IMG/VR virus record: IMGVR_UViG_3300024520_000226
Coordinates: 1 to 37,230 of that record
From: a virus
Reading direction: 5' to 3' (one strand)
Length of the DNA: 37,230 bases
The number at the start of each line of letters is the position of its first letter. The stretch's first letter is position 1. The notes under the pieces were generated by a model, which saw nothing but the letters and a program-made list of their open reading frames with translations, did no database searches and was not told the origin of the DNA. Both the position numbers and the translations under genes were made by a program. Shown here piece by piece: positions 1 through 37,230 of the stretch.

Positions 1-1
1 G

Positions 2-157
2 GGCGGCCGCGAGTACATTGGGGTGGCGTTCCTGCGGCCTTGGCAGGAGCAGGAACTGGCGGTAACGGGTGACGGCAGGGATCGGATGATGACGGTCGAG
101 TGGACGTTGCAGATGACTACCCCCAACGCCCACGGTCAGGTTGCGGACCTCAACTAG
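2..157 (+). CDS. Major capsid protein, C-terminal end (continues from right edge)
   Basis: This is the 3' end of the capsid gene that begins at 36267. The frame through the terminal repeat is the same as at the right end and continues past it for five codons (V A D L N) to a TAG at 155-157. Joined through the repeat, the complete protein is 326 residues. The residues encoded before base 15 differ from the right-end copy (E-Y-I-G here against E-N-I-G there) and come from the non-matching 14 bases, so they should not be trusted. Confidence 0.85.
   Translation, partial: GGREYIGVAFLRPWQEQELAVTGDGRDRMMTVEWTLQMTTPNAHGQVADLN
15..140. repeat. Terminal direct repeat, left copy
   Basis: These 126 bases are identical to 37105-37230. 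Both copies lie inside the major capsid gene and read in the same frame, so joining the ends restores one uninterrupted coding sequence. This indicates a circular map or a concatemer cut slightly longer than one genome. The 14 bases before the repeat do not match the corresponding bases at the right end and contain GCGGCCGC, so they may be a linker or chimeric end. Confidence 0.95.
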
Positions 158-173
158 CAAGTTCACCGGGTGG

Positions 174-229
174 CTGGGGTGGGGCTTTGGATGCCTCCAT
201 CCCTGCCCCAGTCGCCCACTCTGTTTTTT
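174..229 (+). terminator. Candidate terminator after the capsid gene
   Basis: Bases 174-184 (ctggggtgggg) can pair with 201-211 (ccctgccccag) in an 11-bp stem with two G-T pairs and a 16-base loop. A run of six T follows at 224-229, 12 bases after the stem, which is further than in a typical intrinsic terminator. It lies in the only gap between the capsid gene and the signal-peptide genes, a logical place to lower read-through. This is a weak call. Confidence 0.3.
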
Positions 230-246
230 AGGTAGGGAGCAAATCC

Positions 247-711
247 ATGAAGTTCGTCACACTTGTCCCAATGTTCGGGCTCCTTGCCTCAATGGTTGCG
301 GGCACGGCATACGCCAATTCAGGAACCAAGCAACTCACAAGAGAGCAGTCTCCGACAAGCACCCGGTCCTGCTCGATCGACTCCGGCGATACTTGCTACT
401 TCGGCAGCAACGCGGCAAATGCCGGTAACTCAATGACCTTCAGCGTGCCGAGCTACAACGCGATCGCCTGCTTCGACTCCGATACGGGTAGCGTCTCTGC
501 GGGTGCTGCGGTGGTGAAGTTCTGGAGGGTCTCCTCCAGTGGCCTGAAGACTGGGAGCTTTATCCCTTCAGCGGCTACCACCTCGACACTGTCCGGTCTC
601 CCGACCGACTGCTTTGTGATGCTCACCGGCTCATGGTGGATCGAAGTATCCACCGCACCGGCAGGCGCAGAAGTTTCTCTCGTAACAATCACGGGGAGTG
701 GATCTCAATGA
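247..711 (+). CDS. Secreted small beta-rich protein of unknown function
   Basis: The 154-residue product starts with a clear Sec signal peptide: a basic start (MKF), a hydrophobic core to about residue 21, and a likely cleavage after A-Y-A near residue 23. The mature part is rich in Ser, Thr, Gly and Val with scattered cysteines (SCS, DTCYF, IACF, DCF), which suggests a small beta fold stabilised by disulfides. No family is recognised. GGTAGGGAGC precedes the ATG as a ribosome site. It is the first of four consecutive signal-peptide genes placed between the capsid gene and the head-tail connector, and its stop overlaps the next start (ATGA at 708-711). A glycan-binding or decoration role with the sulfatase downstream is only an inference from position. 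Confidence 0.8.
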   Translation: MKFVTLVPMFGLLASMVAGTAYANSGTKQLTREQSPTSTRSCSIDSGDTCYFGSNAANAGNSMTFSVPSYNAIACFDSDTGSVSAGAAVVKFWRVSSSGLKTGSFIPSAATTSTLSGLPTDCFVMLTGSWWIEVSTAPAGAEVSLVTITGSGSQ

Positions 712-1766
712 GTCGAGTGATGAGCGTACTCTTCGCGGCAGTTCTGCTTTGTCTGCCATCCGTTTCCCTGGCCCAGGGCAATGCGTTCGGTGGTGGTGGT
801 GGTGGCCTTGGCACTTGCCCCGCCGCATCCGGCATCTGCGAAGACGCCACTGGTAACCTAGTGCTGAATGACAAAGGGGCAGGAGTCATAGCCATTCCAG
901 CAGACGCCACTGGATCTAATATCGTCCTCTCGGAGGGCGGAAACTTCGGAACGTCTACGGTGACATTGGGTCTTGGAGGTACGGATCTTGTCGGCTCCGT
1001 AAACTGCGTGCTTGATAACGGTGGTGGGATACCCGCCGGATGTGCATTGCTGGGGAATGTAGTTGGTGGGGGCGCGCCTATCACTTCACAGAATGCAGGG
1101 GGGGCACTTACAACCAATACTGCTGTTCTCAACTTCACAGGGTCTGGAGTGACTGCATCTAATGTTGGTACTTCTGTCACCATTGATGTGCCGGGGGCGT
1201 CTCTGGAGAGAACTGCCATCTCTGTGACTAATATCCCTACCGTGCTAAATCCAGCCGGGGACTTTGACGTCAGTGTCAGTACTTACCGAGACCCCCTGTC
1301 ATCAAACCCCACTGCCGTGGGTGGATTCCTAGCCATGATGCCTTTGGCTTTAGCTTCCACTTGGGGGGTGATGCCTCCCTACGCGCCCAACCCCGGGACT
1401 TGCGATAGTGTTGGGGTTACGCCGGGGGCTGGGGGTGGGCACATAGGATGCAGTAGCCCTATTGGGATAGCTCAAGTTGGGGGTGTCTCTACTATATGGG
1501 ACTTTACTTTGACTGCCGTAGCCGTTAGTGGGACTTCACAATCCAGTTGTACACTTACCGTCTTCCAAGATAACGCTATCAACGCGGGGTCTCTCACCCT
1601 CCCTGCTTCGACCCCTGCTCCATTCACAGTGTCCACAACTTTTGCGGTTACTACTACTGCCATTGCACCAAATTGGGATCACTATGGAGTATTTAGGCAG
1701 GGCGCGGCGTGTGGCACGACCGGCACGCTGGGACTCAGTGTAACGCTTACTGCGGTGGCGCGATAA
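708..1766 (+). CDS. Secreted Gly/Thr-rich fibre-like protein
   Basis: The 352-residue product begins with MSRVMSVLFAAVLLCLP and a probable signal peptidase site after S-L-A, followed by a run of six glycines. An upstream in-frame ATG at 633 would bury the signal peptide; the ATG at 708 overlaps the previous stop and is preferred. Residues about 60-190 are beta-repeat-like (GSGVTASNVGTSVTIDVPG resembles segments common in phage fibres and adhesins). The C-terminal half is a separate beta-rich region ending in LGLSVTLTAVAR. A phage virion protein with a Sec signal is unusual. It may be exported to the periplasm or cell surface and work with the sulfatase that follows. No specific family is assigned. 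It is coupled to the sulfatase through TAATG at 1764-1768. Confidence 0.75.
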   Translation: MSRVMSVLFAAVLLCLPSVSLAQGNAFGGGGGGLGTCPAASGICEDATGNLVLNDKGAGVIAIPADATGSNIVLSEGGNFGTSTVTLGLGGTDLVGSVNCVLDNGGGIPAGCALLGNVVGGGAPITSQNAGGALTTNTAVLNFTGSGVTASNVGTSVTIDVPGASLERTAISVTNIPTVLNPAGDFDVSVSTYRDPLSSNPTAVGGFLAMMPLALASTWGVMPPYAPNPGTCDSVGVTPGAGGGHIGCSSPIGIAQVGGVSTIWDFTLTAVAVSGTSQSSCTLTVFQDNAINAGSLTLPASTPAPFTVSTTFAVTTTAIAPNWDHYGVFRQGAACGTTGTLGLSVTLTAVAR

Positions 1767-3619
1767 TGATAAAAACTATACTGACACTCCTGATGGCGGT
1801 CTGCATTCCGCTATCGACGATAGCGAGTTCATTCTCAGGCGGTTCGGCAAGCTTTGTTACCAAGGCGTCCCGACAACCCAACATAATATTCATCATGTTG
1901 GATGAGGTAGGCAGGGAACAGTACCCACAGTTGCTGTCCCCGTATACGAACTCCGCAGGCCAGCTAAGTTTTACGGGCTCCGGTCTGGCTGACGGAAATA
2001 TTTACCCGCTCCAGACCGCTACCGACTTTCCTAATCTCAATTTGCTTCTGGAGAATGGTATCAATTTCACAGGGATGTGGTCTGGGACTTTTTGTGGCGC
2101 GACTCGATATATGCTCGCAACAGGTAACCCCGGTACGGGTGGTACAAACTTCGCTATAGACGGGCGCATCAGCCCAATGACGCACGTCAATCAAATGACT
2201 GACAGGGCTTACAAGATTGCACACTACGGGAAGAGCATGATGGGGTGTAATGCAGGGTTTATCCCCTGTTCCCCTGTGAGTTCTGGCACATCTATGAGTA
2301 TCGACAACACAAACGATGCCCCACCCGGGGGCGGGGTAGGGGGCGGGGGGTATGCGTGGAGAAATTTTGGACCGACTAGCCAGTCTGGTGTCATACGCCC
2401 ACTTCCCGTAAGTGACTCTCAGTTATGGAGTCCTACCGTTGATGGTGTGCCGAATACTCAGGTCATGTATCAGGATGAGTCTGGCTTGATCGATGTTAAG
2501 CGGCACGTCCAGTCAGACCAGTCCGCGTCTGGGCTTTCATTCTCTGAACTGAACTGGTTTGCAAACCAGACGGGTCAACCATTCATCATCACATACAGCC
2601 CGTTCACTGCTCACGGTGGTCAGGGCTCTTTCTGCACACAGCTTAGGACTGCCGCAAATGGGTACGTTCTTCCGACTACTGACGTGCAGGCGGGTGCTTA
2701 CCTTGACGAACCATTTCCACCACTCGGCCCAACCCCAAACTACGGACCCTCCACGTCCCCCAATTATACGGATGTACGGGACGATCCAGCGGCTGGCGGA
2801 CGAGGGTCATGGAGAATTTGGTATGACTGCCTAATGTCAGAGCTTCGGTGGGTTGACGATGAAATTGGTAAAATCCTCGCGTGGCTTGGACCGCATGGTC
2901 TGAACAACACGCTAATCGTGTTTACTGGTGACAACGGGTCACCCGCCGAACAGATAGCCAACCACACGGGCTTCTGGGGGCCTGGGGCCGCAACAGTGGT
3001 AGCCACTCCCGCAACGAGTTTGTTTGATATGTCTTTGTCAGAGGATGGTTTCGTCGCGGCAGATACCCCAGCCAACGGCGTCATTGTCTCAGGCAAGGGG
3101 GCATACGGCGAAACGGGCTTGAACGTACCATTCGTTATGGCATACGGAAGAATCCCCCAGCGACTAAGGGGGACCAACTCCGCTACTCGCCTGACGTTTG
3201 CCGATGTTGCAGAGACAACATTGCAGCTAATCACCCCTAACTCTGTGGGGACTGGATACTACCCCGAAGGCAGAGACTTCACTCCGCTCATCTACGGCAC
3301 AGCCGCAGATCAAGACACGTTGTTTGGTACTGATGTGACCGTAGCGTCTGATGGCACTAAGTCCCCACCTGGGGTCGCAGCGGCGATGAATCCCGATTCG
3401 TCAGGAAATATTTACAGGATGATGAAGCACCCGAGCGCAAGTAACCTCTGCGCCTATGTCCAAGACCTTAGCCGCGTTGATTTTGAAACCAACCTGAGAG
3501 GGGATACCACCCCCGAAGTTGTTGCGGCTATCGCTGACATGGAAGCGGCCATCGTCGCAGCGTTCCCGTTGACTCCAACAATGTGGGACGAACCCGCGAC
3601 GTGCTTACCGGCAATTTAA
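1766..3619 (+). CDS. Secreted sulfatase (alkaline phosphatase superfamily)
   Basis: The 617-residue product has a signal peptide (hydrophobic residues 4-20, cleavage around IAS-S) followed by a sulfatase-like domain. Visible motifs in order are PNIIFIMLDE (D46 metal ligand, with E47 where DD is usual), C110-G-A-T-R114 followed by MLATG (the formylglycine signature C-x-[PA]-x-R), G155-K156, H283, FTGDNG (D389 and N390), and GKGAYGETGLNVPF (K444). The His of the usual GKWHLG motif is a Met here. Sulfatases hydrolyse sulfate esters once the cysteine is converted to formylglycine. No maturase is encoded in this window, so the host would have to supply it. The substrate is unknown; a sulfated surface glycan is plausible. 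Two hand-counted 60-base samples (2101-2220) are about 50-53% G+C, against about 72% at 16141-16200. It is coupled by TAATG on both sides. Confidence 0.88.
   Translation: MIKTILTLLMAVCIPLSTIASSFSGGSASFVTKASRQPNIIFIMLDEVGREQYPQLLSPYTNSAGQLSFTGSGLADGNIYPLQTATDFPNLNLLLENGINFTGMWSGTFCGATRYMLATGNPGTGGTNFAIDGRISPMTHVNQMTDRAYKIAHYGKSMMGCNAGFIPCSPVSSGTSMSIDNTNDAPPGGGVGGGGYAWRNFGPTSQSGVIRPLPVSDSQLWSPTVDGVPNTQVMYQDESGLIDVKRHVQSDQSASGLSFSELNWFANQTGQPFIITYSPFTAHGGQGSFCTQLRTAANGYVLPTTDVQAGAYLDEPFPPLGPTPNYGPSTSPNYTDVRDDPAAGGRGSWRIWYDCLMSELRWVDDEIGKILAWLGPHGLNNTLIVFTGDNGSPAEQIANHTGFWGPGAATVVATPATSLFDMSLSEDGFVAADTPANGVIVSGKGAYGETGLNVPFVMAYGRIPQRLRGTNSATRLTFADVAETTLQLITPNSVGTGYYPEGRDFTPLIYGTAADQDTLFGTDVTVASDGTKSPPGVAAAMNPDSSGNIYRMMKHPSASNLCAYVQDLSRVDFETNLRGDTTPEVVAAIADMEAAIVAAFPLTPTMWDEPATCLPAI
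2327..2350 (+). other. Putative G-quadruplex motif inside the sulfatase gene
   Basis: Four G runs of 5, 4, 5 and 6 bases (2327-2331, 2333-2336, 2339-2343, 2345-2350) are separated by loops of 1, 2 and 1 base. This fits the strict intramolecular G-quadruplex pattern on the coding strand. It encodes a Pro-Gly-Gly loop (GGGVGGGG) between structured parts of the sulfatase. Whether it folds or affects translation is unknown. Confidence 0.55.
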
Positions 3620-3915
3620 TGACGAGGCTTCTGCTCATAGCTCTGCTCTTACTACCGGCAACAGTCTCGGCAAGTGAGTCATCACAAGCCCACTCGTTCT
3701 GCATGGCAATGATGAGAGAAGGCCCCGCACAAGCCCTCAACGAACGCTTCAAACCCCTCACTCGCAACGAAGAGGAATGGGACCGACTGGTGAGTGTGGT
3801 TCTGGAAACATGGCATGAGGCGTGTTTCAGCCTGCTTGGAGTGCCTGACAATCGTGTAGAGGACGATCAGATGCCCTGGAAGAGTCCGGGGATGATTTGT
3901 GAGGTGGGGACATGA
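3619..3915 (+). CDS. Small secreted protein following the sulfatase
   Basis: The 98-residue product starts MTRLLLIALLLLPATVSAS, a textbook signal peptide with cleavage after V-S-A. The mature part is about 80 residues, mainly helical and charged, with three cysteines (SFCMAM, HEACFSL, MICEVG). No family is recognised. The ATG at 3619 overlaps the sulfatase stop as TAATG and is preferred over an in-frame upstream start at 3583 that would mask the signal peptide. It is the last of the four signal-peptide genes and overlaps the next gene by four bases (ATGA). A partner or chaperone of the sulfatase is possible but unsupported beyond adjacency. Confidence 0.75.
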   Translation: MTRLLLIALLLLPATVSASESSQAHSFCMAMMREGPAQALNERFKPLTRNEEEWDRLVSVVLETWHEACFSLLGVPDNRVEDDQMPWKSPGMICEVGT

Positions 3916-4259
3916 GCCAGTGGCAGACGCTCAAGGACGATCCGGGCGATCCGATGAAGCGCAAGATGAAGTTCGATGATATGGACAAGACGCTGACCAT
4001 CGTTTCCGAGCAGGACAACATCGGCGAGATCTTGACCATGAATAAAGCGTTTCTCAACGCTGAGCGGCAGTCCACCGCACTCTGGAACGGGGGCGAGTAT
4101 GTGAAGGTTGCCGAGATCCCTTACGAGATCCTCGAAAAGTGGTCGATCGAGGAGAACATCAACATCTGGCGAGGGAACGATGAGGACAAGGCCGCGATCG
4201 CCCGTAAGCTGAACGATGGCGACTACGCAAACTTCCGCACCGCACCAGGGAAAATCTGA
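3912..4259 (+). CDS. Conserved small phage protein before the adaptor gene
   Basis: The 115-residue soluble protein is highly charged. It ends with a stretch (LNDGDYANFRTAPGKI) that resembles C-termini of small proteins found beside connector genes in marine podoviruses. Residues about 35-70 (DNIGEILTMNKAF, ALWNGGEYVKVAEIPYEILEKW) form the likely core. There is no signal peptide or membrane segment, in contrast to the four preceding genes, so the normal virion morphogenesis region resumes here. Its stop overlaps the adaptor start by one base. A role in head completion or as a minor virion protein is inferred from position only. Confidence 0.7.
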   Translation: MSQWQTLKDDPGDPMKRKMKFDDMDKTLTIVSEQDNIGEILTMNKAFLNAERQSTALWNGGEYVKVAEIPYEILEKWSIEENINIWRGNDEDKAAIARKLNDGDYANFRTAPGKI

Positions 4260-4909
4260 TGGCTCAGATCACGAACTACTCGACCCTCAAGACAAACGTC
4301 CAGACCTACATGGCCTACGACGATATCGGTAATATGTTCGACACATGGCTGGGCCTTGCGGAGTCGAAGTTCCGGCGCGATATCCGCATCCGAGAGATGG
4401 AGGCCCAGGAGGACTTCACACTCGCTGCCAGTTCCTCCCAGGCACTGCCCACTGGGTTCCTTGAGATCATAGACCTCTACGAGACGGGATCGACGGGCGG
4501 AACGCTTGAGTATCTGCCACCGCAGAAGTTCTGGTCGCTCGAAAGTTCTAGGAGCGGGACCGGGCAGCCGGGATTTTACACGGTGCTGGGCACAGACCTA
4601 AAGTTCGCCCCCCTGACCGACTCGGCCACTCGGACCTACACGATGAACTACTTCAAAGAGTTCGACGGTCTCAACACTTGGCCCTATGTGACCAACACCC
4701 TGCTCACTATAGCCCCGGACGTGTACTTGTACGGGGTTCTGTTTGAGGCTCAACCGTATCTAGCAGACGCTGCGCGCTCTGCGGAATTTGAGGGACTGTA
4801 TCGCAAAGCTATTGATGGCCTTCACGCTGCGGACGTTAGGGCGCGGCATCGACCGCGTGGGCGTATGTACGCGGAGGGCGTTACTTCGGATGGAGCGTTT
4901 CGTATCTAG
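4259..4909 (+). CDS. Head-tail adaptor protein (SU10/P22 gp4-like)
   Basis: The 216-residue product has the layout of podovirus adaptors. It has an N-terminal helical part with AESKFRRDIRIREMEAQEDF at residues about 37-56, a short beta insertion (LPTGFLEIIDLYE, YLPPQKFW), and a C-terminal helical part ending in a basic tail (RARHRPRGRM). In this family the adaptor ring binds below the portal and carries the tail nozzle. The L...E..FRRD.R...ME pattern and the order capsid, adaptor, nozzle support the assignment. The start ATG overlaps the previous TGA, and the nozzle gene starts directly after the TAG. Confidence 0.8.
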   Translation: MAQITNYSTLKTNVQTYMAYDDIGNMFDTWLGLAESKFRRDIRIREMEAQEDFTLAASSSQALPTGFLEIIDLYETGSTGGTLEYLPPQKFWSLESSRSGTGQPGFYTVLGTDLKFAPLTDSATRTYTMNYFKEFDGLNTWPYVTNTLLTIAPDVYLYGVLFEAQPYLADAARSAEFEGLYRKAIDGLHAADVRARHRPRGRMYAEGVTSDGAFRI

Positions 4910-6595
4910 ATGCCGATGATGAAACTCGGAGAGTGGCTACCAGACCAGAACCCCATTGCCTTGCCTGGGCTTTCGCAGGCGGACAACGTGTACCCCACGC
5001 TGACAGGCTACAGATCATTCAATGGCCGGAACCCGGTGCCGGGTGTATCTGCGATCCCATTCAGGGCGCGTGGGGCAATGTCAGGCGACACCCAGGGCGG
5101 CACAAAGTTCACCATCGTGGGCAGCGCAGAGGATGGCGGTGCTGGTCGAGGGGTGAACATCCTATGGAGTACGGGGCAGTGGATTGAGATCAAACCGATC
5201 AGCACCCAACTCACTAGCATGGATTCCGAATCGAAGATGCAGTTTGCCGTCTACGGTGACCGGATCATCCTAGTTGGACGCAACATCGTCCCCTGCTCCG
5301 TCGATACGACTACCGACCCCAACGCATCAACCAACGTGATGGCTACCCTCTCAGCCGATGCGTCTAAGGCGGATGTGTGCGCGACCTTCAAGGAGTTCCT
5401 GATTCTGGGGAACATCGAGGGGCAAGGTGTCAACACATCCGCCATAGGGACGCAGCGTGCGGGCCTTCACTGGTCATCAATCGGAGACCCTACCTCTTGG
5501 CCTGAAATAGGCATCGCCGCAGCGATCAATGCACAGTCTGATTTTCAGGTGCTTGACGGTGATGGGGGCGAGATCACTGCGATCGTACCGGCAGGCGAGT
5601 GGTGCGCGATCTTCCGCGAGCGTCAGGTTTGGCGGATGGACTATGTGGGCGGCTCCAACTTCTTCTCCTTCAGGAAGATCGACTCCAATCGCGGCTGCAA
5701 CATACCCAACGCGGCAGTTGCCGTGGGTGGAGTGGTCTACTTCCCAAGCTCCGAGGGATTCCTAGCCTGCAACGGGAGTACATTGACCCCGGTAGGCGAG
5801 TCCAAGGTTGATCGTTACTGGCGAGAGGGAACGTCGAGCGCATCAAAACACCTATCGACCGCAGTCTACAACGCTGAAACAGAATCGATCTACTGGACGA
5901 TGGCGCAGGGCGGGAACACGCCCACAACGGTACTCGCCTATCGGCCCAACGTGGGGAAGTGGTTCCAACTGACGGGCCTGACCTGTGAGTCGATACTCGA
6001 CAGTGTGAGCAGTGTGATTGGCGGCAACCTCGACGCGGCACCCTACGCATCGTACAAGATGGACAACGCCACAGGCCCAGATCCGACAATCCTACAGGAC
6101 GCGAACCTCGACAGTCTGGGTGTCCGGTCTGGGGACCGATCCCTGGCCGCAATCGATAGCAGTGGGGTTCTCCAAATCTACAACGATACGGTGGACACGC
6201 TGACCGCAGAACTGACTACCGGCGACTTTGAGATGCCTGGGGGACAGCGGGCGATGCTCCGATGGATTCGGCCAATCTTTGCCGGGGGTGGCACGTTCTC
6301 TGGCAGTGCTTCCGGCAGCCTGAACTCAAACGAGTACCCGCCGATGCAGCCACTGACTTGGATGGACTCGACGCGGGTTCTTTCCTCTCAGTCATCAGAA
6401 ACAGTCTTTGAAAGCTTTGGCATTCCAGACACGTTTGGTGTCGGTTTTCCGACCGGGACATGGTACGACCAAGTGCGCCGGGTGGGCGGGCGGTACATAC
6501 GGGCGCAGTTTGTGAGCAACTCGGCAATGTCCAAGTTCACGGGATTCGATTTCGAGGTCCGCTCACCTTCGGCACCATCGAGGACAACCCGATGA
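4910..6595 (+). CDS. Tail nozzle / hub protein (P22 gp10-like)
   Basis: The 561-residue product is beta-rich throughout. It opens with GEWLPDQNPIALPGLSQADN followed by VYPTLTGYRSF, typical of podovirus nozzle proteins. A central block (residues about 225-305) contains AIFRERQVWRMDYVGG, FSFRKID and VYFPSSEGFLACNG, ending GESKVDRYW. This recurring pattern belongs to beta-propeller nozzle proteins that sit under the adaptor and guide DNA exit. Length fits the family. An alternative start three codons downstream (ATG AAA CTC) would barely change the protein. The gene lies directly after the adaptor gene and overlaps the short fibre gene by ATGA. Confidence 0.82.
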   Translation: MPMMKLGEWLPDQNPIALPGLSQADNVYPTLTGYRSFNGRNPVPGVSAIPFRARGAMSGDTQGGTKFTIVGSAEDGGAGRGVNILWSTGQWIEIKPISTQLTSMDSESKMQFAVYGDRIILVGRNIVPCSVDTTTDPNASTNVMATLSADASKADVCATFKEFLILGNIEGQGVNTSAIGTQRAGLHWSSIGDPTSWPEIGIAAAINAQSDFQVLDGDGGEITAIVPAGEWCAIFRERQVWRMDYVGGSNFFSFRKIDSNRGCNIPNAAVAVGGVVYFPSSEGFLACNGSTLTPVGESKVDRYWREGTSSASKHLSTAVYNAETESIYWTMAQGGNTPTTVLAYRPNVGKWFQLTGLTCESILDSVSSVIGGNLDAAPYASYKMDNATGPDPTILQDANLDSLGVRSGDRSLAAIDSSGVLQIYNDTVDTLTAELTTGDFEMPGGQRAMLRWIRPIFAGGGTFSGSASGSLNSNEYPPMQPLTWMDSTRVLSSQSSETVFESFGIPDTFGVGFPTGTWYDQVRRVGGRYIRAQFVSNSAMSKFTGFDFEVRSPSAPSRTTR

Positions 6596-7365
6596 GCCGG
6601 GGGATCGTAGAGAAGCCGCCCGCAGACCTAGCGGACGAACGTGAACACAGGATTATGATCGCGGAGTACCTCCGACAGGAGGATCTGCCCTACATGGCGG
6701 CGTTCCCAACAGCGGGCACGCACGTCCAGGGCGACCGGGTGATGAACAGCGCACCCGCAGCGAGTGGGTACATCGGTTGGGTCTGCGTCACATCCGGCTC
6801 GCCCGGTGCGTGGAAAGGTTTCGGGAGTATAGCCGACCCGGCTGGCTACCTCTGTGCAAGCGGCGCATGGGTGGCGGGTGCGCTGGGTGGCACACTGGGT
6901 GCTGGTGCGAACTTCATGCCCATCACGTCGATCACGGGGTGGACGCTTCATGCTCCTAACAGTGGGTGGACTGAAACCAACAGCGAGTTTGAGTACACAG
7001 GCATAGACCCAGCGTCAGGGCCGAAGACTTTTCTTGTGCAGTTCACAATGTCACTCCAGTTCTTTGCGACCGGAACAGGGTCTGCGACCGTTGCTCTAGT
7101 CAATAAAATCACCAAGAACACAGGTTCAGGCTACGCGGATGTGCCTGGGTCTTTTGAGATTTCAGAAATCGACAACTACACAACTGGCTTCGGTGCCTAT
7201 TTTCATTTCCACAGTGTGTCCGGCAGTTGCATCGTTTCCGTGGACGCGGGGGACACGATTGCATTCAACTTCGGCACCTTCGCCTGGGGCGCGTACATAC
7301 CCGTTGCGTATGCGACCACGGCAGGCACGGAGGGCGCGACAATGACGATCACGCCGATAGGATGA
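6592..7365 (+). CDS. Short tail fibre / receptor-binding-like protein
   Basis: The 257-residue product has an N-terminal region (residues 1-50) that may anchor to the tail, followed by TAGTHVQGDRVMNSAPAASG and GWVCVTSGSPGAWKGFG. This segment is common in phage spike and fibre proteins before the receptor-binding part. The C-terminal about 140 residues are a Thr/Gly-rich beta domain (FLVQFTMSLQFFATGTG, YFHFHSVSGSCIVSVDAGD), consistent with a jelly-roll tip. The ATG at 6592 overlaps the nozzle stop; the longer in-frame opening from 6460 is a shadow of the nozzle gene. The placement after the nozzle gene agrees with a tail appendage. Confidence 0.7.
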   Translation: MSRGIVEKPPADLADEREHRIMIAEYLRQEDLPYMAAFPTAGTHVQGDRVMNSAPAASGYIGWVCVTSGSPGAWKGFGSIADPAGYLCASGAWVAGALGGTLGAGANFMPITSITGWTLHAPNSGWTETNSEFEYTGIDPASGPKTFLVQFTMSLQFFATGTGSATVALVNKITKNTGSGYADVPGSFEISEIDNYTTGFGAYFHFHSVSGSCIVSVDAGDTIAFNFGTFAWGAYIPVAYATTAGTEGATMTITPIG

Positions 7366-7372
7366 GGGATGT

Positions 7373-7582
7373 ATGAGTCACCACAAATTTGAAGACGCGG
7401 CAGTGCGCGACCATGCGATGGGGCTGAACACGGCCGGGGAGCCACTCGACCAGTTCACCCCGGCTCAAGTCGCGAAGCTTGCCCAGATTTCGGGCCTCTT
7501 GGATGAGTTGCCTGTTGTGACAACCGACGAAGAACTGGATGCGATCATCGTCTCGCTCATAGCGATAAGGGATAGACCATGA
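7373..7582 (+). CDS. Small acidic protein of unknown function
   Basis: The 69-residue protein has a helical pattern: FTPAQVAKLAQISGLLDELP followed by TTDEELDAIIVSLIAIRDRP. It has no cysteines, signal peptide or membrane segment. GGGATGT directly before the ATG could serve as a weak ribosome site. It overlaps the next gene by ATGA. It sits among tail genes and may be a minor virion or assembly protein; nothing in the sequence identifies it further. Confidence 0.65.
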   Translation: MSHHKFEDAAVRDHAMGLNTAGEPLDQFTPAQVAKLAQISGLLDELPVVTTDEELDAIIVSLIAIRDRP

Positions 7583-8070
7583 ACGAGGTGCAGGAGGCAG
7601 AGCAGAGTACGGTGGTCCCCGCAGTCAACGGGCTGGCCCCGGTAGAGGGTGCCACGCGCCTCACCCTACTCAGCAAAGATCAGGCCCTCGCGGAGTGGGA
7701 TGTGCTTTCTAAGATGTTCGATATTGCGATCCCCAGGACACTGGGACGGGTGACGCTGGATACCCTCAAGGCCAACGTGGAAGAGGGCAAGGGGCTCGTG
7801 GTCATCGCATGGAACCCTGACCCGATGGCACCCGTCATCTATGCGGCATTCATGGTCGAGGGAGATGGATACCCATCTGGTAAGAAGGTCTTCAGCATAT
7901 CTCTCTGCGGAGGTTCAGACATATCGGAGTGGGGCCACCTCTACCCGCAGTTCAGGGACATGGCATCGGAACTGGACTTTGACCAGATACAGATCACCGG
8001 CAGGCCGGGTTGGGCCAAGTTCATTGGAGCGAAGGAAGTGAGCCGGACCTTCATCGAGGAGTTGACGTAA
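7579..8070 (+). CDS. GNAT-fold-like protein, T7 gp13-type position
   Basis: The 163-residue protein resembles the small acetyltransferase-fold proteins that precede internal virion proteins in T7-like and related podoviruses. It has a helical start (LSKDQALAEWDVLSKMF), a central beta strand set (KGLVVIAWNPDPMAPVIYAAFMVEGDG, VFSISLCGG), and a final strand-helix (FDQIQITGRPGWAKFIG). A clear acetyl-CoA loop (Q/RxxGxG/A) is not visible, so catalytic activity is doubtful. The resemblance is by layout and genomic position, not by an identified signature. It is coupled to the next gene by TAATG. Confidence 0.5.
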   Translation: MNEVQEAEQSTVVPAVNGLAPVEGATRLTLLSKDQALAEWDVLSKMFDIAIPRTLGRVTLDTLKANVEEGKGLVVIAWNPDPMAPVIYAAFMVEGDGYPSGKKVFSISLCGGSDISEWGHLYPQFRDMASELDFDQIQITGRPGWAKFIGAKEVSRTFIEELT

Positions 8071-8831
8071 TGAGTACCGAAACCAAGACCGAGAACAAAC
8101 TAAACCCGGCTCTAGATAAGCAATCGAAATACGGTCTGGCAGGAGCCCGTGAGTTGTACGACCGCACGGACCCTCTGCCTTCCCAGTATGTCGGCATCTC
8201 CGACCCCCGGCAGCGGGGCATGGATCAGATCATGGGCGTTGCTAACCAGAGGATGAACCCTCTCCAGCAGGGCGTTGCATACGGTTCGGCACTCCCTGAG
8301 TGGCAGAAGACTTTGAGCGGCGGGTATTTGAATGCCAACCCGTACATCGATGACATTGTGGCCCGCTCCGCGCAGCAGGCGGGTGCCTCCCAGGTGGGTG
8401 GCTTCGCCACGGGTGGCCGGTTCGGTTCCGGTGCGATGGCGAACGCGATTGCGGACAGCACGATGGCGACCGCATCGAACCTCTACGGGGCCAACTACCA
8501 GAACGAGCGGAACCGCATGATGGAGGCTCTCGGCCAGACCGGGGCGATGGATCAACTCCAGTTTGCAGACCGCAACAGGCAGATCGATGAGCGCAACCGA
8601 TTGTATTCGGATGCGGAGAGGATGCAGGGAGTCGGACAGCAGTACGAGCAGGATGAACTCTCCCTGGCCCAAGAAGAGATGCGTCAGTACATGAACCCGT
8701 ATATGCAGCAACAGATGTTTGAAGGTTCGCTGGCCTCTAACCCGTTGAACAATGCGGGAACCATAATCGAGTCGAGAGGATTCGACTGGGGCGGTGCCAT
8801 GATGGGCCTCGCTGGGGGGATGATGGGATGA
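8070..8831 (+). CDS. Virion/ejection-associated protein, Gln/Met-rich
   Basis: The 253-residue protein carries SGGYLNANPYIDDIVARSAQQAG at residues about 85-110, a segment seen in internal or tail-associated proteins of several phages. A glycine-rich stretch follows (GGFATGGRFGSGAMANAIAD), then a long helical, Gln/Glu-rich part (residues 130-220) and a short hydrophobic glycine-rich C-terminus (GGAMMGLAGGMMG). That C-terminal tip could interact with membrane. It is the first of a run of four likely ejection proteins. The ATG overlaps the previous stop (TAATG); an in-frame upstream opening at 8010 lies inside the previous gene. Confidence 0.65.
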   Translation: MSTETKTENKLNPALDKQSKYGLAGARELYDRTDPLPSQYVGISDPRQRGMDQIMGVANQRMNPLQQGVAYGSALPEWQKTLSGGYLNANPYIDDIVARSAQQAGASQVGGFATGGRFGSGAMANAIADSTMATASNLYGANYQNERNRMMEALGQTGAMDQLQFADRNRQIDERNRLYSDAERMQGVGQQYEQDELSLAQEEMRQYMNPYMQQQMFEGSLASNPLNNAGTIIESRGFDWGGAMMGLAGGMMG

Positions 8832-8847
8832 TGGAGAGGGGTACAGC

Positions 8848-9330
8848 ATGAGCATATTCGCAATGCGCGGGTCGCCGGGTGGCCTATTCGGCATCGAGGA
8901 TGGGGAGCAGACCTTCCCGCAGACGGTGGGCGCTTCCATCGGTCAGGCTCTGGAGTTGCCTGGGCAGGCAGTGGACATGGCCCTCGACTACGGGGTCAAC
9001 CCGATCATGGAACACGCGGTCAACCCGATCATGGAACACGGCGTACAGCCGATCCTGGGGGGTCTGAGCAGAGGTTTTGCCCCGATACAGGAAGCTCTGG
9101 GCGGTGCCGGTGAGCAGTTCCGGGGGGCTATGGGAATCCCCGAGGACTGGAACGAAGAGGGCAGCGTGGGTGGGCGTTTTCTGGGCGGGCTCGCCGGATA
9201 CCGGGCCGGTCAAGGGCAGAGCGTGCCCCGAAGTCCCACCCCTCCAGTCCAACTGGGCACCGGGCGAACGATGATCAATCCGTATGCGTTTCACGGGTTG
9301 CAGGGAGGTGCCGGTTATGGCATGGGGTGA
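8848..9330 (+). CDS. Gly-rich small protein with 8-residue tandem repeat
   Basis: The 160-residue protein of unknown function is rich in Gly and has alternating amphipathic segments (ASIGQALELPGQAVDMALDYG). It contains a perfect tandem duplication, VNPIMEHA then VNPIMEHG, at residues about 50-65, mirrored by a 24-base repeat in the DNA. A Pro-rich C-terminus (PRSPTPPVQLGTG) follows. GAGAGGGG precedes the ATG as ribosome site. It lies between the likely ejection proteins, so a role in the virion interior or DNA translocation is plausible but unproven. Confidence 0.6.
   Translation: MSIFAMRGSPGGLFGIEDGEQTFPQTVGASIGQALELPGQAVDMALDYGVNPIMEHAVNPIMEHGVQPILGGLSRGFAPIQEALGGAGEQFRGAMGIPEDWNEEGSVGGRFLGGLAGYRAGQGQSVPRSPTPPVQLGTGRTMINPYAFHGLQGGAGYGMG
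8994..9040 (+). repeat. Two-copy in-frame tandem repeat, period 24
   Basis: Bases 8994-9016 and 9018-9040 are identical 23-base copies separated by one base, giving a period of exactly 24 (8 codons). They encode VNPIMEHA/VNPIMEHG. The near-perfect DNA identity indicates a recent duplication within the gene. Confidence 0.9.
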
Positions 9331-10495
9331 CATTGAGCGAGGTCTTGGAGACGTAGCCGCGATCCCTGGGAAGATACTGGGCTCAGTGGCTGGCCCGATC
9401 GCGGGCAGTCTCGGAGGTGGTCAGCAGGGCGGGGGGTCTGGGATGCGGAACCTCTTCCGATCTCTCCCTGCCGCCTATGCGATGGGCCGAGGAAACTACC
9501 AGGGCGCTGCGATGATGCAGGCCCAGCAGTACCAGCGGCAGCAGCAAGAGGATCAGCAGAGGCGTGGGGTGGCGTTTCAGCGTGACTATCGGCAAGAGTT
9601 TCCAAACAACGAGTTCGACCCGAGCAACCGCCAGCACATTGGAAGAATGCATGGAATAGCCCAACGCAATTACCCTGGACGGGCTTTGTCTGTGATGCAG
9701 CAAATTATGGATATGTACACGCAGTCGGTCCAGCAGACCCACGCACCCGTCAAGGCCCTCGACGCTCAGGGGAACCCGATCTACGTCAGTCGCGAGGATT
9801 CCTTCGGCATGACCCCGGCTCCCACTTCACCGGGAACCAGCGTAAACGTAAGCACGGGCGCTGGCGCGTATGCGAAACTCGGCGATGAGATGGCGAAGGC
9901 TGTAATGGAAGGGCGCGCTGATGCAGTGGGTGCCCAGTCTGGTCTTCGCGGCCTACTGGAGGCCAGAAATATCCTTGACTCTGGCATAGTCACCGGCAGC
10001 GGGGCCAACTTCATCACCGACTTCGGAAACCTACTGGTCAGTAGGCTTGGCATGGAGGATCAGGGGAACGCCGTCGCAAATACCCAAGCCTTCGCAGCGA
10101 CGATGGGAGTCCAAGTTGGGCAGATTATCAAGCAATTTGGTTCTGGTACTGGTCTATCAGATGCGGATAGGGAATATGCGAAGGAGATAGTCGGAGGCAA
10201 CATCGCTGTAAGCGAAAACGCTATTCGCAAACTCATGGACATAAACGAGCGGGCGTTCAGGAACGTCATCTCTGCTCACAACAAGCGTGCGGCACAGGTC
10301 TCGGCGAACCAACCAGAAGGGCAAAGACTTCTGTACGACCTCGCGGTCGAAATGCCAGGGGCCTCGACTGGGTCTGCACCTGGGCCTGCGGGAACTCCCC
10401 AAGCCGCCGCACCAACTGAGAGCGGATTCCCTGGGTTTAAACCAACTGGCGAGACAGTCACCATCGACGGCGTGGTGTACGAGGTGGGCGAGTAG
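9317..10495 (+). CDS. Probable internal ejection protein
   Basis: The 392-residue protein starts with a hydrophobic Gly/Ala-rich segment (IPGKILGSVAGPIAGSLGGG), then a Gln/Arg-rich helix (residues about 65-95). A C-terminal helical region contains FGSGTGLSDADREYAKEIVGG and ENAIRKLMDINERAFRNVISAHN. The 'S/T-DADRE' plus long helix pattern recurs in podovirus internal virion proteins that are ejected with DNA. GGGAGGTG lies about nine bases before the ATG at 9317, so this start is preferred over the in-frame 9284. It overlaps the previous gene by 14 bases and the next one by TAGTG. Confidence 0.65.
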   Translation: MAWGDIERGLGDVAAIPGKILGSVAGPIAGSLGGGQQGGGSGMRNLFRSLPAAYAMGRGNYQGAAMMQAQQYQRQQQEDQQRRGVAFQRDYRQEFPNNEFDPSNRQHIGRMHGIAQRNYPGRALSVMQQIMDMYTQSVQQTHAPVKALDAQGNPIYVSREDSFGMTPAPTSPGTSVNVSTGAGAYAKLGDEMAKAVMEGRADAVGAQSGLRGLLEARNILDSGIVTGSGANFITDFGNLLVSRLGMEDQGNAVANTQAFAATMGVQVGQIIKQFGSGTGLSDADREYAKEIVGGNIAVSENAIRKLMDINERAFRNVISAHNKRAAQVSANQPEGQRLLYDLAVEMPGASTGSAPGPAGTPQAAAPTESGFPGFKPTGETVTIDGVVYEVGE

Positions 10496-13017
10496 TGGCT
10501 ACACAGTACCCTCAAAAACTTTACAGCCCAGACGGTCGAAGCTTTTTGCGCTTCGGCCCCGGCGAGCCCGCACGTCCCGTTCGGCGCAGGGCTGGGGAAC
10601 CCGGTCGAACTGAGTCTGAGTTGACTGAGGCATCACTCGTTGCTGGTCCCACTGGCGTTAAGGAATCGATGAAGGACAGCGCGGCCTCGCTCATGGCGGG
10701 TGGTGGCGACATTGCCGAGGGGATGGCTTCCCTCCCAGGACTCGCCATGCAGGGAATGATGTACGGGGCAGAGAGACTAGCGACCGAGGGCAGCAACCTA
10801 GAGGGGAACATCAGAGGCATCCGGCAAACCTTCGCCGACTCGCCCGACCCCCTCCAGCAGGGCGCGAAGTTTCTGACGGGCGGAATCTCGGACTACGAAT
10901 CCTACACGGGAATGGGCGACCTTTCGCGGACTGTAGGAAGAGCCGGGTTTGGGGCCGCTATGCCTCTGGGCGGCTTGCAGATAGCATCGCGTGGGAAGAA
11001 CCTCCTCTCGCCACTCTTGAAGTCCGCACCCATCACAACCCGAGCCGCAGTCCCTGTCTTTTCCGGTGCGCTCGCCAGCGAATACGGGGGAGAGGCGGCG
11101 ATGGAATACGGTGCTGAAGAGGTGGCACCCGGCGAGACCCGTTTCGGCACTGGTGGGCAACTCCTCGCTGGCGTGGCCGGTGGTGCCCTTCCGGGTGGCA
11201 TAGTGGAGGGGACTCTGGGAACAGCGGGAAGAGCCGCATCGAGACTCAGCAGCGACTCCAACGTCAGTGATGCCCTTCGCAAGGCGCTTGAAGAACTACA
11301 GGCCAGCCACCCCCAGCAGGGAGCGATGGTCGCGAAAACCCTTGAAGACTTGCAGAGGCGGGGACACAAACTCGATGCCGAGACGTTGATGCTCGCGAAG
11401 CATCAGGCCGGTTCGCGTCTTGGACGCCCATGGAGTCAGGCCGAAATCGACGCGGAGCGTGCCTACAACGGTATCGAGGCCACGCGGATGCAGAACGAGA
11501 AAGAGATATGGGACCAAGGCACCCAGGTTCTGAAGCGTGCAATAGCGAGGACCGAGGCCACGGGTGACCCTGGCCCGCTCACCCTCGCGCTTCTCCAAGC
11601 GGGGACCGTGGAAAATGCCGATGACTTGGCGGGGCAGTCGTATATGGCCCTCGCAAGATCCGTAGCAAACAAGACCGATGGAAGGCTTGGCGAACAGGCA
11701 CTCGCGCACAGAAGGGCCACGCTAGAAGGTGCGGATAGGTTCATCGACACAAGCAAGCAGGCCGACGATGTGGCGAGCCAAGTCGAGGCGCACCGATCCC
11801 GGCGACTGCGGGCCGCTTCCGATGCATACCAAAACAACGAAGCCTACAACAACCCAGAAAACGTAATCTCGTTCTTTGATTTTGAGAGCAAACTATACGC
11901 GAAGCTCGACACCATCGACGCGGGATCGGCTGCCATTCTCCGAAAGAAGATGGAATCTCCTGACAGTTTCCCGGTGATAACGGAACTCCTGAGAAGGTCG
12001 AACGGGACGGGCAAGATGCCCATCAAGGCATTCGATCAAGAGCGATCGTCGATCGTTCGCGCCATTCGTGAGGGCAACTCGGCCAACATGACCCCGGCAG
12101 AGTTGAAGGCTAACGATATTCTGATCGAAGTCCTCGATGAGTACATCGATGCAGCCGTGGCGGCTACTGGGGACTTGCCTCTTTCACAGATGCGCGCTTC
12201 GTACAAGAGCGTCCACGATGACCTTTACCCGGCGAGACGCCAGCCTGGGCCGAAGGCTTCCGATCAGGCGAAGATCCAGTACCACGTTGCAAAGGCTCTC
12301 ACAGAATCCAGAGCGGGACGGCAGGGGACCGAAACATCGGGCGAGGCGATGATACGCGCCCTTCTTAATAACCCGCCCGCAATGCGTGAGGGTGGTTCTC
12401 TCGATGCCACGGTGAGGCAACTACGCAAGGTTCTGGGTCACGATGAGGGACTCGGTGCCATCAAGACGGCTATCTACGAGGACATGATAAAGAAGGCCCT
12501 GGAGGCGAGTACAGCGGGTGCCAGCCACGGGGCGCTGCGGTCCTTGAAGGGGCTCCGCAAACACAACAATCAGACAGCCTTCTACCGTCAGCTTATTGGA
12601 CACAAGGAATACGACGAAGTCCTCGACTACTTGCAGGATCTTCGGGTGGCACAGATAGCGAGGGTAGGATCATCCGCCGAGGCACTGGCTACGGGCAGCA
12701 ACCTAGGCCCGAGGCTTGGTCTTACCGAGAAGGCTCTCGACACAGGGGTAGACCTCGCAGTCGCTGCCGCTGAACCCACTCTTGGTGGTGCGAGGTATCT
12801 CGCCCGTAAGTTTGCGGAGTTGGCCGATGGCAAGGCTGGGAGGCAAGCGACAGCGTCAACGGAACTCGTAGGCGAGGCTATTGGCAGCCCCGCAATACAG
12901 AGGATGTTGGAAACCTTGCCAGAGGAAACCATTCAGAAACTTATGTTCTTTGAGAGTGCCCGTTCGGGGCTAGGCAGCGGTGCCGTTCGCGGCGCATATG
13001 GGACAGGTAGGGAATAG
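10495..13017 (+). CDS. Large internal virion / DNA ejection protein
   Basis: The 840-residue protein starts with GTG, which overlaps the previous TAG. Residues about 60-235 contain several glycine/alanine-rich hydrophobic stretches (SLMAGGGDIAEGMASLPGLAMQG, GTGGQLLAGVAGGALPGGIVEG) that could insert into a membrane. Residues about 260-830 are mostly long charged helices. This arrangement is typical of large podovirus internal proteins (analogous to T7 gp15/gp16 or P22 gp16/gp20) that build a channel for genome entry. No lytic transglycosylase motif is visible. The assignment rests on size, composition and location between ejection genes and the tail fibre gene. Confidence 0.65.
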   Translation: MATQYPQKLYSPDGRSFLRFGPGEPARPVRRRAGEPGRTESELTEASLVAGPTGVKESMKDSAASLMAGGGDIAEGMASLPGLAMQGMMYGAERLATEGSNLEGNIRGIRQTFADSPDPLQQGAKFLTGGISDYESYTGMGDLSRTVGRAGFGAAMPLGGLQIASRGKNLLSPLLKSAPITTRAAVPVFSGALASEYGGEAAMEYGAEEVAPGETRFGTGGQLLAGVAGGALPGGIVEGTLGTAGRAASRLSSDSNVSDALRKALEELQASHPQQGAMVAKTLEDLQRRGHKLDAETLMLAKHQAGSRLGRPWSQAEIDAERAYNGIEATRMQNEKEIWDQGTQVLKRAIARTEATGDPGPLTLALLQAGTVENADDLAGQSYMALARSVANKTDGRLGEQALAHRRATLEGADRFIDTSKQADDVASQVEAHRSRRLRAASDAYQNNEAYNNPENVISFFDFESKLYAKLDTIDAGSAAILRKKMESPDSFPVITELLRRSNGTGKMPIKAFDQERSSIVRAIREGNSANMTPAELKANDILIEVLDEYIDAAVAATGDLPLSQMRASYKSVHDDLYPARRQPGPKASDQAKIQYHVAKALTESRAGRQGTETSGEAMIRALLNNPPAMREGGSLDATVRQLRKVLGHDEGLGAIKTAIYEDMIKKALEASTAGASHGALRSLKGLRKHNNQTAFYRQLIGHKEYDEVLDYLQDLRVAQIARVGSSAEALATGSNLGPRLGLTEKALDTGVDLAVAAAEPTLGGARYLARKFAELADGKAGRQATASTELVGEAIGSPAIQRMLETLPEETIQKLMFFESARSGLGSGAVRGAYGTGRE

Positions 13018-13019
13018 CA

Positions 13020-14399
13020 ATGTCAAACGTATCAAAGTGGTCTACGACGGCGTCAAACAATCAGGACGTGTCGCCCGCTGGGGCGCAGTCAGGTTGGACC
13101 GGCAGCGATGTTGGACCCTGGGCCAGGGAGACGATGGGCGGCGTAGCGCGCTGGTATCAGGACGCGCTCTGGACCGCTCTGCTTTTCGACGGGGTAGGCA
13201 CCAAGAACTCGACCAAGAATGCGAGCATCGACGCCACCCTGCATCTGCTTGTCAACGCTCTGGGCGGCAGTGACCCCACAGAACATTTCCCGCAGGGTAG
13301 GCTTATCAAAGTGATCGACTCTGGGGGCGCTACTCATCCGGGTTTTATCGTTTCCACTCTGTGGAATTCTGGGACGCTGGGTGGACAGATAGATGCAACG
13401 GTGAAGTGGCTCACTGCGGGACCAACGGTGGGGGTAGTCAGTGAGGATGACGTTCTCTTCGCAGTCACGGGCGAATCGGCAAACAGTGGGCACTACTCAA
13501 AATCGACCGAGGCCCTGGGTGGTCAACTGATTGGTCCGACAATTCTGAGCGGGGGTGGGACCGCTGCGATCCGAGACCTGAAGTTCCCGGTGGTGGCTAA
13601 TCTGCCCGATGGGATTCTCTGGTACAACACAACCACAGACCTCTTGGAGGCAAGTAGTGGAGGCGCGTGGGTCGATGCGGGTGGTGACTTCTCTGACAAC
13701 GGTGGAGGTTTAACGCTCGACAGTCCAGCGGGCGACCCCACTCTCTCGCTGAAAGAGGCAGGAACACAGACCTCCAAACTGTATCACGATCTGGCGGGTA
13801 ACAAGCTCACCCTGGAGAATGGCGACTGGTCTACCGGCACCGGAGATCACGGTCGCGTCTACATCGATGATGCAGATGGGAAGCTCTACCACCAGACCAA
13901 GAGCGCGGCTGTGACCGCCACCGCACTAAGCCTCACCCCCGGCCCGGACCAAGGGCTGGAGGCCGAATTCCTGGGAGGCGGAATCCAGAACGCGAGCTAT
14001 GTCGCAGCCGCTGACGTGACGAGTGGCGCTGGTCCCCCGCTCACCCAGTATGTCGAGCGTGTAATATCCGCCTCCGGTGTTGGCTCAGGACGTTGGGGGG
14101 GTATCGCTCATGGGGCGACTATTAAACCCAAACTTGCTTACGCTAAACAACGATATACAGGTGCAGGCTTCGCTGGTTATATTGCAGGGGATGAGCTTGT
14201 TCTTATTAATTATTGGAATAGTAACAACTCTAGGACATACGGGACAAGCTACTGGTTGTCCTCAACTCAATGTGGGCTTGTAAGTCCTCTCGATGCTGAT
14301 AAACGGCTTACTGGAATAAGAGCCGATAATGGTGGTCCGATGTTTGTACTTCCAACAGATTTCGGTGACTGGGAGTTTGTGATTCGGATGTGGTGGTAA
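13020..14399 (+). CDS. Tail fibre protein with composition break at its tip
   Basis: The 459-residue protein opens with VSKWSTTASNNQDV and ends its first block with GPWARETMGGVARWYQD. This is the conserved N-terminal module that attaches many phage fibres to the tail. Residues about 200-330 are beta-repeat-like (LTLDSPAGDPTLSLKEAG, LTLENGDWSTGTGDHGRVYID). The C-terminal about 100 residues form a distinct domain (ATIKPKLAYAKQRYTG, DWEFVIRMWW), probably the receptor-binding tip. Hand-counted 60-base samples drop from about 72% G+C at 13921-13980 to about 40% at 14161-14220 within this one gene, which suggests the tip was acquired separately. Confidence 0.8.
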   Translation: MSNVSKWSTTASNNQDVSPAGAQSGWTGSDVGPWARETMGGVARWYQDALWTALLFDGVGTKNSTKNASIDATLHLLVNALGGSDPTEHFPQGRLIKVIDSGGATHPGFIVSTLWNSGTLGGQIDATVKWLTAGPTVGVVSEDDVLFAVTGESANSGHYSKSTEALGGQLIGPTILSGGGTAAIRDLKFPVVANLPDGILWYNTTTDLLEASSGGAWVDAGGDFSDNGGGLTLDSPAGDPTLSLKEAGTQTSKLYHDLAGNKLTLENGDWSTGTGDHGRVYIDDADGKLYHQTKSAAVTATALSLTPGPDQGLEAEFLGGGIQNASYVAAADVTSGAGPPLTQYVERVISASGVGSGRWGGIAHGATIKPKLAYAKQRYTGAGFAGYIAGDELVLINYWNSNNSRTYGTSYWLSSTQCGLVSPLDADKRLTGIRADNGGPMFVLPTDFGDWEFVIRMWW

Positions 14400-14639
14400 G
14401 TGAACCTCTTCAAACTGGACACGGGGCTTCCGTACTATATCAATCACACACTGATTGGGATCGCTATCGGACTCCTGTTCCAGAATATGTTTGTCGGTGC
14501 TTCGTTCTACGCGGGCAGGGAACTCCGCGACTGGGAGAAGTTGGGACACTTCGATCACAGAGGTTTCTGGTGGCCCGTTGCTGCCTGCGTTTTGATAGAA
14601 ACCCTGTGCATGGCTGGGGATTGTTTTGGCTTCCCATGA
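14400..14639 (+). CDS. Small membrane protein, candidate holin
   Basis: The 79-residue product starts with GTG immediately after the fibre stop (TAAGTG). Two hydrophobic segments are visible: about residues 14-37 (HTLIGIAIGLLFQNMFVGASFY) and 56-73 (GFWWPVAACVLIETLCMAG). A charged loop, AGRELRDWEKLGHFDHRG, lies between them. The short length, two membrane segments and position just ahead of a coiled-coil membrane protein and an endolysin fit a holin or holin-like lysis protein. Similar GRE-containing small membrane proteins occur near lysis genes in other phages. Function is inferred. Confidence 0.6.
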   Translation: MNLFKLDTGLPYYINHTLIGIAIGLLFQNMFVGASFYAGRELRDWEKLGHFDHRGFWWPVAACVLIETLCMAGDCFGFP

Positions 14640-14949
14640 TTCACTCGCTGATATTTGGCAGTACCTAGTCGCGGGTGCTTCGTCGATGGGGATATTTGTC
14701 GGCTCGCACTTGCGGACAAAGGACCGGGTCTCACGGCTAGAGGTCAAGAGCCAGTTCATTGAGTCGAAGGGCGAGCTTCTCGATGAGACCCATGATGCGG
14801 TTCTGAAACTTGAGGGGTCAGTCAAACTCTTGGAGTCGGATCTGAGAAACTCATCGGAGGCGTTCAGCAGGACTATGCAGGACAACGCTAACTCCCTGGA
14901 TGAGATCAATGCCACACTGACCGAGATCACTTCGGAGTTCAAACGATGA
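14626..14949 (+). CDS. Membrane-anchored coiled-coil lysis-region protein
   Basis: The 107-residue protein probably starts at TTG 14626 (GGGGA five bases upstream); an ATG at 14686 would remove most of the membrane segment. A hydrophobic stretch at residues about 10-28 (DIWQYLVAGASSMGIFVG) is followed by a long heptad-patterned helix (residues 30-107: RVSRLEVKSQFIESKGELLD, LKLEGSVKLLESDL, LDEINATLTEITSEF). This layout suits a spanin-like or XhlA-like protein tethered in the inner membrane. It overlaps the previous gene by 14 bases and the endolysin by ATGA. Confidence 0.6.
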   Translation: MASHDSLADIWQYLVAGASSMGIFVGSHLRTKDRVSRLEVKSQFIESKGELLDETHDAVLKLEGSVKLLESDLRNSSEAFSRTMQDNANSLDEINATLTEITSEFKR

Positions 14950-15302
14950 GCGACGATAGGCAACCGATGACCCCCACCGAATTCGATTGGAAGATCCGCA
15001 GACTTCTCCACATCTGCCCCTGGCTGAGTCAGACCTCTGGCTGGCGCAGCGAGGAACACAACGCCGAGGTGGGTGGCTCGCCGCAATCGAAGCACCGGGT
15101 GGGGATGGCGATCGATTTCATTTCGAGCGACTACGGTCTAGAGCAGGCCAATGAAACGGCGAGGGGGCTTGGGTTCTGGACAGAGATCCACGGCGAGCCC
15201 TCGCACCTTCACATTCAAGGACTACCCCCTGGCTCGATCGAGGAGATATCAATCGACTGGCGGGGCAAATATGGGAGCGGCAACAATGGACACGATCAGT
15301 AA
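14946..15302 (+). CDS. Endolysin, peptidase M15 family
   Basis: The 118-residue product matches the M15 D-Ala-D-Ala/L-Ala-D-Glu peptidase fold. SGWRSEEHNAEVGGSPQSKH and RVGMAIDF at residues 31-58 contain the zinc ligands H50 and D57 (S-x-H-x-x-G-x-A-x-D pattern). SHLHIQG at 86-92 supplies the last ligand (H87 or H89). These enzymes cut peptidoglycan cross-links. There is no signal peptide or cell-wall-binding domain, as expected for a compact holin-dependent endolysin of a Gram-negative phage. It sits between the membrane lysis proteins, overlapping the previous one by ATGA. Confidence 0.9.
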   Translation: MSDDRQPMTPTEFDWKIRRLLHICPWLSQTSGWRSEEHNAEVGGSPQSKHRVGMAIDFISSDYGLEQANETARGLGFWTEIHGEPSHLHIQGLPPGSIEEISIDWRGKYGSGNNGHDQ

Positions 15303-15483
15303 TTTTCTCTACTCGATGGGACTGGGCGACAGCGCGGTCCTTTGGTTCACGTTTTTTTTGGCAGCGATTAGGGGTCTCGCGGCCACCACAGCCGAGATGA
15401 TTCCCAATTCCAAACTTGGAAAACTCCAGCCACTGATTGATGCCATCGGCGGCAATAACCGGAATGCCAGCGGATCGCAGTGA
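15286..15483 (+). CDS. Small single-span membrane protein in the lysis cassette
   Basis: The 65-residue protein (MDTISNFLYSMGLGD...) has one hydrophobic segment at residues about 17-34 (AVLWFTFFLAAIRGLAATTA) and a soluble C-terminus. The ATG at 15286 is preceded by GGGAGCGG and overlaps the endolysin end by 17 bases; an in-frame ATG at 15271 is also possible. A run of eight T (15352-15359) lies in the membrane segment. It may be a second holin or antiholin. No specific family is recognised. It overlaps the next gene by GTGA. Confidence 0.55.
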   Translation: MDTISNFLYSMGLGDSAVLWFTFFLAAIRGLAATTAEMIPNSKLGKLQPLIDAIGGNNRNASGSQ

Positions 15484-15710
15484 CCGCATGGATCGCGACA
15501 GTCCTCGCATCCGCTGCGCTCTCATCCGCCGCACTCTGGTTTGTGTTGAGAGCGGAGCGACGGCGCGGTTCCTCCGAGCATCGGGCAGATGATGCCGAGG
15601 CAGTTGCTGGTGGGCTGGCTCGATTCATTGCCGCGACTCGGCGTAGGGTTCCCGTGGGCCGCGCTCTGGTTGATCGGTGGTTGCGCCGGTTGCCAGACGA
15701 TGAACGGTAG
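15480..15710 (+). CDS. Putative inner-membrane spanin (Rz-like)
   Basis: The 76-residue protein starts with GTG overlapping the previous TGA. One N-terminal membrane segment (residues about 2-24, AWIATVLASAALSSAALWFVL) precedes a short, very basic tail (LRAERRRG, ATRRRVPVGRALVDRWLRRL). It contains a lipoprotein gene in another frame from 15589, the classic nested Rz/Rz1 arrangement. The periplasmic part is short for an i-spanin and not an obvious coiled coil, so the call relies mainly on the nested architecture and lysis context. Confidence 0.5.
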   Translation: MTAWIATVLASAALSSAALWFVLRAERRRGSSEHRADDAEAVAGGLARFIAATRRRVPVGRALVDRWLRRLPDDER

Positions 15711-15849
15711 TCCGACAATCCCCCCCTGCCCGTCACCGACTGCCGCCATGATTTTCGAGGCGCAGGAACTCTACCGAATGCCCGCAATTTCTCGGTATCT
15801 CGGAGAGGTGGAACTCTACTGCGAGGGGATAGAGGCTATGAACCAATGA
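15589..15849 (+). CDS. Putative outer-membrane lipoprotein spanin (Rz1-like)
   Basis: The 86-residue product starts inside the preceding gene in a different frame. A hydrophobic signal (VGFPWAALWLIGGC) leads to a lipobox-like I-G-G-C at residues about 28-31, so a lipid-modified cysteine is likely. The mature part has prolines (SPTIPPCPSP), as in Rz1 proteins, and extends to a helical C-terminus (LYRMPAISRYLGEVELYCEG). O-spanins fuse the outer membrane in the last lysis step of Gram-negative phages. The n-region before the hydrophobic core is long, so the exact start (15589 or 15592) is uncertain. Its stop overlaps the next ATG. Confidence 0.6.
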   Translation: MMPRQLLVGWLDSLPRLGVGFPWAALWLIGGCAGCQTMNGSPTIPPCPSPTAAMIFEAQELYRMPAISRYLGEVELYCEGIEAMNQ

Positions 15850-16124
15850 GCGCACGCGACAATTTGCTCGCGATCCACAACCAGAGGCTGGTAGACCGGA
15901 CGATTATCGGGGGCTGGGTTTCTTCGCTGGGCCCGAAGGAGCAAAAGCTCTGGGACGAATACATATCGGGGTTTCGCGAGATGCAGCCCGCGATCTCAAT
16001 TCCCACGCTGGCCGCAGCGATCAAGGCCGACCCGGTTCTGGGTCCGACTTGGCCCTTGACCCTGTCCAACGAATCCATCAGCAAGTGGATTTCGAGATTG
16101 AATGCCAGCGAAGACGGCCCGTGA
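15846..16124 (+). CDS. Small helical protein of unknown function
   Basis: The 92-residue soluble protein is predicted mostly helical (NLLAIHNQRLVDRTIIGGWV, LGPKEQKLWDEYISGFREMQ, SIPTLAAAIKADPVLG, SNESISKWISRL). The spacing of its last two helices is reminiscent of a helix-turn-helix, but no signature is secure. It overlaps the phosphoesterase gene by 23 bases, and the two are probably translated together. A DNA-binding partner for the phosphoesterase would be speculation. Confidence 0.6.
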   Translation: MSARDNLLAIHNQRLVDRTIIGGWVSSLGPKEQKLWDEYISGFREMQPAISIPTLAAAIKADPVLGPTWPLTLSNESISKWISRLNASEDGP

Positions 16125-17187
16125 GCGACTAGCCGAGGCGGCAGACAGCGAGATCGACGCGGGTGCGCTCGCTGGGCTGCGGCTCATCTCGCGGGCCAAC
16201 ACCCGGCTTCGCGAGACCACTGGACTCCTGAGAATTTCCGAGAGCAGGGTGGTCGAGCTAGAGCAGGCCGTTGCTATTTTCGAGGCCCTGTCTCGGCACG
16301 CCCAGAAACCGATCCGGGTTCCGAAGCGCCGCCAGAAGAAGGGCGAGAAGAAGCGTCACATATTTGTGGCGATGCTCTCCGACACCCACTCCTCCGAGGT
16401 GGTTGATCCCGTGGAGTGCCCCCTGGCCGCACCAGACGGTCACAACGCGGAGATCGGCGAGGCCCGGATGCGAGCCTACTTCCGGTCAGTGGCGATGCTC
16501 TGGAGGGAGCAGAGCGCGTCCTTTGAAATCCCCACCATAGTCCTCGCGCTGATGGGCGACTTCATGGTCAACTCGCTGATGCACGATGATTCGGCGACCG
16601 CGATGGCTCCGATGGAAGAGGTCACCTACGTCTTCGATATGCTGCGCGAGGGGATCGAGTACCTCCTCGAAAACACCGAGGCTGACCTACTGATCCCCAC
16701 GGTATTCGGGAATCACGGGCGGATCACGCCCAAGCAGTACCACTCGCGTGCGGCATCAGTCTCGGCAGAACATTTGGTCTACGAGATGCTGGCGGCGAGG
16801 ATCACCGACAAGCGGGTGACCTGGGACGTTCGCCCCCAGATCATCAAGACCCTGGAGGTCGAGGGTTTTAAGATCCTGCTCACGCACGGCGACCGCACCA
16901 GCGGCATGGGAAATTATGGCGGTGGCGTGGGCGGACTGACCATCCCATTCAAAAAGGCTATCGCCCGGTGGAATGCGAATGAGGGCGGGATTGGCGTGGC
17001 CCTGATCGGCCACTTCCATACGCCGACAATCGTGAGCGGTCACCCTGCCGGGTTTGCAAACGGTTCACTGGTGGGACCGACGCCCTACTCCCAGGGTATG
17101 GACAACCACGCGCCGCAGCAGTGGTGCTTTCTGGTGGACGTTGAACGCCAACAGGTGGGCCGCATCCTCCCGGTCTGGGTGGATTGA
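16102..17187 (+). CDS. Calcineurin-like metallophosphoesterase
   Basis: The 361-residue protein has an N-terminal helical, basic region (residues 1-85, with RVPKRRQKKGEKKRH) and a metallophosphoesterase domain. Metal-site motifs in order are LSDTH (D94, H96), MGDF (D153), GNHGR (N204, H205), LTHGD (H262) and GHFH (303-306). These enzymes use two metal ions to hydrolyse phosphodi- or monoesters, and many phage members are annotated as DNA-repair exonuclease-like. The usual GNHD/E is GNHGR here. Substrate is unknown; the basic N-terminus could bind nucleic acid. The next gene starts on its stop (TGATG). Confidence 0.85.
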   Translation: MPAKTARERLAEAADSEIDAGALAGLRLISRANTRLRETTGLLRISESRVVELEQAVAIFEALSRHAQKPIRVPKRRQKKGEKKRHIFVAMLSDTHSSEVVDPVECPLAAPDGHNAEIGEARMRAYFRSVAMLWREQSASFEIPTIVLALMGDFMVNSLMHDDSATAMAPMEEVTYVFDMLREGIEYLLENTEADLLIPTVFGNHGRITPKQYHSRAASVSAEHLVYEMLAARITDKRVTWDVRPQIIKTLEVEGFKILLTHGDRTSGMGNYGGGVGGLTIPFKKAIARWNANEGGIGVALIGHFHTPTIVSGHPAGFANGSLVGPTPYSQGMDNHAPQQWCFLVDVERQQVGRILPVWVD

Positions 17188-17561
17188 TGCCGAAGCGACT
17201 GCCCACCCGCGAACGCCTGCACCAGATTCACCGCTGGGCCTGTGACACTTGGGACACCCCGGCGCGGCTCCGCGTCGAGAAGCGACTGCCCAAAGAGTAC
17301 AAGGGTTGCCTGGGCTGCGTGGAATTCCCCGATGAGTTCCCGAAAGGGTTGCCGCCGCTGATCCGCGTTCTCAAGACCAACCGCTCGCAGTCGGCTGAAA
17401 CCTACCTCCACGAGTTCGCCCACATCGTGGACTGCTACCGCAACGGCTTCGCGGAAGGCAGAAAGCACGAAGGCCACGATGCAGCTTTCCGCAACGTGGC
17501 CCACGAAGTTCTGGTCCGTTTCGTATACGAAGGCGGCGAGGCTGAGTCCCTCGACTTCTAA
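17187..17561 (+). CDS. HExxH zinc protein, SprT-like pattern
   Basis: The 124-residue product has ETYLHEFAHIVD at residues about 70-81 (HExxH zinc-binding site). GHDAAFRNVAHEV follows about 18 residues later, giving a third candidate ligand in the manner of SprT-type 'HG..F' proteins. Two cysteines (CLGC, residues about 45-48) could bind metal too. Such proteins may be proteases or metal-binding adaptors. ATG 17187 overlaps the previous TGA, and the in-frame TTG at 17184 is less likely. It is the last gene of the rightward unit before the convergent junction. Confidence 0.65.
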   Translation: MPKRLPTRERLHQIHRWACDTWDTPARLRVEKRLPKEYKGCLGCVEFPDEFPKGLPPLIRVLKTNRSQSAETYLHEFAHIVDCYRNGFAEGRKHEGHDAAFRNVAHEVLVRFVYEGGEAESLDF

Positions 17562-17612
17562 GCCCCGATCTCCCAGCCCCTCCCCCAGTCCACCCGGCAG
17601 GAGAAAGCCCCG
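17562..17612. other. Convergent gene junction
   Basis: The 51 bases between the stop of the rightward HExxH gene and the stop of the leftward methyltransferase gene are C-rich on the plus strand. I see no strong hairpin followed by a T run on either strand, so the two units may read into each other or stop by a factor-dependent route. Confidence 0.5.
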
Positions 17613-18665
17613 TCAGCGGACGCTCAGACGCCTAGCAAGCTCGCCAACCGCCGCCGCTGCCTGGAGAGCCACAACTGAGTTCCCGAGGCACCGCAGCCTA
17701 TCGTTGGCAAACTCCAGCCCGGTGGGAGTCCCATCAGAGCTTCCACGAATGCCGGATTCAAGCGTTGGCGGCGGCCCTCCTGCGGCGAGCCACTCTCGCC
17801 AGCCGTCACTGTCGGCAGGCCCAGGCGGGAAGCCCTGACCGTCGCATCCGTCAGGGTTACCCCCTGGTATCGCCCCGGGAGGTGACTGTATTCCGCCGTT
17901 CCGCTGGCTTTCGCGTCCGTGGCCGTGGCCGTGGGAGTCGGCCACTTGTCCGCGTGCGCCAGCAGGCTGCTCCCCTTCCGGGTCTGCGGCGTGACCTTCT
18001 CGCCGTTGTCGCTCGCCGTTGGAGTCGGCCACTTCTGTGCCGCCGCTTGCAGGTCGCCCCCCCCGCTCTCTGTCCTGCCCAGTTCCTGCTTCCGCTCGGC
18101 GCTCTCCGCTCCGCCGGTGATCGTCCGAGGAGTCGGCCACGAAAAGTCCGAAGAAGCGTTCACGTCTGTGAGGGGCACCCACGGCGCTCGCGGGTAGGCA
18201 CAACCATTCTGAACGCCACCCGCCCGGCTCAATCTCCTCCAGTCCTCCGAGGATGCTGTTGAGTCCTCCGGCCACAGCGAAACCTGGGACGTTTTCCAGC
18301 ACGAGGATGAGCCTCCTGGCTGGATCTCGTATTTCATCGACCACCCGGAGGAGATCGTCGCCAAGCCACCGCTCATCTGCGAGTCCTCGACGCTTTCCGG
18401 CCAAACTGAATGGCTGGCACGGGATACCCCCAGCGATGCAAGAAACGCGATTACGCCACGGCTTGCCGTCGAAGGTGCTGAGATCGTCCCAGATAGGTGC
18501 TTGATCCAGGGCCTGCTCGCCCATCCTCGCCACGAGAGTGGCCGCTGCGTAGCTTTCCCGCTCAACATGACAGACGGTTCGAAATCCGGGCCAGAGGATT
18601 CGGAGCCCAAGCTCAAGTCCTCCAACTCCGGCACAAACAGCCAAGCCATTCACGAGAGCCTCCAT
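17613..18665 (-). CDS. C5-cytosine DNA methyltransferase
   Basis: The 350-residue protein shows the ordered motifs of C5 methyltransferases. Motif I is VCAGVGGLELGL (10-21), motif II acidic residues are at VERE (34-37), and motif IV is GGIPCQPFS with catalytic C83. Motif VI is ENV (124-126), motif VIII is GAPHRRERF (163-171), and the C-terminus has RLRCLGNSVVALQAA (motif X). It would methylate cytosine in a short target, probably for anti-restriction or epigenetic control. The start at 18665 (MEALVNG) fits motif spacing better than 18755. The target-recognition region (about 175-320) is low-complexity, with repeated VADS-x-G units. A second open frame overlaps most of the gene. It is the last gene of the leftward unit. 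Confidence 0.9.
   Translation of the reverse strand: MEALVNGLAVCAGVGGLELGLRILWPGFRTVCHVERESYAAATLVARMGEQALDQAPIWDDLSTFDGKPWRNRVSCIAGGIPCQPFSLAGKRRGLADERWLGDDLLRVVDEIRDPARRLILVLENVPGFAVAGGLNSILGGLEEIEPGGWRSEWLCLPASAVGAPHRRERFFGLFVADSSDDHRRSGERRAEAGTGQDRERGGRPASGGTEVADSNGERQRREGHAADPEGEQPAGARGQVADSHGHGHGRESQRNGGIQSPPGAIPGGNPDGCDGQGFPPGPADSDGWREWLAAGGPPPTLESGIRGSSDGTPTGLEFANDRLRCLGNSVVALQAAAAVGELARRLSVR
17624..18649 (-). other. Second open frame overlapping the methyltransferase
   Basis: An uninterrupted 341-codon frame lies on the same strand as the methyltransferase, in another phase. It carries RPLSWRGWASRPWIKHLSG, repeated WPTPTA units and a C-terminal LNPAFVEALMGLPPGW. These peptides resemble ones I recall from annotated phage and bacterial proteins linked to cytosine methyltransferases. 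It may be a conserved shadow, a relic of compensated frameshifts, or a dual-coded product. There is no clear ribosome site for it, so it is listed as an open frame and not as a gene. Confidence 0.3.
17934..18140 (-). repeat. Dispersed 12-mer in the methyltransferase recognition region
   Basis: The plus-strand 12-mer ggagtcggccac occurs at 17934-17945, 18021-18032 and 18129-18140. On the coding strand it reads GTGGCCGACTCC, giving VADS in the methyltransferase frame and WPTP in the overlapping frame. A degenerate fourth copy is near 17797. The spacing (87 and 108 bases, both multiples of three) keeps the frame. Confidence 0.85.
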
Positions 18666-18934
18666 GAGGTGGCCCGCTTGCCGGTCACGCTGCACGTCCG
18701 CGTGCCATCGCGGGTGACATGGCCCAGGCGTTCCAGTTCCGGCAACCTCTTCCAAGCCCCGTCGATGCCCAGCCGATTGGCGAGTTCCCTGCCCGTGATT
18801 GAGGCGTTCGACCCACGCAGGAAGGAGAGAATCTCCTGCTGCTGGGCTCCCAACTTGCCGCTCTTTTTATGCTCGATGATCGACTCGGCTGATGTGCCTA
18901 GCCGGAACAACTCCTCCTGAACCATGATCGGCAT
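18650..18934 (-). CDS. Small winged-helix-type protein
   Basis: The 94-residue protein has a C-terminal winged helix-turn-helix: QQQEILSFLRGSNASITGRELANRL as the first helices, GAWKRLPELERLGHVTRDG as recognition helix and wing, then a short Cys-containing end (RTCSVTGKRATSWRLS). Similar small proteins occur widely in phages, often beside DNA metabolism genes. The ATG at 18934 has GAGGTG upstream on the coding strand; an in-frame ATG at 18925 is possible. It overlaps the methyltransferase start by 16 bases, so the two are translated together. It probably binds DNA; whether it regulates is unknown. Confidence 0.75.
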   Translation of the reverse strand: MPIMVQEELFRLGTSAESIIEHKKSGKLGAQQQEILSFLRGSNASITGRELANRLGIDGAWKRLPELERLGHVTRDGTRTCSVTGKRATSWRLS

Positions 18935-19344
18935 CACTTCACCTCGGGGAGTTCGTCGTATTTCGGTTGTGGGAGGGGGCCGAGGTCGTAGGTGTCGAGC
19001 AGCCAATCAAGGAATGCGACCATTGTTTCACCCTTGTCAATCAAGTGAGCTAAACCGCTCGCGTCACGAATCGACGCCCCTTGCTGCCTGGGTTTCTCTG
19101 CCAACCAGAACCAATACCAGTACGAGTTCCCACCGTGTTCGGCACAATAAAACGAAGCCTCCCGGCACGGTTTCTGTCCGTCGAGACCGTCGTTCACCTC
19201 ACGGTCGAACTCCCCTAAGCGCCAGCGCGGACTCATGTGAACGGAGTCCGCACGCGCCCCGCATTCAGTTTCGCCCGGAACCCAAGATTGCCCATTGGAC
19301 TCGGAGGGGGTAGCGGTGCAAAGCGGCCAGCCTCGTTTCGTCAT
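18934..19344 (-). CDS. Hypothetical protein, Trp/Cys-rich
   Basis: The 136-residue protein is of unknown function. It has several Cys and His residues (PLCTATP, TECGARA, PCREASFYCAEHGG), then an aromatic run (NSYWYWFWLAEKPRQQG) and a helical, acidic C-terminus (ETMVAFLDWLLDTYDLGPLP). The first half could bind zinc. The aromatic run is too short and charged around the edges for a secure membrane segment. It starts at ATG 19344, overlapping the preceding gene's TGA as TGATG. Confidence 0.6.
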   Translation of the reverse strand: MTKRGWPLCTATPSESNGQSWVPGETECGARADSVHMSPRWRLGEFDREVNDGLDGQKPCREASFYCAEHGGNSYWYWFWLAEKPRQQGASIRDASGLAHLIDKGETMVAFLDWLLDTYDLGPLPQPKYDELPEVK

Positions 19345-19580
19345 CACTCATCCCCTTCCCAGAGAAATGAGAAGAAGCCAATCCTGTTTCCGTTTACATC
19401 CTTTATGGAATCGGTCCACGCGAGTGGATCGGCATCAGTCGAAGCCACGGCTTCCGACTCAGCCATCCTCGCACTGTAGTCGGATATTGTTTTGAGTATC
19501 CGCGCAAGCGCGTCGAAACTTTCCTGGGCTGTTGCAAACTCCGCGTTCGCGGATTCGATGTCGATTTCAAATTTAAGCAT
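19344..19580 (-). CDS. Small acidic hypothetical protein
   Basis: The 78-residue product (MLKFEIDIES...) has a central amphipathic helix (FDALARILKTISDYSARMAESEA) and an acidic C-terminus with NRIGFFSFLWEGDE. No family is recognised. The start at 19580 overlaps the stop of the Gp157-like gene (TGATG) and has GGTGAAGTG just before it; an in-frame start at 19619 lies inside that upstream gene. It probably belongs with the recombination genes only by operon membership. Confidence 0.6.
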   Translation of the reverse strand: MLKFEIDIESANAEFATAQESFDALARILKTISDYSARMAESEAVASTDADPLAWTDSIKDVNGNRIGFFSFLWEGDE

Positions 19581-20071
19581 CACTTCACCTGTAGGTTCTT
19601 GCGGGTTTCGAGGCGGCACCCCTCGACCTCTGTGCCACTCTTCAGCAGTTCGCCGATAGATTTCTTGTCCGGCGAGGTCTTGACGCAGAGCAACTCCACT
19701 GGCAGCGAGGCACCGGCATCGACTACCACCGCAGTCGAAGACCGCCAGCCCAGTTTCACCCTGGGATCGCTCAGACCCTCATGGCCCACCCTGTCCATGT
19801 TCGACCGCAGATACTCGCGTAGCCTGTCGGCTTGCCGAGTGTGGATCTTCGCCCGGTCAGCGAGTTCCTTCGCGGCCTTGGCAACCGCATCCCGTTCGGC
19901 CTCGACCCCTTTGAGGTACAGAGCCGTGTTGGTCAGTTTTTCGTCCAGGGTCAGTTCCAGTTCGTCGAGTGCGGCGATACCGGCCTCTGAGATTTCTCCC
20001 GTTTCTCTGTCTATGCTGAGATCGAGGCAATCCTGCACCGCATCCACTAGTTCAAAGAGTCGAAGTCGCAT
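19580..20071 (-). CDS. Siphovirus Gp157-like protein
   Basis: The 163-residue protein fits the Sipho_Gp157 family layout. An N-terminal helix (LRLFELVDAVQDCLDL) is followed by a long coiled coil (residues about 40-95: LTNTALYLKGVEAERDAV, AAKELADRAKIHTRQADRLREYL). A short beta C-terminal domain contains VKLGWRSSTAVVVDAGASLP and LETRKNLQVK. Family members are commonly encoded next to single-strand annealing proteins and linked to phage resistance or recombination; the molecular role is unclear. It is coupled to the annealing protein through TAATG. Confidence 0.75.
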   Translation of the reverse strand: MRLRLFELVDAVQDCLDLSIDRETGEISEAGIAALDELELTLDEKLTNTALYLKGVEAERDAVAKAAKELADRAKIHTRQADRLREYLRSNMDRVGHEGLSDPRVKLGWRSSTAVVVDAGASLPVELLCVKTSPDKKSIGELLKSGTEVEGCRLETRKNLQVK

Positions 20072-20748
20072 TAGAAAGGCACCTCCTCTGCGCTGGCCTT
20101 CCAGCTTTTTATTCCGTTGAGCAAAACGCTGAGCTTGTCGCTCGGAATCTCCGAGGATGTATTGAATCCCATCGCTTTAACCGAATCCCGGCCTATCGTC
20201 GCCGCCTCCGAAGGCTTCAGTTTGAGTTCAATGGCCCGGTCTATCGCGGCAGCGGCAACCCGAGTGCGTTCCTCTTTCGTCAGCTTGCCGTTGGCCTTGG
20301 GCACGGGGGGGGCAGGCTTGGCGTCATGCACCTCATCGACCGCCCCTGTGTACACCGAATGGCCCAGTCCAAACATCGCCAGAGCCTTCACGAGGCAGCG
20401 CGCTTTGGCGTCCGAAATGTCCCTCGCTCCTGGGTTCTTGATGGCGTTGTTCCTCATGTCCATCACCGGGAGCCACATCGAGAGCGTATGCTCGCCGATG
20501 GTGACAGATACGGTCACGCGGGCAGTCTCATCTGGATAAAACTGGGCATCGAGCAGTGTCCCGTTGGCGTGAGTGAACTCACCCTCAGAAAACTCAGCCT
20601 CTGGGAACGCACCCATCAGGAGCCCCCAAGCATCCGCCCAGGGTAGGTACGAGAACTGCCCCCTCTGCTTCAGGCGGCCCTTCACGTCGATTGCCGTGAG
20701 GGTTTCCCAGATATCTTTCTTCGTCAGTGCGGTCGCTTTCGCGGGCAT
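20071..20748 (-). CDS. Single-strand annealing protein (DUF1071 / Sak3-type)
   Basis: The 225-residue product shows DUF1071 hallmarks: DIWETLTAIDVKGRLKQRG with FSYLPWADAWGLLMGAFPEA (residues about 12-50), TLSMWLPVMDMRNNAIKNP, and DAKARCLVKALAMFGLGHSVYTG. Members anneal complementary single strands in phage recombination, like RecT/Erf/Sak proteins. The C-terminus ends ASAEEVPF, an acidic stretch with a terminal Pro-Phe like the SSB tail. A good ribosome site (AGGAGAACG) precedes ATG 20748. It follows the ssDNA-binding gene, so the two form the recombination core. No partner exonuclease is visible. Confidence 0.85.
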   Translation of the reverse strand: MPAKATALTKKDIWETLTAIDVKGRLKQRGQFSYLPWADAWGLLMGAFPEAEFSEGEFTHANGTLLDAQFYPDETARVTVSVTIGEHTLSMWLPVMDMRNNAIKNPGARDISDAKARCLVKALAMFGLGHSVYTGAVDEVHDAKPAPPVPKANGKLTKEERTRVAAAAIDRAIELKLKPSEAATIGRDSVKAMGFNTSSEIPSDKLSVLLNGIKSWKASAEEVPF

Positions 20749-20757
20749 ATCGTTCTC

Positions 20758-21087
20758 CTAGAAGGGCAGGTTTTCGGCTTCGTCTTGGTGAGTGTCACGG
20801 TCTGCGAGGGTCTGGATTGAGGTGAGTCGCAAAGAATTAAAACATCGCGGCTCCTGCCCGCCTTCCCAGATCCGACCACCGAGGACGTAGTGGGCGACCA
20901 CCGCATCTCCGACAGAGAAATCGTCCAGCGTTTTGATCATCTCAAACGTGGCCTCCAGCGAACAAAACTGTTTCCGCTCGGGATCGGAGTCATCGAGTGC
21001 GAGCCAGAGTTCGCGTTTCTTGAAAGCGTTCTTTCCGACCTCGACGGTTTCTGAAATTTTCTTGATGGTGCCGTGTAGAACTGTCAT
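20758..21087 (-). CDS. DUF3127 OB-fold ssDNA-binding-like protein
   Basis: The 109-residue protein has the small OB-fold pattern of DUF3127. A first strand (LHGTIKKISETVEVGK) is followed by FKKRELWLALDD, a helix after KQFCSLEATFEMIKTL, then FSVGDAVVAHYVLGGRIWEGG and FNSLRLTSI. An acidic C-terminal tail ends DEAENLPF, like the DDIPF-type tip of SSB. It probably coats single-stranded DNA for the annealing protein downstream. GGAG lies about ten bases upstream of ATG 21087. Confidence 0.75.
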   Translation of the reverse strand: MTVLHGTIKKISETVEVGKNAFKKRELWLALDDSDPERKQFCSLEATFEMIKTLDDFSVGDAVVAHYVLGGRIWEGGQEPRCFNSLRLTSIQTLADRDTHQDEAENLPF

Positions 21088-21103
21088 TTTTCGGTTCTCC
21101 TTT

Positions 21104-21187
21104 TTAGATGGGCCAAAACGCGCAAGTCATCAGACCCACGCAGAAAATCAGAAGCATGGCGGCAAACTCGCCGGTAGGGGTCAGCAT
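21104..21187 (-). CDS. 27-residue single-span membrane microprotein
   Basis: A 28-codon frame begins at ATG 21187, overlapping the stop of the preceding gene as TGATG, and ends at TAA 21106-21104. The product, MLTPTGEFAAMLLIFCVGLM followed by TCAFWPI, is almost entirely one hydrophobic helix. The coupling and the lack of any other gene in this 100-base gap support it. Function is unknown; small phage membrane peptides can affect lysis or host membrane enzymes. Confidence 0.5.
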   Translation of the reverse strand: MLTPTGEFAAMLLIFCVGLMTCAFWPI

Positions 21188-21501
21188 CAGTAATCCCTCT
21201 CCATTTCCTTGGAAAGTTGCGCCTCGATCTCGGGCCGATGGGCATCGTCGAAGCAAGAAGAACAGAAGAGCGCGTTCTCAATATCGCCGGGGCCATACAG
21301 CAGAGTGTCTTCTTCGATGCTGCAATTGGGACAGATGGGCGGCTGTTTTGGTGACACCCGCTCTCCCGTGCGAGGGCTCTCGCGGACATAGTCGAAGTTG
21401 ATTTCCAGGACATAAAACTGATCTCGGAGGTCGAGAAGCCGATCCGCCACCACTGCCTCGTGAACCTGGGCGGGGTCTTGCAGGTCGATTGTTTCGCTCA
21501 T
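21187..21501 (-). CDS. Zinc-ribbon-like hypothetical protein
   Basis: The 104-residue protein has two CxxC pairs, PNC preceded by C (CPNC) and CSSC, about 25 residues apart (residues about 57-83), in the pattern of a zinc ribbon or knuckle. The N-terminal half is helical (HEAVVADRLLDLRDQFYVLE) and acidic. No family is identified. It may be a DNA- or protein-binding accessory factor. It starts at ATG 21501, overlapping the end of the 55-residue gene by ATGA, and its stop overlaps the microprotein start. Confidence 0.65.
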   Translation of the reverse strand: MSETIDLQDPAQVHEAVVADRLLDLRDQFYVLEINFDYVRESPRTGERVSPKQPPICPNCSIEEDTLLYGPGDIENALFCSSCFDDAHRPEIEAQLSKEMERDY

Positions 21502-21665
21502 CGGATCACACCGTGAGTCATTGCCAGAAGCCCCTGCAATTTGGCCCAGTGGGCCGCTCCACGCGCCAGTTCCTCGTAGTCCGCGTCAACTTCCAGAGGC
21601 ATCGCTCGCATCCTCCGCTCGCACGCACGGATTCGGTTTCGGATCTTCGTTCTGAGTTCGTCCAT
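21498..21665 (-). CDS. 55-residue basic helical protein
   Basis: A 56-codon frame starts at ATG 21665 (TGATG overlap with the preceding gene) and ends at TGA 21500-21498, overlapping the next ATG. The product begins MDELRTKIRNRIRACERRMR and continues with PLEVDADYEELARGAAHWAKLQGLLA. Two helices with many Arg residues suggest a nucleic-acid-binding or adaptor peptide. It exactly fills the gap between two annotated-size genes, which makes it credible despite its length. Confidence 0.6.
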   Translation of the reverse strand: MDELRTKIRNRIRACERRMRAMPLEVDADYEELARGAAHWAKLQGLLAMTHGVIR

Positions 21666-21913
21666 CAGTTCAGTCCTTTCTGAGCCCTTACCGTGAACTC
21701 GCAGCGCAGAGACTTGATCTCCACGCCCTGGAACAGGGTGCCGACATTCCCGGCGGTAACGTAGGTCTGTCCCCGGCGCTTCTCATCGGCAACCGTTGTC
21801 GGTATCGCAGACTTCACAAATGAAACCTCGACCGCATTCGTCAGAGTCTGGAGTCGGTAGAGGTCTTCGCCAACCTTCACGAAATTCGCCTTGACCTTTT
21901 TCAGTCCTGCCAT
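21665..21913 (-). CDS. Small beta-rich hypothetical protein
   Basis: The 82-residue product (MAGLKKVKANFVKVGEDLYR...) alternates short beta strands: VEVSFVKSAIPTTVAD, TYVTAGNVGTLFQGVEIKSL, RCEFTVRAQ. It has one cysteine and no membrane segment. No family is recognised. It is coupled on both sides by TGATG overlaps within the leftward early unit. Confidence 0.6.
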   Translation of the reverse strand: MAGLKKVKANFVKVGEDLYRLQTLTNAVEVSFVKSAIPTTVADEKRRGQTYVTAGNVGTLFQGVEIKSLRCEFTVRAQKGLN

Positions 21914-22125
21914 CAGTTTTCTCCTCTTGTTTTTGTGGGCTTACTTACGAAGCCTTGGGGCCACGGCTCACGGCCCTCGGCTTCATTGCAAGTAACGTAG
22001 AAGATGGTGCCATCATCAAAAACGATGGCATCGAAGGCACACGACGGGGTTTCCCCCGGGCGGACAACGAACCTATCAAATCGAACGGAGGCGACCTTCT
22101 TTCCCACAATGTCGCGGGCTCTCAT
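21913..22125 (-). CDS. Small hypothetical protein
   Basis: The 70-residue protein begins MRARDIVGKKVASVRFDRFV and contains a beta hairpin-like stretch (FDAIVFDDGTIFYVTCNEAEG). This resembles small beta-barrel accessory proteins of phage early regions, but no signature is secure. ATG 22125 overlaps the previous TGA (ATGA) and is chosen over an in-frame start at 22164 that would overlap the upstream gene by about 40 bases. Confidence 0.6.
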   Translation of the reverse strand: MRARDIVGKKVASVRFDRFVVRPGETPSCAFDAIVFDDGTIFYVTCNEAEGREPWPQGFVSKPTKTRGEN

Positions 22126-22340
22126 GCTGGCGTCCCGCCGATGTTCTTGTTCTCGGTGGCGCATGGGTGGCAGGCGTATCCCCGGTCACAGGCAGAGCCG
22201 TCACTCCACCAGAACGGTGTGCCCTGCTCATCGTTGTAGATGGGATCGCCACAGCCGATGCACGGCGCTGGTGCGGAGAGGGAAAACATCCGTTTGGCAG
22301 CGGGCTTGAAGGTGATGGCCTTGATTGCGCTTCCGGTCAT
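22122..22340 (-). CDS. Zinc-ribbon-like protein, first gene of the leftward unit
   Basis: The 72-residue product starts at ATG 22340, with a strong AAGGAG six bases upstream on the coding strand. It contains CIGCGDPIYNDEQG (CxxC) and, after about 20 residues, CDRGYACHPC, giving a four-cysteine zinc site like those of DksA/TraR-type or recruitment-factor proteins. It lacks the long coiled coil of DksA. As the first leftward gene it could be an early regulator; this is inference from position. Confidence 0.65.
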   Translation of the reverse strand: MTGSAIKAITFKPAAKRMFSLSAPAPCIGCGDPIYNDEQGTPFWWSDGSACDRGYACHPCATENKNIGGTPA

Positions 22341-22376
22341 GTTGTTCTCCTTGAGGTGGGTGGCGCGTTCAGAAGG

Positions 22377-22404
22377 AATGTACAGAACGTGGGGAGAACC
22401 GCAA
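22377..22404 (-). promoter_or_regulatory. Candidate leftward promoter
   Basis: On the minus strand, TTGCGG (22404-22399) and TACATT (22382-22377) are separated by 16 bases, a passable sigma70-type pair (3/6 and 4/6 matches). Transcription would start near 22370, about 30 bases before the ribosome site of the first leftward gene. The two promoters are back to back in the 108-base divergent region. Confidence 0.45.
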
Positions 22405-22413
22405 CCCCTCCGC

Positions 22414-22442
22414 TTGACAAAGATCCAACCGTTCAGTAAAAA
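22414..22442 (+). promoter_or_regulatory. Rightward promoter giving a leaderless regulator mRNA
   Basis: A perfect -35 box TTGACA (22414-22419) is followed after 17 bases by TAAAAA (22437-22442), 4/6 matches to TATAAT. The expected transcription start, about 7 bases after the -10, coincides with the ATG at 22449. No Shine-Dalgarno sequence lies before that ATG. A leaderless transcript is therefore likely, as for lambda cI from PRM. Confidence 0.65.
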
Positions 22443-22448
22443 CTGCTT

Positions 22449-22667
22449 ATGGCCCACCCTATTCAGACTTTTCTCGCGGAAAGACCTCGCCAGACCCAGG
22501 CTTCTCTAGCTAGGGATCTGGGGGTTGGCCGCGCTCACATCTCCGAGATCGTTTCAGGGCGCTCTAGAATGTCTATGAAGCTCGCCATGCGGATAGTGAA
22601 GCTCACCGGAGGCGAGATCTCCCTGGCCGACATAGCCAACTGGCAACCCGAGGAGGCCACAGAATGA
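22449..22667 (+). CDS. Cro/CI-type helix-turn-helix regulator
   Basis: The 72-residue protein is a single HTH domain. QTQASLARDLGVGRAHISEI is the helix-turn-helix (residues about 15-34), followed by VSGRSRMSMKLAMRIVKLTGG. This is the Cro/C1 type found in phage repressors and antirepressors. It lies at the head of the rightward early unit, divergent from the leftward unit, where it would control both promoters. Its ATG falls at the predicted transcription start, so translation is probably leaderless. It overlaps the next gene by ATGA. No CI-like dimerisation or cleavage domain is present, so it looks more like Cro. Confidence 0.85.
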   Translation: MAHPIQTFLAERPRQTQASLARDLGVGRAHISEIVSGRSRMSMKLAMRIVKLTGGEISLADIANWQPEEATE

Positions 22668-23452
22668 GCGAGGACAAGCGTTTTAAGCGTGGCTTTACCG
22701 GGGTGCCCAACGCGCTCTATCTCGCGAACCTGAACGATAGGGACGCCCTCTACGCCTTTCTGCGCTTCGAGGGGGACACGTTTTTCGGCGGGCTCAAGAG
22801 CGTCCGCGAGTACGAGCAGATCCTGAAGCTTGGGCACCGCAGGGTCAAGCGGCTGCTGAATATCTGGCAGGCTCAAATGAGCCAACCGAGTTCTAACCGA
22901 ATCTCAACCGAATCTCAACCGGACGTTTCGACTGTGGCAGCGCAGGGTTGCGGCGACGGTGTACCAAAACCAACCGAGCAAATGCACACAAACCAACCGA
23001 CTCCTTCTATCTATGTTCAGAAACAGAATCAGAAACAGACAAGAGAAGAGAGTCCAGACGCGGAGCGCCTGACCATTCTCTTTGCCGACACTCTGGCCTC
23101 TGCTGCTGAGGAGCATGGGATTTCCCGTCGAAAGCAGGACCGGCCTCCGAAGGCTTGGTTTGTCGAGATGGACCGGCTACTGCGCCTCGACGGCATTTCT
23201 GCGGGCGTGGTGGAGTCGGTGCTTATCTGGGGCATCACCGAATCTGATTTCTGGGGGACCGGCAGCGGGCAGGGTGTGCTTCAGTCGGTGCCGAAGCTGC
23301 GGAAAAACTGGGACCAACTCGCGGGTCAACACGCCAAAGCTCAGGGTGGCGGCGTGAGTGGGTCACGGTTCCCGGTCACCGAGAGGTTGCTCTCGCGCGC
23401 CGACAACGTGGTGAGTTTTCCTGTGACCGCAAGAATTTTGGGGGGTGAGTGA
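22664..23452 (+). CDS. Replication initiator-like protein
   Basis: The 262-residue protein has an N-terminal winged-helix-like part (VPNALYLANLNDRDALYAFL, residues 14-33, then LKSVREYEQILKLGHRRVKRLLN). A low-complexity Gln/Ser/Thr linker follows (residues about 75-125). The C-terminal segment GVVESVLIWGITESDFW and LQSVPKLRKNWDQL resembles the DnaD-like end of many phage O-type initiators. It probably marks or opens the origin and recruits the helicase through the next gene. The linker (NRISTESQPD and so on) is a usual site for origin iterons, but I see none. Confidence 0.65.
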   Translation: MSEDKRFKRGFTGVPNALYLANLNDRDALYAFLRFEGDTFFGGLKSVREYEQILKLGHRRVKRLLNIWQAQMSQPSSNRISTESQPDVSTVAAQGCGDGVPKPTEQMHTNQPTPSIYVQKQNQKQTREESPDAERLTILFADTLASAAEEHGISRRKQDRPPKAWFVEMDRLLRLDGISAGVVESVLIWGITESDFWGTGSGQGVLQSVPKLRKNWDQLAGQHAKAQGGGVSGSRFPVTERLLSRADNVVSFPVTARILGGE

Positions 23453-23823
23453 TGGACAAAAGAGAGCGGGCTCTACGCGCCGGTTCCCTGGAAGAGATGC
23501 ACCAGACCTATGGCCGGGATTTGGGAGAGGCTCAACTTCGCTTGATGGGCAATCTCACCAAACACGTCCCGGCGGCAATTTTCAGGGAGGCGTGCCAACT
23601 CGCCTGCATCAACACTCGCGGCGGGTTTCCGCCAGGGGTAGGCGATGTGGTTGCCGCGGCCCTGGAGCTTGCACCCGGCGGCTACACGCCTGGGCAGGGA
23701 ATGTCCAAGCCGCGCTGGCACCAGCAGGCCACGTTCAAGATTCGCGGAGGAGTGAACGAGCGGCCCCAAGTGCAAGGGCCGCGGGGTGGCGAGGCGAGTT
23801 TTTTGGAGATTGCCAAGGAGTGA
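23452..23823 (+). CDS. Helicase-loader-like protein
   Basis: The 123-residue protein resembles the N-terminal part of phage helicase loaders (SPP1 G39P or replisome-organiser partners): MHQTYGRDLGEAQLRLMGNL, IFREACQLACINTRGGFPPGVGDVVAAALEL. The 'FPPG..dv' helix end is typical. The C-terminus is basic and unstructured (QVQGPRGGEASFLEIAKE). ATG 23452 overlaps the initiator stop as TGATG. The tandem with the initiator supports a role in bringing the host replicative helicase; no helicase or polymerase is encoded in the window. Confidence 0.6.
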   Translation: MDKRERALRAGSLEEMHQTYGRDLGEAQLRLMGNLTKHVPAAIFREACQLACINTRGGFPPGVGDVVAAALELAPGGYTPGQGMSKPRWHQQATFKIRGGVNERPQVQGPRGGEASFLEIAKE

Positions 23824-24569
23824 GGGTCAGCGAACTTCTGGCGGGGGGGCCAGCAGAGATCGATTGGGAGCGGGTGCGAGCCGATGCGCCTGGGCTCCAC
23901 GCACTGGCGATGGACATTCGCGAGAACGGTCTGCGAGAACCGATCCGCCTCGACCCCTACGGTCGCATCGAGGATGGGGTTCACCGCACCCTCTCGCTCT
24001 GGTTGCTGGGGTTCCAGGGTGACGTTCCGGCGACCCGGATATCGCCCACGCCAACAGGCTACGAGGCGGGCGCGTTTTGGAAACTGCCCCACCTCCCCAC
24101 GATCACCGAAACGATTCGCGAGGCGATGCTGCAATCCGGGCCCGAGGAGTGGGAAAACTACTGGGGCTGGCTGACGCTCAAACTGGACACCGCATCGATC
24201 ATCGCGGGCGACCCGTTTCTGGAGTGGCTCCACTCCCGGCACCCTTTCCGGTGTGGGGTTCTATCGATGGCCCCGTTCTCGTTCTATGGCTGGCACACCG
24301 ATGGTCGCAGAGGGGTCTCGATCAATATGCTGACCGGCTTCACTCCTGGCAGGCACTCCTCTATGTTCGCGCTGCCCAGGGACCAATCCCGCTCGCAGGG
24401 CCGGTTCTTTGAACTCGACTACGAGCCCAACCGATTCTACCTCTTCAACAATCAAATCGAACATACGGTGGTCAACTACGAGGGCAACCGATTCGTGTTC
24501 TCCATCGAATTTGATGAGGACAGAGACCAACTCAACTTCGCGCAACTGAAACGGGAGATCGAGGCGTGA
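23820..24569 (+). CDS. ParB-like domain fused to a 2OG-Fe(II) oxygenase-like domain
   Basis: The 249-residue protein starts with GTG overlapping the previous TGA; the longer in-frame opening from 23445 is a shadow of the loader gene. Residues about 26-75 match a ParB/sulfiredoxin-like domain: LAMDIRENGLREPIRLDPYG, then I-E-D52-G-V-H-R56 and LLGFQGDVPATRI. Residues about 130-235 look like a double-stranded beta-helix dioxygenase: H159-T-D161 in FYGWHTDGRRGVSINMLTG, H215 in FNNQIEHTVVN, and R224 in NRFVFSIEF. That is the HxD...H...R iron and 2-oxoglutarate set. Such enzymes hydroxylate proteins, nucleobases or small molecules. The substrate is unknown. Confidence 0.75.
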   Translation: MRVSELLAGGPAEIDWERVRADAPGLHALAMDIRENGLREPIRLDPYGRIEDGVHRTLSLWLLGFQGDVPATRISPTPTGYEAGAFWKLPHLPTITETIREAMLQSGPEEWENYWGWLTLKLDTASIIAGDPFLEWLHSRHPFRCGVLSMAPFSFYGWHTDGRRGVSINMLTGFTPGRHSSMFALPRDQSRSQGRFFELDYEPNRFYLFNNQIEHTVVNYEGNRFVFSIEFDEDRDQLNFAQLKREIEA

Positions 24570-24925
24570 CTTTCGAGGCACAGTTTGAACTCGCGGGGCT
24601 GCCGCCAATGAACAGGCAGCACAAACACTGGGCTGTTCTGGGCAAACTCAACAAGCGGTGGCGGCACGACGCCTACATCGCAATGCGTGCGGCGGGGTTG
24701 CCAGAGGGTGAACTCAAGAGCGTGCGCGTTCGGTACACGCGGCACTCGACCAGGGAGCCGGATCTCGATAACGCTGCCGCAGCAACGAAGGCGATTCAGG
24801 ACGGCATCTGCGATGCGCTCAGGTTCGACGATAAGCCCAACCAGTTTACGCCAGAGTGGCGATGGGAAAAAGCACGTCCGAGAGAAGGGAAGACAACAAT
24901 TCAGATATGGGGGGAGTTGAAGTGA
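24566..24925 (+). CDS. RusA-like Holliday junction resolvase
   Basis: The 119-residue product has the RusA signature REPDLDNAAAATKAIQDGI with D66 and D68, and LRFDDKPNQF with D88/D89, the acidic metal-binding residues that cut branched DNA. LPPMNRQHKHW near the N-terminus is also typical. It probably resolves recombination or replication intermediates before packaging. Length matches RusA (about 120). It starts with GTG overlapping the oxygenase stop (GTGA). Confidence 0.88.
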   Translation: MTFEAQFELAGLPPMNRQHKHWAVLGKLNKRWRHDAYIAMRAAGLPEGELKSVRVRYTRHSTREPDLDNAAAATKAIQDGICDALRFDDKPNQFTPEWRWEKARPREGKTTIQIWGELK

Positions 24926-25248
24926 CACTGGAGCAAGCGAGCGTCGAACGGTTCAAGCGAGGCCGAAAGGAATACGGGGGCAAGGAGTGGCGGGGAGCGC
25001 GGGGTTGCGAGGAGGCCAGGGAGGAGATTCAAGACGCCTACGCCTACCTCGCTCTGGAGAGAACCTGTCTACTGCGAGGTCGCGATCCCGATGACGGGGA
25101 TGCGTTCTCGACCCGGGAGACTACGACCCTGGCGGTGATCGACCGACTGCTCGCAAACCTACGCGAAACGTACACCGGGTTGGGCCTCCTCTCAGGAATT
25201 CTCGACGATGAGCGATCACACGCTTGGGAACCCCTGAAATTTGTCTGA
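24922..25248 (+). CDS. Small helical acidic protein
   Basis: The 108-residue product has RGRKEYGGKEWRGARGCEEA followed by REEIQDAYAYLALE, a pattern reminiscent of MazG-like or all-alpha NTP pyrophosphohydrolases ('E..EE..DA..Y'), but the set of metal-binding Glu/Asp residues is incomplete. The C-terminal half has another helix pair (TTTLAVIDRLLANLRETYTGLGLL). It starts with GTG 24922 overlapping the RusA stop. A role in nucleotide metabolism is only a possibility. Confidence 0.55.
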   Translation: MTLEQASVERFKRGRKEYGGKEWRGARGCEEAREEIQDAYAYLALERTCLLRGRDPDDGDAFSTRETTTLAVIDRLLANLRETYTGLGLLSGILDDERSHAWEPLKFV

Positions 25249-25525
25249 CGAAATAGGGGGCCATCGAGGACACGCTGCTAATCCGCTAGTGCCAAAGCGC
25301 GGGTGGGCTGGGCAACGCCACTGGCAGGACGGTTGGGAGGCGTGCGCGCAATGGTTCTTTGAACGCCTCGCGCTGGGAGACCCCCTGCCCAAGGTTCAGG
25401 CAGACCTTCAGGCGATTATCGACGTGCGCGCTGCGAGTGTGCGAGGCAGGAAATCGAACCGACCCAAACAACTGCGGAGACCGGCCCCGAATCTGCCGCA
25501 GTCGGTGAGGGATTTTGATCGGTGA
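25241..25525 (+). CDS. Small basic hypothetical protein
   Basis: The 94-residue product carries a Trp-rich helix (GWAGQRHWQDGWEACAQWFFERLALGD) and a basic C-terminus (VRGRKSNRPKQLRRPAPN). The likely start is TTG 25241, overlapping the previous gene by eight bases; GTG 25289 is an alternative giving 78 residues. The basic tail may bind nucleic acid. No family is recognised. Confidence 0.5.
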   Translation: MSDEIGGHRGHAANPLVPKRGWAGQRHWQDGWEACAQWFFERLALGDPLPKVQADLQAIIDVRAASVRGRKSNRPKQLRRPAPNLPQSVRDFDR

Positions 25526-25719
25526 GGACGAACTGGGTGCGGTGCGATTGCCATAGCAACGCGAGCGAGGCGGGGCACCACTTTTGGGAGGATCTGGTCT
25601 GCGACCGATGTGGGATCGGATGGCATGAATTTCAAACCGGACCCCAAACGCCCTGCGACTCTGACAAGTGGCGGGGACACAAAAACCTCGACTGGAAAGA
25701 ATTGAGGGGAAAGGGTTAG
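25522..25719 (+). CDS. Small Cys/His-rich zinc-binding-like protein
   Basis: The 65-residue protein has CDCH at residues 8-11, HHFWED, CDRCGIGWHEF and a later Cys. This gives two or more plausible zinc-binding clusters within 40 residues. It starts with GTG overlapping the previous stop (GTGA). Such small zinc proteins are frequent in phage early regions and often inhibit or redirect host enzymes, but this one cannot be assigned. Confidence 0.6.
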   Translation: MRTNWVRCDCHSNASEAGHHFWEDLVCDRCGIGWHEFQTGPQTPCDSDKWRGHKNLDWKELRGKG

Positions 25720-25722
25720 CCG

Positions 25723-26538
25723 ATGGGACGCACACCTCCGATCGACATGGCTAAATCGTGGGGGCACGCGACAACGATACCGAGAGAGTTCTGGGGTGTA
25801 CTGCCGGGTAACCTCCCAGGGTTTGGCCCAGGCGACAGGAAACGCTGGCACCGAATTGCCGAGGGTGACTGGCGCGGAAATCGCGGCGAGAGGTTCAGGG
25901 GGTGGTTTTTCTGGGTTGACGATAACAGGGACGTGCATTTCAAGCGTGAAGACCCGTTCTCGTTGGCGTTTTACGACCTTGGAGGCAACCTCGACCGGGT
26001 CGATCGCGGTGCTGAATGGGAGGAACACAGGCGCGACTTGAGCAACCGCGAGCATGAGAAGCGGATCAGAAAGCGCGCCCGAGATCGAAAGAAACAGTTG
26101 CGGGAGTCCCGCCGAAGGAAGCGTTTATGGGCTGCTCGCGACTGGGCTTCAGCCGTGGCACTCGGAAACACCCCCGCAGAGGGTCTAAACCAACCCGCAC
26201 AACCCGCACAACCCGCATTCAATTTCCGAGAATTTTGGGAGGAACGGGCCGCGCCCTCTGGGAGCTACATGGCACTCGACTCGGTGATCGAGATCGGAGG
26301 CGTGATCGACGCGATTGCGGAGGAGTTTGAGGGCAGAGATGACCTCTGCGAGATCCTCTATTCGGCCACCAGGGGGCTCGAAAGGCGCAGAATCGTGGAC
26401 TACTCGCCCTCCACCAAGGGAGAGGGCTGGGAGCGAATTGTGCCCATCCCAGGTGACATTGGGAGAGGCAGGGAGAGGCAGGGCAGGCAGAGCAGGCAAA
26501 TCCTCCCACGCTGGGAACTCGACTTCTCAGGCCACTAA
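25723..26538 (+). CDS. Unknown protein with basic coiled middle and repeat tracts
   Basis: The 271-residue protein has an N-terminal part with PREFWGVLPGNLPGFGPGDR and RGWFFWVDDNRDVHF. A strongly basic helix follows (residues about 105-135: HEKRIRKRARDRKKQLRESR), then a QPA tandem repeat, an acidic middle (VIEIGGVIDAIAEEFEGRDD) and an Arg/Gln-rich C-terminus (RGRERQGRQSRQ). The DNA shows short tandem repeats at 26191-26217 and 26461-26480. The basic helix could bind DNA or RNA. No family is recognised. It is the last gene of the early rightward block. Confidence 0.65.
   Translation: MGRTPPIDMAKSWGHATTIPREFWGVLPGNLPGFGPGDRKRWHRIAEGDWRGNRGERFRGWFFWVDDNRDVHFKREDPFSLAFYDLGGNLDRVDRGAEWEEHRRDLSNREHEKRIRKRARDRKKQLRESRRRKRLWAARDWASAVALGNTPAEGLNQPAQPAQPAFNFREFWEERAAPSGSYMALDSVIEIGGVIDAIAEEFEGRDDLCEILYSATRGLERRRIVDYSPSTKGEGWERIVPIPGDIGRGRERQGRQSRQILPRWELDFSGH
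26191..26217 (+). repeat. Three tandem copies of a 9-mer
   Basis: caacccgca repeats three times without interruption (26191-26199, 26200-26208, 26209-26217) and encodes QPAQPAQPA inside the 25723 gene. A second short tandem, gggagaggca twice, lies at 26461-26480 in the same gene. Both are in-frame or coding-neutral expansions and may vary in copy number between relatives. Confidence 0.9.
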
Positions 26539-26736
26539 ACACCTTTGCGGTCGAATCCCCGCACATGGCCATAAATGCTCGCCCACCGAAATTCCCTTGA
26601 CACGCTCCTCGATCTGAGGCATGGCGGTTTACATGGGGCAGCAGTCGGAGAGACTCGTAAGGAATCTCCGAGGGGCGCTCGCGGTAACACGTTGAGCGGA
26701 GGGCCGTTTATTTCAGCGGCGAGCAACGGGAGTCGC
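26539..26736. other. Intergenic region with tRNA T-arm-like sequence
   Basis: These 198 bases hold no convincing gene. Bases 26547-26562 (gcggtcgaatccccgc) resemble a tRNA T-arm and are followed by acatggcca, like a tRNA 3' end, but no complete cloverleaf can be built upstream. It might be an attachment-site core matching a host tRNA. TTGACA occurs at 26597-26602 without a good -10 at 16-18 bases. The region separates the early genes from the packaging genes. Confidence 0.4.
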
Positions 26737-27096
26737 GTGGACGAAAATCGAGACGCTACATCCGGCCAATTCGTTGCCGGGAACAGGGCGGGATTTCAGC
26801 CTGGGCAGTCTGGGAACCCAGGCGGTCGCCCTAAATCGTTCGGTGCGAGGTTGCTCGCGAAGCTCGATGAGACGCATGGCGACAAAGACCTCTACGACAC
26901 CCTGGTCGCGGGGCTGATCGAGGATGCTCAATCGGATGATCCGACCGTCCGGCTCCCGACCCGCAAAGAATTGCTTGCGCGGATCTTCCCGGTGATCTCG
27001 AAACATGAACTCACCGGAGAGCAGGACAGCCACATCGAATTTTCATGGAAGAAAACCAGCGAGGACAGTGATGATTCCGTTCAAGGGCAAGACTAA
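26737..27096 (+). CDS. Candidate small terminase subunit (DUF5681-like)
   Basis: The 119-residue product begins with GTG (GGGAG six bases upstream). It carries FQPGQSGNPGGRPKSFGARL at residues about 20-39, the QPGQSGNPGGRP motif of DUF5681 proteins, many of which are phage small terminase-like or DNA-packaging proteins. The rest is helical and acidic (LYDTLVAGLIEDAQSDD, TRKELLARIFPVISKHEL). It stands at the head of the packaging and head block. TerL lies about 4 kb downstream, not adjacent, so the call is moderate. A longer in-frame opening from 26575 lacks support. Confidence 0.55.
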   Translation: MDENRDATSGQFVAGNRAGFQPGQSGNPGGRPKSFGARLLAKLDETHGDKDLYDTLVAGLIEDAQSDDPTVRLPTRKELLARIFPVISKHELTGEQDSHIEFSWKKTSEDSDDSVQGQD

Positions 27097-27262
27097 GGTC
27101 GCGAAGGCGTACAAGACGCCCAGCAACAAGATGCCGGGGCACCTGAAGGGCAGCGGCGGTGCCGTTCGTTCGGGCAATGGGGGCATCCTGGGCAACCGTA
27201 TGCCGACCGACCTGGGCGGCGACTGGGCCAAGGTTCCCTATCCCTCGCAGAACCCGAAATAG
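27071..27262 (+). CDS. Small basic Gly/Lys-rich protein
   Basis: The 63-residue protein starts at ATG 27071 with GAGGA six bases upstream. It is basic and low in structure (FKGKTKVAKAYKTPSNKMPG, GAVRSGNGGILGNRMPTDLG). It may bind DNA or act as a small virion or packaging accessory. It overlaps the candidate small terminase by 26 bases. No family is recognised; an in-frame earlier start at 27005 lies deeper inside that gene. Confidence 0.55.
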   Translation: MIPFKGKTKVAKAYKTPSNKMPGHLKGSGGAVRSGNGGILGNRMPTDLGGDWAKVPYPSQNPK

Positions 27263-27269
27263 GTAACGC

Positions 27270-30200
27270 TTGAGCCTTGAAGACGCCCTGAGACACGCGC
27301 AACAGGCGGGCCGAGAACGCGCTCGCGGTCTGAGCGTTCAGAAGCCGACCCTCGATCAGTTGACGAACTTCCCGCAGTGGGTTGGTCGCAACACCGGCGA
27401 GGGTGTGCCCCAGTGGCGCGGCCTGGGCGGCGGCATCATGGGCGCACTCCGGCGCAGTCACGCCGTTGGTGGATTGCAGGCAGCGGACGTAATGCCTCCG
27501 CAGGACGCAGTCATGGCACCGCTCCCCCCGGAATACTCGTTCACAGGCGGCAGGAACGCCGTGGAGGGCGTCCCCGAATCCGATGCACGCCTAGCTGCAT
27601 GGGAGAAAGATTACATCGACAGGGGCGGCTCATGGGGGGGTGCGCGGATCGGTGAGTTTCTTGCGCCCGATATCCTCGATGTTATCCCGTTCGGCAAGGC
27701 GGCTGGATTTGTCGCTGGAGTGGCACCGAAGGTGGGCGGCGCGTTGGCATCGATTCCGCTGGGAGCAATCCCGCGTGGAGGCAAGCGCACGCTTAATGAA
27801 CTGGACGTTAAGACCCTGGCCCGCGCCTCCGAGGGTGCCGAGGAGATAAAACTAACGGAGGATGGGCTTCGTGAGTTGGCGAATTGGGACAGGGGCGATA
27901 CGCATTCAGTGGTTCAACCCGATGGCAGTATCCGCTACGAGCATTCCGGGTGGCGCGCTGTAGATGTCGCGCAGGACGGGGCCACGATCCCTAGCAAAGA
28001 ATACGCGGAGCAGCTACACGGCTTGCATACAGGGGAGTTGCGCGCCGAGGACGTTTCTCCCAAAGCGTTGCGAGCGTGGGAGGATGCCGGGTTACTGGTG
28101 CGTAAGCCTCTACGAGGCACATCCCCCACCCCCCGCGCCGAAGCCAGCGCAGGCGTCCGTGGCCCGCTCGTTTTCGAGAAGGGCAGCGGGTATGTGGAGA
28201 ACCCAAAGAAGTTTACCGTTGATGATGTGGTTTCAGATATAGATTCCACCAACAGGAAGGGCGAAGCGGAAAGAGTTAAAGACGAGTTTGACTACGATTC
28301 CACCGAAGATGTGATAGTCCTGTACCACTCTGGGGATAAGAGTATCGCGGATGATGTCCATTTCGGCACAGAACCCAATCGTGGCGAATGGGTGCGAGAG
28401 GTTCTGGACGGTGCAACGGATGATCAAGGGGCTATTGACGCGATTGCCCGAGAGCCCGCCGTTACATTTTTGTCTGACGCACCCGATTGGGTGGTGTCAA
28501 AGGTCGCCAGGAAGCTAGGCAAGAATGATAAGGACGTGACTCTGGAGGATGTTAGGGAGCATGGTCACCTCGCGGTCTTCAAGGTAGACGCTGACGCCGA
28601 TGTGGTTCGTGCCATTGACCCTGACTCTGAAGGTTTCACAAACGCCACCGGGCGGGAGAGCTACGAGCGTTGGCACGAAACCCCTCTCTATAGCGAGGGT
28701 GATGTTTACACGGGCGAGGGGCGACTATCCGAAACCCCCTTCGGTGTAGAGCGTGGCGACTACTTCACAACGGAGTCAGTGAGCCCAGAATACACCCTTA
28801 CCGGCGACGGGCTTGTCGAGTTTTTGCAGCGCAAAGGTGTGCCACTTCCAGAAGCCCCCACCCCCCGCGCCGCAGCACCAGCGACTCCTCCCACACCAGT
28901 GAGCGCGGCCAATGCACCAGTGGCCCCCTACAAGGGAAAGTTCACTGATGAGGTCGAGGATCTGCGGACGATGGACAGCCATGCAGATGCTTATGCCGTA
29001 GCCAAAGGGCAGCCACATCTTCGGAGGGTATCTGCGGACGGCACGGGCGACTTTGTAGGGGCCCCGCTAGGTGTCGATACGGCTGCCAGGGTTCGCACTA
29101 TGCGCGACGATTACGACAAGCTTGTAGAACTCGGAGCGGAGCGCGGTGCCGACTGGTACAAGCGGATGGGCGAAAACGCCACCCGTCTTGCTGGAAGAAA
29201 TCCGAAGAGGACCGAAAGATTCACCAAAGAAAATGCGATGACCTCGCCGCAGGCAACGCCACGATCGAATCTCGGATTTCAGTTGCAGGGGCACAACGCT
29301 CTGGTATCGGACTCGCCTCGCGACATAGTCCACACCGGCAGGCAGGCACGCCAAATGGCGGACTACCATGCTGGTGGACCCGATGGGCTGAGTCTCAAGA
29401 CCGGGCCATTCTCACAAGCGATGGACCCCAACAGGCCGCCCACGATTGGGGGCACCCATGACATTTGGGACGGCAGGGCGATGGGGTACAGGTCCGTAGG
29501 AAAGGACGGGAAGCTGCGACCGTGGGATGCTGGATTCTCGGAAAACCAGCACCGCTTCCTCGACTATGAGTTGGTTCTCGCCGTGCAACGTGCAAACGAT
29601 AAGAAGCTACTCGGTCGCAGCGATTGGGACGCTGACCAGATACAGGCAGCATCTTGGGCCGCAGTCGGCGGCAAGGACCGACTAGTGGGCGATGCATCCG
29701 GCAAGTTGTATGGCGGTGACCTTAACAGGGCGATGGACGCGATGAGCGACACCGACTTCCCCCCTGACTTTGCGGTCAATGCAACGGCAGAGAAGATCCC
29801 CTCCGCTTCGGGAAAACACTTGCCCGGAATGGCAGGCCAGTCGCTGGACGCCCGCAGGAGGTACACCAACGAAGCGTCTTGGATAGATGAGGACGGTAGG
29901 GACATACTCTACGATGCGGCAGACCGATACCAACTTCCCAGCGAAGAGTACACGGGCGCTTCTCTGAACCCAAACACCGGCATTCTGGAACACAATCCAG
30001 CCAACCAATCCAGACCCCTGATGGCTTTCGATACCGTAGAGAACGAACCCAAATTCTTCGGGCAGACAGTGGGCAGGCACGGGGAACTGGCTGGGCACGA
30101 TCAGGATGCGCTCAACTCAGTAGAGAAGTTCCGCAGCATGATGGACGCGCAGGAGGCTGGAGCGTGGAACCAGTTCACTCCAGTCGGTCAGCGTGGGGTG

Positions 30201-31037
30201 CGCGGTTCGGACGCCAACACTATCAACATATCGGCACCTTCGACGCTGGGGCTTCCGCACAGGCTGCAAGGTGTCGATAAGATGGGCCAGCAAAAGCTTG
30301 GGGCACTCCACAAGATTGCCGCCGATCCCAAGTACGGTTACGACAACAAAGGGGCGCGCATATCAATCCAGAATGCTGGGAACACGTCCCTCGTAGATTT
30401 CGGGGCCACGTCAAACATCGATGACTTCCTGGGTGACCCATCCCAGTGGTTCGATCAGTTCGGGCAGCCACTTTCCCATGAAGCGTTGAACAGCAAGATC
30501 AAGAAGATGGGCGCTGCGAACGCCAGGGCTCGCAAGAAGAGCATCGGTGGTCTCTCACAGGATCTTTCGGATGCTGGACTGCGGGTCGATGACATAAGCC
30601 CAGGTCTGACCACCAGCGGATACATAGACAACTCCGCTGCCACATCGAAATACCCAAGGAATGCCGCTTTCATCCCGCCCGAAGTGGCGCGCACACTGGG
30701 AGAGATGGGCGATCACCTCAAGGATATACCCACCAACGGTCAGGGAACTAGGGAACTGCTGGAGCAGATCGAAAGTACGCCTGCAATAATGCGGCAACTT
30801 GACTCCCCTGCTATTAGGCAGAAGGTTCTAGATAAGATTGACCGGGACGAGAACTGGGCAGCCAGTACCGGGATGCGGACCAGCGCAGAGCTACAGAACC
30901 TTCGCAGAATATTTGCAGAAGGCGGGTTCAAGGCACTCCGCGCAGCAGTGGACGCAGGGAAGATTGCCCTGCCGGTAGCTGCGGCCGTGCTTGGTCTCAG
31001 TATCGGTGAAACACAGGACCGACAAAGTGCCGCTTAG
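27270..31037 (+). CDS. Giant polyvalent virion protein with ART-like segment
   Basis: The 1255-residue product starts at TTG 27270 (AGGT upstream). Recognisable regions follow. Residues about 345-530 (VLYHSGDKSI, AVTFLSDAPDWVVSKVARKLG, GHLAVFKVDADADVVRAIDP, TPFGVERGDYFTTESVSPEYTLTG) have the 'YH.G..FLSD.P..A..V' layout of ADP-ribosyltransferase-like folds. Residues about 705-790 (QAMDPNRPPTIGGTHDIWDG, DYELVLAVQRAND, QIQAASWA) resemble a domain in other large phage proteins. A hydrophobic C-terminal segment lies at about 1228-1246 (KIALPVAAAVLGLSIG). Pro-rich linkers separate blocks. It is probably packaged and injected. ART activity is unproven. Confidence 0.65.
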   Translation: MSLEDALRHAQQAGRERARGLSVQKPTLDQLTNFPQWVGRNTGEGVPQWRGLGGGIMGALRRSHAVGGLQAADVMPPQDAVMAPLPPEYSFTGGRNAVEGVPESDARLAAWEKDYIDRGGSWGGARIGEFLAPDILDVIPFGKAAGFVAGVAPKVGGALASIPLGAIPRGGKRTLNELDVKTLARASEGAEEIKLTEDGLRELANWDRGDTHSVVQPDGSIRYEHSGWRAVDVAQDGATIPSKEYAEQLHGLHTGELRAEDVSPKALRAWEDAGLLVRKPLRGTSPTPRAEASAGVRGPLVFEKGSGYVENPKKFTVDDVVSDIDSTNRKGEAERVKDEFDYDSTEDVIVLYHSGDKSIADDVHFGTEPNRGEWVREVLDGATDDQGAIDAIAREPAVTFLSDAPDWVVSKVARKLGKNDKDVTLEDVREHGHLAVFKVDADADVVRAIDPDSEGFTNATGRESYERWHETPLYSEGDVYTGEGRLSETPFGVERGDYFTTESVSPEYTLTGDGLVEFLQRKGVPLPEAPTPRAAAPATPPTPVSAANAPVAPYKGKFTDEVEDLRTMDSHADAYAVAKGQPHLRRVSADGTGDFVGAPLGVDTAARVRTMRDDYDKLVELGAERGADWYKRMGENATRLAGRNPKRTERFTKENAMTSPQATPRSNLGFQLQGHNALVSDSPRDIVHTGRQARQMADYHAGGPDGLSLKTGPFSQAMDPNRPPTIGGTHDIWDGRAMGYRSVGKDGKLRPWDAGFSENQHRFLDYELVLAVQRANDKKLLGRSDWDADQIQAASWAAVGGKDRLVGDASGKLYGGDLNRAMDAMSDTDFPPDFAVNATAEKIPSASGKHLPGMAGQSLDARRRYTNEASWIDEDGRDILYDAADRYQLPSEEYTGASLNPNTGILEHNPANQSRPLMAFDTVENEPKFFGQTVGRHGELAGHDQDALNSVEKFRSMMDAQEAGAWNQFTPVGQRGVRGSDANTINISAPSTLGLPHRLQGVDKMGQQKLGALHKIAADPKYGYDNKGARISIQNAGNTSLVDFGATSNIDDFLGDPSQWFDQFGQPLSHEALNSKIKKMGAANARARKKSIGGLSQDLSDAGLRVDDISPGLTTSGYIDNSAATSKYPRNAAFIPPEVARTLGEMGDHLKDIPTNGQGTRELLEQIESTPAIMRQLDSPAIRQKVLDKIDRDENWAASTGMRTSAELQNLRRIFAEGGFKALRAAVDAGKIALPVAAAVLGLSIGETQDRQSAA
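28123..28872 (+). repeat. 18-bp direct repeat at two linkers of the giant protein
   Basis: The same 18 bases (five C, A, six C, GCGCCG) occur at 28123-28140 and 28855-28872, 732 bases apart, a multiple of three. Both encode PTPRA within Pro/Ala-rich linkers. They bound the ART-like segment, as if that block were a cassette exchanged or inserted between linkers. Confidence 0.85.
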
Positions 31038-31218
31038 TCTTTTCAACATCGTCGAGCATCTTGCGCGTGATCGTACCGTTCTGGATCAGCGTACACAGTT
31101 TCTGTGCCCTGATATTGGGATGGAGGGATCGGTTGCGGTCAACAATATTGTTGATAACCCGCTCCGCAGGGGTCTCCCTTGCCCTGATTTGAGTTTCTTG
31201 TTCATCCCATCCAGCCAT
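30997..31218 (-). CDS. Candidate antisense small gene ahead of the large terminase
   Basis: A 73-codon frame on the minus strand fills the otherwise empty 201-base gap before the large terminase gene and overlaps the 3' end of the giant gene by 41 bases. The product is a plausible helical, basic protein (RARETPAERVINNIVDRNRS, RAQKLCTLIQNGTITRKML). No strong ribosome site is visible before ATG 31218. It would be the only leftward gene within the late region. A competing plus-strand frame (30991-31236) looks less like a protein. Confidence 0.4.
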   Translation of the reverse strand: MAGWDEQETQIRARETPAERVINNIVDRNRSLHPNIRAQKLCTLIQNGTITRKMLDDVEKTKRHFVGPVFHRY

Positions 31219-31238
31219 CTTGTGACGATACCATAATT

Positions 31239-32528
31239 ATGACCGCCATCCAAATTCCATACGAGCCCAGGCCCGCGCAGCAGGCGATCCATGACCTCTG
31301 TGATACGCATCGCTTTGGGGTCGCGGTGTGCCATCGGCGCTTCGGCAAGTCTGTGTGCTTTGCCAACGAACTGATACGCAGGGCACTGGCAACGGATAAG
31401 CCAGACTGGCGCGGGGCCTTCATCGGACCCACCTACTCCCAGGCCAAGAGCATCCTCTGGGATGAACTGAAGAGGTACACGAACACGCTGCCCCGCGAGT
31501 TTCTGAAGTTCAATGAGTCGGAGCTACGCATCGACTTCGCGAACGGGTCTCGGATCAGATTGTTTTCCAACGATCGGAAGGGCGACGATCTTCGCGGGCT
31601 CTACTTCGACACTGTGATCTTCGATGAGTTCGATCTCTGCTCGATGCGGACATGGACCGAGGCCGTGCGGCCCGCCATCTCCGACCGTCGAGGCGATGCC
31701 TACTTCATTGGGACATTCAAAGCGGTCTCTGGCCCGCTGGGTCAGGTCTTCGATACGGCAGGCACCAGCGATGACTGGTTCCGCAGGATCTACAAGGCCA
31801 GCGAGACGGGATACCTCGACGCGGATGAGCTTCGCTCCAACGAGTCGATCCTCTCGACCGAGGAGTATGCGCGGGAGTTTGAGTGCATCCGGGTCGCTGC
31901 CGTAAAGGGCGCGATCTTCGGGAAGGTGCTGCGCGAGATCGAGCAGGAGAAGCGGATAGGCAAGGTGCCCTACGACCCGGCAGTGAAGGTGGGAACCTCC
32001 TGGGATCTGGGCGTAGGCGACAGCACGGCAATATTTTTCTTTCAACAGGTAGGGATGGAGGTCCGCCTCATCGACTATCTGGAGAACAGCGGCGAGGGTC
32101 TCGCCTACTACGCCCGCGAGCTTCAGAACAAGCCCTATGTCTATGGCGAGCATATAGCCCCCCACGATATCGGTGTCCGAGAACTCGGCACCGGCCGATC
32201 CCGGCTGGAGGTGGCTCAGGAGTTGGGGATCAACTTCCGGGTACTGCCGCGGGTATCGCAGAGCGGGCGCAGTGAGATCGACGAACGGATTGATGCGGGG
32301 CGCAGGCTGCTCCCCAGGTGCTGGATCGACGAAGAGAAGTGCGCGAAGGGGCTTGAGGCCCTGCGCTCATGGCACCGTGCCGAGAACGTCCGCACCGGAG
32401 AGCTTCATCCGACCCCGGTCCACGATTGGGCGAGTCATGGGGCGGATGCCTTCACCTATCTCGCGATGGGACTGCGAGAGCAGAGGACAGTTAATCGGCC
32501 CAAGGTGGCCGCTGGATGGGTGACCTGA
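31239..32528 (+). CDS. terL: Terminase large subunit
   Basis: The 429-residue packaging motor has a Walker A CHRRFGKS (31-38), a Walker B VIFDE (126-130), and a C-terminal RNase H-like nuclease with SWDLGVGDST (D256), HD at 309-310 and HDWASHGADAFTYLA near the end. It cuts concatemers and pumps DNA through the portal. Length is normal for compact TerL. No clear Shine-Dalgarno precedes ATG 31239 (the sequence is AT-rich: ccataatt). Its stop overlaps the portal start (TGATG). Confidence 0.95.
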   Translation: MTAIQIPYEPRPAQQAIHDLCDTHRFGVAVCHRRFGKSVCFANELIRRALATDKPDWRGAFIGPTYSQAKSILWDELKRYTNTLPREFLKFNESELRIDFANGSRIRLFSNDRKGDDLRGLYFDTVIFDEFDLCSMRTWTEAVRPAISDRRGDAYFIGTFKAVSGPLGQVFDTAGTSDDWFRRIYKASETGYLDADELRSNESILSTEEYAREFECIRVAAVKGAIFGKVLREIEQEKRIGKVPYDPAVKVGTSWDLGVGDSTAIFFFQQVGMEVRLIDYLENSGEGLAYYARELQNKPYVYGEHIAPHDIGVRELGTGRSRLEVAQELGINFRVLPRVSQSGRSEIDERIDAGRRLLPRCWIDEEKCAKGLEALRSWHRAENVRTGELHPTPVHDWASHGADAFTYLAMGLREQRTVNRPKVAAGWVT

Positions 32529-34792
32529 TGGGTGTCGGATACGGTGGAGATGTGAAGAGCGAGCAAGAGGTGGCCGAGGAGCGACCGGACTACCTGGGCA
32601 GCCAGAGGCTCCTGGGCGTGATCCGATCCGAGATCGACAGCAGTGCAGGGTGGACGGGTTCAAAGCTCTCCAAGGCCCGCAGGCAGACGCTGAACGAGTA
32701 TTTTGGCAATGCGCGGGGCGACGAACGTGCGGGACGCTCCCAGGTCATCAGTCGGATCACATTTGAACAGGTCGAGCAGTTGCTGCCGAGCCTGATGGAG
32801 ATTTTCACCAGCGGTGCCGAGACGGCACGGTTCACTGCCCGGAACCCGGAGGACGAAGAGGTTGCCCAGCAGGCGACCGATGCGGTGAATTACGTCTTCA
32901 ACGAGAACGAGGGCTTCATGGCCCTCTACACGATGATGAAGGACTCGCTGATTCAGCGGAACGGCATCGTCAAGGTCTACTGGGACACGTCGAGCGAGGG
33001 GTTCTTTGAGACCTACGAGGGGAAGACCCTGGAGGAGGTGATCCTCCTCGAAAGCGATGCCGACTTCGACTTCAAAGAGGCCACCGAGCAAATCTGGCAG
33101 GGCGAGGAACTGGTGGATCTGCCGGAGGACGTGGACCCGGAGACCATCGACCCCAATCTGCTCCGCTTCACGATCAAGGGCATACGCCGCCCCAACGATG
33201 GGCGCGTGAAGATCGAGAACGTGGCCCCCGAGAACTTCCTGATTAACCGGGACGCTAAGTCCCTGACCGATGGATCGTGCCGCTTTGCGGCGCAGCGCAT
33301 CGAGACCACCATATCCCAACTTCTGGCCTGGGGGTTCGACCCTCAACAGGTGAAGTCGCTTCCCTCGTCGAATGCTTCAGGCGGGAGCCTGGGCGAGTAC
33401 AACGTCCGCGCATCGCAGGATGACGCTTCCCCGTTCTCCACAGGCGACCGGAGCGACAGTGAGCGACCCGTAACGATCTACGAGTGCTTCGTCTTGGTTG
33501 ATCGGGACGGGGATGGGATTTCGGAGTGGTGGCGGGTCTGTGTCGGTGGCGATTACGCATCCACACTGCTCGCAGAGGACACGGTCGAGGGTCACCCCTT
33601 CGCCTCAATCACTCCGATTCCCGTCCCCCACCGTTGGTCCGGCCTCTCGATTGCCGACACGGTCTCGGACATTCAGAACATCAACACCACTCTCTGGCGG
33701 CAGTACCTCGATAGCCTCTACCTGAACACAGACCCCCGCACGGTTGTGCTTTCCCAGGGTAGTGGTGATACCGCGCTCCCGATGGCGAACCTCGACCAGT
33801 TGCTGGATGCGCGTCCGGGTGGATATGTCGAGGAGTACGCACCCGGAGCAATCCGCACCCTGCAAACGCCCAGCAACGGGCAGGACATGATCCCGGCACT
33901 GACCCTCCACCAGCAGATGCTGAAGAGCCGCACCGGGATATCACCGGAGGGGAACGGAATCTCCCCCGATGCGGTGAACAAGACGGCGCTGGGAGTGATG
34001 GTCGAGAGTTCTGCCGCAGCGCAGAGGCTGACCATGTACGCGAGGATCTTCGCCGACACCGGCATCAAGCGGATGTTTGAGTTGATCTACCGGGCTCTGC
34101 TGCTCCATGTCGGCAAGGAGTTTATGATCAAGCTCCGAGGGGAGTGGACTCCAGTCAACCCGAGCGACTGGGCGACCAACCTCGACTGCCGGATCAATGT
34201 GGGCCTGGGTCATGGATCGAGGATGGAGCGGATCAGCAACCTCCAGACGATCGCATCCCTGCAAGAGAAGCTCACATCGGTTGGCCTCTCCAATATGGTG
34301 ACCCCCGAGAACGCTTACGAGACCGCAACCTCCCTGGTCGAGGCGCTTGGATTCAAGGATGCGTCACGGTTCGTGACCGATCCCAGTATCGCGCCCCCAC
34401 AGGAGCCGAAGCGCGACCCGGCCCAGGAGGCGATCGAGGCCCAGCAGCAGATCGAGATCATGCGCGTAGAACTGGACCGTCAGAAGATGGAAGTGGACCG
34501 CTTCAAGGCACTCGCGGACGCGAAGAGCAAAGAGGTGGGTCACGAACTGGATGTAGCGAAGCTTCGGATGGAAGGTGCGCGTATCCCGATGGATGATCCG
34601 AGCTTCAACTTCCCACCGCCCCCACCGCCCTCCATGCCTCCCCCGCCTCCCATGCCACCGATGGGTATGCCACCGCAGATGCCACCCCAGGGACCACCAC
34701 CCGGTATGCCTCCGCAGGGGCCACCGGCAGGCGCAGCACCGATGGCAGAAATCGACCCGGCAATCCTAGGCGCACTTGAGGGAGGCATCTGA
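32528..34792 (+). CDS. Portal protein (P22/SU10-type)
   Basis: The 754-residue product contains the podovirus portal layout. A helical crown/wing start has SRITFEQVEQLLPSLMEIFTS and GFMALYTMMKDSLIQRNGI. A central part includes VKIENVAPENFLINRDAKSL and YECFVLVDRDGDGISEWWRV, and GLSIADTVSDIQNINTTLWR follows. The stem region lies near NKTALGVMVESSAAAQRLTM. A C-terminal helical barrel leads into an unusual Pro/Met/Gly-rich tail (residues about 695-740). The portal forms the DNA entry channel at one capsid vertex. ATG 32528 overlaps the terminase stop and is preferred over 32516. Confidence 0.92.
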   Translation: MGVGYGGDVKSEQEVAEERPDYLGSQRLLGVIRSEIDSSAGWTGSKLSKARRQTLNEYFGNARGDERAGRSQVISRITFEQVEQLLPSLMEIFTSGAETARFTARNPEDEEVAQQATDAVNYVFNENEGFMALYTMMKDSLIQRNGIVKVYWDTSSEGFFETYEGKTLEEVILLESDADFDFKEATEQIWQGEELVDLPEDVDPETIDPNLLRFTIKGIRRPNDGRVKIENVAPENFLINRDAKSLTDGSCRFAAQRIETTISQLLAWGFDPQQVKSLPSSNASGGSLGEYNVRASQDDASPFSTGDRSDSERPVTIYECFVLVDRDGDGISEWWRVCVGGDYASTLLAEDTVEGHPFASITPIPVPHRWSGLSIADTVSDIQNINTTLWRQYLDSLYLNTDPRTVVLSQGSGDTALPMANLDQLLDARPGGYVEEYAPGAIRTLQTPSNGQDMIPALTLHQQMLKSRTGISPEGNGISPDAVNKTALGVMVESSAAAQRLTMYARIFADTGIKRMFELIYRALLLHVGKEFMIKLRGEWTPVNPSDWATNLDCRINVGLGHGSRMERISNLQTIASLQEKLTSVGLSNMVTPENAYETATSLVEALGFKDASRFVTDPSIAPPQEPKRDPAQEAIEAQQQIEIMRVELDRQKMEVDRFKALADAKSKEVGHELDVAKLRMEGARIPMDDPSFNFPPPPPPSMPPPPPMPPMGMPPQMPPQGPPPGMPPQGPPAGAAPMAEIDPAILGALEGGI

Positions 34793-35253
34793 TGGCAGTG
34801 AAGAAGAGCGCACAGAAGAAGAAGGCGGCAAGGGCAAAAGTGAACCGCAGAGCGGAAGAACCCGAGCCCGAGGTAGTCCAAGCCGCGCCACCAAAGCAAC
34901 CCACCGCATTCACACCCGAGACGCTTGGACGCGAGGCGCAGTATCTCCTCGAAAACGAGACCTTCGTGCTTGCCCTGAACTATGTCGAAAGCCGCGCCCT
35001 CTCGGAGTGCCGGGTAGCGACCAATGCAGAGGAAGCGTTCCGGGGGACACTCAAGAGCCAAGCGGTACAGGACATTCGCGCAACGCTCCACGCATACATC
35101 GCCCAGGGAGAGGCCGAGGCAGACCGGGCCTCCAAGGCACGCGAGGCAGTGAAGCAGTCGAGCGAAGAGGATCAGATGTTCCGCAGCTACCAGATGGCCG
35201 CTGCGGCAGCGCGTGAAGAAGCTGACGGTCAATACACGAACGGGAGGCAATGA
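34792..35253 (+). CDS. Small head-region protein between portal and scaffold
   Basis: The 153-residue protein has a Lys/Arg-rich N-terminus (KKSAQKKKAARAKVNRR), a Pro/Glu linker, and a helical domain (LLENETFVLALNYVESRALS, AVQDIRATLHAYIAQGEAEA). Short proteins with an 'LLENE.F..AL' helix are often found between portal and scaffold genes in podoviruses; their role is unclear, perhaps head assembly. It overlaps the portal stop by one base (TGATG). Confidence 0.65.
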   Translation: MAVKKSAQKKKAARAKVNRRAEEPEPEVVQAAPPKQPTAFTPETLGREAQYLLENETFVLALNYVESRALSECRVATNAEEAFRGTLKSQAVQDIRATLHAYIAQGEAEADRASKAREAVKQSSEEDQMFRSYQMAAAAAREEADGQYTNGRQ

Positions 35254-36260
35254 TGGCAGAAGCAGAGTCAGAGTTCGTTTCACAGAAGTCATTCGACGGC
35301 GCGCTAGATGATGCGGCGCAGGGATTTTTCAACCTCGCTAAGGGTGAGCCAGCCGCGGCTGCCACCCCCGAGCCACAGGCCGCTGAAGAGTCCGATCCAG
35401 TAGCAGAGGCCCAGGCCGATGAGGTGGTAGAGCAGCAGGAGCCCGAGCCCGAGGCGGAAGAGGTTGCGGCGGGTGAGGGTGAAGAGCAATCCTTTGTCGA
35501 GGTGATGGTCGATGGCAGGGCCACCGAAGTCCCGCTCAATGAACTGATCGCGGGCTATCACCGTGAGTCCGACTACACCAGGAAGGCTCAGGAGTTGGGC
35601 GAGGACCGGCGCAAGGTCGAGGCTTACGCGCAGAGTGTCACCCGGGATCAGGCCGCTGCCGCAGAGCGGATGAACGCCGTGGCGCAGCAACTTCAGGCGG
35701 AACTCGCGAACCACAGGGAAGACCCGCGAGAGCTTGAGGCACTGAGGGTCCAGAACCCAGGCGAGTATGCCGCGAGGATGCAGGACAACCAGCGCAGAGA
35801 CCAGATGCTTCAGATGGCCTATCAGGAGCAGAACGCGCTGAACCAGCAGGCCAGACAGGAACAGATACCGCGAGCGATTGCAGAGCTTCAGTCGATGGAG
35901 CCAGCGTTCGCGAAAGACTTTGATACCACCTACGAACAGGTCGGACGGTGGATCACGTCTCCAACGGGAGGAGGTCTCTCAGCGGAGAATTGGAATCAGG
36001 TAGTAGATCCCCGTCAAGTCCTCATCGCCTACAAAGCAATGCTGGCCGATGAGCAAGGCATGACGGTAAGGGAAGCGACTCCTCGAATCCGTAAGAAACT
36101 CTCAACGATGCCCAAGGTTCGGGCCGGGGTTCCTGTAGATCCCGGGCAACGCGAACAGTCGGCTTTCAACGAGAGTGTCAGCGCAATGAAAACGGACAGT
36201 TCTCTCGACGCGATCGCAAATGCGTTCCTGCGCCGAGAGCAACTAAATAAAACGAGGTAA
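35253..36260 (+). CDS. Scaffolding protein
   Basis: The product (335 residues from ATG 35253) has an acidic, Glu/Pro-rich N-terminal half (EEVAAGEGEEQSFVEVMVDG). VPLNELIAGYHRESDYTRKAQE then leads into a long helical region (residues about 110-200), and the C-terminus is basic (FLRREQLNKTR), as needed to contact the capsid protein. This pattern is the common scaffold type upstream of major capsid genes. Two tandem ATGs exist (35250 and 35253); GGGAGG is five bases before the second, which is preferred. The protein guides capsid assembly and leaves the head. Confidence 0.85.
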   Translation: MAEAESEFVSQKSFDGALDDAAQGFFNLAKGEPAAAATPEPQAAEESDPVAEAQADEVVEQQEPEPEAEEVAAGEGEEQSFVEVMVDGRATEVPLNELIAGYHRESDYTRKAQELGEDRRKVEAYAQSVTRDQAAAAERMNAVAQQLQAELANHREDPRELEALRVQNPGEYAARMQDNQRRDQMLQMAYQEQNALNQQARQEQIPRAIAELQSMEPAFAKDFDTTYEQVGRWITSPTGGGLSAENWNQVVDPRQVLIAYKAMLADEQGMTVREATPRIRKKLSTMPKVRAGVPVDPGQREQSAFNESVSAMKTDSSLDAIANAFLRREQLNKTR

Positions 36261-36266
36261 ATACCA

Positions 36267-37230
36267 ATGGCCCAAACACTGGCCCGCACCACAACGTCTA
36301 ACGTCGTAAACCGAGAGGATCTTGGAGACCTGATCTCCAATATCGCACCGTCCGAGACGCCTCTACTTTCGGCGGCGAAGACGCTCACCGCAACGAACAC
36401 ATACCACGAGTGGCTCACCGACAACCTTGGCACGCCCGCGAACAATGCGGTCGCGGAAGGTGCTGTGGCGGGCACACCAGACGATCTGCACACCCAGACA
36501 AGACTGGGGAACTTCACGCAGATCAGCAGGAAGGTCTACGGAGTGTCGAACACGATGGAGTCGGTAGACTCGGCTGGCTTCGATTCGGCAATCGCCTACG
36601 CAGCAGCCAAGGCGGCTCGCGAGTTGAAGACCGATGTGGACTTCGCCATCTGCGCGGGCGACCAAGTAGGCGCGCATGGTTCGGGTACGCGCACTTCGGC
36701 AAGCCTGAACGCATGGATCACCAACGCAAGCCGGGATACGACAACTGGCGCAGACCCTGTGGGGGCTAACGGTACTGCCGTTGACACCCAGAGCAGTTCC
36801 ACCCGCCCCTTCTCGGAAGGTCTACTGACCGATGTGATCGAGCAGTGCTGGACGGACGGCGGAAAGCCGAGCCTGATCGTGGCTGGCCCGAAGCAACGCG
36901 GAGTGTTCAGCCAGTTTGATGGTCTGAATACGGCAGCCGGAACCAGTGGCAACAGCACGGCGCGTAGTGATCGGGCAAGTCGCACGATCATGGGCACCGC
37001 CGAAGTCTACGTCAGCAACTACGGGCAGCTTTCCGTAGTGGCATCGCGCCACATCCGGCAGAAGGCCAGCGTCGATACCGATGTTTGGCTGATCGACCCC
37101 GAGAACATTGGGGTGGCGTTCCTGCGGCCTTGGCAGGAGCAGGAACTGGCGGTAACGGGTGACGGCAGGGATCGGATGATGACGGTCGAGTGGACGTTGC
37201 AGATGACTACCCCCAACGCCCACGGTCAGG
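36267..37230 (+). CDS. Major capsid protein, SU10/DUF5309 type (runs off right end)
   Basis: The gene begins at ATG 36267 and is open to the window edge (321 codons); five more codons and a stop are at the left end, giving 326 residues. Near the N-terminus, NIAPSETPLLSAAKTLTATN and TYHEWLTDNLGTPANNAVAEG show the typical 'P.ETP..S......A....EW.TD.L..P..NA..EG' of the SU10 major capsid (DUF5309) family. LIVAGPKQRGVFSQFDG and VYVSNYGQLSVVASRHI are later family-like segments. It forms the HK97-fold icosahedral shell. It follows the scaffold gene directly and probably has the strongest late expression. Confidence 0.93.
   Translation, partial: MAQTLARTTTSNVVNREDLGDLISNIAPSETPLLSAAKTLTATNTYHEWLTDNLGTPANNAVAEGAVAGTPDDLHTQTRLGNFTQISRKVYGVSNTMESVDSAGFDSAIAYAAAKAARELKTDVDFAICAGDQVGAHGSGTRTSASLNAWITNASRDTTTGADPVGANGTAVDTQSSSTRPFSEGLLTDVIEQCWTDGGKPSLIVAGPKQRGVFSQFDGLNTAAGTSGNSTARSDRASRTIMGTAEVYVSNYGQLSVVASRHIRQKASVDTDVWLIDPENIGVAFLRPWQEQELAVTGDGRDRMMTVEWTLQMTTPNAHGQ
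37105..37230. repeat. Terminal direct repeat, right copy
   Basis: This is identical to 15-140. It lies at the 3' part of the capsid gene; the sequence continues at the left copy. The point is the join of a circular map or a concatemer overlap, not a regulatory repeat. Confidence 0.95.

Follow-up and report, generated by a model that had tools for sequence, protein, structure and literature searches.

A secreted sulfatase in a conserved four-gene cassette of podovirus-like phages

Introduction

Why does a phage carry, between its capsid gene and its tail genes, a gene for a sulfatase that appears destined for export? The question arises from the 37,230-base virus record studied here over its whole length (hereafter the window). 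An earlier note, drawn from the sequence alone, had described this locus as a secreted formylglycine sulfatase encoded in a podovirus late operon. That description stands; the note had missed that the gene belongs to a cassette of four secreted proteins, and it had over-read a methionine found in place of a histidine. The enzyme class is already known, and it is the phage setting that is new. We first describe the genome, the protein and its active site, then the cassette and its variation among phages, and finally the role that it may play in infection.

Genome and late region

The ends of the record overlap by more than 100 bases past the first 16 or so (read by eye at 1-120 and 37100-37230), which makes a complete, circularly permuted genome probable. 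Outside this overlap lie the first ~16 bases (GGGCGGCCGC...), as if a linker or an assembly artefact headed the record. Across the joined ends, also read by eye, the capsid gene stops just upstream of the cassette. The genes follow the order terminase, portal, scaffold, capsid, sulfatase cassette and tail-type genes, which agrees with the proposed late operon of a podovirus. By portal and terminase, the nearest named phages are mostly podoviruses, a morphology that we take to be theirs. No sigma-70-like promoter was found in 1-4300, a result that is uninformative for phage promoters. The genes considered below are as follows.

247-711, + strand: SP1, a 154-aa secreted protein, with a signal peptide followed by a probable beta-sandwich (hydropathy scan, homologues)
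708-1766, + strand: SP2, a 352-aa secreted protein, a possible specificity partner (signal peptide, ATGA overlap with SP1)
1766-3619, + strand: sulfatase gene (PF00884, fold, TAATG junctions with SP2 and SP4)
1766-1825, + strand: signal peptide of the sulfatase, about residues 1-20 (hydropathy scan and sequence)
3619-3915, + strand: SP4, secreted, 98 aa, better conserved than any other cassette member (signal peptide, identity comparison)
14626-14949, + strand: coiled-coil membrane-type protein (homologues directly after SP4 in contigs L024, L025 and L071)
14946-15302, + strand: peptidase M15, endolysin-like (PF08291, 2.5e-9; 55% identical homologue just after the cassette in L024)

The sulfatase and its fold

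The sulfatase reading frame occupies exactly 1766-3619 (+) and encodes 617 aa with no internal stop. A hydropathy scan and visual inspection both show the features of a Sec-type signal peptide at the N-terminus, MIKTILTLLMAVCIPLSTIA-S. PF00884 (Pfam Sulfatase) matches residues 38-488 with 53.7 bits for a cut-off of 25 (E 2.7e-14), and a profile built on five viral members retrieved 33 PDB sequences at E <=0.01, every one of them named sulfatase. Thus, the intact frame, the signal peptide and the profile search that had been suggested as a check all bear out the proposal of a full-length secreted sulfatase. A chance open reading frame, a pseudogene and host contamination were rejected, as the profile, the fold, the conserved residues and the flanking phage genes all count against them.

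Structure prediction, the other check suggested, also recovered a sulfatase (alkaline-phosphatase superfamily) fold. The AlphaFold2 model made from 35 aligned sequences is of moderate confidence (pLDDT 61, pTM 0.70), with a well predicted core and large, unreliable insertions at 162-264, 285-347 and 399-440. The five viral sequences alone gave a poor model (pLDDT 35), and the addition of 30 cellular relatives made the core usable. Foldseek matches the model to the kappa-carrageenan sulfatase 6prm (E 9.6e-16), and the best Z score, 29.3, is with the S1_25 sulfatase module 6hr5 (rmsd 3.4 over 316 residues). Since PbgA/YejM is also found in the same list of structural matches, the fold alone is no proof of sulfatase chemistry, and the argument is carried by the formylglycine motif and the catalytic residues.

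Active site

The active site was examined in an alignment of 35 sequences, made up of the window sulfatase, four other viral members and 30 cellular sulfatases. D46, C110, R114, K156, H283, D389, N390 and K444 are invariant. The motifs read in the protein are D46-E47, C110-G-A-T-R114, G155-K156-S-M-M-G160, D389-N390-G391 and G443-K444-G...E-T-G..V-P-F, so that the formylglycine signature, the DNG motif and the GKG...ETG..VPF motif named in the earlier note are all present.

1901-1906, + strand: calcium-ligand pair D46-E47 (alignment columns)
2093-2107, + strand: formylglycine motif C110-G-A-T-R114 (Cys and Arg invariant in 35 sequences)
2231-2239, + strand: invariant K156 to M158, the latter being His, Gly or Gln in cellular relatives (alignment)
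2612-2614, + strand: invariant H283 (alignment)
2930-2935, + strand: calcium ligands D389-N390 (alignment)
3095-3097, + strand: invariant K444 of GKG...ETG..VPF (alignment)

The catalytic Arg, Lys, His and Lys, corresponding to R114, K156, H283 and K444, are all retained. The published formylglycine consensus is (C/S)XPXR (PMC8746622). CGATR fits the form C/S-x-P/A-x-R, the third position being Pro in 27 and Ala in 3 of the 30 cellular relatives.

Two positions had been put forward as deviations of the metal site, and only one of them belongs there. Most sulfatases carry a D-D pair at the first calcium-ligand positions. Here D46, D389 and N390 are kept and the second Asp is replaced by Glu (E47), as against Asp in 30/30 cellular relatives; the carboxylate is retained and the deviation appears mild. 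E47 is present in the window phage and its sister, and the three other viral members have Asp. The second position, M158, aligns with the His of GKWHLG, which we take to lie on the substrate side in arylsulfatases and not to be a metal ligand. As 14/30 cellular relatives also lack His in this column (H 16, G 10, Q 4), M158 is no sign of inactivity and is not diagnostic.

The viral alleles vary around the same core. Their formylglycine motifs read CGATR, CAATR, CKASR, CKVSR, CKMTR, CQPTR, CVATR, CTTSR and CTPSR, and the Cys and Arg are retained in 9/9 distinct alleles covering the motif, at allele identities down to ~27%, which argues for selected catalysis. In L024, L025 and L072, the third position is V, M or T and not P/A, and conversion to formylglycine may be lowered there. 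Taken together, these features make it very probable that the 617-aa protein is a genuine catalytic sulfatase. No formylglycine-generating enzyme (FGE) is encoded in the window, and the activity therefore depends on the host. FGE occurs in Pseudoalteromonas phages (PMC10232697).

A cassette of four secreted proteins

SP1, SP2, the sulfatase and SP4 are encoded by genes that overlap through ATGA or TAATG junctions. Signal peptides were called from visual inspection and a simple hydropathy scan. Among the 38 genes scanned, only these four show a classical signal peptide plus a cleavage-like site, and the product of 14400-14639 has a transmembrane-like segment. SP1 has no Pfam, PHROG or phage-record match, and SP4 no Pfam or phage-record match. 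In SP2, a Gly-rich N-terminus is conserved among cassettes and the C-terminus is swapped in a sister phage.

Viral contigs were scanned with the sulfatase and with SP4. Seeding used short exact patterns, so the search is non-exhaustive, and several contigs are fragments. A scan with the window sulfatase alone gave zero matches, despite sisters at ~49% identity, because of this limited seeding. An alignment of 7 SP2 sequences was too diverse for scanning, and a subset alignment added one contig. Altogether, the sulfatase occurs in 12 contigs of uncultured viruses including the window, as 10 distinct alleles on several podovirus-like backbones.

Wherever sequence is available, every sulfatase found is followed by SP4, and every SP4 found with enough upstream sequence is preceded by the sulfatase. 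The full SP1-SP2-sulfatase-SP4 set is present in the window, both sisters, L024, L025, L069 and L071; L073 carries SP2-sulfatase-SP4, and L085 carries SP1-SP2 on a contig that stops before the sulfatase. Homologues of SP1 are found at the corresponding position in the sisters, L024, L025, L069, L071 and L085. Placement within the late region differs between backbones: in the window the cassette comes after the capsid gene, in L025 after a terminase and in L024 after a giant ejection-type protein, with a homologue of the endolysin-like peptidase adjoining it there. A small protein (MGTTTFxGP...), possibly a capsid decoration protein, is encoded just before SP1 in L069 (2681-3112) and L085 (4825-5301). 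Mean pairwise identity is 41% for the sulfatase and 64% for SP4, which is higher in 44/45 pairs.

Allele exchange between sister phages

For most structural proteins, the window and its sister phage G004 share 92-98% identity, and the range for most structural genes among sister phages is 94-97%; the sulfatases share only ~49%. At the nucleotide level, identity falls from ~95-96% to 47-70% over ~1000 to 3640 and then returns to ~95%, with sharp edges.

1000-3640, + strand: exchanged block, comprising the C-terminus of SP2 and the whole sulfatase (identity drop relative to the sister)

Other loci differ between the two phages. In the tail-fibre-like gene 6592-7365, the first 80 residues are matched in G004 and the C-terminal part is missing there. 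Two large proteins of no known family, encoded at 10495-13017 and 27270-31037, are strongly divergent or replaced in the sister and are probably ejected internal virion proteins. The capsid protein (36267-37229) diverges over part of its length and is only 69% identical to that of the sister, with neighbouring proteins above 95%. Exchange is hence common to the cassette and to other, mostly envelope-facing genes, and is not unique to the sulfatase locus. A block swapped alongside a tail-fibre end and ejection-type proteins is what would be expected of a trait facing the host envelope.

Occurrence outside these phages

The claim that such a gene lies outside standard phage gene sets agrees with our searches: neither the window sulfatase nor that of L024 has a match in 50,697 phage records, and the L024 protein has none in plasmids. 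With a cellular sulfatase as query, 34 phage records match. Many of these are faecal contigs that lack annotation or assemblies of prophage type, in which host contamination is possible; the Campylobacter phages A11a and A18a (MG065691, MG065686) match a cellular sulfatase weakly (23%).

A pattern-limited scan of 84,980 bacterial and archaeal species returned only ordinary cellular sulfatases, at 19-25% identity over the alignment. No phage-type sulfatase was among them, and no SP4 was seen in ~1,190 genomes of three phyla; both scans were run without a positive control and do not demonstrate absence. In the literature, of which coverage was partial, no such secreted sulfatase cassette was found, which is weak evidence of novelty.

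Relationships with known systems

The closest known systems are the S1 carbohydrate sulfatases (S1_25 6hr5; the S1_19 carrageenan sulfatases 6prm and 6bia; S1_16; PyuS 7stt). They share with the window protein PF00884, the fold, the formylglycine motif, three of the four calcium-site residues, the catalytic Arg/Lys/His residues and a signal peptide. In contrast, identity to the S1 structural matches is only ~12-21%, and the window protein has Glu at a calcium ligand, Met in the GKWHLG His column, long insertions and a phage cassette context. Among viral structures in BFVD, the sole matches at E <0.001 are giant-virus proteins. These sulfatase-fold proteins (Terrestrivirus, Tetraselmis virus 1, Yasminevirus, Satyrvirus) differ in belonging to giant viruses of eukaryotes and in being 10-13% identical, and to our knowledge they are not part of a cassette.

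Two other systems resemble the cassette in their presumed action. Phage capsule depolymerases and tailspikes also act on surface polysaccharides and have alleles swapped between close relatives. However, depolymerases are tail-attached and cleave the backbone, whereas the window sulfatase has a signal peptide and would remove sulfate only. With a signal peptide and no tail-attachment domain among its Pfam or PHROG matches, the protein is not assigned to the tailspikes or depolymerases. Llp of phage T5 is exported to the periplasm, as is predicted here, and changes receptor use; it is, however, a small receptor-blocking lipoprotein with a protein as its target, whereas the window protein is an enzyme whose substrate is presumably a glycan (PMC9586334).

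Possible roles in infection

The reading that we prefer, and to which we give about an even chance, is that a host-matured sulfatase desulfates a host surface glycan around lysis, leading to receptor destruction or progeny release. Synthesis of the sulfatase would fall late in infection, alongside that of three further exported proteins. A host FGE or anSME would convert Cys110 into formylglycine, and the enzyme would leave the cytoplasm via Sec. From the periplasm, or once the cell lyses, it would gain access to the cell surface and its surroundings. Outer-surface glycans are within reach of a periplasmic sulfatase only at lysis or by further export. There, sulfate esters would be stripped from the host's own sulfated surface polysaccharide, and SP2, with its conserved N-terminus and exchanged C-terminus, would probably target or present the sulfatase to this glycan. 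The benefit would most likely be destruction of the receptor or capsule, so that progeny are freed without sticking to debris or infected cells; the cassette would thus be a phage counterpart of viral receptor-destroying enzymes. In favour of this reading are the constant company of exported partners, the exchange of the sulfatase together with the SP2 C-terminus and, in L024, the neighbouring endolysin-like peptidase. The identity of the enzyme is well supported; maturation by the host, export, substrate, host, role of SP2, timing and benefit are what we infer.

The same exported enzyme could act earlier, by altering the surface of the living infected cell and blocking adsorption of further phages. 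Exported receptor-blocking phage proteins are known (T5 Llp, PMC9586334), and allele exchange is compatible with a match to receptors. This superinfection exclusion is nevertheless unlikely, as the late-operon position suggests late and not early expression and nothing indicates passage across the outer membrane.

Another use of desulfation would be nutritional, with environmental or host polysaccharide providing the infected cell with sulfate or carbon for virus production. Indeed, the cellular relatives are nutritional polysaccharide sulfatases, and a sulfatase is named in passing among viral metabolic genes (PMC10029852). However, no gene for sulfur assimilation, sulfur uptake or glycan uptake was recognised among the window reading frames scanned, many of which match no family; the sulfatase lies late, with virion genes, in a fixed partnership with SP1, SP2 and SP4; and an allele swap between near-identical phages is unexpected for a housekeeping nutrition gene. 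Such a role seems quite improbable. As far as sequence can tell, the conserved secreted cassette and the swap together with SP2 favour host-surface glycans over sulfate scavenging.

About equally improbable is an aid to entry, in which cassette proteins, once exported or at lysis, would join particles and, in the following round of infection, strip sulfate from the capsule in front of the tail. In the window, L069 and L085, the cassette has capsid and tail genes as neighbours, and the conserved-N, variable-C pattern of SP2 recalls fibres; yet all members carry signal peptides, which conflicts with virion assembly in the cytoplasm, and no tail-attachment domain was recognised.

Finally, it is very unlikely that the protein is another formylglycine-dependent hydrolase, acting on phosphate or phosphonate esters, or a degenerate sulfatase retained for binding: the fold is common to other hydrolases and transferases such as PbgA/YejM, PyuS, whose fold is close, hydrolyses phosphate as well as sulfate esters (PMC8746622), and E47 and M158 differ from the common residues, but the close profile matches are all sulfatases, and catalytic residues invariant through alleles of 27-50% identity make loss of catalysis unlikely.

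Implications

Returning to desulfation of the host surface around lysis, we tentatively suggest that SP1-SP2-sulfatase-SP4 could be an undescribed secreted and exchangeable receptor-destroying module, in which a fibre-like SP2 would aim the sulfatase at strain-specific sulfated surface glycans. Sulfatases are central to the turnover of sulfated glycans, and our searches of deposited phage genomes returned none of this type. The divergent viral sulfatases form a set whose specificities are open to testing. The cassette, with alleles swapped between near-identical phages, suggests that phages contend with bacteria over the sulfation of bacterial surface glycans and, if this is true, desulfation would be a step in the arms race between podoviruses and their hosts.
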